Of a DNA stretch of 45,313 nt, positions 1-45,313 are shown in pieces. The stretch covers positions 1 through 45,313 of the IMG/VR virus record IMGVR_UViG_3300031841_005713; one strand, 5' to 3'. The translations under genes were made by a program, and so were the position numbers. This DNA is from a virus. Each line of letters opens with the position of its first letter. Positions within the stretch are counted from its first letter, which is position 1. The notes under the pieces were generated by a model that made no database searches, was not told the origin of the DNA, and saw nothing but the letters and a program-made list of their open reading frames with translations.

Positions 1-3000
1 TATTAAAAGTTTCCATAGAGACTTTAGTGCCAGCACTAGGTAGAACACCCTGCCACCACTTAGAGAGATCTTCTTGAGTTAAGTCTTCTGTAATTTCAAA
101 AGCATACATAGCAAATGGCGGTAAGATTGGACCGTAATCGCTCTCATTCAACACTCTATCAGATGCATCTCTCTTAGCCATATAATTTAATTTAGGTGGT
201 AAGATCATCTGTCTCTGAAGCTCTAGCATGTCTGTAAGAGTTGAACGAGCTTCTGTGCCAATATTATTATAAGCCTCTTCAAATTCTCTTGTGGTGTAAT
301 GGAAGAAAGACTCTTCTTCGCACTCATTTACAACAAATGGGATGGCTACTAAATATTCTTTAAGCTGTGTGCTTGTAGCTAACTGACTTACAACCTTCTG
401 CTCTGTACTAAAACCAACAGCATCTGCTAGCGAGCCAGTTGTTCTAGCTGCCTCTGACTCGGGTCCTCTTGCAAATAGCTTTAATCCGCTGTTTGTATCG
501 GTTGAATATTGATGCCAGACACCCCTGTTAACACTTCCAGTTGTTGTACCATTGCCGCCATCAGTTCCATTTGGGTAAAGCGCTGTGATACCAACATAGT
601 TGTGTGTTGGACACTCCCACTTAAGAGTTGGAGTCCACTGTCCTTCATTATTAGAGACAAATAAGTCTACTCCTGCTTCAATTGTCATAAAAGGAGAGCT
701 TGAATTGACAGATGAATTGCCATATCCGTAAGCAGCATTGAGCCCCGAATCCACCATTTGCTTGTTTTTAAATGTTTTTGTTGAATAGAATAAAATATCG
801 TTTAACGATGGGTTTCTATCAGTTACAACATTCTTGAATGAGTTATAATCAAAATTAATCGTTACAATTGCCTCGTTTGCAGACCAAGATGCTGCTGGTG
901 GGACTGCCCCGCTGACTCTAGTGTTCGCCACAGTGCCAATATTAGCCCAACTTATAATTGAAGAAGACATGGGTTGGTAGAAGCAGGCATGAACAGGATA
1001 AGGGTACCCATTTGCTGATGGATCGTCGTGGTTTGTAAAATTAGACTTTTTAGAAATCACAATGTCCATAGAGTAGTTATCAAAATTGCCTTGTGAGAAA
1101 GTCCATTCTGATGATGGCTTACTTTTAATTGATGTTAAAACAGAGTTTTCTACAAATGTGTCAACCACTCCAGCATAAAAGTTTGATGCCGCTAGACCAT
1201 ACTTTGGATCAATGTATCCAACTGAGGCTGTTGAATCAAATTTATTCTCGTGGTCATTTTCAATAATTAAAGACGATACATTTAGATGTGAAGCTGGGTC
1301 TACAATTGCTTCAAAAGGAATTCTATTCCATTTTTGGCTTGTCGCAACATTTAAATCCGCAGGATGTATTGGATTAATAATGCTGCCGCTAATCCAGTTT
1401 GCACTATCAATTGCCACACCTGATCTAATTGAACCATAAGTTAATCTTGAAAACACAACATTGTTCAATGTTTGGAAAGAGGCAGGGGCGCCAGTTAAAG
1501 TTGAGTCGGGTGCAATAGATTGATTAAACAAAGTTGACAACTGTAAAGTTCTTTGCGAGGGATAAAAACCATCATAAGGCAAGAGCTTTTTAGCCGCACT
1601 TAGTTTTAGTGATATTCTCTTGGCATCTCTTTGTTGAACATCTCTAACTATTTCAATCGCTGGAATATCATCTGAATTAGCATATGTTTCTAAAAACACA
1701 TTATTACTAGAAGTTGTTTGACTTCCTGTCAAAGATAAAGACTGATAACTATCATTGGATATATCATATCCACTGTCGACAATACTCTCAACATGTTCAG
1801 AAATTCTATATTCTGGTACGATTGAATGATCTTTTGCCATCAATCTTAGGTTGCCATTCCAAATAGAATATCCATCATCAAAAGGTCCCTGTTGTGCAGA
1901 ATCTGCTGTGCCGAAATGAACTGTGTTTCTTGGCAAACTAGCTGTTACATCTACATAACCTGATGCTGAGCCTGAAAGGTAATATCTTCCAAACCTGACA
2001 TTCAAGTCTCCAATGGAGCCGGCTTGAGTATCTGTATCCTGGTCTCTATTGACCAATTCTCCTCTTTTTGTAGAATCTCCAATGTTATCTCCGTCAACAT
2101 CCATTGACCACATTGAATAGGTTTGAAAACCGCCGCCTTCTTGGGATCCATTTATTTTTGCAACTCTGTTGTCTAAAGAATCGCGCCAGTTAAATGTGAA
2201 TCTACTTCTATCTCTTACCTTTGACAAATAAGCATTTGTTTCTTTTGGGTAGATTGTTTCACTGTAAAATAGAGATGTCAATTTAATATTATTTACATCT
2301 TCAATGGTTGACTTGCCAGTGTATAGGCTTGAAATATTGTAAAATAATGAATCTCTTTTATCCAATATTTTAAAGTTTTTAGCTGGGTATGGATTTTTCA
2401 AATCACTGTTTACAGTGTCGTAGTAGCTTCCATAAAAATCATATTCTGATGCGAAGGGGTAAGTTAAAATTAAATCTTTTTCTACTTGTTTTTCACCAAA
2501 GTTCTCCAAGCTTTTTAGTAAATGTATTACTGGTTTGTATTTTGAAGAAACTGGTGCGTGAGTCACTCTCATCTCATCATTTCTTGTTGATGCAATAATT
2601 ACATTATTTTCTCTAATGTTTCTTGCAACGGGATGTTGTGCAGTTCTGCCTTGCTTAAATGATGGATAACCGTATGGTCCATTAATATTTAAAAAGTGTA
2701 TACTTGCTGAGGCTGGCTGGGTGTTACTGGTATATGCAGTTGGTGCCAACAATAAATTATTGTCCTCAGTTAATTCATAGTGGTATCCGGCTGTCCCTAC
2801 CTTACTAGCCGGTGTTGTGTATCCAGCAAAATTAACAATTTCACTTTCATCAATACCCCTTAAAGCACCACTATAAAATGTAATCCCATAGGAGCTTGTA
2901 TCAATGCTGTTCGCAGCATAACCATATAATCCGTCCATAGATAAGTCGGGATCTGCTGATGAGTTGATCCACCAATATCCAAAATCTTTTTTTGGAATTT

Positions 3001-6000
3001 GGTAGTTTAGAAAGCCATTATCTTCAAAAGAACCCGTATATGTAGCACTTGGAGAGCTTTGTTTAATTCTATTAACCCTATTTCGCTGCACTTTATGATA
3101 GGATGCTGTTACTGTAGATCCAGATTGATAACCGCCAAAAGCACTTGGTTTAGCTAAAAATTCGTTTAAGTTATTTACAACTTCTCTATTTCTAAACGGC
3201 AATGCATTGTAGGGGCTTAATTCTGCCGCTGCAACATCTAAGTATCCCTCGCTTAATGTAGCTACTTCACCGGGGGCTGAGAAGCGATTAACTATAACTG
3301 TCTTGTTGGATGTCCCATCTGATAATGATCTTGTTGGTAAGGCAAAGTCGATAACTCCAGATACCGCTGTTGATTCAGATTCCGTGATGTTAAAACCGCC
3401 TTGCTCTACAAAAGCAAAATTGTTTTGTCTTCTTCCGTTTGTCATAACAACTTGATAGTTTTTATCAAAGTTACCTAAAATTCTAGAGTCAGTAGTCGTA
3501 GCAATGTTCTTAACATTGTAAACTTTTTTAATTGCTTCATCTCTAGAAAATTTAACTCTAGGAATATTAAAGTCATAAGTTGAAGCGGAGCCATCTGTTC
3601 TCGGATTGTGTATTGTAGTCACTTCGCCAGTTGATGCTGTTACTTTAAACAGTTCTGGACGATCAGCAGTTTCTCCAATCTCTAAGTGACGGTGTTTATA
3701 GCCACCAATATGTTGTTCTGTAAATGGTCCTTGCAGTGGATTTTGCACATTATAAAATATATCTGCATGATGTCCATTAATTACTGCTCCAACACCACCT
3801 GAAAAGAATTGTTTTCCGGCAGATTGTTCAACAAACTTTAAAGGCAAACTATTTTGTACTAGCTGGACTGTTTCAACATCAGGTGTGTTATTTGTAATTT
3901 TTACATCGTATGTTGTAAAATTTTTAGTTATATCATTTGAAAGATCTGGGGTTGATTGCCTTGTTAGCTCAATAGTGTTCTTCGCTTCTTCTGTCTGAAT
4001 TATTGGCAGTATTGCATTGCCTTTTCTAGTGGAACCATCATCTGGTCCGATAGTGTTGCTTAGAATGTCACCTTTTAATTTAGCACCTCTAGAAACATCA
4101 AGGTGTCTTTCTCTTTGATATGTTGAGTGGATAGAGTCTCTTGTTTTTAGTGGTGGATCTGAGCTATAAACATCTAGATCTGCTCTATTTCTTTTTGCTC
4201 TAAGTTTGTAGAAAGCATTTTGACCATCTGTATCAACAGCATTTTCGTTTCTTTTATTTTCATATCTATTCAAATAAGTTTCAATGTTTCTTTCTGAAAC
4301 TGGATTTTTAGATCCCTTAAACTTTGGAAAGTCTTGTCTTCTTGTCTCTAAAGCAAAAGTGCTTCCTTGTACATGGGTGTTAAGCTTTTTAAATGTTTCA
4401 ATAAAATCTTCACCCACCACTTCTTTTGGCTTTACACCAGCAGAATCATCCTCATAGTAACTTTCATATGGAGCTATTGGATTAGCAACACCTGGAGAGT
4501 GACCAGACACTGTTTTGTTGCCTATTGTGTTTTGAGTGTCAATTCTCCTACCGGGAGGTAAAATTCTAGTAACTTGGCTTCTTTCAAATAAGTGATTCTC
4601 AATTACTGTTCTCACCCTATCAGATGCATTTGCAGAAGCGGGCATCAAATTAAAAAGCACACTCTCAATTGCACTATCTAAAAACTTATAAAGCTGAACA
4701 TATTTTTCAAGGTCGGGCTCATTTTCAACTCTCTCAAAAAAGTTTTGTCTAGCCAATCTCATTTCTTTTGGATATACCTGATAATTAACTATTGGAGAGC
4801 CAATCATTGAAGCATAATCAAGCACACCTGCAAAAGTTTTTAACATTTCTCTTGAGATTGTATCATACATGCTTGCTTCTAGTGAGAAAAAATATTTAAC
4901 CGGTCTTGCATCAATAAAAAATTTATCATCGTCTTTCTCAAGAATCTCAATCATATTATCTGTATTAAGATTTTCTGGAATTTGTTGGGTCATTATATTC
5001 AAATATTGAATATCTTTTACATCTGATGAAGCAGGAAATCCCTTGCCTTGAGCAGTGTGTTGTAGTCCAACAATTTTTGAATAGTCCTCTGCTGCATATT
5101 TTGTTGTTAAGCTTGTTGAGCCAGATGACAAATCAGGGACAACAAACTCACCAGAACCATTAGAGGATGTTACTTGATTAAATGCAAGATTCATTGCTAA
5201 AGAATCAAATTTTGGTATAAAAATTTTATCTAAATTATTCCCTCTAAAACTAAATGTGTTTTTATAAGGTCTTTCTCTACCAAAAGATGTTACATCTCTT
5301 GCATGTGATTTTAATTCACTATCCTCTAAGTAATCTGCCCATGCAAGAACAGATAATAGTTTCATGTTGGATCGGTGTGTTAAAGAGCCAGTAACATTTT
5401 CTTTCTCTGCACCAGCATATATTCTTTTATCGGTTCCAACAAAGGTCGTTCCTTTTGCAGATGTTAAACTAGAAGTCAATACAAAAGAGTTTTGTAACAC
5501 ATCTTGGATGTAATTGTAGCCACTGAATTCTAGTGTAAACGGACCAGAGCTAGAAACAGCGGTAAATGGGTCAACATCATACCTTATACGAACTGAAAGG
5601 CTCCATCTTGAGTTGTCATATACATTATAAAATTTATCTGACTCCAAAAACACCCCTAGAGATGAGGTTAATTGAAATTTTGCTGTGTTGTCAACTTTTA
5701 CCGCTCTAACACTAATGTTAGCATCATCTGGAGATGGAATTGATGTCGTTGTTGAATCCTTGGCTTCTCTAATTCCAAAAACAGATGCAGTTACAATCGC
5801 TGGACTTGTTAAATCAACAGTATCGATATAAGTCGCAGGTGTTTTTGGAAAAATAGCATTTGCTTGTACCGTAAAAGGAAGATAGATGTCGTTTACTGAT
5901 CCCGAAATGTATGGTGTTGAATTGGTATTACCACTCTCGGAAAAATTGTAAATTACTCCTTCTGTATTCTGTGTATTAGCAAATGGAGTTAAATCTAATG

Positions 6001-7822
6001 AATCAAACTTTATTGAGCTATTTTTGTAATCGTCTTTAATAAAGTATTCTGCTTTATCTGCATACACATTAAAGTTAAATAAATCATCATCAATGCCATA
6101 GCATCTTAATAAATTTCTAACTGACTTTACAGTACCCTTTGATTTGTTAATATAATTTAAGTTATTATAAATGTTTTTATAGATAAGATTTTTAATTTCA
6201 TTTAATTTATCTTCAAATTTTCTTTTATCATCTTGATCTAAAATTGTTTCTAAAACATTTTTATCAATAAACATTTCTGGGATATCAAATCCCAAAGAAG
6301 TTAGAAGTCTTCTATTGTGCGGGTTTGCGGTAACACTATTATTATCTTGATACTCGGCTTCATGAAACTTTGTCATCTGAGTAATCTGTAAATATAGACT
6401 GTCTAAATAACTGCCCATCACCTGTAAAAGATTTTGTACTTCACCGCCTTGATTTAGATCCTCATCCATCATCCACAGTGGGATAGAATCTTGTAGGCTA
6501 CCAATATTTTCAGCATCATATTGTGTACCAGATGCCTCTAAGTTGCTTGATAGTGTTTCAACATCAGGATGAGTTGAATAAATAATTGGATCGCCCGTCT
6601 CAGTGCCAACTCCCGCTTGTGTAATTGCTGAGCCAGTATCGCGGCTGTTTGCAACATAGCCAGTCCAAACTCCATTAGCTAAGCGACCTGAATAATCTAA
6701 AACCGTTGAGTCAGTTGCAGATGATCCTGTTTTTCCTTCGTTAAATTTAAAATAACATGAGAGTTTTAGAGGGTTATCATCATTAACTTTGTTAGTATCA
6801 GTATTGCCGCCGCCATTTACGACACTGAAGTAATTTCTACCAATTTCTTGAGCATTTCTTGGCTCTTGCCAAAATCTAAATTCATCTAGTGATCCAGACA
6901 ATTTACCATAGCCAGCAGGTGTTGCTGGTACAATGTTGAAAAAGTCACCGCCAAGGGCACCAATTGTAAGCTTTAAAGATCCTGTTTGAGCAACATTTGT
7001 ACTTGTTTCCGTTGTACTATTTGCAAACTCGCCATCGACATATAGGTCGGCAGTGTAAGTTGATCCAGTGTAACCATAAACAATTGCATAGTGGTGCCAG
7101 TCAGTATCGGATGCATCCAAGCCAGTTAACAAAGTTGAAATAAAGTTATCAGATGCATTGTTATAATATGAATAAATACGAGTTGTTGTCGTTGTATTAA
7201 GCATATATGCACCAAAACTAGCTGATGCATTTACAGTATCGCGAATATCAAAAATGGTCTCAGAGACAGTTGGATAAGCACCTTTTTTTAGCCAAAACTC
7301 AACTGTAAAACCTTCCGTAAAGTCTAATCTAAAACTTTGTTGTTGGCTTGATCCTGTATTCCATACCTGATCTTTTTTCCATCCTAGGGCTGTAATGTGT
7401 TCTGGTAAGCTTGAAGAATAAAAGAAATTAGAGTTAGTGCCATCATTAGTACCCCAACCATCAGGTGAAAATACTGCAAAACCAGTTGATTTAGGGTAAT
7501 CAACATCTAAAATATGTCTTTCTAATTGAGTTATTTCATTTCTAAATGCTATTTTTTCTGCATTAGAACCGTCATATGGATACTGATTATAAATTCTTTT
7601 GATAGCATCTTCGTAATATTTTTTTGCTGAACCGTATTTTACAAAACTGCTAGCTGATGCATAATTTAAATCAGGCTCAATTAAAGAATCTTCGATTCTT
7701 ATCTGTTTAACTTCTTCACTAGACTCTATATCCTGTCTAAATTCATCGAGGCTTTTTTTATTAGCACCTCTAAATTGTTGTGACTGGGACTTTTGTTTTG
7801 AAAATAAATCTTTAATCGACAT
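1..7822 (-). CDS. Giant tail/baseplate structural protein with LamG domain (C-terminus beyond window)
   Basis: The frame opens with an ATG at 7822 and I read it triplet by triplet to the left edge without meeting a stop, so at least 2607 residues are encoded and the C-terminus is missing. The first ~110 residues are helical and charged. Residues ~115-330 look like a concanavalin/LamG jelly roll, with the typical phrases FTVEFWLKKG, DTDWHHYAIVY, ADLYVDGE and LDEFRFW. A helical stretch follows, then a very long beta-rich, Ser/Thr/Gly/Asn-rich region with many SGS/TGS turns. Near residue 2587 it reads DLSKWWQGVLP. It overlaps the preceding gene by 11 nt and has a weak AGGGT ribosome site. Its place after gp25, gp6 and a DNRLRE-type protein suggests a baseplate-periphery or receptor-binding protein. 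LamG domains usually bind glycans. The exact role is inference. Confidence 0.85.
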   Translation of the reverse strand, partial: MSIKDLFSKQKSQSQQFRGANKKSLDEFRQDIESSEEVKQIRIEDSLIEPDLNYASASSFVKYGSAKKYYEDAIKRIYNQYPYDGSNAEKIAFRNEITQLERHILDVDYPKSTGFAVFSPDGWGTNDGTNSNFFYSSSLPEHITALGWKKDQVWNTGSSQQQSFRLDFTEGFTVEFWLKKGAYPTVSETIFDIRDTVNASASFGAYMLNTTTTTRIYSYYNNASDNFISTLLTGLDASDTDWHHYAIVYGYTGSTYTADLYVDGEFANSTTETSTNVAQTGSLKLTIGALGGDFFNIVPATPAGYGKLSGSLDEFRFWQEPRNAQEIGRNYFSVVNGGGNTDTNKVNDDNPLKLSCYFKFNEGKTGSSATDSTVLDYSGRLANGVWTGYVANSRDTGSAITQAGVGTETGDPIIYSTHPDVETLSSNLEASGTQYDAENIGSLQDSIPLWMMDEDLNQGGEVQNLLQVMGSYLDSLYLQITQMTKFHEAEYQDNNSVTANPHNRRLLTSLGFDIPEMFIDKNVLETILDQDDKRKFEDKLNEIKNLIYKNIYNNLNYINKSKGTVKSVRNLLRCYGIDDDLFNFNVYADKAEYFIKDDYKNSSIKFDSLDLTPFANTQNTEGVIYNFSESGNTNSTPYISGSVNDIYLPFTVQANAIFPKTPATYIDTVDLTSPAIVTASVFGIREAKDSTTTSIPSPDDANISVRAVKVDNTAKFQLTSSLGVFLESDKFYNVYDNSRWSLSVRIRYDVDPFTAVSSSGPFTLEFSGYNYIQDVLQNSFVLTSSLTSAKGTTFVGTDKRIYAGAEKENVTGSLTHRSNMKLLSVLAWADYLEDSELKSHARDVTSFGRERPYKNTFSFRGNNLDKIFIPKFDSLAMNLAFNQVTSSNGSGEFVVPDLSSGSTSLTTKYAAEDYSKIVGLQHTAQGKGFPASSDVKDIQYLNIMTQQIPENLNTDNMIEILEKDDDKFFIDARPVKYFFSLEASMYDTISREMLKTFAGVLDYASMIGSPIVNYQVYPKEMRLARQNFFERVENEPDLEKYVQLYKFLDSAIESVLFNLMPASANASDRVRTVIENHLFERSQVTRILPPGRRIDTQNTIGNKTVSGHSPGVANPIAPYESYYEDDSAGVKPKEVVGEDFIETFKKLNTHVQGSTFALETRRQDFPKFKGSKNPVSERNIETYLNRYENKRNENAVDTDGQNAFYKLRAKRNRADLDVYSSDPPLKTRDSIHSTYQRERHLDVSRGAKLKGDILSNTIGPDDGSTRKGNAILPIIQTEEAKNTIELTRQSTPDLSNDITKNFTTYDVKITNNTPDVETVQLVQNSLPLKFVEQSAGKQFFSGGVGAVINGHHADIFYNVQNPLQGPFTEQHIGGYKHRHLEIGETADRPELFKVTASTGEVTTIHNPRTDGSASTYDFNIPRVKFSRDEAIKKVYNVKNIATTTDSRILGNFDKNYQVVMTNGRRQNNFAFVEQGGFNITESESTAVSGVIDFALPTRSLSDGTSNKTVIVNRFSAPGEVATLSEGYLDVAAAELSPYNALPFRNREVVNNLNEFLAKPSAFGGYQSGSTVTASYHKVQRNRVNRIKQSSPSATYTGSFEDNGFLNYQIPKKDFGYWWINSSADPDLSMDGLYGYAANSIDTSSYGITFYSGALRGIDESEIVNFAGYTTPASKVGTAGYHYELTEDNNLLLAPTAYTSNTQPASASIHFLNINGPYGYPSFKQGRTAQHPVARNIRENNVIIASTRNDEMRVTHAPVSSKYKPVIHLLKSLENFGEKQVEKDLILTYPFASEYDFYGSYYDTVNSDLKNPYPAKNFKILDKRDSLFYNISSLYTGKSTIEDVNNIKLTSLFYSETIYPKETNAYLSKVRDRSRFTFNWRDSLDNRVAKINGSQEGGGFQTYSMWSMDVDGDNIGDSTKRGELVNRDQDTDTQAGSIGDLNVRFGRYYLSGSASGYVDVTASLPRNTVHFGTADSAQQGPFDDGYSIWNGNLRLMAKDHSIVPEYRISEHVESIVDSGYDISNDSYQSLSLTGSQTTSSNNVFLETYANSDDIPAIEIVRDVQQRDAKRISLKLSAAKKLLPYDGFYPSQRTLQLSTLFNQSIAPDSTLTGAPASFQTLNNVVFSRLTYGSIRSGVAIDSANWISGSIINPIHPADLNVATSQKWNRIPFEAIVDPASHLNVSSLIIENDHENKFDSTASVGYIDPKYGLAASNFYAGVVDTFVENSVLTSIKSKPSSEWTFSQGNFDNYSMDIVISKKSNFTNHDDPSANGYPYPVHACFYQPMSSSIISWANIGTVANTRVSGAVPPAASWSANEAIVTINFDYNSFKNVVTDRNPSLNDILFYSTKTFKNKQMVDSGLNAAYGYGNSSVNSSSPFMTIEAGVDLFVSNNEGQWTPTLKWECPTHNYVGITALYPNGTDGGNGTTTGSVNRGVWHQYSTDTNSGLKLFARGPESEAARTTGSLADAVGFSTEQKVVSQLATSTQLKEYLVAIPFVVNECEEESFFHYTTREFEEAYNNIGTEARSTLTDMLELQRQMILPPKLNYMAKRDASDRVLNESDYGPILPPFAMYAFEITEDLTQEDLSKWWQGVLPSAGTKVSMETFN

Positions 7823-9287
7823 CACTTACCCTAAACTTAAATTTAGCTCTCTGTTCTGAGTATTCGCCTACTAGATTAAATAGGAAGGTAAGTTGATAAC
7901 TGTACCCACTTTGTAGCATACTCATATCTAAATCAAAATAGTTTCCAGAGCCATCATAAGATAGTTGGGTATAGGACTCATTTCCACTGCCGGTACCATA
8001 AGAAATAACTTCAAAATTATCTACCACTCTGTTTAATTTGTAGTATGCCTTTTCAATTGGAGTTGTTTCAATTTGAGTTTGAGCCACTGTGTAAAGGTTA
8101 GGGTTCCAGTTTTTAGGACGGACATAGAGTCTAAATCTAGCAATCTCATCTGTCGAGTAAGTCGTTTTAAGATTGGTGATGTTGACAACCCAGTCTTTAA
8201 TTGGGTAAATTGAAGCATCTTCTTGTGATTTAACTGTAATTGCAGAGCCGCTAAAGTATTCTGTTCCTGATCCATTATGCCATACAGGATAAACAGATGT
8301 AATTGAAGATGAACTGTAGGCTAAGCTAGCACTGTATATTCCTGTGGAGACATATCCACCAACAGCCGAAGTGTCACCATCACTAGCAACATTACCACCG
8401 ATCGGTAAATTTAGTGCACTGCCAGTTGGACCGGCTGATCCAGAGTAAAGACTTACACGAATAGCCCCAGTTCCAATGACTGGAATGTTTACTAATTGAC
8501 CTCTCACATAGTTATACATGTAGATTGTATTGAGGTTGTCTACGGCTGGTGCCCTTGAACTGCTTAAGTAGAAGTTGGAGCTATCATCACCAATAGAATC
8601 GTTCCAACGAGCTTCTAGCACTGGTCTGCGATGAAAATATTCGCTCGACCTAGCAAAGAATTTCTTTGTGTAGTAAGATTGTGTCGCCTCTTCTTGGGAG
8701 GAGGTTAAGAAAACACCAAAGCCATAACTGCCGGTGACACCTTTAAGCCATTGTTCAACAATTGTAGTAACCTCAATAGACAGGTCTTCTGTGCCGACAT
8801 CAAATGATCTTGAGGTGTGCATGTCTGGATCACCATCAATAGAGCCAGTTAAAAACTTACCACCCTCATCAGCCCAATTGGTCGTTGAACTGGCTTTTAT
8901 CCAGTTTGATTCGCCAAGGTCTGTGTAATTGTTCATGTCGAGACCAGTGCCTTCGTTCCATGATTGTGAGATGGCAGCGACTGTTAATGTAAAATCTCGC
9001 GGTGTTGATTCAACATGTTCGGCATCATACATGCGAAGATAAAAATCAACTGATCCTGAAGCCGGGATGGCACTAGCCGATCTAGCTGTTGTTACGGCTG
9101 TTGTATCGAACTCTACTAAGGTTCTAGCTAATTCGCTTGAGGTTGATGAGGCTTGCCCATAAATACTAAACACCTCTAGAATGTCAGCAGCACCCATGTT
9201 TGATCCTGTGCCACGGGTTGTTAAACCTTCTTTGAAAGCATTTGTTATCGTATTATCTTTGGTGGCAAAGAATCTTTTAATAGCCAT
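7812..9287 (-). CDS. Beta-rich structural protein with DNRLRE-type domain, wedge-associated
   Basis: This 491-residue protein has no membrane segment. The N-terminal ~230 residues resemble the DNRLRE/CBM96-type beta-sandwich found in surface and carbohydrate-binding proteins. Visible signs are the opening FFATKDNTITNAF, a conserved-looking ARTLVEFD at 54-61, the helix-like VTTIVEQWLKG near 173-183, and the closing FFARSSEYFHRRPVLEARW at ~210-228. The rest (~235-490) is beta-rich with repeated SGS turns, in the same style as the giant protein downstream. The start overlaps the gp6 stop by 1 nt (TAATG) and is preceded by GGAGAA. In T4 the genes after gp6 encode wedge proteins gp7 and gp8, so a wedge or fibre-attachment role fits by position, although I see no sequence likeness to those proteins. 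Confidence 0.75.
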   Translation of the reverse strand: MAIKRFFATKDNTITNAFKEGLTTRGTGSNMGAADILEVFSIYGQASSTSSELARTLVEFDTTAVTTARSASAIPASGSVDFYLRMYDAEHVESTPRDFTLTVAAISQSWNEGTGLDMNNYTDLGESNWIKASSTTNWADEGGKFLTGSIDGDPDMHTSRSFDVGTEDLSIEVTTIVEQWLKGVTGSYGFGVFLTSSQEEATQSYYTKKFFARSSEYFHRRPVLEARWNDSIGDDSSNFYLSSSRAPAVDNLNTIYMYNYVRGQLVNIPVIGTGAIRVSLYSGSAGPTGSALNLPIGGNVASDGDTSAVGGYVSTGIYSASLAYSSSSITSVYPVWHNGSGTEYFSGSAITVKSQEDASIYPIKDWVVNITNLKTTYSTDEIARFRLYVRPKNWNPNLYTVAQTQIETTPIEKAYYKLNRVVDNFEVISYGTGSGNESYTQLSYDGSGNYFDLDMSMLQSGYSYQLTFLFNLVGEYSEQRAKFKFRVSDVD

Positions 9288-11077
9288 TATCTAATTTCTC
9301 CAACAATATCAGAATCTAAATCTTTAATTTCAAAAATTAAATTTTCTGGTATTCTAACTAGTCTTTCATCTGCTGTTGTATTTGAATCAATGTCATACTG
9401 AACACTGCTATATCCTGCACCAAACTTTCTTACAATCTGCACATTCTTTGTATCAACAACACCATCAACATCGTTTAAGGTTGAATAAATGTCGGAGATG
9501 TAAATTGGCTCGCCTAGATTAAATTTAGTTGTATATTTTTGTTTTAGTGCATCAATTGCATCATTTAAAACTAATGTAAAGTCTTTTTCAAGCTCACCAA
9601 CTAATTCAAAGTTAATACCAATGTTAACAATACCAGCATCTAAAATGTCAATTGAATCATTAATCATTTTATAGTGATTTAGCCACTGCTTAACATTCTC
9701 TTTTAAAGAATCAGAAGCATTAGCTAAGTTGCCATTTTGATTCTCTGCAACAACATACAAGTTTAAGTTTCTTTTTGAACTGTTAGAATCTTGTGATATA
9801 TTTGCTCTTTTAATAGCACCAAACTTGGAGGGCATTCTGTACAATATTGCCAAGTAATCTTGTTTTGTAACTGCTCTATTTTGTGCAGCATAATTATCAA
9901 TTGCACGAACTTTAATCTCATCTGCTGTTGGTGCAGCGATGTTACCAACAATAGCCTCTTCGTTGTCAACTTCAAAAGCTGAAATTTGTTGTAGAGCAGT
10001 GGCATTGGCAATATCACTCTGTCTAAATTCAACAATTGCATTTACAACACTGTTAACAGCACCAACTGCTGCATTAACAGTTGAAGAACTATTTTTTCTG
10101 TAGCTAACTGTTAAAGTGGTATTAACTGGTACAATGCCTAATTTTTCTGTTTTAAGAATTTGAGATGGGTCAAAGCTAGTATCGGAGAAAAACTGTCTTC
10201 CATTTAACTGTAGTGCTGCGGCTGTTGGATCTGGAAATGACTTATTCTCAATTTCTGTTTCTGATCCAAAACCAAACTGAAGATAAGTCTCTCCATCAGT
10301 ATTTTGCTCCATGACAAATCTTCTTGGAACATACATATCTCTAACAACATATGGCACAGTCTCTGAGTCGTCTCCAAGGTTTCTGATAGATCTGAAAACA
10401 GTATTCTGTGAAAGGTATTCAACTTCGTAGTATTCGTTACCATCAGAGTCTACTACACTTGTAATCTCAGAAATGTTTGTATCATCAACTTTTAGTTTTA
10501 AAAATCTCTCAAAATCGCCAACTACGATTGTGTCTTGTGATAATTCTCCAGAGACAATTGTTCCATATGCTTTGTAGGCAAAGCTAGTTGGAGTACCATT
10601 TGCATCTACGGCTGCAACTTTAATCTGTGTGTTGGCATCTGCAAAGTCAACATCATCTGCTAGTGTGTAGGCTGAACCATTATCTGATGATAGTAGCGAA
10701 CCAGCCTTTAAAATTGGAACATAATCTGTGTTTGGTCCTGTACCTGCATCGTTTGCTGGAACTGAAACATAGAAAGCAGCTTGTCCAGTTGCAACTGGAG
10801 TAGTGCCAAATTTATATCCAAGTTGTTTTGCAATCTTAAAAATACTATCTTCTAGGATAGCTGAATCCATCAATGTTTCGTTAGTTTGAAAGTCTACATA
10901 GAAAGACATAATATCACCTATGTATGCAATCATGTCAATCATCATGGCACCAAAGGATGCATCATTAAAATCTTTGTAAGTGTTTGGATAATAAATTTTT
11001 GCATAATTGATAAGGTCCTGCTTGATTGAAGCAAAATCTCTATTTGTGTAATTAATTGGCGGCTTTACCGTTGGCAT
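9287..11077 (-). CDS. 6: Baseplate wedge protein, gp6-like (Baseplate_J family)
   Basis: This 596-residue protein begins with the signature N-terminus of T4-like gp6: INYTNRDFASIKQDLINYAK, then a region around residues 40-75 with FNDASFGAMMIDMIAYIGD and FQTNETLMDSA. It is close to T4 gp6 in length (about 660). In T4, gp6 dimers form the inner ring of the baseplate wedge that reorganises when the sheath contracts. A central beta region (~100-330) is followed by the Baseplate_J-like part, including VRAIDNYAAQNRAVTKQDYLA at ~405-425. It starts at ATG 11077, overlapping the gp25 stop by 1 nt, with GGAGAG upstream. The gp25-gp6 order matches many contractile tails. Family assignment is strong. Confidence 0.93.
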   Translation of the reverse strand: MPTVKPPINYTNRDFASIKQDLINYAKIYYPNTYKDFNDASFGAMMIDMIAYIGDIMSFYVDFQTNETLMDSAILEDSIFKIAKQLGYKFGTTPVATGQAAFYVSVPANDAGTGPNTDYVPILKAGSLLSSDNGSAYTLADDVDFADANTQIKVAAVDANGTPTSFAYKAYGTIVSGELSQDTIVVGDFERFLKLKVDDTNISEITSVVDSDGNEYYEVEYLSQNTVFRSIRNLGDDSETVPYVVRDMYVPRRFVMEQNTDGETYLQFGFGSETEIENKSFPDPTAAALQLNGRQFFSDTSFDPSQILKTEKLGIVPVNTTLTVSYRKNSSSTVNAAVGAVNSVVNAIVEFRQSDIANATALQQISAFEVDNEEAIVGNIAAPTADEIKVRAIDNYAAQNRAVTKQDYLAILYRMPSKFGAIKRANISQDSNSSKRNLNLYVVAENQNGNLANASDSLKENVKQWLNHYKMINDSIDILDAGIVNIGINFELVGELEKDFTLVLNDAIDALKQKYTTKFNLGEPIYISDIYSTLNDVDGVVDTKNVQIVRKFGAGYSSVQYDIDSNTTADERLVRIPENLIFEIKDLDSDIVGEIR

Positions 11078-11466
11078 TATTCTGTCTCTCCGTTCAAGTT
11101 AATGAGGATGTTGTCATTAAAGTTTAGTGGTGTAATGTAGTAGTTTATAGCTATGCTTATTAAGTTCGAATCAATGCTTGAGTCATCAAATCTAACACTT
11201 CGAACTTTTATAAATGGCATGTAGGCTTTTGCCTGTTCTATTACTCTAGACTTAAATCTATCTTTTACATCTGGGGTGTAGTTTTCAAATAAAAGACCAA
11301 AAGCACCACAACCAAAGTTTGGATCCATTATTCTTTCACCCGGTGTTGTTAAAACTAAATTCTTAAAATTTTGCTTTACAGTAGAAGCAAGATCCTTTGT
11401 TAGTGCATAAGGACCATCTTCTTTGGTAACTTTCAATGGTAGTTTAACGGATATTCCTATCGCCAT
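11077..11466 (-). CDS. 25: Baseplate wedge protein, gp25-like
   Basis: At 129 residues it is the size of T4 gp25 (132) and belongs to the gp25/GPW family, which helps start sheath assembly at the baseplate in contractile tails and type VI secretion systems. The family core is visible: NFKNLVLTTPGERIMDPNFG at ~33-52, then GLLFENYTPDVKDRFKSRV. The second half is an alternating beta pattern (KVRSVRFDD, LISIAINYYI), as expected. Despite the old name 'gp25-like lysozyme', enzymatic activity is not established for this family. The ATG is preceded by GAGGAAG, a clear ribosome-binding site, 2 nt after the upstream stop. It is followed without a gap by gp6. Confidence 0.94.
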   Translation of the reverse strand: MAIGISVKLPLKVTKEDGPYALTKDLASTVKQNFKNLVLTTPGERIMDPNFGCGAFGLLFENYTPDVKDRFKSRVIEQAKAYMPFIKVRSVRFDDSSIDSNLISIAINYYITPLNFNDNILINLNGETE

Positions 11467-11468
11467 TT

Positions 11469-12026
11469 TTAATCTTCCTCGTTAAAATTAATTAGACTCT
11501 TAAGTGTATTATCTAAGATCTCGTTCTGTGCTGCAATAGGAATATCTTCATTTTCCTCCCAGAATTTTAGAGGATCAAATGTAAAATAATCGCGGATCCC
11601 ATTCAAAATGAAATATATATCAAACAATGAATCGCCCTCTGGGTATTCAAACAAGTAACCAGAAGGGACTTCTGATTTATCCTGAAAATAATTGTCTAAA
11701 ACTTTTGTAAAAGCTAACTCAAAAGAAGAGTTAGCTTCTTGCACAATTAGCTCCTCAGACTTTGTGGTAAAATCATAGTTTGTTTGCTCTGTAAACAATG
11801 AGCAAATCAAATACTCTTCATGTATCTTAGCATCTTTTAAGCTAGTTTTGAATTCAATAAACAATATGTTCCTAAAGGCATCTTTGATCTTATCTGGCAA
11901 GATTTCAGATTTAAAAATATTTCCAAAAGTGGGGTTCAAAATAAAATAGCTTGCAAGGAACAACTTAATTCTTTGCTCAACTATGTTTGCTGTATTTGTT
12001 TCTACAAACTGGCTAAATCCTATCAT
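11469..12026 (-). CDS. Hypothetical protein, baseplate-operon
   Basis: I do not recognise this 185-residue protein. It looks mostly helical, with no signal peptide or membrane segment, and is acidic at the C-terminus (NFNEED). The first third contains several amphipathic helices (VEQRIKLFLASYFILNPTFG), and residues ~118-150 are aromatic-rich (YLFEYPEGDSLFDIYFILNG). It starts with ATG in a 4-nt ATGA overlap with the 1453-residue gene upstream and ends 2 nt before gp25. It is therefore almost certainly co-translated with tail genes. A small baseplate or assembly protein is the natural guess, from position only. Confidence 0.7.
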   Translation of the reverse strand: MIGFSQFVETNTANIVEQRIKLFLASYFILNPTFGNIFKSEILPDKIKDAFRNILFIEFKTSLKDAKIHEEYLICSLFTEQTNYDFTTKSEELIVQEANSSFELAFTKVLDNYFQDKSEVPSGYLFEYPEGDSLFDIYFILNGIRDYFTFDPLKFWEENEDIPIAAQNEILDNTLKSLINFNEED

Positions 12027-15000
12027 TGTTCGTCCTTCAGCTTTTTAATTAAACCACCCATTTTAAACATATTATTCATATAATAATCCACAGCTTCTGT
12101 TGACTCATCAAGTAAGCCATCAAGCTTTTTCTTAACTTCGCTTGCCAACACTTGTATTTTTTGTCCTTCTTGCCTTAGCCCATCTAATCCAGTAAGTTCA
12201 TCTACCTTGCTGCCCTCTTTAATTTTTAGATAGTTTACTATCGCTAGTTTTTGTTTTTCAGCAGCAGCAGCCTTATCTAATGGTCCAAGAGGTGCTACCA
12301 AGTTAATCGGTGTCTTTAGTATTACTTGTCCTTCTTTAGATTCTAATGGGTTATATGATGGGGTATAAGAGTAAACTAAATTAAGTGAATCGTCCCTGTT
12401 GATCCTAAGACCATTTACATTAAATGCTATAATGTATGCAAAACTGTATAAATTCTTTCTAATATTTCGCACATCATAACCGTTAGGATTAAGTGGACCT
12501 GGGGCTGGATATTTATTTGTAATATAGCTGCCTTTAGCTGACAATGGATCTACAAATGATTTTATTTGTTGATAATTTTTTTCGCTGAGACTGTCAAGAC
12601 CAATAATATCACTGCCAAGATTAACTGCGGGCGAAAAGTTTTTTAATGCATTTTTTGTTATAACATATTTTGATGGGTTGGCTAGGTAGAAGTTAAAATT
12701 AAATTTAATAATTTTTTTATTTAAAAACTTATCTTTTTCCTTTAACATTGCCCCTGTGAACTTTATATCGAATGCTTTTTCGTTTAATTTTTCTTCTAAT
12801 GTTTTTGCATTTGTCGATCCAAATGAACGATAAACAAATAAATTATTTTTTACTAAAGGGTTTTCAAACAGTGTAAAACCAAATTTTAAACGATCAAACT
12901 GTTCAAACAAAGGAACTTGTGTATCTTCAACAATTTGACCAGTGAGAACATTGGTGCCTTCAATTAAGCTCTCTGTTGACTTTAACAATTCTTTCTTATC
13001 TTGCTGGTTTATTAAATCCGAGGTTGAATTTTTTGCTTGACCATATGCTGAATTTATCGCATCACAAGCTTTATTGATAGAGTCAATGATTGAATTTAAT
13101 TTATCTAATACTGTTTGCTCCTTATCAGCAGCAGTTATAACAAAGTCTTCAAACAAATCGCGACCTTCAGTATCTTTTGATGTAAGATTCACAAAACACG
13201 GACTTGCTCTTCTAGTGACTGTTTTTAACGATAGCTCATCAACAATATTATTGTTAATAAACTGATTTAGATAAATGAATAGAGTTGATAGATTGACTTC
13301 GTTTTTCAATTCTACTTTTATTAAATTTAGCACTTTTAAATCATCAACAACAACTTGATTTAGTTTTTTTACATCGTCGGTAACAAAGCCTTGTAAAAGG
13401 TTTTTAAACTCTGGTACTGTTAAGTTGTCGGAGAGGTTTTTAAGATAACTTAAAATAAGTCGCTCTTTATTGACCACACCTTCTTGCTTTGATAATATTG
13501 GATAAATCTCAATAGCACCGTTTAAAATGTTGTTTAGTGGTTCTATACCACTCTTTGTTAGCATTGCCACTATGTCGATCTTTATTATATTCTCAGCTAA
13601 CTTTGAAATATTTTTTGAGCTACCAATAGAATCTAGAGATTGTTCTGGACCGCCCAATAAATCTAAAGCATTTTCTAGTTGACTGTTTATGCTGTCCTCT
13701 AAAAATTCAGTCGCTTCGGAGAAAGACCTTTGAGCTAAATCTTGCAGGTTTGATATAACTGTCGATAAAATATTTGCAAGAGCAGCTACTGCAACTTTTT
13801 GCACTTCTGCCTCTATTTTATCGCGGATTGCAGCTTGAAAATCTAAAACAAACAAGTAGTCAATATTGTCAGCCAAGCCAATCAAATCTTTTAAATCTTT
13901 TTGTACAAATTTTTGTATATTTTCAAAAGCCTCTTTATAATCTTTTATTGTTTCGATGGTATCTAGTACATCTTCTCCAAGGTCCTTTAAGCAAGAGTCA
14001 ACAACATTCGTCACATCTTTTGCAACATCTTCAGACAAGTCTTCTATGTTGCTCAGTGTGTTACTCAAATTAGAAAGATCATCTTTTAAGCCCTTGGCTG
14101 CTAATTCGGACCAATCAAACTTTGTTAAAATTTTATCGTATATCTGATCTAGGTCTCCACTATCAATGATAGAGGATAAATCTTTCAAAAATGGGTCATT
14201 AGTTGTTGCAGCAGCAACTACAGAAATTTGTTTTTGAGCCTCAAACAAAAGTTTTTCTTTTGTGTTGTAGAAATATTCTTCAATTGGCTGTCCAACCTGT
14301 TCTTTCACCTCTCCACCTGATAGTGAAGCTATAGACTTGCCTATGTTTGATATTTCTCTTGTTATTTGCTTTGCAGTTTCAAGTTTTTGATTAATATTTT
14401 GTAATGTATCGTCTGCTACATCCAAAAAAGAAGGTTTAATCTGTATTCTTGGGTAATGATATCTTAATAAAAACTCATCAATGCTCTTAGAAATAGCATT
14501 TACATCATCATATGTCTCATTTCCAAGTAAAAAGTCGATATCAGAGCCGCCTTTTTGTAGGTTTAAAGAGTCAAAACTTGGATTATCGCCGGATGCTTCA
14601 AGCAACAAAATCTCATTTGAGTTGTAAAAAAAGCCATTTATAGTTGAATTTACCATGATTATTGGATATTCACTACTTTTTATTATGGTATTTTGATAGT
14701 GTTGTTCAGAAACAACATAAGGATCTAAATTTTTATTATAGACACCTTTTTTGACTAGCATTTTCTTAAAATATTCACTAATAAATGCCAACTCGCCGTC
14801 AATACCACTCTCACTACTCTTTGTATCTTCTTTTGTTCTATCAACATCAGACAATAACTGGTAGATAAAATCCAGATTACTCAAAGGCTCATCTAATTGA
14901 TACTCAAATGGAATGTTATTTCTTTGTTTTTGTGGCTCTTCGACAATTGCATTGTTGTAATAATTCTCTTTTTTGTTTGAAAATACCGCCAATAGTTGAT

Positions 15001-16384
15001 AACTGTTATCGTAATAAAATGATATATCTTCAGTTATTGCTGTTTTATCATAATCTACAAAAAGTGGATTTATGTTTCTAACATTTCTATATTCTGTTAG
15101 CAAGAACCTGTATTCGTTTGCTAGAGATTGTGCTGTTGTCGTTGCATCAAAATTGTATCTTTTTGATAAAATAGAAGATACTGCATCGGCATCCAAGCCT
15201 TCATTCAAGAAATATTGTTTTATTGCATTTAAAGAGTTGTTGCCTTGATCTAAAAATAAAGCAGGGGCTAAATCTACTTCTTCTTGCTTAGAAAATAAGA
15301 CTGATGCTATTTTCTCTATTTGTTCCTGTATAACAATGTCTGTTGGCTTTGCTGCTACTGGATTAAACTTTAAAGCAAGAGCATTCATATCTGTTAGGGC
15401 TGATTTGACATCACCAATTTCGTCTAAATTTATTGGTTTATTTTTGGGAAGTAAAATAAGAAACGAATAATCAAATGCCAAACAAAAACGAACTATTGAC
15501 TTCCCACCCTTTGAAATTTTAACATCTTCTACCAAGTCAATTGGTGTATTTGTTATATGTGTATACTTTTTTATGTTGGCATCACCTGCATTCTGTCGGT
15601 TAAAAAGAGTTCCAACTTTATCGAATATATCATTTTTTATTTGCTGCATTCTTTGAGAAGCAACAAACTCTGATAGATTTTTTATACCACCAACTTCAAA
15701 AACAGAGCAAAGTACTGGAAAGCCAGTATTAAATGGTGAACCATTCGTAGAAATAAAGAAATTACAATTTACTGGCGAGCCAATATCTTTTGATGTAAGA
15801 TCATTAAGTACTAATTTATTCCAGCCGGATGCTGAAAGGTCCAATGGATTCTCTCTTCTTATTTTATCTTCTAAAGAAGTTCCCTCAATGTAGGTTGAGT
15901 AATGCCACTTATAGAATGCTTGTTTTGTTATGCACTCAAAAGTATTTGGATCATCTAGAACATTTGATTGTAGAAATTGAGATTCGAATGCTGGGTCTTC
16001 AAAAGCTTTATTTATGACAGAAAGCTTGGCTTTTAGTTTAGTTGGATCTTGACCAGATTGACTTAAGTATTCAACAGCAAGCTTATATAAAAGGTTGTTT
16101 GAGCTACCTATACCAACCCCAACATCTATTTGTTTATTGGAAGATTTAAAATCATTTAGTCTTAAAAATTGAGCAAACTTTTGAAAGTCCTCCTTTTGAT
16201 CGATTGGATCAGTGTATGCTGTCTTATCGTTAGTAAGATATCTTGCACAAGCGATTGCAAATAAATTTTCATCTGTGTTGACATCGGAGCTTTTACCAGC
16301 ACTCAAAAAAGCAGAATCGCCCAAATTTGCTAACTTCTCAAAATATGCCTTTGCTCTAGTGTATATTTCTTTTGTTAATGCCAT
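12023..16384 (-). CDS. Large orphan structural protein, helix/coiled-coil-rich
   Basis: This intact 1453-residue gene has ATG at 16384 with AAGGT upstream and overlaps the preceding stop by 1 nt. I recognise no domain. The N-terminal ~500 residues are mixed alpha/beta. The middle (~660-1000) is a long series of low-complexity amphipathic helices rich in Asp, Leu, Ser and Ile, for example DLSNLSNTLSNIEDLSEDV and LANILSTVISNLQDLAQRS, which looks like coiled coil. A beta-containing domain follows at ~1190-1360 (KIIKFNFNFYLANPSKYVIT), and the C-terminus is helical and lysine-rich. The helical middle recalls a tape measure, but its position between the hub gene and gp25 and the non-helical ends fit a large baseplate or hub component better. 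Function is unknown. Confidence 0.75.
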   Translation of the reverse strand: MALTKEIYTRAKAYFEKLANLGDSAFLSAGKSSDVNTDENLFAIACARYLTNDKTAYTDPIDQKEDFQKFAQFLRLNDFKSSNKQIDVGVGIGSSNNLLYKLAVEYLSQSGQDPTKLKAKLSVINKAFEDPAFESQFLQSNVLDDPNTFECITKQAFYKWHYSTYIEGTSLEDKIRRENPLDLSASGWNKLVLNDLTSKDIGSPVNCNFFISTNGSPFNTGFPVLCSVFEVGGIKNLSEFVASQRMQQIKNDIFDKVGTLFNRQNAGDANIKKYTHITNTPIDLVEDVKISKGGKSIVRFCLAFDYSFLILLPKNKPINLDEIGDVKSALTDMNALALKFNPVAAKPTDIVIQEQIEKIASVLFSKQEEVDLAPALFLDQGNNSLNAIKQYFLNEGLDADAVSSILSKRYNFDATTTAQSLANEYRFLLTEYRNVRNINPLFVDYDKTAITEDISFYYDNSYQLLAVFSNKKENYYNNAIVEEPQKQRNNIPFEYQLDEPLSNLDFIYQLLSDVDRTKEDTKSSESGIDGELAFISEYFKKMLVKKGVYNKNLDPYVVSEQHYQNTIIKSSEYPIIMVNSTINGFFYNSNEILLLEASGDNPSFDSLNLQKGGSDIDFLLGNETYDDVNAISKSIDEFLLRYHYPRIQIKPSFLDVADDTLQNINQKLETAKQITREISNIGKSIASLSGGEVKEQVGQPIEEYFYNTKEKLLFEAQKQISVVAAATTNDPFLKDLSSIIDSGDLDQIYDKILTKFDWSELAAKGLKDDLSNLSNTLSNIEDLSEDVAKDVTNVVDSCLKDLGEDVLDTIETIKDYKEAFENIQKFVQKDLKDLIGLADNIDYLFVLDFQAAIRDKIEAEVQKVAVAALANILSTVISNLQDLAQRSFSEATEFLEDSINSQLENALDLLGGPEQSLDSIGSSKNISKLAENIIKIDIVAMLTKSGIEPLNNILNGAIEIYPILSKQEGVVNKERLILSYLKNLSDNLTVPEFKNLLQGFVTDDVKKLNQVVVDDLKVLNLIKVELKNEVNLSTLFIYLNQFINNNIVDELSLKTVTRRASPCFVNLTSKDTEGRDLFEDFVITAADKEQTVLDKLNSIIDSINKACDAINSAYGQAKNSTSDLINQQDKKELLKSTESLIEGTNVLTGQIVEDTQVPLFEQFDRLKFGFTLFENPLVKNNLFVYRSFGSTNAKTLEEKLNEKAFDIKFTGAMLKEKDKFLNKKIIKFNFNFYLANPSKYVITKNALKNFSPAVNLGSDIIGLDSLSEKNYQQIKSFVDPLSAKGSYITNKYPAPGPLNPNGYDVRNIRKNLYSFAYIIAFNVNGLRINRDDSLNLVYSYTPSYNPLESKEGQVILKTPINLVAPLGPLDKAAAAEKQKLAIVNYLKIKEGSKVDELTGLDGLRQEGQKIQVLASEVKKKLDGLLDESTEAVDYYMNNMFKMGGLIKKLKDEQ

Positions 16385-17322
16385 TAGTTTACCTTGTTAA
16401 AAGAGCTTCTAATCTTGGTTGGGGAGTTACTATTTAAATAGTTTTTCATCAGCACGGAATAGTTCTTTTCTAGTGAAGACAAGCTTGTGCTTATTTTTGT
16501 GGTTTTTGGCATTGATCTGCCAATAGCACTTGCTAATTTTATAGACTTAACAGTTGTTCCTTTTGCTGTTCCAGCTATTGGTCCACTTGGAGATGTTCCA
16601 GTGACGATACCTTTAAACTTATGAGTGTGACCTGCTAGTTCCTTTTTTAAGTTTTCTACATCCTTGTTTAGTTCGCGAATTTGAGAATTTGTTTGTCTAA
16701 GCTGTTTAATAAAGTCTTTTAAAAATTTAACCAAATTTTCGCCCTTGACCATTGATTGCAAATCAAAATCTTTGCCCTCTGTCTTATCGCCTGATATTAA
16801 ATGAATCCCACCATATACATTTGGATTTTTTGCACCATTTGCTAGAAGGTATGGGACACCGCCAGATCTAATTTCAACTAGCTCGCTAGCTTTTATAGCC
16901 ACAACATCTGCTTTGTTGTAAACCAACGATCTGGCATTGTAGTTTTTATAATCTGTCATAGAGGAAGCTATTACCGAAGCAGCATCTGTTGGGGTTGGAA
17001 ATGCAACTCTGATTGGAGTTCCATCTTGGGGTGCTTCTGGATCGTTATCGCTCACTAGGTGCCCTAAAACACCCGCAATCAAGCTTACCTGGGGTTTGGT
17101 CTGATATGTCTTATCATGCCCCATAATCATCGCGGCGGGCTTATTTTCATGAATTATTGGCTTAATATTGTAGTTTGTTTCGAAAATGGGCATTGAATGC
17201 CTATCTGCTTCTTGTATAAACTCATCATTTGATGCAGCATTTAATGCATCGTTTATAATTTTTCTAGTATAATATGACAGCCTATCGCTATTAAATGATG
17301 GTAGTTGTTTAATCTTTATCAT
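16384..17322 (-). CDS. Putative baseplate/tail structural protein with coiled coil
   Basis: This is a 312-residue protein. Residues ~50-190 are beta-rich with short hydrophobic strands (ADVVAIKASELVEIRSGG, GGIHLISGD), a pattern seen in tail spike and hub proteins. Residues ~193-235 are a clear heptad-type helix (FLKDFIKQLRQTNSQIREL and onwards). A Gly/His turn with the residues GHTHKFKG and a Gly/Pro/Ser/Thr-rich stretch follow, then a helical C-terminus. The start is ATG with GAGG upstream and a 4-nt overlap with the M15-domain gene. The strands followed by a coiled coil suggest an oligomeric structural component next to the hub. I cannot assign a named family. Confidence 0.7.
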   Translation of the reverse strand: MIKIKQLPSFNSDRLSYYTRKIINDALNAASNDEFIQEADRHSMPIFETNYNIKPIIHENKPAAMIMGHDKTYQTKPQVSLIAGVLGHLVSDNDPEAPQDGTPIRVAFPTPTDAASVIASSMTDYKNYNARSLVYNKADVVAIKASELVEIRSGGVPYLLANGAKNPNVYGGIHLISGDKTEGKDFDLQSMVKGENLVKFLKDFIKQLRQTNSQIRELNKDVENLKKELAGHTHKFKGIVTGTSPSGPIAGTAKGTTVKSIKLASAIGRSMPKTTKISTSLSSLEKNYSVLMKNYLNSNSPTKIRSSFNKVN

Positions 17323-19727
17323 GAAAGTAGCCTCTTTATTTTATCCGGTACTTGTCTAAAAGCTTTTGTTATCTTCTTTTGCATAAATTCAAGTATGATA
17401 TCGTCCTTATTTTCTTTACCAAAAGCAGCTTTGTAAACAGAACTGTTATCATTATTTTTTGGCTGTGAAACCCACCTTCTAGTCTTTTTAGTTTTTGGCT
17501 TTTTGTAGCCTAAAAGCTTTTTAGGCTCTTTATAATCAATCATGTACTCATAATGAATATAAGAAGTTTTTCTATTTCTTGACTGTCTAAGAAGACCAAC
17601 TCCTGATTTTCCAAATGGGTTTTCATTTTGTTTTATAAATTTTATTAAGTATAAATAAATTATCTCTGCTGGTAATTTATAGCTTGATACATTATTTGTT
17701 TCAAATTCTTCACGAGAACCTAATAAAAGACCGTCTGTTTTTTGATAACCAGGGTAATTTAAATCTGTATTTGCGTATACAACAAAATCCATAGCTCTGT
17801 TGTAAAAGTGCCTACTGTTAACATCTACACCTCTCCCTGGTGTAACATTTTCATATCTTCTAAATACACTTATAGGCAACAATAGAATATTCTTTTCAGG
17901 CAAACCTTCATTATCTGCAATAAACTTTCTAAATGCTATGGCAAACTTCAACAAGTTTTCGCCATTCTTTTTCATTATTTCTAAATTAGTGCCCCTTGTC
18001 GTCGTTGTTGGCAATGCAACAGTCCCACCTTGTACACCCTTGTTATTGTTTTTTTCATTAGAAGATTCTTCGGTCACTGCAATAATTTCATTTTGTAAAT
18101 TGTAGCTAAAATTACCAGCTTGTGATGGTAATTGAGAATTTGATTTTGGTAAATCTTTAAAAATTGCTCTTCTTAAAAATTCTTTTCCAGAGGTGTCATC
18201 TATATTTTGCAAATCTTCAAGAATTTCTTGTATTAAAATTTGATCTGCTGTAAAGTCCTCTAATTGTTCTGGCTGTATACCATCCTGGGCTAATGGAATG
18301 TATAATTGTGAGTTTACGACTCTCTGTAACCTTGTACAAGAATCTAGCTGTTGTTGTGCTTGAGCGATTATAGCAGGATCTGTAGGTTGTCCAATCAATG
18401 CCGCTGTTTGACTAACATATGTCGCATTTTGCACAACATCAAAAACCCCAGGTCTGTTTCTAGCTTTCTTTTGTAAAGAATACTCAATAGCTGCATCAAC
18501 ATTTTTGTCTGCTAAATCCTCTGACTTGCCAAAAATATCCACTTGAACTAAACTAAGATTTGTACTCTCTACAAAGCCATATTTGTATGTGTTTTGTACT
18601 ACACCCTTTATATAATCTTTTAATGTTTTGTTTATCAATGTCTTAAATTGTTCACTACTTTTAAAGCTTGATCCAGGTTGCTGATTTGCTGAGCTTATAA
18701 ATTCAAATGTAAAGTAAAGTGATCTATTGTCCTTTATATCATCTGTTGTTAAACTAGCTTTTGTTTCTTGAGTTGCCAGTGTTACAGGAAACTCAGAATA
18801 GTTTGTATTATTCTGAACTGGTGTTAATGTTTTAATATAGTTTAAAACCTTATCACTGCCAGCTTCAATCTTAACCTTAAAAGGAATATAAGCAGACTCA
18901 TTTAAAAATAGTGTTTCTAATTGATTAGAACTTACTTCACCAGATGCTGGTTGTGGCAAATTTGTTAATTCTTGTCTGGTTTTTGTGGAGCCTAGACTGG
19001 CTATGAGTCTTTTTCTTAACTTATCTGGCGACAAAACATTTGATATCATATCAGAGTAGAACTGACCGTAACCTACAGTTGGATTGTTTGGATTTGCCAG
19101 CGATCTAGCACTAATAGATGAACCAGATGCTGGAGTTATCTGAAGGTTTCTGCATGTTTGTGCTTCCTGAGAGTATGTTTCTGCCAAGGAGACATTTCCA
19201 CCCTGCACACCTTTAATAATTGGAGCAGTTTTCCCTGTTTGTACAAGAGTAATGTCGGAAAAGTTTTCTATATCTCCAAAATTTACCTTTACAATATCTC
19301 CTCTTTTAATAGACAAGCCAGTTTTAACTGGTATTAAAAATGAATCGGAAGTTAAAATCTGTGATGTAAATTTTGATTCAGCTATATTGTGTGTTGTAAA
19401 ATATGAGTATAGAGATGGAATATGTAGTAGTGCTATCTTAAATTTAGAATTTTCAGAGTTGCTCGTATTGTCTTCTCTATCTATATTGTATTCTTCATTT
19501 AAGAAAAGGTCACTTAAAACTCTACGATCTTTGACATACGAATCGCTAGCTATTTTAACTACAAGACCATAAAAACTAGTTTTATTTTTGTTTTGTTCTT
19601 TTTCTAGACTTTTTCGAGCTATCTCTTCTAAGATAACATCATATGGAGTTTCTCTTATTACAGCATCGGCAGGACCAGATTTAATTGGCTTTGGTCTTGC
19701 TACTTTATTTAATGTAGAAGCAACCAT
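17319..19727 (-). CDS. Baseplate hub-like protein with C-terminal M15-type peptidase domain
   Basis: This 802-residue protein has an N-terminal half of beta strands that may include an OB-like segment near 130-165 (LIPVKTGLSIKRGDIVKVNF). Its C-terminal part (~560-735) carries the motif pattern of M15 D-Ala-D-Ala carboxypeptidases and endolysins. FRRYENVTP corresponds to the usual 'SGYRS' region. SRHFYNRAMD (around 639-647) gives the zinc ligands H-x6-D. SYIHYEYM (~723) supplies the later His. M15 enzymes cut peptidoglycan peptide stems. In T4 the hub carries a lysozyme domain in gp5, so a peptidase here would do the same cell-wall penetration job by a different chemistry. The C-terminus is very basic (PKTKKTRRW). 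It overlaps its neighbours by 1 and 4 nt. The M15 call is from motifs, and the hub role is from position. Confidence 0.75.
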   Translation of the reverse strand: MVASTLNKVARPKPIKSGPADAVIRETPYDVILEEIARKSLEKEQNKNKTSFYGLVVKIASDSYVKDRRVLSDLFLNEEYNIDREDNTSNSENSKFKIALLHIPSLYSYFTTHNIAESKFTSQILTSDSFLIPVKTGLSIKRGDIVKVNFGDIENFSDITLVQTGKTAPIIKGVQGGNVSLAETYSQEAQTCRNLQITPASGSSISARSLANPNNPTVGYGQFYSDMISNVLSPDKLRKRLIASLGSTKTRQELTNLPQPASGEVSSNQLETLFLNESAYIPFKVKIEAGSDKVLNYIKTLTPVQNNTNYSEFPVTLATQETKASLTTDDIKDNRSLYFTFEFISSANQQPGSSFKSSEQFKTLINKTLKDYIKGVVQNTYKYGFVESTNLSLVQVDIFGKSEDLADKNVDAAIEYSLQKKARNRPGVFDVVQNATYVSQTAALIGQPTDPAIIAQAQQQLDSCTRLQRVVNSQLYIPLAQDGIQPEQLEDFTADQILIQEILEDLQNIDDTSGKEFLRRAIFKDLPKSNSQLPSQAGNFSYNLQNEIIAVTEESSNEKNNNKGVQGGTVALPTTTTRGTNLEIMKKNGENLLKFAIAFRKFIADNEGLPEKNILLLPISVFRRYENVTPGRGVDVNSRHFYNRAMDFVVYANTDLNYPGYQKTDGLLLGSREEFETNNVSSYKLPAEIIYLYLIKFIKQNENPFGKSGVGLLRQSRNRKTSYIHYEYMIDYKEPKKLLGYKKPKTKKTRRWVSQPKNNDNSSVYKAAFGKENKDDIILEFMQKKITKAFRQVPDKIKRLLS

Positions 19728-20029
19728 TACTCACTAGTTTCCTCTTCTTTTTTGTTGATTTCTTCAAACAACTTATCTCTTTCGGAATCGGAAAACCCAG
19801 TAAAGTGATTGGTCTCTGTTTTCTTGAATAAGGCAGTGAGCTTAACCAACTGTTCGTTAGCTCGCTGCATTGTCTCCAGGTGCTTAGACAAGACCATTCC
19901 AGCACTTTGGTGGTTTGTCTTGCCAGCCTGAATATCTGTTAGAATTTGAGTTACAAGATAATCGGCTTTATTTCTATCTTCTTCGATGTTTTTTATTGCC
20001 TGCTCTGCCAACTCATCTGGATCTATCAT
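19727..20029 (-). CDS. Small acidic helical protein, unknown
   Basis: This 100-residue, fully helical-looking, charged protein contains IEEDRNKADYLVTQILTDIQ in its N-terminal part, a middle helix (residues ~43-68) and an acidic tail (KKEEETSE). It has no membrane segment or cysteine pattern. The start overlaps the sigma-factor stop by 4 nt (ATGA), and its stop overlaps the hub gene start by 1 nt. It is therefore translated between regulation and tail genes. Its size and helical build would be compatible with a small terminase, an assembly chaperone or a regulator, but nothing in the sequence decides between these. Confidence 0.7.
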   Translation of the reverse strand: MIDPDELAEQAIKNIEEDRNKADYLVTQILTDIQAGKTNHQSAGMVLSKHLETMQRANEQLVKLTALFKKTETNHFTGFSDSERDKLFEEINKKEEETSE

Positions 20030-20733
20030 TTCGGATCACCATTTACCCAATCATACTTGAACTCTCGATACCTTTTCTTAATGTTGCTCAAGCTAGCTAC
20101 AAGTTGCTTAGTGTTTAAACCACTAATCTCTCGTAGGTATAGATAAATAGCTTTTTTGTTAAAAATTTCAATATCTTCAATGCTATCCATTAGATCTTCA
20201 ATTGCTAAAATGGTTTTTTGTTCATTCTCTTTTAGAGGCATTTGTTTCCAACCGTCTATCTCACCACACAAAGCAGTCCAAAACTCTCGGTGGGCTCTGT
20301 CGTCTTCATAACGATTCTTTGTTACAAACTGTTCATTTTTCATTTGGTGATAAACATCATCGCAATTCACTTCTCTTTGAAGCCTTTTAGTGTTTTTCTT
20401 GACCTTCTGAATAAACCAGTTTTTTGTGATAACACTAAAATAAGAGAAAGCTTTGTGCCCCTTATCAGGGTCGAACTTGTCTAAAATTGTAGTAAGCCAA
20501 ATTTTACATTCATCGGCTAAAACTTCTATGTTTGGAAGGTTGTTAAACTTGTAGGTGTAGATAATCTTATCTACCATTTCACTAAAAGCTGGCTGAATGA
20601 GTGTGCCATAAAGGCGGTCTCTTTCAAAACGATCTCTTGTAAGAGCATATTGAATGATAGCTTCTTCGTGGACTTTTGTAAAATAAAGTCTTTTAGTTCT
20701 CTTCCGTCTCTTCTTCTTGATTTGTTGTGTCAT
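20026..20733 (-). CDS. 55: Late-transcription sigma factor, gp55-like
   Basis: This 235-residue protein resembles T4 gp55, a minimal sigma-70-family factor that directs host RNA polymerase to phage late promoters (T4 gp55 is 185 residues). The best evidence is region 2-like: WLTTILDKFDPDKGHKAFSY at ~79-98 followed by FSVITKNWFIQKVKK, the 'FDP.KG..AFSYF' motif of T4-like late sigma factors. The N-terminus is very basic (KKKRRKRTKR) and the C-terminal ~60 residues are helical. It overlaps the preceding membrane-protein gene by 41 nt, with ATG at 20733 and a GAGAT-type site. In T4, late promoters are TATAAATA-like. I did not find a convincing copy upstream of the tail genes, which may be read through from upstream. 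Confidence 0.85.
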   Translation of the reverse strand: MTQQIKKKRRKRTKRLYFTKVHEEAIIQYALTRDRFERDRLYGTLIQPAFSEMVDKIIYTYKFNNLPNIEVLADECKIWLTTILDKFDPDKGHKAFSYFSVITKNWFIQKVKKNTKRLQREVNCDDVYHQMKNEQFVTKNRYEDDRAHREFWTALCGEIDGWKQMPLKENEQKTILAIEDLMDSIEDIEIFNKKAIYLYLREISGLNTKQLVASLSNIKKRYREFKYDWVNGDPK

Positions 20734-21004
20734 TTTCTATCTCAAATAAGTTTCTAAATTTATTAATGCTATCAACGACTTCTTTAGAGTGACGAATAAG
20801 TTGTCCTAGGGTTTCGTCCCCATAGAACATCTCCATCTCATAAACATTGTCTAGGTGCTTTGAGAATTCAACCATCTTATCTTCCATCTGTTGGACATCT
20901 ACGGTCATTTGATACATTACCCTAAGTAAACCTCTAACATACCATACAGCCAATCCTAGAGCGATTGAGAGGGTAATTGTAGCTATAGTTAGTGTAATGA
21001 TCAT
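20693..21004 (-). CDS. Small membrane-anchored protein, unknown
   Basis: The 103-residue protein starts with one clear membrane segment (residues ~2-23, IITLTIATITLSIALGLAVW). A likely cytoplasmic helix follows, with heptad character (VDVQQMEDKMVEFSKHLDNV), and the tail is acidic (EEETEEN). The 3' 41 nt overlap the sigma-factor gene in another frame. It starts in a 4-nt ATGA overlap with the zinc-ribbon gene. From memory, similar small anchored proteins accompany gp55 in marine T4-like phages, but I cannot check this. Function is unknown. Confidence 0.75.
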   Translation of the reverse strand: MIITLTIATITLSIALGLAVWYVRGLLRVMYQMTVDVQQMEDKMVEFSKHLDNVYEMEMFYGDETLGQLIRHSKEVVDSINKFRNLFEIENDTTNQEEETEEN

Positions 21005-21246
21005 TTGGTTGCCTCGGCTTTCATCTGCTTTAAGATTTCTCTGTTCTCTTCAATGTGGTCAATCACATTTTCTTTAGCAGATTTTTTTTCTTCTTTTTGT
21101 TTTCTTATTGTAACAAAGTTTGTGGGAACTTTGTAGGGCTTACCTTGTTCGCAATGAGGGCATTCTGATGGGAGTGGGTCTTTCATTCCCATCCACTCCC
21201 ACCATTGTCTATTACAGTAATCACAATTGAATCTATATTTTGGCAT
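21001..21246 (-). CDS. Small zinc-ribbon protein (FmdB-like)
   Basis: This 81-residue protein has two CxxC knuckles, C8-x2-C11 and C29-x2-C32, in the arrangement of FmdB/CxxC-CxxC zinc ribbons: KYRFNCDYCNRQW and PSECPHCEQGKP. A basic helical tail follows, rich in Lys and Glu. Zinc binding is a safe inference and nucleic-acid or protein contact a possible one. It sits 2 nt after the preceding 64-codon gene and overlaps the membrane-protein gene by 4 nt, in the unit that leads to the late sigma factor. A regulatory or transcription-linked role is a guess from that neighbourhood. Confidence 0.78.
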   Translation of the reverse strand: MPKYRFNCDYCNRQWWEWMGMKDPLPSECPHCEQGKPYKVPTNFVTIRKQKEEKKSAKENVIDHIEENREILKQMKAEATK

Positions 21247-21248
21247 TG

Positions 21249-21443
21249 TTACTCGTAAATAAATTCTGATTGCTGGTCGTCGACTTTAAATGTTGGTGGG
21301 TTAGTTACCATTAACTCATCTTGGGAGTCCCCCTGAACAACAAAATTAAAATCTTTTAAAACTGGTACAATATCTGTCTGTTCTAAAAGTGATTTTTGTA
21401 GAGCCATCATTACGGCTCCTAATGCTTGATCTGATAATTTCAT
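21249..21443 (-). CDS. Small conserved-looking hypothetical protein
   Basis: This is a 64-residue acidic protein. The N-terminal helix LSDQALGAVMMALQKSLLEQ is followed by a short beta half (FNFVVQGDSQDELMVTNPPT) and ends in FIYE. There are no cysteines or membrane segments. It begins immediately after the gmd stop codon and ends 2 nt before the zinc-ribbon gene, so it opens the regulatory and tail part of the transcription array. I recall very similar N-termini among T4-like cyanophage hypotheticals, with moderate certainty. Function is unknown. Confidence 0.72.
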   Translation of the reverse strand: MKLSDQALGAVMMALQKSLLEQTDIVPVLKDFNFVVQGDSQDELMVTNPPTFKVDDQQSEFIYE

Positions 21444-22436
21444 TTATTTCCATCCTTTTTTTGAAACTGTGTGATTAAAATCACTTATATACATATCCTC
21501 TGCTAAAGAGGAAAAATTAAATTTTGGCTTCCAGCCTAAAACTTTTCTTGCTTTTGTGCTATCTCCTAAAAGACAAGGAACTTCATGTGGTCTAAAATAT
21601 TTTTCGTTAATCTTTAAATGTTTTGATGGATCACCCAGTTCTGCACATGCCCATACCTCTTCAAGAAATTGTTCTACTGAATGTGTTTCGCCTGTTGCAA
21701 CAACATAATCATCTGGTGTCTCTTGTTGTAGCATAAGCCACATTGCTTTTACATAGTCCTTCGCATGTCCCCAATCTCTTTTTGCAGATAAATTTCCTAG
21801 CTGAATATGGTCTTGGTGACCAAGCCTAATATTTGCCGCTGCTAGTGTAATTTTTCTTGTTACAAAAGTTTCTCCTCGACGGGGTGACTCGTGATTAAAC
21901 AAAATACCACTTGAAGCATGTAACCCATAAGATGTGCGATAATTTCGTACCAAGTTGTGAGCAAACACCTTTGCACAGGCATATGGAGAAGCTGGCATCA
22001 AACGAGATTCTTCATTATATCCCAATTCTGGAATATTTGGATTATCGCCATACATTTCTGAAGAACTAGCTTGGTAAAATCGGCACTTTGGGTGAACATT
22101 TCTTATCGCTTCAAGAATACGAAGAGTTCCGTTTACTATTCCGGAAACAGTATCTTCTGGTACATCAAACGATACTCTGACATGCGACTGGGCTGCTAAA
22201 TTATAGAATTCATCTGGTTTATATTTGATTAATAATCTATAGGTAGCAGATGCATCGTTTAAATCCCAATATTCCATTTTAAAATTTGGGTTAGAGTAAA
22301 TTTTATTTACTCTTTCTGTACATATAAGAGATGTTCTTCTTTTAAGCCCAACAACATAATACCCCTTATAGAGAAGGTGTTCGACTAAATATGAGCCATC
22401 TTGTCCAGTTACACCACTTACAAAAGCGGTTTTCAT
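21444..22436 (-). CDS. gmd: GDP-mannose 4,6-dehydratase
   Basis: The 330-residue extended SDR converts GDP-D-mannose to GDP-4-dehydro-6-deoxy-D-mannose, the first step towards GDP-L-fucose, GDP-rhamnose and others. The N-terminus MKTAFVSGVTGQDGSYLVEH is diagnostic (GxxGxxG at 8-14). The active-site set is present: SSSE at 124-127 and YACAK at 152-156. NHESPRRGETFVTRKITLA is the usual GMD nucleotide-binding signature. I chose ATG 22436 because the upstream extension to 22475 would begin with TTG and precedes the conserved N-terminus. This ATG has AGGGGA 5 nt upstream and makes a 1-nt TAATG overlap with fcl. It forms a pathway pair with the preceding fcl gene. Confidence 0.95.
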   Translation of the reverse strand: MKTAFVSGVTGQDGSYLVEHLLYKGYYVVGLKRRTSLICTERVNKIYSNPNFKMEYWDLNDASATYRLLIKYKPDEFYNLAAQSHVRVSFDVPEDTVSGIVNGTLRILEAIRNVHPKCRFYQASSSEMYGDNPNIPELGYNEESRLMPASPYACAKVFAHNLVRNYRTSYGLHASSGILFNHESPRRGETFVTRKITLAAANIRLGHQDHIQLGNLSAKRDWGHAKDYVKAMWLMLQQETPDDYVVATGETHSVEQFLEEVWACAELGDPSKHLKINEKYFRPHEVPCLLGDSTKARKVLGWKPKFNFSSLAEDMYISDFNHTVSKKGWK

Positions 22437-23356
22437 TAAATTCCCCTCACATTTGGATAATTTTCTGTAAACCAAATACAGGTTTTTGATATAGACTCTT
22501 TAAAAGGAGTGTACTCCGTTTGTTTCCACCCTAAAGATCTTACTTTTGTTTTATCTGATGGCTTTCTATACTGACCGGCAGGCATGTTAGTATTCCACAT
22601 TATTTTACCATCATATCCCATCACTTGTGCAATATTGTTAGCACATTCTTTTATTGAAATTTCATGAGAATTGCCTATATTAATTGGACAATCGTCGTCA
22701 TAATTTTTTAAAACAAACAAAAGTTCTCTAGCTAGGTCTTTTGAATAAGTAAATTCTCTAAGTGGTGAGCCATCTCCCCATAAAACAACATTGGTGCCAC
22801 TTATTTTAGCCTCATGTATTTTTCTTATGATTGCCGGTAAAACATGTGAGTTATTAAGATCAAAATTATCATGTTCTCCAAACAAATTATTTGGTACAAC
22901 AGTGATATAGTTGCAACCATATTGTTGGCGATATGCTCTTGATTGGACATCTAGCATCCTTTTAACATGAGCATAAGCAAAATTACTAGTGTGTGGAGGT
23001 CCTAAATGCATTTGATCCTCTGTCAATGGGTAATTTGTGACATCGGGAAAAATACAGGTGCTTAACATTGAAAGAACTTTAGTGACATTGTTTCTTCGGC
23101 ATGCTTCTAGAACATTAGTGTTTATCAAAATATTATCAAAATAAAAGCTAGCTGGATAATCCGAATTGGCTTTTACTCCCCCAACTTTTGCTGCTAAATG
23201 TATAACATGTGTTGGGCTATGCTTAGATATTATTTCACAGGTGTGCTCTAGATTTTTTAGATCGCAATCCTGAGATGATAAATATATCGCATCGCATCCA
23301 ATATTTTGTAGAGCTAAACCAACCATTCCAGTGCCACCGGTTACTAAAAGTTTCAT
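22436..23356 (-). CDS. fcl: GDP-L-fucose synthase (4-keto-6-deoxymannose epimerase-reductase)
   Basis: The 306-residue enzyme takes the GMD product to GDP-L-fucose using NADPH. All key residues are visible: GGTGMVG at 7-13, HLAAKVGGVKAN at ~53-64, the catalytic STC at 99-101 (Ser and Cys), YAHVK at 128-132 (Tyr and Lys), and SHVLPAIIRK with the catalytic His at 171. Length matches the family (about 315). It is translated just before gmd with a 1-nt overlap, the reverse of the common gmd-fcl order. This pair is the only complete sugar-nucleotide pathway I can name with confidence in the window, assuming the host supplies GDP-mannose. Confidence 0.94.
   Translation of the reverse strand: MKLLVTGGTGMVGLALQNIGCDAIYLSSQDCDLKNLEHTCEIISKHSPTHVIHLAAKVGGVKANSDYPASFYFDNILINTNVLEACRRNNVTKVLSMLSTCIFPDVTNYPLTEDQMHLGPPHTSNFAYAHVKRMLDVQSRAYRQQYGCNYITVVPNNLFGEHDNFDLNNSHVLPAIIRKIHEAKISGTNVVLWGDGSPLREFTYSKDLARELLFVLKNYDDDCPINIGNSHEISIKECANNIAQVMGYDGKIMWNTNMPAGQYRKPSDKTKVRSLGWKQTEYTPFKESISKTCIWFTENYPNVRGI
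22442..22447 (-). promoter_or_regulatory. Ribosome-binding site deciding the gmd start
   Basis: AGGGGA lies 5 nt before ATG 22436, which agrees with the conserved MKTAFVSGVTGQDG start of GMD rather than the longer reading frame that begins with TTG at 22475. Confidence 0.7.
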
Positions 23357-23358
23357 TG

Positions 23359-24129
23359 TTACTCCTCTACAGTAATTCTTGTGTTATCAAGTAAGACAGC
23401 ATTAGGAGCTAAATTTAGCTTAAAACTATCTTCAGGAAGTGTGTTTATATAGTCAAGAGTTTTTTTCTTATCGTTTTCCCACAAAGGTTTGTCCTCGTTA
23501 TAAAACTCTTTAGTTGTATAATTATGTACATTTCTTTTTTCCCATGCATGTGCAAAAGTCATGTCTTCGTCTGTAAGCTGGAATCCGAGATCCACAGCTA
23601 TATCGCCCATCCACAAATCGATTTGCATGTTGAGTCCTACGTGACCCATGACATCGTAGAAGTCCCTGTTGACATATGGAACTGTTGCACACGGATGAGT
23701 ATGTCCATCAGCGCCGTCATAAACCATTGTTCGAATATGAACAAACTTGCCCTCGTATCTATCTTTTATAAGCTTGTCCCAATGCTTAGTAGTGTTACAC
23801 ATATCATCAGTTGCAAAGTTGAACCACTGCCCTTTAGCATCTGCTGCTAGCTCGTTCCAGCACTCATATAGTGTCCTCCATGGTCGTCGTTTTTGAAAAA
23901 TGTGATATCTAAATTCGATATCTTTCCAACGTACCTGTTGATAATTTTGTAATTCTGTTATACAAAATACATCATCATAATCCAAACCTATTATAAATTC
24001 AACATTGTCGATATCATATGCGTTGTCGATAAAACTATGCAAAGTTTTTTTCATTCCAGATAATCTTTCTCTAGCTAGCAACATTACACTCATAAACGGT
24101 TTTTTATCTTTTACTACTTCTTGTTTCAC
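23359..24129 (-). CDS. GT-A type glycosyltransferase (GT2-like)
   Basis: This is a 256-residue protein with the GT-A start pattern (FMSVMLLARERLSGMKKTLH, then FIIGLDYDD). FATDDM at 106-110 gives the metal-binding DxD equivalent. The latter half has LTDEDMTFAHAWEK, which fits the ED acceptor or catalytic-base region. It probably transfers one sugar from a nucleotide donor. The start is GTG at 24129, supported by AGGGGA 5 nt upstream and by the fact that the ribosome site overlaps the stop of the upstream gene. It lies directly before fcl and gmd, so GDP-fucose is a possible donor. That is inference. Confidence 0.8.
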   Translation of the reverse strand: MKQEVVKDKKPFMSVMLLARERLSGMKKTLHSFIDNAYDIDNVEFIIGLDYDDVFCITELQNYQQVRWKDIEFRYHIFQKRRPWRTLYECWNELAADAKGQWFNFATDDMCNTTKHWDKLIKDRYEGKFVHIRTMVYDGADGHTHPCATVPYVNRDFYDVMGHVGLNMQIDLWMGDIAVDLGFQLTDEDMTFAHAWEKRNVHNYTTKEFYNEDKPLWENDKKKTLDYINTLPEDSFKLNLAPNAVLLDNTRITVEE

Positions 24130-24134
24130 AATTA

Positions 24135-24140
24135 TCCCCT
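24135..24140 (-). promoter_or_regulatory. Ribosome-binding site for a GTG start
   Basis: AGGGGA on the minus strand, 5 nt before GTG 24129, overlaps the stop (TAG) of the GMD-like gene. It supports GTG as the start of the GT2-like transferase. Confidence 0.6.
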
Positions 24141-25158
24141 ATCTCGTTAAAAAATGTCTTCCAGAAGAAACTTTATTTCTCCAATATTCTAATAAATCAT
24201 CCATTGTTTTTTCAAAACTTATTTGCGGTTTCCACCCTGTGTGTTTGGTAAATTTTGTTGTATCTGGAATTTGTAAATCGGCATCGACTGGTCTCAGCCT
24301 ATCTGTATCTACCTCTATTTTAATGTTCTTGTGAGTAGATTTAGATATTAAATATTTTAGCATCTGTTCTATAGTACATGAAAATGTACCTCCGATGTTA
24401 TAATACTCACCCCTAACAGGCTTATTTGTAACAAGCAAATAATATGCTCTAACAGCATCTCTTACATCTGTCCAAGTTCTCAAAGAATTTAAATTACCGA
24501 CTTTTACAACAGGAGGTATTAACCCAGCTTCTATCATAGCTATTTGTTTTGCGAAAGTGGACTCGGCAAAAACGTCTCCTCTCCGTGGTCCTGTGTGGGT
24601 GAACATTCTTGTTGTCATAATATTCATGTTATATGCCTCAGCATAATATCTTCCAATTAAATCAGTACCTATTTTAGATATCGCATATGGTGAAGCAGGG
24701 TGAAAGTTCTCTTCCTCTGTGATTGGTACTCTATCTGCTGGTACCCTGCCATATACTTCCGATGATGCACACACATGTATTTGTGGACTACAATCACTCT
24801 TTTTCAATGCTTCTAAGAGTTTTGCTGTCCCTAAAATATTTGTGTTTAGTGTGTCAAGAGGTGCGGCAAAGCTAGTTTTAGGATAACTTTGAGCAGCAAG
24901 ATGAAAAACGTAATCTGGAGACGACTGTTGTACTGCGTCAATTAAAGACGGTAGATCGTTTAAATCACCGTATAAAAGTTGAACTCTGTTCTTTTTATTA
25001 ATACGAGAAGACAGATGCTCAATGTTCTCCATGTTATCGTTCCAGCGGGTAAAGCCGTATATATTCCAGTTGGTATTCTCTAGCAAAAAGTCTACCAAAT
25101 GAGAGCCTACCATTCCGGTAACTCCTGTTATAAGACAGTTTTGTACATTTTCAGACAT
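24139..25158 (-). CDS. GDP-mannose 4,6-dehydratase-like extended SDR
   Basis: This 339-residue extended SDR has the nucleotide site GVTGMVG at 12-18, the catalytic YAISK at 158-162, and RMFTHTGPRRGDVFAESTFA, the GMD/RMD-type nucleotide-sugar loop. It is clearly related to the canonical gmd nearby but differs in its N-terminus (lacks GQDGSYL). It could therefore be a dehydratase for another GDP- or CDP-sugar, or an RMD-type 4-reductase that gives GDP-D-rhamnose from the GMD product. The last option would explain why a second homologue is kept in the same cluster. The ATG overlaps the stop of the PhyH gene by 1 nt. The SDR assignment is firm and the substrate unknown. Confidence 0.88.
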   Translation of the reverse strand: MSENVQNCLITGVTGMVGSHLVDFLLENTNWNIYGFTRWNDNMENIEHLSSRINKKNRVQLLYGDLNDLPSLIDAVQQSSPDYVFHLAAQSYPKTSFAAPLDTLNTNILGTAKLLEALKKSDCSPQIHVCASSEVYGRVPADRVPITEEENFHPASPYAISKIGTDLIGRYYAEAYNMNIMTTRMFTHTGPRRGDVFAESTFAKQIAMIEAGLIPPVVKVGNLNSLRTWTDVRDAVRAYYLLVTNKPVRGEYYNIGGTFSCTIEQMLKYLISKSTHKNIKIEVDTDRLRPVDADLQIPDTTKFTKHTGWKPQISFEKTMDDLLEYWRNKVSSGRHFLTR

Positions 25159-26132
25159 TAAACCACCTCCAGAAGATCTACAAGATACTTCTTGTCTGGT
25201 GGAACTAGATCATATTGTTTTTGAGTTATCTTTTCTTTTCTGTCCACTTTGTAGTTATACCCATATTCAGAGTGAATTCCATAGTTAATAATAAGAATGT
25301 TTCTGTGCTTATTTACTGGTTTCTCGCCTTTATGAAAGCCTGTTGTGTCCTCTATAATAACATCACCAAGATTACCATATATCGCTGCATTTTTAACAAA
25401 ATCTTTGTTGAATCGATCTAGCAGAGTGCTTTCAACATCATCGGCGTAAAAAGTAGCTGCTGAATCCCAAATCTGCTTTGATATTTCTGGGTTATGAGAT
25501 CCCCTTATGTAACAGTGCGGTCCGTCGCCGGGACCTACATCATTTAAATATATTAAAGCTTTTACAATTTTTGTTGAGGCGAGATCAATATGATATGTCT
25601 GGGTATTGTAGTTTGGTAGCTGATTAGCAAAATTCTTAACTAACTTAGCATATGTTATAGATGGAGCAACACCAAAATAGTCTTGAACTATCGATACTAG
25701 TCGATCATTTAAAGCTACATCTAAGATCTCAGGTATATTGACGAGAGGATTTCTAATTTGAATATTATCTGTTAAATGCTCATAGTTTTTATAACCACTA
25801 AGTATAAGGTCTTCATCCAATCTTTTGTTCTTATCATAGTCTTTATAAAAATCTTTTAAGTTGTCATCGTTCAAACCACTTAGGTCGCGACCGGCAGAAA
25901 CATTTTTTCCACTTTCAAAGAAAACTTCTGCTTTGTTCATGATTGTATTCAAGATTTCTTTGGACAAACCACCTTTGTTAATACACATGCCCTGTTCTTC
26001 TAACAATGAAATATATTTTGTATTATCAAATAGATGATTTTTTGATACGATGGCTTCTCGTGACTTATAGCTTTCACTATAAATCTTTGATAAAAAATCA
26101 TAATCAGTGACTTTTAAGTTTTCGGCGGTCAT
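25158..26132 (-). CDS. Phytanoyl-CoA dioxygenase (PhyH) family Fe(II)/2-oxoglutarate oxygenase
   Basis: This 324-residue enzyme has the PhyH iron facial triad and 2-oxoglutarate residue: YHIDLAS gives H181 and D183, GFHKGEKP gives H267, and KHRNIL gives R277. Other family phrases are LVKNFANQLPNYNTQTYH and GDGPHCYIRGSH. The family hydroxylates small molecules, lipids and natural-product intermediates, and members occur in secondary-metabolite and glycan clusters. Here it sits between an SDR and a GMD-like gene (2-nt gap, 1-nt overlap), with GGAG before its ATG, so a sugar or glycan intermediate is a plausible substrate. That is inference. The catalytic set looks intact. Confidence 0.88.
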   Translation of the reverse strand: MTAENLKVTDYDFLSKIYSESYKSREAIVSKNHLFDNTKYISLLEEQGMCINKGGLSKEILNTIMNKAEVFFESGKNVSAGRDLSGLNDDNLKDFYKDYDKNKRLDEDLILSGYKNYEHLTDNIQIRNPLVNIPEILDVALNDRLVSIVQDYFGVAPSITYAKLVKNFANQLPNYNTQTYHIDLASTKIVKALIYLNDVGPGDGPHCYIRGSHNPEISKQIWDSAATFYADDVESTLLDRFNKDFVKNAAIYGNLGDVIIEDTTGFHKGEKPVNKHRNILIINYGIHSEYGYNYKVDRKEKITQKQYDLVPPDKKYLVDLLEVV

Positions 26133-26134
26133 GA

Positions 26135-27166
26135 TTATTTCTCCGTTTTTGTAAAATAGTTGTTTCTTGTTTTATAAAGTTCTTTGTTGTTTAAAAACCA
26201 TTTAATTGTTTCTTTAAGCCCATCGTACAAAGAGGTTTGATTGTTGATGCCGTAAGATTTTGCTCTAGTGGTGTCCATAATCCTTTTTGCATCACCCTTT
26301 GGTTTGTTAGTGTCCCATGATATCTTTATATTTTCATCATAAATATTTCTAATTGTCTCAGCCAATTGTTTAATAGTTATACCATCTCCAGAACCTAAGT
26401 TAACAGGCTCTGTAATGCCCTCTTCAACCATTTTTATCATAGCTTTAGCAACATCACCTGCGTATACAAAATCACGAATGGGGGTGCCATCACCCCAACA
26501 GACCAATGGCGATTCCCCTCCAACTATTCTATTGATAAGAGAGGGAATAACCATAGCGTTTTCTGGGTCAAAGTTATCCCATTTGCCATAAACATTTGCT
26601 GGTCTTACAATGGATATGTTGTTTATACCATTTTGTATTGAATAAGCTTCAGCTTGTAATTCTCCGATTCTCTTTGCCCAACCTGGATGTTTGTCATTTT
26701 CAGAAGGAAAAGTTTTCCAAACGTCATCTTCCTTGAACACCTCGGCAGGATGATAAACACCAACCGAGCTTGTATATAGATACCATTTAACCTTTGCTCG
26801 CATGGCGGCTTCCATCATGTTTGTATTAAACATCAACATTGGTACCATAAACTTCGCTGGGTTTTCACGAGACATTTTAGGAGAACCTTTGATTCCGATT
26901 AAATTAAAAACATAATCTTGCTCTCTAACTGCCTCCACACAATTTTCAAACGATGTTAGATCGAGCTTCTTAAACTTAACACCTTTAGGCACTCCGACTG
27001 GCTCGTCTAAAGAAACAACCGTGACATTACAGTGTTTTTTTAACAACTCATCAACCAAGTAACGACCGATCATGCCAGTTCCGCCAGTAACTAAGACATT
27101 TTTTTTGTGTAAAGTGTTTTTAGAAGTAGACACTTTCACCCCCGTCTGCTGAAATTGAAGCACCAT
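26135..27166 (-). CDS. Extended SDR (GDP-fucose-synthase-like), catalytic Tyr replaced
   Basis: This NAD(P)-dependent sugar epimerase/dehydratase-like protein has GGTGMIG (about residues 28-34), SIVRPANVYGKWDNFDPENA and LVCWGDGTPIRDFVY, all typical of GDP-fucose-synthase relatives. At the usual YxxxK position it reads PGWAK (about 161-165), so the catalytic Tyr is absent while the Lys remains. The start is uncertain: the frame is open to a TTG at 27202; ATG 27166 has AAGGGG 12 nt upstream; GTG 27133 has GGGGGTG 3 nt upstream and would shorten the overlap with the preceding SDR to 14 nt. The fold call is firm. Substrate and even activity are open. Confidence 0.85.
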   Translation of the reverse strand: MVLQFQQTGVKVSTSKNTLHKKNVLVTGGTGMIGRYLVDELLKKHCNVTVVSLDEPVGVPKGVKFKKLDLTSFENCVEAVREQDYVFNLIGIKGSPKMSRENPAKFMVPMLMFNTNMMEAAMRAKVKWYLYTSSVGVYHPAEVFKEDDVWKTFPSENDKHPGWAKRIGELQAEAYSIQNGINNISIVRPANVYGKWDNFDPENAMVIPSLINRIVGGESPLVCWGDGTPIRDFVYAGDVAKAMIKMVEEGITEPVNLGSGDGITIKQLAETIRNIYDENIKISWDTNKPKGDAKRIMDTTRAKSYGINNQTSLYDGLKETIKWFLNNKELYKTRNNYFTKTEK

Positions 27167-27902
27167 TAATAAGGCTAGCCCCTTGAGAACATAAGAAGAC
27201 AACTACATTAGCTACCTCTTCTGGTGTTCCCATCGATCCTCTTGGAAAATTTGATTTTATAAAATTATTAAATTTAGTTGGATTATCTTTTTTCATGTCT
27301 TCCCACCCCGTGTTTGGTATCCATATGCCTCCTGGGGCGACTGTATTGAAAGTAATATTTGCTGAAGCATATTTTGAATTTATTGCCAAATTTTTCATCA
27401 GTGTTGTTTGTGCAGTTTTTGCAACATTAAACCATGGTCTGCCGCCTGCTTGTCTACCATATATTGATGTTATTGTAACAACTCGACCCCATTTGTTTTT
27501 TAACATATGTGGTAAAAACATTTTACTATATTTCATCGCAGAAGTTAAATTTTTATCAATCACCTCTCTCCACACAGTGTCGCTTGTTTCTAAAAAATCA
27601 GGGGAGCCCCAACGACCGCCGCCGCCGACATTATTGATAACAATATCTACACCACCCCATCTTTTTTTTATAGCATTTTCTACTTTGTTAAATGATTCTT
27701 TATCTAGCACATCTGCGGTCATACAAATTGTATCAACATTATATTTTGATAAAAATTGTTTTGCTTCCTCAACCCTCTCTGAAGTGCGACTAAAAACAGC
27801 CACATCAACACCCTCGCTGGCTAATTTTATAGCTATAGCTTTACCTATACCGTGAGTGCCACCACTAATTAAAGCCCGTTTACCTACTAAGTTTAAATTC
27901 AT
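27120..27902 (-). CDS. Classical short-chain dehydrogenase (FabG-like), Tyr to Phe at active site
   Basis: A 260-residue classical SDR with GGTHGIG at 14-20, DIVINNVGGGG at ~86-96, and the catalytic-serine region TITSIYG (S146). The family's YxxxK is FNVAK at 158-162, so the proton-donor Tyr is Phe. The C-terminal PEEVANVVVFL and ASISADGGE are canonical for the FabG-like group. It would normally oxidise or reduce a hydroxyl/keto group. With Phe in place of Tyr, activity is doubtful, or another residue serves. It starts with ATG 27902 preceded by AGGT and is followed by an overlapping extended SDR, so the two probably act in one pathway. Confidence 0.88.
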   Translation of the reverse strand: MNLNLVGKRALISGGTHGIGKAIAIKLASEGVDVAVFSRTSERVEEAKQFLSKYNVDTICMTADVLDKESFNKVENAIKKRWGGVDIVINNVGGGGRWGSPDFLETSDTVWREVIDKNLTSAMKYSKMFLPHMLKNKWGRVVTITSIYGRQAGGRPWFNVAKTAQTTLMKNLAINSKYASANITFNTVAPGGIWIPNTGWEDMKKDNPTKFNNFIKSNFPRGSMGTPEEVANVVVFLCSQGASLINGASISADGGESVYF

Positions 27903-27909
27903 TACTTAC

Positions 27910-28452
27910 CTACAATTTAGTACAAATCATCTTTGTATTGATTCTTGATTTCATAATATCTTTTGTAAATTCTTTTGTTTCGTACTTTTTTAACTGTTCA
28001 ACTTTATACCCATTCTCTGACATGTATTTTTCTATATCCATTTTATAATGTTTTGACGAAAAATTATTATTAAAAAGTATTTTTCCGCCAGGTAATATAT
28101 TCTTCATTGCCCACTTTAAACAATGCATTCTTAACTCAGGATGAGTTGCTGCTGATGCGACATCAATTTCACAAAAGGAAATTTTCATTTTTTTATTTAA
28201 ATTTTGACAATTCATAATTGTTATATTTGGATGATTTAGTGGATTAATTAAATCATATCCAACAACCCTGTCTTTTCCAAAGATATTACACATTTCTTCT
28301 AATGCAAGTCCCAAGGCACAGCCCATTTGGACAATATTTCCTTCACTTGGGATATCCAAATTTGGCAAAACATGTTTTGCAACTAAATATGAACAATAGT
28401 CATATCCATAGTTTTGCCACTCAAATAAATTATCTGTTTGTTTTTTTGCCAT
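27910..28452 (-). CDS. Class I SAM methyltransferase-like protein
   Basis: This 180-residue protein has a Rossmann methyltransferase outline. GNIVQMGCALGLALEEMCNI at 38-57 stands for motif I (a degenerate GxGxG), VVGYDLINP gives the acidic residue after beta 2, and ISFCEIDVASAATHPE and PGGKILFNNNFSS correspond to later motifs. It is shorter than many class I methyltransferases (about 200-250). It starts at the base directly after the stop of the 2OG-oxygenase gene and ends 7 nt before the SDR, inside the same unit. The likely role is methylation of a sugar or small molecule in the pathway. The degenerate motif I makes this a fold-level call only. Confidence 0.65.
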   Translation of the reverse strand: MAKKQTDNLFEWQNYGYDYCSYLVAKHVLPNLDIPSEGNIVQMGCALGLALEEMCNIFGKDRVVGYDLINPLNHPNITIMNCQNLNKKMKISFCEIDVASAATHPELRMHCLKWAMKNILPGGKILFNNNFSSKHYKMDIEKYMSENGYKVEQLKKYETKEFTKDIMKSRINTKMICTKL

Positions 28453-29139
28453 CTATAAAATAAACTCCTTATTTTTTAAATTATGTAAAGAATTTAAGTT
28501 TTCCACCCCAGTGATTTGTAATGTCCACTTATCCTCTATACCAGCATTACAAGATAAATGATACATACCATATTCCCATGTATATGTGTCTCCTTTTCTC
28601 CAATTTGACAAAACATTATTCCCAACTTGGACCATGTGACCCCAATTCCAATCCTCTAAAAAGACTAAATATCTTTTTACTTTTTTTATGTCTGTCACTG
28701 TTTTAGAGTCTCTTATCATTTTATATGTATCAAAATGCCATGGGACTATTTGTCCAGGTCTTTGCCTTATCATAGCAATAGAGTAGTTTTCTAAACCCGA
28801 CATATTAGCCATTTTATGACAAAAGTCTGGAAATGTGTGTTTATTGGTGCTTGTTATTTGATGCCTACGAGTATTGTGTTCGGTATATCCTGCTGACAGA
28901 TATAGGTGTTTTCCCCAACTTAAATTAAACTCATCTAGTGGTTTGCTAGCATCTTCAGGATATAAATCTACAGCATGACCTTCAGATACTTGCTCTGTGG
29001 CATATTTAAAATCTTTAAAATCGCCTATAAATCGACCAACATATTGGCAATCTTTTGATTGTTTTTGCGGATCATAATGCCAATCTTTCATTGATTTTTT
29101 ATATTCCAATTGACTTCTTTGTTTAAATTTTTCAAACAC
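28453..29139 (-). CDS. Fe(II)/2-oxoglutarate oxygenase-like (aspartyl-hydroxylase type)
   Basis: This 228-residue protein is likely a double-stranded beta-helix oxygenase. GQIVPWHFDTYKM gives HxD (H135, D137), GMYHLSCNAGIEDKWTLQIT gives the distal His (H194), and VKRYLVFLEDWNWGHMVQVG is a typical central strand pair. The pattern recalls aspartyl/asparaginyl hydroxylase-like proteins (JBP-type core). It starts with GTG 29139, supported by the ribosome site GGAGAGG 7 nt upstream, and overlaps the aminotransferase stop by 8 nt. It is the second oxygenase of this cluster, about 2.3 kb upstream of PhyH. The substrate is unknown. Confidence 0.75.
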   Translation of the reverse strand: MFEKFKQRSQLEYKKSMKDWHYDPQKQSKDCQYVGRFIGDFKDFKYATEQVSEGHAVDLYPEDASKPLDEFNLSWGKHLYLSAGYTEHNTRRHQITSTNKHTFPDFCHKMANMSGLENYSIAMIRQRPGQIVPWHFDTYKMIRDSKTVTDIKKVKRYLVFLEDWNWGHMVQVGNNVLSNWRKGDTYTWEYGMYHLSCNAGIEDKWTLQITGVENLNSLHNLKNKEFIL

Positions 29140-30070
29140 CTTTATACCTCTCCTCTAGCGGAGTACCATTAGATACTAAAGGCATATCTCCCAATAGACC
29201 AGAGATTGTAACTCTTCTCCAATCTGTGCCTCTTTGAAAGTCTAAAAACCTCTCATCATTTTTATCTGCCAAACCAAAAGATATACAGTCGGTTGGTGTC
29301 AAACCATATTGTCGACATACTTCAATTTGCTTTTCTCTGTACTTATTTTGGATATAGTCTGGTGGAAAATTATTACATATAGAATTACCCACAATGCACC
29401 CCATTGTAGACACCTGTCCTAAACTATTAAAAACATCTACTGGATCATCATTAAAGTCTTTTTTGCACCTCATGCCAATTCTTATTTTTTCAGTTCCGTA
29501 AAATCCCTTGCTCATGCTAAAGGCAACACCTTTAATGCACTTTCGGTCTAAATTAAAATTTATGTTTCGTGCCATAACATAATATGCACAATCAATAAAC
29601 ACTGGAACATTTAATAAATCACATTTGTTTAAAACTTCTTCTAGCTTTGGGTGTATTGAACCATAATCGCTAAAAGGGACCGATACTATAAAAGCATCCC
29701 CTTCTCTAATCTTATCGTCTTCAATATAAGCCCATCCACGATAATTATTTCGCCAAGTTAGCCAGTGATAAGCGAATTCTCCTTTAAAACATCTCATTCT
29801 TCTATTCTTATTTTCAGCATAAAAAAAGTCAAATGCTTGAGTTGATCCATGAACATAACTTAATTTATTATATTTTTCTATACCATGAAGTTTGTTAAGT
29901 TTGCTTTCTTGAATCCACTCAAAAAATTTACATAAAAATTCACTTTGAATTGTACGGTCAAAAAGTCTCTCTGGATCATGTGATTTTTTTATAAATTCAA
30001 AAGCAACCGAATCAGGCACTGGTCTAGAGCCTTTTTGAAGCATCGATATGTCCCGTATTAATTTTGTCAT
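29132..30070 (-). CDS. PLP-dependent aminotransferase-like protein (fold type I)
   Basis: The 312-residue protein shows the fold-type-I markers. YVHGSTQAFDFFY at ~72-84 is the phosphate-binding turn, VFIDCAYYVMA contains D160 that contacts the pyridine nitrogen, and SMSKGFYGTEKIRIG holds the Schiff-base lysine K188 and an Arg near 197. It is shorter than class I/II aminotransferases (about 370-420), mostly at the N- and C-terminal small domain, so the substrate pocket may be unusual. It is the first gene after the 71-nt gap that holds a good promoter candidate, and is followed by oxygenase, methyltransferase and SDR genes. Role: making an amino sugar or an amino-acid-like building block (inference). 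Confidence 0.75.
   Translation of the reverse strand: MTKLIRDISMLQKGSRPVPDSVAFEFIKKSHDPERLFDRTIQSEFLCKFFEWIQESKLNKLHGIEKYNKLSYVHGSTQAFDFFYAENKNRRMRCFKGEFAYHWLTWRNNYRGWAYIEDDKIREGDAFIVSVPFSDYGSIHPKLEEVLNKCDLLNVPVFIDCAYYVMARNINFNLDRKCIKGVAFSMSKGFYGTEKIRIGMRCKKDFNDDPVDVFNSLGQVSTMGCIVGNSICNNFPPDYIQNKYREKQIEVCRQYGLTPTDCISFGLADKNDERFLDFQRGTDWRRVTISGLLGDMPLVSNGTPLEERYKGV
29147..29153 (-). promoter_or_regulatory. Ribosome-binding site for a GTG start
   Basis: GGAGAGG lies 7 nt before GTG 29139 of the aspartyl-hydroxylase-like gene, inside the 3' end of the aminotransferase gene. It supports the rare start and tight coupling of the two genes. Confidence 0.65.
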
Positions 30071-30108
30071 TTTTTACCTATGTTATTGTGAGTGGTCTTA
30101 GAACTAAA

Positions 30109-30137
30109 AGTATATCATGTTAACTGTTATTTATTAA
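30109..30137 (-). promoter_or_regulatory. Sigma70-like promoter candidate inside the sugar cluster
   Basis: On the minus strand TTAATA (-35, 4 of 6 to consensus) at 30137-30132 and TATACT (-10, 5 of 6) at 30114-30109 are separated by exactly 17 nt. It lies in the largest intergenic gap of the window (30071-30141). Initiation near 30102 would leave a leader of about 30 nt with a TAGG ribosome site before the ATG at 30070. It would drive the aminotransferase-to-gmd unit independently of upstream genes. Confidence 0.5.
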
Positions 30138-30141
30138 GCAA

Positions 30142-31080
30142 CTAAGAATAAATAAACTTCTTAACTTTTACAAAAATAGAATCCTCGTCTATTCCTGCAA
30201 TATGATGTAATTTTTCTCTATCAACATGATAATCAAAATAAAATTTATTCTCTAAAGAAATTGATAGTGCTTTATTTATGTGACCTGCTTCCTTCAATAT
30301 AGAAAATATTTTTTCTCCTAAGCCACCACTTTTAATATTTTCCTCTACAATAATAACATTTTTATTTTGAGACAATTTTACGATTTCATTAATTGGTAGT
30401 GGTTTAATTTTATAAATGTCTACATGATCTACAAAAATATTTTCTTTCTTTAATTTTTTTACAACATTATGAACTTTTTGAGTCATATAGCCACTAGAAA
30501 AAATTATAGTATCATTTTTTGATGTTTGAAGCTTTTTGTATCCAATATTAATATCATCATTAGAATTATATAACCTTGGCAATTTTCCCTTTTCTAGCCT
30601 AAAATATTTGGGACCAACTTTTGTATACGATAATTCTGCTAATTTTTTTGTATTAATATCATCTGTTACATTATAAATTTTAATATTTGGTAAATTTATC
30701 ATAGCTGATAAATCTTGTATACCATGGTGTGTTGGTCCATCAGTGCTGTATGTAAAGCCAGCACCGGTTCCAATTATATTGACATCTAAATTCATGGCAC
30801 ACAAATCAATGTTAATTTGCTCTAGAACTCTCAAAGTAATAAAATTATTTATTGCATAGACATACACTTTTTTACCGCATTTAGCTAGCCCAGCAGCGAT
30901 ACTTATCAAGGATTGTTCCGCGATCCCAACATTTATATACTGTTCAGGGAAATCTGTCTCTATCTTTTTTAATCCAAAATTACCTTGGTCGGCAGTCAAT
31001 ATCATTACATTTTTATCTACAGAAACATAGTCATATAACTGATTGAAAAAGGCATCTCTTATATCAGTTAGATTTTGCAT
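30142..31080 (-). CDS. Transketolase C-terminal subunit (pyrimidine-binding half)
   Basis: This is the 312-residue half of a split transketolase. It carries the pyrimidine-binding domain with the catalytic Glu in INVGIAEQSLISIAAGLAKC (E55) and TDGPTHHGIQDLSAM, then the transketolase C-terminal domain (NVIIVEENIKSGGLGEKIF). With its partner it would move two-carbon ketol units between sugar phosphates using thiamine diphosphate. It overlaps the N-terminal subunit gene by 17 nt with GAGGT before its ATG. Split transketolases are known in archaea and many bacterial glycan and natural-product clusters. In this cluster it could feed sedoheptulose-7-phosphate to the heptose genes (inference). Confidence 0.92.
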   Translation of the reverse strand: MQNLTDIRDAFFNQLYDYVSVDKNVMILTADQGNFGLKKIETDFPEQYINVGIAEQSLISIAAGLAKCGKKVYVYAINNFITLRVLEQINIDLCAMNLDVNIIGTGAGFTYSTDGPTHHGIQDLSAMINLPNIKIYNVTDDINTKKLAELSYTKVGPKYFRLEKGKLPRLYNSNDDINIGYKKLQTSKNDTIIFSSGYMTQKVHNVVKKLKKENIFVDHVDIYKIKPLPINEIVKLSQNKNVIIVEENIKSGGLGEKIFSILKEAGHINKALSISLENKFYFDYHVDREKLHHIAGIDEDSIFVKVKKFIYS

Positions 31081-31882
31081 TTTCTACCTCATTTAAAGCA
31101 ATTGCTAATGACTCATCGTCGATTGCGCCGTGGTGATAACTGCTTTTATTTTCCATAAAACTAACACCCTTTCCCTTTATAGTGTTTGCTATTATGATTG
31201 TTGGTTTTGATGGGTGCAAATCATTAAATGATCTTATCAAATGCTCAAAATTATGCCCATCGATTTCTATAACGTTCCAACCAAACGCTTCTAACCTTTT
31301 ATCAAGAGGATCAAGTGGATGGATTAACTCTGTGTCTCCGTGTATACACAACCTATTACGATCTATAATCGCTACTAGATTGTTTAGTCTCATTTTTGGA
31401 GCCAAACTCATAGATTCCCAGATCGAACCCTCGGCACATTCACCATCTCCTAAAACAACATATGTAAAATAATCTTTTTTATTTAGTTTAGCAGCGAGAG
31501 CAAAGCCAATTGCTATGCCAAGTCCATGACCTAGAGATCCTGAAATAAAATCTACACCGGGGATATGATGATCGGGGTGTTCGCCTAGAATACTGCCCAA
31601 ATTCATCTTAAAAAGTTCAGAGTCGCTAAAAAATCCTAGATCGCTAAGAATTACATATTGGGAAATACATGCATGTCCCTTACTTAAAATAAATCTGTCG
31701 CGGTCAGGATCATCGACGGAATCAGGTGATGTCTTTATAAAGCCACCATAATATAAAACACACAATATATCTAAACATGAAAAGGCACCTCCGATGTGAC
31801 CCTTACCAATCGAGTTGATTATTTTTAAAATCTTTTTTCGGTGTTGTTTTGATTTGCCTTTTATTTGTTTGATATTTAGCAT
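31064..31882 (-). CDS. Transketolase N-terminal subunit (diphosphate-binding half)
   Basis: The 272-residue N-terminal subunit has GHIGGAFSCLDILCVLYYGG (H29 region), RFILSKGHACISQY, and the thiamine-diphosphate/Mg motif GDGECAEGSIWE at 145-156 with the matching Asn in AIIDRNRLCIHGDTE. SGSLGHGLGIAIGFALAAK is also typical. Catalytic histidines appear intact. No Shine-Dalgarno is obvious before ATG 31882, and it follows the E1-beta-like gene by 8 nt. With the next gene it makes a full transketolase. Being translated in order N then C with overlap supports a stoichiometric complex. Confidence 0.92.
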   Translation of the reverse strand: MLNIKQIKGKSKQHRKKILKIINSIGKGHIGGAFSCLDILCVLYYGGFIKTSPDSVDDPDRDRFILSKGHACISQYVILSDLGFFSDSELFKMNLGSILGEHPDHHIPGVDFISGSLGHGLGIAIGFALAAKLNKKDYFTYVVLGDGECAEGSIWESMSLAPKMRLNNLVAIIDRNRLCIHGDTELIHPLDPLDKRLEAFGWNVIEIDGHNFEHLIRSFNDLHPSKPTIIIANTIKGKGVSFMENKSSYHHGAIDDESLAIALNEVENAKSN

Positions 31883-31890
31883 TGTTGATA

Positions 31891-32424
31891 TTATTGGTTG
31901 TAGTATTCGCCATATTCAATTATGAGCGTTGATTTTGAGTCCTCTCTTTCTAGAGCTTTTTTATATGCCGATTCAATATCTTCCTTTTTTTCCAATAAAA
32001 CGACCTCCACATTATCTAACAAGTGCCTAAATGCCTCTGTATGGTCTTGTGTGTGCTGTAAACCTCCGTTTAGTGGAGTCTTGGCTCCGATCGATGTTCT
32101 TATAATTACACGAGGGGTAAACGCACCTCTAGTCATTTCTTCCATTTTATCTAAATGATTTACTAACTGATTGATCGCAAGAAGCAAAAAATCAAAGCGA
32201 GGATAACATGTCACAGGCACATAACCGTCCATCGCCAATCCAATAGATAGTCCCATCTGAGCCTCTTCAAATACTGGAGTCTCTATCTTTCTATCATTAG
32301 AGATTGTCTTTAGTGTGTTATAAATTGAATTTCCACTGTAACTTACAGATTGTCCAATAAAAACTACTCTTGGATCCTCCGCAAGATATTCCATGGATTT
32401 AACCAAATGATCTACATACTTCAT
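31891..32424 (-). CDS. 2-oxoacid dehydrogenase E1-beta-like subunit, minimal
   Basis: This 177-residue protein corresponds to the pyrimidine-binding domain of E1 beta (pyruvate or acetoin dehydrogenase type). ETPVFEEAQMGLSIGLAMDG at 48-67 contains the catalytic Glu (E53). PVTCYPRFDFLLLAINQLVN and TPLNGGLQHTQDHTEAFRHL (His-rich loop) follow. The C-terminal transketolase-C domain present in normal E1 beta (about 325 residues) is missing, so this is a minimal version. AAGGAA stands before the ATG. It lies 11 nt after its E1-alpha-like partner. No E2 or lipoyl gene is visible, so a decarboxylase or C-C ligase role is more likely than acyl-CoA formation. Confidence 0.82.
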   Translation of the reverse strand: MKYVDHLVKSMEYLAEDPRVVFIGQSVSYSGNSIYNTLKTISNDRKIETPVFEEAQMGLSIGLAMDGYVPVTCYPRFDFLLLAINQLVNHLDKMEEMTRGAFTPRVIIRTSIGAKTPLNGGLQHTQDHTEAFRHLLDNVEVVLLEKKEDIESAYKKALEREDSKSTLIIEYGEYYNQ

Positions 32425-32435
32425 TTATACTTTCC

Positions 32436-33077
32436 TTAAAATAAAATCCACTGACCTGTTCCGTGATGTGGATATCCTCTTTCATAAGAGTAATAAAAAA
32501 CATCTTCAGGTGGGTTAGTCTTTTCACCATTCCAAGTTTCATCTGTTGGGGTGTTTGTGCTCATATTATTGTCTTCAACAACAAATTCTATTGGAAGATT
32601 GTGTCTTCTAGAATATTTATGAACCTCATGAAAAATGCCCGTTTCAAAAGTCATATCCCCAACAAAAACCCAGACTTTTTTTCCAGTATTTTTCATTTTT
32701 TGTGCTTTTGCGACACCCATCGCTATTGGAAGAATACCACCGACAATTGAAGAGGTGTATAATTTTGGAGCTTTACAGTAAACACTCATGCTCTTCCCAG
32801 CAGTAATCAATTCCCATAAATGGTCCTCTGGTACACCGTGTAGCAAGGCATGGTAATGGTTGCGCCAAGATGAAAATACCCAATCATTGGGATTAATAAA
32901 CTTAAAAATTTCGATCAACTCTTCTTCGTTTCCCTTGGACATGTGCACTGGACCGGTGATCGTAGCTTTCTCGTATTCTTCCTTAACACGAAGCTCAAAA
33001 TTTATTAGGTCTTCGGCTGATAGATTAACATCGTAAGTTTTTTCGTTCTTAAATTTTTCTGGTATATGGAGTTTCAT
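32436..33077 (-). CDS. 2-oxoacid dehydrogenase E1-alpha-like subunit, minimal
   Basis: A 213-residue thiamine-diphosphate-binding protein. KVWVFVGDMTFETGIFHEV and VEDNNMSTNTPTDETW make the GDx(~27)NN cofactor motif (GDM at 140-142, NN at 170-171), and ATITGPVHMSKGNEEELIEI and WRNHYHALLHGVPE are E1-alpha-like. The Asp and Asn that bind Mg are kept although GDG is GDM. It is well below the usual ~330 residues. I chose ATG 33077: an upstream extension starts with TTG at 33107, while this ATG has AAGGA 5 nt upstream, overlapping the previous stop. It pairs with the next gene. Confidence 0.82.
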   Translation of the reverse strand: MKLHIPEKFKNEKTYDVNLSAEDLINFELRVKEEYEKATITGPVHMSKGNEEELIEIFKFINPNDWVFSSWRNHYHALLHGVPEDHLWELITAGKSMSVYCKAPKLYTSSIVGGILPIAMGVAKAQKMKNTGKKVWVFVGDMTFETGIFHEVHKYSRRHNLPIEFVVEDNNMSTNTPTDETWNGEKTNPPEDVFYYSYERGYPHHGTGQWILF

Positions 33078-33082
33078 TTTGT

Positions 33083-33087
33083 TCCTT
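33083..33087 (-). promoter_or_regulatory. Ribosome-binding site deciding the E1-alpha-like start
   Basis: AAGGA on the minus strand lies 5 nt before ATG 33077 and overlaps the TAA of the upstream SDR. It favours this start over the TTG at 33107, which has no such site. Confidence 0.7.
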
Positions 33088-34039
33088 AATAGTTTTTTTT
33101 GTACCAATTAATTGTTTTTGTAATGCCCTCTTCTAAAGAATTGTTTGCTTCCCAGCCCAACTGATTTTTTGCCTTTTTAGATATTAGGGCTAACTTTGTA
33201 TTAATTGATGGTTTTGTTAAGTCAAATTTTATTGTAATATCTTTTCCAGAAATTTTTATTATCTTTTGTACTATCTCTTTAACTGAAAATGAACTGCCAT
33301 ATCCTACATTATAAAGTTCATACATATTTTGTTGATTTTTAATTGCTTTATCAATAAACTCAACAACATCATCAACATATAATAAGTCTCTTTCTGTTGA
33401 TCCATCACCCCAAACAACTATTTCACTATGGTTTTCCGCCTCCATTACTTTAGTTATTGTGGCTCCAAACATGTGGCTTTTTTCTAAATCATACTTGTCA
33501 TGCGGACCATATGTGTTGCTGTGTCTAATAACAGTGTGTTTAGTTTTTCCTAAACCAGCAAAAAACTCACACATTTTCTCAACATAAACTTTTGTCCAGC
33601 CAACTCCAAAATACTTTTCATAGATGCCTTCGTCTAGAAAAAAATCTTCTTCTGTGACTGGCGAACGGGATGGATTATACATAACCGCACAACTCAAAAA
33701 TAAAAAATGCTTTACTGAATAATCATGGCAAGCTTGTAGAATTAATGAGTTCATAACTGCATTATCAGTAACATGCAAGTATGGTTTTTGTATAATGTCC
33801 TTAGACCCAGATGTGTTTGCAGCAGCTTGTACAACAATATCATATTTGTGTTTATTAAAAACATCTTCAACTCCATTCTTTGAAGTTAAATCCGACTTAA
33901 AAAAATGCTCATTGTCTAAATATTGGCTTTTTCTTGTTAGTCCAACTCCAAAAACCTCATATTCTGGATTTGATAAGAAATATTTTACAATATTCGTACC
34001 CATAAATCCAGTTGCTCCACAAACTAAAATTTTTTTCAC
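33086..34039 (-). CDS. Extended SDR (GDP-fucose-synthase-like), catalytic Tyr replaced
   Basis: This 317-residue sugar epimerase/dehydratase-like protein has CGATGFMG (about 7-14), RHSNTYGPHDKYDLEKSHM and VVWGDGSTERDLLYVDD, as in GDP-fucose synthase relatives. At the YxxxK position it reads VGWTK (about 146-150), with the Tyr absent and the Lys kept. This is the same GW-x-K pattern as the SDR at 26135-27166. I prefer GTG 34039 to ATG 34054, because GGGAG lies 8 nt upstream and the GTGA overlap with the preceding stop is the classic 4-nt coupling. It precedes the E1-like pair, so the two may share a substrate. Confidence 0.85.
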   Translation of the reverse strand: MKKILVCGATGFMGTNIVKYFLSNPEYEVFGVGLTRKSQYLDNEHFFKSDLTSKNGVEDVFNKHKYDIVVQAAANTSGSKDIIQKPYLHVTDNAVMNSLILQACHDYSVKHFLFLSCAVMYNPSRSPVTEEDFFLDEGIYEKYFGVGWTKVYVEKMCEFFAGLGKTKHTVIRHSNTYGPHDKYDLEKSHMFGATITKVMEAENHSEIVVWGDGSTERDLLYVDDVVEFIDKAIKNQQNMYELYNVGYGSSFSVKEIVQKIIKISGKDITIKFDLTKPSINTKLALISKKAKNQLGWEANNSLEEGITKTINWYKKNY

Positions 34040-34446
34040 CAGCTTATCTCCCATTCTTTAAATTCTGCTGCCAAACAGTCAATTTTGTAATCTTTTCTAC
34101 CACCATTTAATTCCTGTATTTTATTCTTTGCTATGTTTCTAATTCCATTTAAACCATGAGTTAGCTCAAGATTATTACCATCCTTAATTCCTTTCCTATA
34201 GTTTGATTCATTGTGCCATATGTGTAAGTTCATCTGCGACAGGACAACTATGGCTCTTATAATATCAGCATCAACAGATTCAGATACATTTAATATCATT
34301 TGTATATCATGACATATATTCTGTATCTCTTTTGCATATTCTTGCTTGTGCTCTGTAATAAAAACTTCTTTAAGCTGTACTATAGATAATCTGTCGATTA
34401 ACTCAGACAATGTTGGTAAATATTTTCTCTCTGTTTTTTCTTTCAT
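34036..34446 (-). CDS. Small helical protein, DUF4254-like
   Basis: This is a 136-residue helical protein. MNLHIWHNESNYRKGI and NIAKNKIQELNGGRKDYKID resemble the conserved halves of DUF4254 (N..LW..E...R and K..I..LN..R.D.i..iD), a domain of unknown function found in bacterial LPS and glycan clusters. The resemblance is from memory and moderate. It is the first gene after a 54-nt gap that contains a promoter-like element ending 9 nt before its ATG. Its stop overlaps the GTG of the next SDR by 4 nt. No enzymatic motif is evident. Confidence 0.65.
   Translation of the reverse strand: MKEKTERKYLPTLSELIDRLSIVQLKEVFITEHKQEYAKEIQNICHDIQMILNVSESVDADIIRAIVVLSQMNLHIWHNESNYRKGIKDGNNLELTHGLNGIRNIAKNKIQELNGGRKDYKIDCLAAEFKEWEISW
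34048..34052 (-). promoter_or_regulatory. Ribosome-binding site deciding a GTG start
   Basis: GGGAG on the minus strand lies 8 nt before GTG 34039, which overlaps the previous gene's TGA (GTGA). This supports GTG 34039 rather than ATG 34054 for the SDR. Confidence 0.6.
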
Positions 34447-34455
34447 TATGAATGA

Positions 34456-34484
34456 ATTATAACACTCATAAGATAACAGTTTAA
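34456..34484 (-). promoter_or_regulatory. Sigma70-like promoter candidate before DUF4254-like gene
   Basis: A perfect TATAAT lies at 34461-34456, with TTAAAC (3 of 6 to the -35 consensus) 17 nt upstream at 34484-34479, in the 54-nt gap 34447-34500. The -10 box ends only 9 nt before ATG 34446, so a transcript from it would be nearly leaderless. That weakens the case, or makes it unusual. Confidence 0.35.
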
Positions 34485-34500
34485 GGGTTAATATAGCTTA

Positions 34501-35139
34501 TCAATCAACTCTTTCAAAACCAATAAATCCATTTCTTTCGTTGGAGTAGTCTTGTAAAATTTTCCAATTTTTAGATTTTAACATTTCTTTCTTAACATCA
34601 TAGTTTTTTAATGTATTAGAATCATCCAAAAGAATAATTTTACAACGATCTTTTAGCTTTTCATATTCCGCATATGAGCTAAATTCGCCACCATCTAATA
34701 AAAGTACATCAATTGATTCTGGCAACTCATCGATAACATTTACACAATCTTTCTTGTTGTACCACATTATGTCCCCTGAGTGCCAATCCTGCCAGTCTGA
34801 ATGTGGGGGTGGTCCAATTTCACAATTATTTATTTCTTCTATTGTCATAATTTCTGATGGCTCAATGATCCTACCTAAAATGAGATTAAGCTTCTCTCCT
34901 CTAAAGGAGTTTGTCACCGGCAACCAAAATATTTTAGCCTTATCATAAAACACTGAATGTGACTCTATGCTGTGTAATATACTATCGTCATCTCTTTCTA
35001 AAAGAGCATCCATAAAACATTTTGTGCTTCCTTCACCATTCCAAGTCCCTATTTCTACAAATGTTTTATTTTTTGGGTCCTTTCCTAATTTATAAATAAA
35101 CTCACCGGGATTACTTCCTCTGTTTATTTGTCCACTCAT
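34501..35139 (-). CDS. Class I methyltransferase-fold protein (Methyltransf_24-like)
   Basis: The 212-residue protein begins its Rossmann core with KTFVEIGTWNGEGSTKCFMD (motif I, VEIGTWNGEGS at 28-38). It continues with ILHSIESH (acidic residue after beta 2) and IDVLLLDGGEFSSYAEYEKL, the 'D-G' loop typical of Methyltransf_24/cephalosporin-hydroxylase-like proteins of glycan clusters. KIILLDDSNTLKNYDVKKE follows. The start at ATG 35139 is supported by AAGGAG about 6 nt upstream. It ends at the promoter-bearing gap. A methylation or related sugar modification is likely; the acceptor is unknown. Confidence 0.75.
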   Translation of the reverse strand: MSGQINRGSNPGEFIYKLGKDPKNKTFVEIGTWNGEGSTKCFMDALLERDDDSILHSIESHSVFYDKAKIFWLPVTNSFRGEKLNLILGRIIEPSEIMTIEEINNCEIGPPPHSDWQDWHSGDIMWYNKKDCVNVIDELPESIDVLLLDGGEFSSYAEYEKLKDRCKIILLDDSNTLKNYDVKKEMLKSKNWKILQDYSNERNGFIGFERVD

Positions 35140-35164
35140 TTTTTTCTCCTTCGTAGTTTAAAAT

Positions 35165-36655
35165 CTAACCAGTCTTTTTTAAAATAAAGTCTGGTATAAT
35201 AATGTTTCCCTGTCCCATTGAATGTTCATATTTCACACCAGGACGGGCAGAATAAAAAGGAATATTAAGTTTCTCTCTAACTTCTCTCTCCAGTGCTTCT
35301 CTTTCCTTCACTAAATTTTCTGCTGAAATGTGATCAGTCCACACATACGAGATGTATCCACCGCTTGGATCTCCTTTATAGTAATCCTGTTCTGTCAAAT
35401 AATTAAGTGACTTTTGATAAAGCTTGTCACCTGTCAACTTAGAGGTATACACATAGTGATCTCCACTTTTTATCGCTTCGTCAAAGTAAGGAGAGCCGGG
35501 ATATGTTGTAATAATTGTACAATCAAACTCTTCTGGTTGAGTTTGTAATAGCCAATTTTTAGTGTTTTCGATCGTTTCCGCACTCTCTCCAGCATGTCCG
35601 ACAGACATAAGAGCTTTAACTTTAAGTCCATGTTTTTTTGCTATTTCAACGCACCTAGTATTGTCTTCTCTTGTGGCTCTTTTTTTAATGTTTGTCAGGA
35701 TTCTCTCATCTCCCGATTCGAAACCAGTCAGAATCCATCTAAAACCAGCACGATACATGGCTTGTGCCTGTACCTCATTGAAAAGTTCAGCTTTTATAAA
35801 ACCTCTCAATTTAAAATCTACACCATGTTTTTCTTGTAAATCACTAATTTTGTTCATCATTGGAACCATATTTTTGTTTACATTAAGTTCATCATCATAA
35901 AACATGAATGCTTTAAAGCCATATTTTAAATATAAATGCTCTATTTCCTCAAGAACTGAGTCTGTAGATCTTGTTCTTATTTTTCTTAAGAAAGGAGAGT
36001 TTCGACCACTACAAAAAGTACAGAAGAATGGGCACCCTAGTTGAGCTATTAAACTAACCGCATCCTCTCCCTCAATTTGGTATTTGTACGATTCTACATC
36101 GACTAGGTGGCGCGCTGGCATTGGAAACTCAGTAAATTGTTTATTACTTAAAAATAGTGGTGATTGACGATCGTCGGCATCAACAATGCCACTGCTAGTC
36201 TCCAGAGCTTCAAATATAGCTAGCTCACCATCGCCGCAAACTAATACGTCATAAAACTTTGATAATTGCTCAATATCTTTTGTGGCTCGATCACTGCCTT
36301 CAAAGTTTTTCTCTTTTTCCTTTTTTGAAGCGGAATGCATTAAAGAAACATGAGGTCCACCAAGTATTAACTTTTCAACCTTTCCCTTGAGAGCCGCGGC
36401 AATTTTGACAGCGAAAGGAACTTGTGGTGTCGTGGCAGTCACTCCAATAATTTTTGCACTAGTTGGCATTTTAACATAATCGTTTAAAACATCAATAAAA
36501 TTTGATATACCACTTAAATCAATAAAATCAACTTTATATCCTCGCTTTTCAAGAACGGCTGCGATTTTTAAAACACCAATATGCATAAAGACTCGCTCAT
36601 CCAAAAGAAATGGCGAAGGTGGGGTAACTAAACATATGTGGTTATTAGCACTCAT
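35165..36655 (-). CDS. B12-binding-type radical SAM protein
   Basis: This 496-residue protein has an N-terminal cobalamin-binding-like Rossmann domain (residues ~5-150: ICLVTPPSPFLLDERVFMHI, LILGGPHVSLMH, CGDGELAIFEAL). A radical SAM barrel follows with the 4Fe-4S motif C208-x3-C212-x2-C215 in LGCPFFCTFCSGR. RWILTGFESGDERILTNIKK and LMSVGHAGESAETIENT are family motifs. Such enzymes often methylate unactivated carbons or rearrange sugars and natural products. The classic DxHxxG B12 loop is not evident, so cobalamin may bind base-off without His ligation. It overlaps the exostosin-like gene by 11 nt. Confidence 0.88.
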   Translation of the reverse strand: MSANNHICLVTPPSPFLLDERVFMHIGVLKIAAVLEKRGYKVDFIDLSGISNFIDVLNDYVKMPTSAKIIGVTATTPQVPFAVKIAAALKGKVEKLILGGPHVSLMHSASKKEKEKNFEGSDRATKDIEQLSKFYDVLVCGDGELAIFEALETSSGIVDADDRQSPLFLSNKQFTEFPMPARHLVDVESYKYQIEGEDAVSLIAQLGCPFFCTFCSGRNSPFLRKIRTRSTDSVLEEIEHLYLKYGFKAFMFYDDELNVNKNMVPMMNKISDLQEKHGVDFKLRGFIKAELFNEVQAQAMYRAGFRWILTGFESGDERILTNIKKRATREDNTRCVEIAKKHGLKVKALMSVGHAGESAETIENTKNWLLQTQPEEFDCTIITTYPGSPYFDEAIKSGDHYVYTSKLTGDKLYQKSLNYLTEQDYYKGDPSGGYISYVWTDHISAENLVKEREALEREVREKLNIPFYSARPGVKYEHSMGQGNIIIPDFILKKTG

Positions 36656-37451
36656 TTAATATCCTCGACTTCCAGTACTCAATATATAACATATCTTTAG
36701 AATTATTTTTAACCTTTTCATACTGTGAATTTATAAAATCTAAATTTGTCAAATCATCCCATGACTCTAACACCACAACAGGTAATTCAGTGAAAAAAGA
36801 ATTGCCTCTGTTTTTTTTAATTATTGGAACTCTTCCTAAGTAAAGTGTTTCCCAAAATCTATGAGTTTCTGCTGGGGCATTGCCCCTGGGGCAAACCACC
36901 ATTTTATGATTTAATATATCATTTACATATTTGATATATGACCTTTCAACTGATTCTTTGTGCGAAAGAGACACTGTAGTTGTAACATAATCTAATTTTT
37001 TACATATATCATGCACTTTTTTTCTTATTGGGTGAGTCGACAGACTAAAGTTCGCATACAGTTCTTTTTCTGGATTAGATATATTTACCGGTGGGTTAGA
37101 AAGCAAAACTGGCTTTATTGCCAAATTTGACCAGCCTTTTCCGTGCCCCTCAACAACACAGTCTTCATGGTTATCTATACCATAGGGCATGCCCTCCACT
37201 AAGGGATTATTTGTTGCAACTGCTTGAGCAAACCATTTTTTAATGCATGGAGGTGCCAAGTTAACAATTTCATCAGTAATGCCAATATCACTATTACCGG
37301 TAATTAATATGCAAGGACTATCGTAGTTTTTTAACTTTTTGAAAAGATCATTTAAATGATCTGTTTTACAAAAAAACACTTTTTTTCCATCATGAAGGTG
37401 TGCTAGTTTATTGTATTGTATAATGTCCTGCGGTGTAAAATAACTTAACAA
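36645..37451 (-). CDS. Exostosin/GT47-like glycosyltransferase
   Basis: The C-terminal half of this 268-residue protein carries the exostosin/GT47 signature CPRGNAPAETHRFWETLYLG followed by RVPIIKKN and LPVVVLESWDDLT, a nucleotide-sugar-binding region of GT-B enzymes. The N-terminal half (GNSDIGITDEIV, NPLVEGMPYGIDNHE) fits the acceptor-side domain. The start is TTG 37451: AAGGAG lies 7 nt upstream and there is no in-frame ATG nearby. That ribosome site overlaps the end of the cupin gene. The donor is unknown. Confidence 0.75.
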   Translation of the reverse strand: MLSYFTPQDIIQYNKLAHLHDGKKVFFCKTDHLNDLFKKLKNYDSPCILITGNSDIGITDEIVNLAPPCIKKWFAQAVATNNPLVEGMPYGIDNHEDCVVEGHGKGWSNLAIKPVLLSNPPVNISNPEKELYANFSLSTHPIRKKVHDICKKLDYVTTTVSLSHKESVERSYIKYVNDILNHKMVVCPRGNAPAETHRFWETLYLGRVPIIKKNRGNSFFTELPVVVLESWDDLTNLDFINSQYEKVKNNSKDMLYIEYWKSRILNEC

Positions 37452-37453
37452 AA

Positions 37454-37813
37454 TTAGTCTCCTTTTAATATTCTATAGCTATCTTCATCAAAATGCTGTG
37501 TTGAAAACTCAAATAATTCTGTGTCTTCAATCGCTATCATTTGATGCCGCAAGCCTCGATAGACATAAAAGTTATCACCCTTTTCTAGCACAACAGAATT
37601 AGCTAACTCAAGTTCATCATCATCAGAATATTTCACTTCTATTTTGCCTGATTGTATGTAAAACACTTCATCCTTCTTTTTGTGATAGTGCCAAGAACAC
37701 TTCTTACCCTTAACAAAGTACAGAAGTTTTCCACAATACTCTTCCTTGTTTACAATCCATTTTTCAAAGCCCCAGCCCTTTGGGACAAATTTAATTGGAA
37801 AAAAATTCTTCAT
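37454..37813 (-). CDS. Cupin, sugar-phosphate isomerase-like
   Basis: This 119-residue single cupin has metal-ligand pattern H42-x-H44, E49 and H90 in KKCSWHYHKKKDEVFYIQSG and YRGLRHQMIA. The sequence resembles the C-terminal cupin of type II phosphomannose isomerase/mannose-1-phosphate guanylyltransferase and small cupins of heptose and capsule clusters. It overlaps the HAD phosphatase gene by 23 nt and is close to the heptose-like genes, so an aldose-ketose isomerase or epimerase role, possibly replacing GmhA, is conceivable. That is inference, and small cupins are functionally diverse. Confidence 0.8.
   Translation of the reverse strand: MKNFFPIKFVPKGWGFEKWIVNKEEYCGKLLYFVKGKKCSWHYHKKKDEVFYIQSGKIEVKYSDDDELELANSVVLEKGDNFYVYRGLRHQMIAIEDTELFEFSTQHFDEDSYRILKGD
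37458..37464 (-). promoter_or_regulatory. Strong ribosome-binding site for a TTG start
   Basis: AAGGAGA on the minus strand, with its AAGGAG core 7 nt before TTG 37451, is the best Shine-Dalgarno match in this part of the window. It argues that the exostosin-like gene really starts at the rare codon TTG. Confidence 0.7.
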
Positions 37814-38111
37814 CCTTTATTCCTTTGTCATCTACATAAATGTCACCGCTTGGTTTTCCTAAAAACAATTGGTGGTATCTAACTCCCCAAGCTTTTAGCT
37901 GGGCTTCTGTCAAATCGAAAAAGTCTGAGTGTGCTAGATGACTGTCGTTATTATATCTTCCCATACCCCTTGCGGTAAGGAAAATTATTGTGTGTCCTGC
38001 ATCATATAAGTCGTTTATTTTTGTTATTCGATCGGCAAATGGCTCCGCAAGATCATAGTCTGGCGAGGAGTTTGTGCAGATTGTTCCGTCTATATCAAAC
38101 ACATATTTCAT
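37791..38111 (-). CDS. Mini HAD-family phosphatase of glycan clusters
   Basis: The 106-residue HAD protein keeps all four motifs in a very short chain: FDIDGT (D6, D8), FLTARG (Thr 46), K86 in LFLGKPSGD, and YVDDKG (D94, D95). QLKAWGVRYHQLFLGKPSGD is characteristic of a small HAD group encoded in capsule and LPS clusters. It lacks a cap domain. It lies directly after the HldE-like kinase (17-nt overlap), so removal of the C7 phosphate of a heptose bisphosphate, the GmhB step, is an attractive role. Sugar-phosphate specificity cannot be read from sequence. Confidence 0.85.
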   Translation of the reverse strand: MKYVFDIDGTICTNSSPDYDLAEPFADRITKINDLYDAGHTIIFLTARGMGRYNNDSHLAHSDFFDLTEAQLKAWGVRYHQLFLGKPSGDIYVDDKGIKDEEFFSN

Positions 38112-38910
38112 TTTTAAATCTTGTTGTATCCTCTAGTTTAATAGCATATGTCCCAAAATTCTTTACAGCGACCGATGCACAAAAATTAGCAAACATTATT
38201 GATTCAGCTAAATTTTTATTTGTCATATAATAACTAACCAATCCAGATAGAAAAGTATCTCCAGCACCGCAGACATTTGGTGGTAAATTAGTTCCATCAA
38301 CTTCGCTAGGGAACGATTTATATATTGTGCCGTTGCATTGAGCACCTTGTTTTCCAAGAGTAATTACATATTGTGAATTTTTAGATTTTTTTAGCAAATT
38401 ATTATTTTCGTTCTCATTGATTTTTATAATACAATGATTGTAGCAACTCAAATCTCTCTTTTTTGAATCTACAAACACAGGAATATTCTTTTCTTTACAT
38501 AAGTTTGTAAGCTTACTTATTATTTCGTGATCTAAAAATCCTTTATCATAATCAGATATTACTATACAATCATATTGTTCATAATTTATATCACTTATTT
38601 TTTTTAATTTTTGACTTTTTTGCTGTTCACCTGTATCAAGTCGCATAATGTGCTGCTTGCTTCCAATATCTACAAATCTTTCCTTTGTAATATGATTTTT
38701 ATTTGAAAGTAAATCAACAGTGTTGCCTAGGTTTTCTAAGTTAACTTTCACATTACCAGCCATCCCTGGAGTTGTAGTTGTTTCAATCAATTTAAATATT
38801 GGCACAGGAGCTTCAGGACTTATTCTCTTACACTCTCCAAAATGATACTTATCAATACAAGTGTCACCTATCAATAATATTTTTGATGATCTTAGTTGTT
38901 GAATATCCAT
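38095..38910 (-). CDS. Heptose-phosphate kinase, HldE kinase-domain-like (PfkB family)
   Basis: The 271-residue PfkB/ribokinase-family protein resembles the N-terminal domain of HldE (RfaE). ILLIGDTCIDKYHFGECKRI, then SPEAPVPIF (31-39) and TPGMAGNVKVNLENLG are close to that enzyme, and GAGD at 215-218 gives the catalytic Asp. ISDYDKGFL is also HldE-like. HldE phosphorylates D-glycero-D-manno-heptose 7-phosphate at C1. Typical domains are ~315 residues, so this is somewhat short. ATG 38910 makes a 47-nt overlap with the nucleotidyltransferase gene, has no clear Shine-Dalgarno site, and cannot be much later because the conserved GD motif begins at residue 15. In E. coli both activities are one protein. 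Confidence 0.85.
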   Translation of the reverse strand: MDIQQLRSSKILLIGDTCIDKYHFGECKRISPEAPVPIFKLIETTTTPGMAGNVKVNLENLGNTVDLLSNKNHITKERFVDIGSKQHIMRLDTGEQQKSQKLKKISDINYEQYDCIVISDYDKGFLDHEIISKLTNLCKEKNIPVFVDSKKRDLSCYNHCIIKINENENNNLLKKSKNSQYVITLGKQGAQCNGTIYKSFPSEVDGTNLPPNVCGAGDTFLSGLVSYYMTNKNLAESIMFANFCASVAVKNFGTYAIKLEDTTRFKNEICV

Positions 38911-39259
38911 TAATAAATTTAAATATATGAACAGTTGCTAAATCATTTCCAACAACTTTAGACTCTTCATAATCTCCACCTTTAACAATTATATCAGGTT
39001 TAATTTGTTTTATTAAGCTGTAGGGAGTGTCATCATTAAAAATTATCACTTGATCAACATATTTACACGATTCAAGCATATATTTTCTGTCTGTTTGTTT
39101 ATTTATTGGTCTAGATCTGCCCTTTAGCCTTTTTATACTTTCATCGCTGTTTAATCCAACAATAACTGTCCCTAAAGTTTTACAATATTTTAATAACTCA
39201 ATATGCCCTCGATGTAAAATATCAAAACACCCGTTGGTAAAAATAATTTTATCACTCAT
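38864..39259 (-). CDS. Heptose-1-phosphate nucleotidyltransferase, HldE C-domain-like
   Basis: This 131-residue nucleotidyltransferase has the HxGH motif in TNGCFDILHRGHIELLKYC (H16, H19), IVKGGDYEESKVVG (~91-104), and the ISTTK-like GYSTTKIIKNII near the end. These match the adenylyltransferase domain of HldE (or stand-alone HldC), which makes ADP-D-glycero-D-manno-heptose. A cytidylyltransferase activity on another sugar or alditol phosphate cannot be excluded by motif alone. It is encoded before the kinase, the opposite of the domain order in fused HldE, and overlaps it by 47 nt. Confidence 0.88.
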   Translation of the reverse strand: MSDKIIFTNGCFDILHRGHIELLKYCKTLGTVIVGLNSDESIKRLKGRSRPINKQTDRKYMLESCKYVDQVIIFNDDTPYSLIKQIKPDIIVKGGDYEESKVVGNDLATVHIFKFINGYSTTKIIKNIIDR

Positions 39260-40019
39260 AAATTGTCCAATTGTTTTTCAAAGTTGGAGGAAATTGACCG
39301 TATCTTGTATAAATGTGCAAATATTTTTTTGCCTTTGTTTGTATTCGATCGATAAAAATAGAAAAAGAGCTTTCTATGCAGTGAATTTCTTTTGCATTTT
39401 CTAAAATATATCGATAATCAAAAAAGTTAATGTCATTGAAAGATCCTAGTGTGTGTTGTTTTTTTAAACCCGGTGTAATGATTCTACTCTTGTTTAAGTC
39501 TTTAATTAAAGAACGATTAATCACATCTTTACGGGAGGGGTCTTCGTGTAAAAAAATATATTTTCCCTCATTACCTTCGCCACATAATTCATTAAAAACT
39601 TTTTTTTCTAAATTTCTATCTCTTTTTACAAAAAAATTATTCCATGATTCTCTAAAAGGATACCCAGCTTGATTATAAAAAGCTTCATCAAACCTACATT
39701 TATCTGTCACAGTAAAATCTTTTTTATACTGTCCCAATTTAATTATTTCACCAAAGCTTGCACCAAATCTTAATTCGGTCATTTTCATAAAAATATTTTG
39801 ATACCCAATCATTTCTTGTTCAGGTGTTAAGTTGGATTGTGACAAAGTTTTGAAATTAATATTGGGAACATCGCTCAACATTCTTTTAAGAGAGTCATAG
39901 TTATGCTTTTTAACTGGCAATATCAACTCATCATAGTTTTTAGCCAAGTGTCGATATAAACCATTGCATGCAATATGGTCTCCTAATCCCAAATGATGTA
40001 AAATGTAAGCTCTTTTCAT
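39252..40019 (-). CDS. GT9-like glycosyltransferase (heptosyltransferase-like)
   Basis: The N-terminus of this 255-residue protein, AYILHHLGLGDHIACNGLYR, is the GT9/ADP-heptose transferase glycine loop, and the region ELILPVKKHNYDSLKRMLSD follows the Rossmann pattern of GT-B N-domains. The later part (IHCIESSFSIFIDRI at ~220-235) matches the 'D S' donor loop of GT9-type proteins weakly. It is shorter than heptosyltransferases (about 320-350). It begins in an ATGA overlap with the gene upstream and precedes the HldE-like genes, so transfer of the cluster's own heptose is a reasonable inference. Confidence 0.65.
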   Translation of the reverse strand: MKRAYILHHLGLGDHIACNGLYRHLAKNYDELILPVKKHNYDSLKRMLSDVPNINFKTLSQSNLTPEQEMIGYQNIFMKMTELRFGASFGEIIKLGQYKKDFTVTDKCRFDEAFYNQAGYPFRESWNNFFVKRDRNLEKKVFNELCGEGNEGKYIFLHEDPSRKDVINRSLIKDLNKSRIITPGLKKQHTLGSFNDINFFDYRYILENAKEIHCIESSFSIFIDRIQTKAKKYLHIYTRYGQFPPTLKNNWTIYE

Positions 40020-40687
40020 TCTTTAATTTTATTTTTTAAATGTTCTATGTGTTCTTTAACAGTTTCTTCATTCTCATTAAAAACTTGACCAACAAATTCA
40101 AAGTTTTTTCTGGGTGCTGGAAAAGGCTTTTTATCAAAAAATTCATCATGTACACAACAATCATTTTTTATCATTGGAAATAATACTTTAATAAAAAAGT
40201 CATAATCAGTCCCATACTTATCGAGAGAATTGTCTGTATAATATTTTTTTATTAAATTTTCTAAATCATAATTATTATTATTCTTAACTCCCCACATTCC
40301 TCCAAGAATTGGATATGAATGCCAAGGATGGTCTCTCATAATATGAAATGTTTTGTTGCCGTTCATCCAATCGTCAACAGCCAATTTTTCTCTTAAAGAT
40401 AGCCTAGAATCACTATCCCTAAATATCGATACATCTACATTTTTATCATATGAAGCTTCGAATCTCCAAAACATTGAACTCCAATTACCAACACTGTTTT
40501 TATGAATTACTTTAACATTTGGCATATCATCTAGTTCAAATAAAATATTTTTTGGCACAGTAAGATCAACATAAAATCTGCATTCCCACCCAGGGTATAT
40601 TTTTTGTGCACCTTCGGCATTTCTAATTGCTCCAACTGTATATTTTGGACAATTTCCCCACAGGGAATAGCTTATTACTTTTTTCAT
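40016..40687 (-). CDS. GT-A-like glycosyltransferase with DSD motif
   Basis: This 223-residue protein has an ISYSLWGNCPKYTVGAIRNA start, FYVDLTVP and VDVSIFRDSDSRLSLREKLA. The RDSDSR (90-95) provides the metal-binding DxD of GT-A enzymes. FHIMRDHPWHSYPILGGMWG resembles the acceptor and donor loops of viral and bacterial transferases related to GT32-like proteins. It has no membrane segment. The spacing to the preceding large transferase is 5 nt. Substrates are unknown. The DxD context makes a transferase likely. Confidence 0.7.
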   Translation of the reverse strand: MKKVISYSLWGNCPKYTVGAIRNAEGAQKIYPGWECRFYVDLTVPKNILFELDDMPNVKVIHKNSVGNWSSMFWRFEASYDKNVDVSIFRDSDSRLSLREKLAVDDWMNGNKTFHIMRDHPWHSYPILGGMWGVKNNNNYDLENLIKKYYTDNSLDKYGTDYDFFIKVLFPMIKNDCCVHDEFFDKKPFPAPRKNFEFVGQVFNENEETVKEHIEHLKNKIKE

Positions 40688-40692
40688 ATTTA

Positions 40693-42681
40693 TTAGTTTA
40701 AAATTTCTAAATATTTTTTATAAATTTCTTTTTCTTCTTCAATTTTCCAAGATCTGTTTTCTTGATTTGTACTAATACCTTCAGGGTTAAAATAGTACAG
40801 ACCTAATGTTTCAGGTACTTTTTTATACTCAAATCCACCGTGTGCACCGCGAAGCCAAAAATCCCAGTCGGCTGCGGAGCGATATTTTTCATCAAACCAA
40901 CCATTAGTTTTATGCATGGATTTTCTCCACATTGGCATGCAGTGTGGAGGGTTGCCTCTCAACATTGCATCTTTAGAAAACTGCTCTGCTGGGTATTTAG
41001 CACCATTGGAGGTATTATTATTAAATGTTTCATTGGGTTGAAATGTCATAAAGTTTTCTGTATATACACAATCTATTTCTGGATGTGCATATAAATATTT
41101 TCCTAATTTTTCTGCAAATTCTGGTGATTTTCTATCATCTAAGTTAGCATTTGAAATAAAGTCTCCTGTGCAATTTTTAATTGCCATATTCCAAGCAGCA
41201 TATATGCCAGGATCTTCATCAAGCTTAAAATATTTAATATTATTTGGATACTTTTCTAACCATGGTTTAATCAGTTCATCTTCATTTTCGGGTGAGTTAC
41301 AATTTACTAACACCAGTTCACATTTGTCTTCAAAAATTGTTTGTGAGGTAATATCATTCATAAACTCCTCAAAATATTTTTCTCCTGCATACACTGATGT
41401 AATAAAAGATATTTTTGGAATATCTTTTACAGATACAGAGTTATATGAAAATATTTTTTCCCCGTAAACTTTTTCTGCAAATATTTCATACTTTTTATTT
41501 TCTTCAAACTCTTGTTCTAACCATAGTTTTAGTCTTTTTGCTTCACCCTGTAAAAGACCATAGTTTTTTACAGCCTCTCTCATTGCAGTTTTGCAGCTAG
41601 CTTCACTTGGATAAGCCCATTTCATATTAGGCTCTATTACTCCTTTCCAAAGAACTTCTGGTTGAACCTGTTCAAGCTTATAATTAACCTTGCTAAAATG
41701 AGGTCTTAGTTTTTCTCCACCCTTTTTAGTCTTTTTTGGAGCATAAAGAAAATCTTTTTGTCCGCCAAAATCATGTGTAATCACTGGCATGCCAGAATAG
41801 GCTGCTTCAAATAATGGTAGCCCAAATCCTTCGCCATGACCAAAATTCAACATAGCTTTAATTTTTGAATTTTTAAATAGCGAGTGTATTTCTTTTTCAT
41901 CCATATATCCATGAAGAAAATATATTTTACACTTTTTGTTTGGATATTTTGTTATAATCTCTTTAAGTGCATTATTAACAAAACTTTTATCTATGTAGCT
42001 GTTGCCTTTCATGAAAGTTTTAACAACAAGACCTACATTTTCGTCATCATGAAATTCTTGGCAAAACCAATCAACTGTATTTGGGAGATTCTTTCTAGGT
42101 CCCCATTGTGCCATTGTTAAAAAATTAAAATCTGTCTCTAATTGAAGATCTAGTTCTTTTGTCTCGACTTTCTTGACGGGATAATGAACCACTTCAATTG
42201 GTTTACTTAAAATAAAATCTATCTCATTGCCATCTTGATCTTGTGCTTTAATTGGAGTTTTTAGACCAGCTTTAGCATGCTCAGAAATAACTAATATTCT
42301 ATCTGCTAATTGATGACACTTGGCTATCCATTCAGGGCATGCTCTATCTGTTTCAATTCCTGCCGTATAAAGAATATTCTCTGGTGCTAGTTTTTGAAGT
42401 TCATTAGGAATTGTAACTTGGAGTGATAAATCAAAAACTGCAATTTGAGGATTTTGCTTTTGTTTTTCTACTAAGGGCTTAGCCTTAATAATTAATTCAT
42501 CAAGCCATCTTCTCTCCTCATTGTCTTCAAAAATCCAGTTAGTGCCGCCCCAAGGGACATTTAATAAATAAATATCAAATAAATCCTCTCTTGACCTTAA
42601 TGATCTCAGGGCAAAACGACATTGCTCTCCGTAACCAGTTTGTGATAGGGCTGGTCCCCTTACTAAAATTTTCTTTTTCAT
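40693..42681 (-). CDS. Bifunctional glycosyltransferase: GT4 (GT-B) fused to GT2 (GT-A)
   Basis: The 662-residue protein has two transferase modules. Residues ~1-405 are GT4-like: TGYGEQCRFALRSL glycine loop, WGPRKNLPNTVDWF, and the E-x7-E motif in GEGFGLPLFEAAYSG (E284, E292). Residues ~420-655 are GT2-like: ISFITSVYAGEKYFEEFMND, NLDDRKSPEF (DD 515-516 as DxD), and RSAADWDFWLRGAHGG as the ED-like catalytic region. Such fusions usually build alternating polysaccharide repeats. Both active-site sets seem intact. It starts in an ATGA overlap with the GT4 gene, so the two are probably translated together. Confidence 0.9.
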   Translation of the reverse strand: MKKKILVRGPALSQTGYGEQCRFALRSLRSREDLFDIYLLNVPWGGTNWIFEDNEERRWLDELIIKAKPLVEKQKQNPQIAVFDLSLQVTIPNELQKLAPENILYTAGIETDRACPEWIAKCHQLADRILVISEHAKAGLKTPIKAQDQDGNEIDFILSKPIEVVHYPVKKVETKELDLQLETDFNFLTMAQWGPRKNLPNTVDWFCQEFHDDENVGLVVKTFMKGNSYIDKSFVNNALKEIITKYPNKKCKIYFLHGYMDEKEIHSLFKNSKIKAMLNFGHGEGFGLPLFEAAYSGMPVITHDFGGQKDFLYAPKKTKKGGEKLRPHFSKVNYKLEQVQPEVLWKGVIEPNMKWAYPSEASCKTAMREAVKNYGLLQGEAKRLKLWLEQEFEENKKYEIFAEKVYGEKIFSYNSVSVKDIPKISFITSVYAGEKYFEEFMNDITSQTIFEDKCELVLVNCNSPENEDELIKPWLEKYPNNIKYFKLDEDPGIYAAWNMAIKNCTGDFISNANLDDRKSPEFAEKLGKYLYAHPEIDCVYTENFMTFQPNETFNNNTSNGAKYPAEQFSKDAMLRGNPPHCMPMWRKSMHKTNGWFDEKYRSAADWDFWLRGAHGGFEYKKVPETLGLYYFNPEGISTNQENRSWKIEEEKEIYKKYLEILN

Positions 42682-43940
42682 GCTACTTCTTCTAATGTCC
42701 AGTTTTGTTTTCTATTGCGAGTTTCCCAAGAGCCATGCTCTTTATGTACTCGTGTAAAAATTTCGTCCCATGTTTTAATAAAATTATTAAAATTGTAATT
42801 TGATTCCACATGTTTGCGACCTTTTAAACCAAGTTCTTTTCTCTGTTTTGGTGTCTTGTTAAACATTTCGACTAGAGCATCTACAACTTGATTTTTTGAT
42901 AGCCTGTCTTCATAAATAAATGGCACCTCTTGCGAGCCAACAACAGTTTTACTAGCCGGCTCAAGACCAATTCCAAAACATTGATCACCGTCAGTTATTT
43001 GCTCCTTTAAACCGCCTGTCATATTAACAATAATAGGGGTTCCGCAAGATAAAGATTCTAGAGTTCCAAGACCAAAACCTTCAGCATCTGATATGTTTAT
43101 AGTACAATCGACCATGTTATACATGGCTGCTAAGTTCTCAGGGTGTAGCTTCTCTCTTGAGAAAAGTACTTGTCCGTCGTTTAACCCAATGTCTTCAATT
43201 AGAGCCTCTAGGTTAGATCCTGCCTGATCTCTTGGATTAGTATGCATTAGTAGTGTAGCTTTGTCATGACCCACCCTATCTAAGAAGTCCTTAAACCAAA
43301 GAATTAAAGTGGCTCCCATCTTTCTACGAGCATTTCTATTATTCCAAAAAACAATAAACTTGTCTTTATCATCTTTAAAGTTGTCTTCTCTAAGTTGATT
43401 TACAAGTTTATTTTCCAATGGCTTAAAAATATCTAAATTAACAGCATGTGGAACATACTGTCTTTCTACATTTGGTGAAACATTTGCCACAATATCATCT
43501 GTAACCTTAGAAATTGTAGCAATAAAGTCATTACTATTGTAATATTGTTTATTGAATGTTGGATAAGGATAATTATCCCACACATGATAATAAATCATAG
43601 GGACATTGTAACGAATTTCTTCTTCAATTTGCCATAACCAACCCCAAAAGCGAGGGTCAGTCATAAACCAAACAATATCTGGTTTTTCTGACCATAACAT
43701 GGCTCTAACAGCCTCTTGTGTACCGTAACCGTCAGTAGGCACAATAACCCAATCGTCACCAAATTCCTCTGTTTTAATTGGTCTATAATCTTGGTGCTTA
43801 ATTAAGCCACCAAAAGAAATAAACTGGTACTTGCCAGTTCTAAGCATACCCTCAATTATATATCTTGTCTGTGTTCCAACACCAGATGGTGTAAGCGGGT
43901 GATCGCTTAATGTAAATATCTTTATCTTTTTATCACTCAT
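42678..43940 (-). CDS. GT4-family glycosyltransferase
   Basis: This 420-residue GT-B retaining transferase carries LTPSGVGTQTRYIIEGML, YVPHAVNLDIFKP, VFWNNRNARRKMG and the nucleotide-sugar motif AEGFGLGTLESLSCGTPII (E287 and E295, E-x7-E). It lacks a signal or membrane segment. I place the start at ATG 43940 because the upstream in-frame codon at 43946 is TTG, while ATG 43940 overlaps the nuclease stop by 4 nt (ATGA) and has GGAAC upstream. It opens the sugar block and is paired with the GT4-GT2 fusion that follows. Confidence 0.9.
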   Translation of the reverse strand: MSDKKIKIFTLSDHPLTPSGVGTQTRYIIEGMLRTGKYQFISFGGLIKHQDYRPIKTEEFGDDWVIVPTDGYGTQEAVRAMLWSEKPDIVWFMTDPRFWGWLWQIEEEIRYNVPMIYYHVWDNYPYPTFNKQYYNSNDFIATISKVTDDIVANVSPNVERQYVPHAVNLDIFKPLENKLVNQLREDNFKDDKDKFIVFWNNRNARRKMGATLILWFKDFLDRVGHDKATLLMHTNPRDQAGSNLEALIEDIGLNDGQVLFSREKLHPENLAAMYNMVDCTINISDAEGFGLGTLESLSCGTPIIVNMTGGLKEQITDGDQCFGIGLEPASKTVVGSQEVPFIYEDRLSKNQVVDALVEMFNKTPKQRKELGLKGRKHVESNYNFNNFIKTWDEIFTRVHKEHGSWETRNRKQNWTLEEVA

Positions 43941-44719
43941 GTACAATGTTCCGTTTTAAAGAATGGGCAAGTTCCATACATTTTATGACAACTTAACCGA
44001 TTTTTTAAGTGTCTTTCGTTAGAAATATTATACAAGGCATCTGTTAAAAGTTTAACAGCATTTTTAGTTTTTTTATCACCACTTGTGACTCTAAAGATTT
44101 CAACCTTCTTTCCCTTCTTCGCTGTTCGCTTGAGTAGTCCAAAGTGAGTCTCAATCATTGATGGGTCAACACTGTATTTTTCAGCAAAGAACTTCTTATA
44201 AAAAGTAAGCTGATAAGTGGTAAGTTTTTCTGCTTTTCTACGGGCATCCCAGCCCCAAGAGCAAGTCTTCCAGTCTAAAATGTGGTACTTGCCGTCTGGA
44301 GTCTTAACGATAAGGTCAACATAGCCCTTAAAGTCATACTCTTTTTTGGGAAACTCAATGATTCGCTCAAAGAGTTGCTCCTCAACTTGGTGAACTTCAT
44401 ACTCACCAAAATAGTTTTTTAAGGCTTCGGTGACTTCTACTACGATCTCCTTGCCTTGATTCATAAATTGTTCTATTGTTTTTTGCTCTACATCTTCTAA
44501 TTTTGTGAGTTCTTCCTTGAATCGGCTTTCAAAGAGTGTAGTTGGATCGCTAACTTGGTGATCCATTGGTGCAATTTCCTCGCACACAGAGTGAACAGCC
44601 GTTCCAAAGGTCGTAAAAATAGAATCAGTACGCGGATTAAGTTTATCTTCATTTACTAATTTCCTGTAGTGTGGACACATGGTCCAGTTTTTAAGTTCTG
44701 AATAAGAAATATGTGGCAT
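43937..44719 (-). CDS. PD-(D/E)XK nuclease, RecB/Cas4-like
   Basis: This 260-residue nuclease of the RecB/PDDEXK_1 type has SYSELKNWTMCPHYRKL with C15, FGTAVHSVCEEI with H43, DFKGYVDLIV with D135, HILDWKTCSW giving D149-x-K151, and TTYQLTFYKKFF giving the QxxxY motif (170-174). Three C-terminal cysteines (C244, C251, C259) with C15 could hold a 4Fe-4S cluster as in Cas4/AddB, although spacing differs from the usual C-x2-C-x5-C. No cas gene is near, so a recombination or DNA-processing role in the phage is likely. GAGGATG precedes the ATG. It overlaps the first transferase gene by 4 nt. Confidence 0.88.
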   Translation of the reverse strand: MPHISYSELKNWTMCPHYRKLVNEDKLNPRTDSIFTTFGTAVHSVCEEIAPMDHQVSDPTTLFESRFKEELTKLEDVEQKTIEQFMNQGKEIVVEVTEALKNYFGEYEVHQVEEQLFERIIEFPKKEYDFKGYVDLIVKTPDGKYHILDWKTCSWGWDARRKAEKLTTYQLTFYKKFFAEKYSVDPSMIETHFGLLKRTAKKGKKVEIFRVTSGDKKTKNAVKLLTDALYNISNERHLKNRLSCHKMYGTCPFFKTEHCT

Positions 44720-44726
44720 AACATCC

Positions 44727-45313
44727 TCAAAAAAATTGTCTGAGTTTATTATACAACACTGGGCTCATCCTGTAAAGCATTTCTTGATCACCCTTCAACC
44801 AGTTCTCAAAACCGGCTGCGAAGTATTCTCTTAATGATGTTGCGGCATAAGGGTTTGTAAATATGCCTGAACAATACTTCCAAAGTTTATCATAACCTAT
44901 TGTGTTTGCTAAATAATCATCCAACTCTTTTGAGTAGTTTATCTGATTAAAGTCAAAAGGTGGTGTTCTACCGCCTTCGTACATTGAAATTACATTCTTA
45001 AGTTGATTTCTTTTGTTTTTAAATTCTTTTGCTAAGAAGCCGTCCTCGTAGATCTCTTCGTAGTAAGGTTTCTCAAATGAGTGGGCTAGCTCGTGAAAAA
45101 AGTTCATTAAAATGTCTTCAATAAAATCAACATTGTTAGACAAATAAATTGTACCGTCCTTGTAGTAAGACTTGTAGTTCTCTTTATCTAGGTTTGGAAA
45201 CCTTCCAAACTTTATTTTGTTTACATGGTTGAGAGCCTTTGGGGAAAGTGTCTCTTTAAGTTTATCGATAAAAAAGTTTATGTCTCTGGAATTAAAGCTG
45301 CCTTTGTCTTGAA
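44727..45313 (-). CDS. Metallopeptidase-like protein with HExxH (M34/ATLF-like), N-terminus beyond window
   Basis: Only the C-terminal ~195 codons are present. The frame is open to the right edge, and the in-frame TTG at 45143 is not the real start. It encodes FFHELAHSFEKP (HExxH at 45095-45081) and, ~85 residues later, SLREYFAAGFENWL, which offers a third Glu ligand in the style of anthrax lethal factor-like (ATLF/M34) peptidases. That assignment of the third ligand is inference. Preceding residues (DGTIYLSNNVDFIEDIL) form a beta-helix lead-in. Phages of large myoviruses encode such domains, whose targets are not known. It ends 7 nt before the nuclease gene. Confidence 0.75.
   Translation of the reverse strand, partial: QDKGSFNSRDINFFIDKLKETLSPKALNHVNKIKFGRFPNLDKENYKSYYKDGTIYLSNNVDFIEDILMNFFHELAHSFEKPYYEEIYEDGFLAKEFKNKRNQLKNVISMYEGGRTPPFDFNQINYSKELDDYLANTIGYDKLWKYCSGIFTNPYAATSLREYFAAGFENWLKGDQEMLYRMSPVLYNKLRQFF

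Follow-up and report, generated by a model that had tools for sequence, protein, structure and literature searches.

Why would a phage carry four consecutive genes for thiamine-diphosphate (ThDP) enzymes in the middle of a sugar-gene cluster? The question is raised by the window studied here, by which we mean the complete viral contig of 45,313 bases that was analyzed. Its encoded proteins include matches to a baseplate wedge and to a late sigma factor, and sugar genes occupy the minus strand between about 21.4 and 43.9 kb. A first-pass annotation had recognized at 30142–33077 of this strand an E1-alpha-like gene (E1a), an E1-beta-like gene (E1b) and the N- and C-terminal chains of a split transketolase (TKN and TKC) in a row, and Pfam and PDB matches now support all four assignments. 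In our view, the four genes probably code for a pair of ThDP carboligases that belong to a sugar-nucleotide pathway and place C2 branches on nucleotide sugars. The compact E1 pair would activate a 2-oxoacid, in all likelihood pyruvate, in the form of hydroxyethyl-ThDP. Its transfer of the two-carbon unit to the keto group of a nucleotide-linked 4-keto-6-deoxy sugar would then give a C-acetyl-branched product, and the analogous transfer of a hydroxyacetyl unit, taken from a ketose, would fall to the split transketolase. The ketone of the branch would then be reduced by a short-chain-type enzyme (SDR, 27120–27902 here; an aldo-keto reductase, AKR, in most relatives), before glycosyltransferases bring the branched product into a surface glycan. 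The substrates, the branch position, the order of the steps and the product in this scheme are what we infer, next to the observed gene identities, conserved catalytic residues, recurrence and neighbourhood statistics.

Results and Discussion

All four genes of the quartet are open frames on the minus strand. E1a (32436–33077, 213 aa; Pfam E1_dh, 4.5e-17) provides a compact PP domain and starts at the ATG at 33077; an alternative TTG at 33107 would yield 223 aa. For E1b (31891–32424, 177 aa), the Pyr-domain subunit, Transket_pyr (3.2e-13) is the only Pfam match, which confirms the described minimal pair with a beta chain devoid of the C-terminal domain. Compared with the 365 aa of human PDH E1-alpha, the alpha chain is shortened too. 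The PDB relatives, PDH E1-alpha for E1a and 2-oxoacid dehydrogenase E1-beta for E1b, match well beyond chance. To our knowledge, the minimal E1 family has no member with a known activity.

The Mg, ThDP and catalytic Glu residues, which we checked for loss, are intact in alignments of 121 E1a and 116 E1b chains. The GDx25-30N motif of the PP domain is present as G140-D141 and N170 in 121/121 E1a chains; H45, G140, D141, E168, N170 and H204 are essentially invariant, and H74 and H204 are found in at least 99% of the chains. The catalytic Glu is located on the partner chain, where E53 is retained in 116/116 E1b sequences and H90 and H124 are likewise invariant. In our reading of the alignments, H74 and H204 of E1a together with H124 of E1b would be the three active-site histidines of PDH.

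For structural information we turned to a naturally fused E1 homologue of 399 aa from the Prochlorococcus-derived locus L025, for which a predicted model was obtained (mean pLDDT 83.6, pTM 0.87). In the VIA-align ranking of this model, E1-beta (Z 20.9) is followed by transketolase (Z 19.7) and E1-alpha (Z 19.3). One half of the model aligns to residues 1–176 of E1-beta, the other to E1-alpha as far as residue 268. Because the second alignment extends this far, the PP domain of E1a looks compact and not cut, and the idea that E1a is merely truncated past the NN motif was dropped.

The E1 pair is not peculiar to this phage; hundreds of viral contigs and also SAR11-family chromosomes carry it. 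With an alignment-based search, relatives of E1a were detected in at least 571 viral stretches. The minimal E1a chains form one group distinct from full-size E1 (support 100/99, branch 1.85), which, as the tree is rooted at its midpoint, is consistent with a single origin but does not prove it. Single-sequence scans gave no relatives for TKN or for the PfkB kinase; for TKN and the neighbouring nucleotidyltransferase, alignments were used as queries. A split transketolase accompanies the E1 pair in 13 contigs including the window, two of which are near-identical. Besides the window, five viral contigs (L100, L101, L102, L106 and L107) show strict E1a-E1b-TKN-TKC adjacency, while in L105 one mechanical ORF interrupts the order. 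This recurrence excludes a chance insertion. Two of the five contigs, L106 and L107 with lengths of 350 and 548 kb, contain full-size E1 chains that are about 30% identical.

Since T4-like marine phages are known for the high plasticity of this region (PMC7029224), the four genes might in principle be unrelated passengers, either recently inserted at random or in decay. This is very improbable. The catalytic residues are invariant, the E1 pair occurs in hundreds of contigs and the gene order returns in the 350- and 548-kb contigs despite diverged E1 chains; such conservation refutes the passenger reading.

We next consider the company that the E1 genes keep. At 86 viral E1a loci, we found E1b 83 times, an RmlC-like gene 76 times, a ColD-like gene 37 times, an HldA-like kinase 32 times and TKN only 5 times, all neighbour counts being approximate because the best-hit blast takes in distant SDR and DegT relatives. 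A fixed quartet was consequently dropped as a candidate unit, given the transketolase at only 5/86 loci, and the two enzymes are usually found apart. The first-pass annotation had pointed away from central metabolism and towards the formation or cleavage of C–C bonds in sugars. The recurring RmlC/ColD/4,6-dehydratase/heptose neighbourhood and the published classes of C2-branching enzymes (PMC12247030) speak for this putative chemistry. Indeed, an RmlC, ColD or GMD-type gene is present at 57 of the 60 E1a loci of at least 18 kb.

The ColD-like gene that we tested has RfbH as its top match (208.5 bits, cut-off 423), and in this RfbH/ColD-like family a His replaces the PLP lysine at all 80 viral loci picked with ColD. 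When the best 80 viral loci were picked only by this dehydratase, a ThDP enzyme was found at 76 of them, at a distance of 1–4 genes; the query had been made from loci that contain ThDP genes. A ThDP enzyme is present at every one of the 40 loci that reach 15 kb; the four loci without one are short contigs. The enzyme is of variable type: about 53 minimal E1, 11 full-size E1, 10 split transketolases and 4 ALS-type enzymes were counted. As a second starting gene we used the heptose-type nucleotidyltransferase, again with the best 80 viral loci. Here, in loci of at least 15 kb, ThDP enzymes are present in 9/11 loci with ColD-His or RmlC compared with 3/35 loci without (Fisher p 9e-6). RmlC itself is found at 76/86 E1a loci compared with 4/43 loci without E1a (p 4e-19, with mixed length limits), and the four RmlC loci that lack an E1a match contain another ThDP enzyme. 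The loci compared come from related phages, so that both p-values overstate independence.

These data also bear on the question of whether any sugar C–C bond is formed. The E1 pair could be a simple 2-oxoacid decarboxylase, or a source of an aldehyde or acyl group, with the resulting small molecule decorating the glycan. Its two-domain size is comparable to that of sulfopyruvate decarboxylase, and PP and Pyr domains alone are retained. Additionally, in the sugar-cluster genes scanned in this phage fragment, Pfam detected neither E2 nor a lipoyl domain, in line with the first-pass annotation. This would set the pair apart from the E1 of the PDH and branched-chain 2-oxoacid dehydrogenase complexes with their lipoyl partner, unless an E2 is encoded elsewhere in the phage or by its host. 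Weak aminotransferase, PhyH-like and methyltransferase ORFs of the window could modify such a small molecule. We nevertheless regard this as unlikely, because it leaves unexplained why E1, transketolase and ALS-type enzymes interchange beside the same keto-sugar enzymes.

Carboligation onto keto-sugars, the reading that we prefer, has precedents. Enzymes of the YerE, E1 and, as proposed, split-gene transketolase types branch keto-sugars (PMC12247030). For C2 branches, the E1 type is represented by KbDH in vitro and by AviB1/B2 and Pau11/12, next to YerE and the split transketolases, some of these being only proposed. AviB1/AviB2, Pau11/Pau12, the everninomicin pair EvdU5/EvdS3 (PMC10338323) and KbDH-alpha/beta, together called alpha-KADH2, are likewise two-chain E1-type ThDP enzymes encoded in sugar-biosynthesis clusters. 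Those that have been studied use pyruvate as the donor, and a reductase may act next, as does the AKR Pau7, which reduces the C2 branch and was described with Pau11/Pau12 (PMC4425429, PMC4753412). The keto-sugar-forming gene is present in the window as well, in the form of the gmd equivalog. However, Pau11 and Pau12 measure 325 and 345 aa (PMC4425429), whereas the phage chains have 213 and 177 aa, the C-terminal domain being absent, and hence are not full-length members. The alpha-KADH2 enzymes serve antibiotic sugars, while the phage and SAR11 pair would serve a surface glycan; we liken them by class and not by orthology. The YerE/yersiniose pathway combines a ThDP enzyme with an RfbH-like 3-dehydratase, as do the relatives of the window, in part even with an ALS-type enzyme. 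YerE, however, is a single-chain flavoprotein of the decarboxylase type, and both RfbH and an ALS-type gene are missing from the window.

Which sugar could be branched in the window? The predicted source of a GDP-4-keto-6-deoxy sugar is the GDP-mannose 4,6-dehydratase Gmd (21444–22475, minus strand like all genes of this cluster described here), a gmd equivalog with 417.5 bits (cut-off 415). It is one of two 4,6-dehydratase genes in the window and the only one above the gmd cut-off; the other, a 4,6-dehydratase-like SDR at 24139–25158, retains the SSE and YxxxK motifs and has relatives at 48/86 viral E1 loci. A GDP-L-fucose-synthase-like SDR (22436–23356) scores 267.5 bits, under the cut-off of 500. 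The family that best matches the SDR at 33086–34054, which is of the epimerase/GDP-fucose-synthase type and adjoins E1a, is found at 55/86 viral E1 loci. Even more frequent, at 75/86 loci, is the family of the SDR at 26135–27100, which near the E1 pair is exceeded only by E1b and RmlC. This protein has GWxK at the expected YxxxK site, and so do 54 of its 64 relatives with at least 45% identity; the catalytic Tyr seems to be absent from the family. The putative branch reductase is the FabG-like SDR at 27120–27902. A 50–79% identical relative or an aldo-keto reductase is present at other loci with E1 and transketolase, so that 12 of the 13 contigs with both enzymes have an AKR or an SDR of this family; L329 has neither.

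RmlC-, ColD- and AKR-type genes were not found in the window. The link to the pathway is thus provided by Gmd and by the SDR families common to loci that do have these genes, and most relatives may make a sugar other than that of the window. A three-gene run at 27910–30070 lies between the quartet on one side and the SDRs on the other. It comprises a gene that contains a Lys motif and weakly matches aminotransferases, a middle gene without assignment and a weak methyltransferase match; in locus L005, a run of the same type precedes the transketolase pair.

We then analyzed the split transketolase. TKN (31064–31882, minus strand, 272 aa) contains the PP domain (Transketolase_N, 1.9e-42), and TKC (30142–31080, minus strand, 312 aa) the Pyr and C domains (Transket_pyr, 6.6e-25; Transketolase_C, 1.2e-14). 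In the PDB, both are matched best by the split transketolase of Carboxydothermus, TKN by chain 6yak (2.7e-59) and TKC by chain 6yaj (2.9e-31). PP, Pyr and C domains are all present together with the ThDP, Mg and Glu residues. In TKC, R8, E55, H118 and R161 are invariant among 58 aligned viral chains, a set from which the length filter excluded the Zn-alcohol-dehydrogenase-class chains of about 160–179 aa. Based on a pairwise alignment and the E. coli numbering, we take R8 and R161 to be the phosphate-binding R358 and R520 of the E. coli transketolase, and G106 to be its H461. At the pocket positions assigned in this way, R358 and R520 are kept and S385 and H461 are lost in the 58 viral chains, with Gly at the H461 site in 58/58. 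The Gly and the lost pocket Ser suggest, short of proof, that the viral split transketolase has an altered substrate.

This result has to be weighed against a role in precursor supply. An ordinary pentose-phosphate transketolase could deliver sedoheptulose-7-phosphate to the heptose-nucleotide genes, or phosphoribosyl for replication, and the E1 pair would be a separate decarboxylase. The cluster in fact holds genes for an HldA-like (RfaE domain I) heptose-7-phosphate kinase (38095–38910, 167 bits, cut-off 345) and an HldC-like (RfaE domain II) nucleotidyltransferase (38867–39259, 159.6 bits, cut-off 181.5), both assigned arginines are retained in all 58 TKC chains, and viral transketolase has been counted among the pentose-phosphate genes (PMC4053976). 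We still consider this rather unlikely. The substitutions at the assigned H461 and Ser sites are found in every one of the 58 chains, and some transketolase pairs directly adjoin RmlC and ColD genes or sit between them. Moreover, of 80 viral transketolase loci, 25 contain a heptose-type kinase and 25 contain RmlC, which means that heptose genes do not predominate as partners.

The Carboxydothermus enzyme (PMC7661550) shares the two-gene PP / Pyr+C layout and the catalytic residues with the viral pair, which differs by the loss of the two assigned phosphate-pocket residues and by its sugar-nucleotide context. The split transketolases of miharamycin and amipurimycin biosynthesis, whose role is proposed but unproven (PMC12247030), also consist of a PP chain and a Pyr+C chain from two genes. 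In five clusters with a Zn-alcohol dehydrogenase, TKN and TKC (L139, L146, L162, L166 and L169), TKC measures only 160–179 aa and is a Pyr domain alone, a second instance of C-terminal domain loss. Fused E1 forms occur in the cyanophages S-SM2 and P-TIM68 too, where they sit next to heptose genes and a Zn-alcohol dehydrogenase, and neither RmlC nor ColD is present; the fused E1 there occupies the TKN/TKC slot of the Zn-alcohol dehydrogenase clusters.

Finally, we examined cellular genomes. Minimal-size E1a relatives are present in 20/197 SAR11-family genomes (E ≤ 1e-30), and the notion that cells hardly ever carry the minimal E1, which came from a first scan with at least 12 loci, was dropped. 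At the same threshold, E1a matches were obtained in 5/201 genomes of the Prochlorococcus family, three of them with longer, weaker chains, and in 3/291 genomes of the class of a Desulfobacterales genome. SAR11-family contigs (among L350–L356) show the order E1a-E1b-HddA-RfbH-RmlC-SDR-HddC/GmhB, and several also contain an ALS-type gene and a second E1 pair, of full size. On inspection, housekeeping genes flank the cluster in L356. A Prochlorococcus-family genome (L357) has GmhA, GmhB and HddC in addition. The HddA, HddC, GmhA and GmhB scores are all under the curated cut-offs, so that a GDP-heptose route in these cellular clusters is only likely. In five SAR11-family contigs (L350–L352, L354 and L355), the full-size E1a and E1b and the minimal E1a and E1b are consecutive, in some cases with an ALS-type gene. 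In the freshwater SAR11 Fonsibacter, a hypervariable region has been reported to hold four partial transketolases whose function is uncertain (PMC6811365); that they represent this arrangement is a guess on our part. SAR11 myophages have LPS-type genes in a host recognition cluster (PMC7029224), and the window may contain a cluster of this type.

One may speculate further that the compact two-domain E1 constitutes an undescribed family of ThDP carboligases of marine phages and SAR11, making C9 branched sugars from heptose nucleotides, in which E1, transketolase and ALS types are exchangeable. We put this forward only tentatively and would not yet bet on it. If the proposals are right, many viral genes now read as carbon-metabolism auxiliary genes under the names transketolase or dehydrogenase E1 would be glycan tools. 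Some highly abundant ocean bacteria and their phages would then bear branched-chain surface sugars, which would affect phage recognition, and the minimal E1 would be an unusually small ThDP carboligase, useful to enzymology. With exchangeable ThDP modules, the question of the substrates would be open to direct tests. No paper on branched-chain sugars and thiamine in phages came up in a full-text search, a result that carries little weight beyond the collection searched.

Other features of the window deserve mention. A probably structural protein of 1453 aa (12023–16384) has no match among 50,697 phage records, and no isolate phage was recovered with it. The ORF at 44727–45143 (138 aa) contains a HELAH motif, with sub-threshold metallopeptidase matches only. 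Close to the quartet, a B12-binding radical SAM protein is encoded at 35165–36655, and loci from archaea, bacteria and jumbo phages likewise have radical SAM genes next to E1 pairs.
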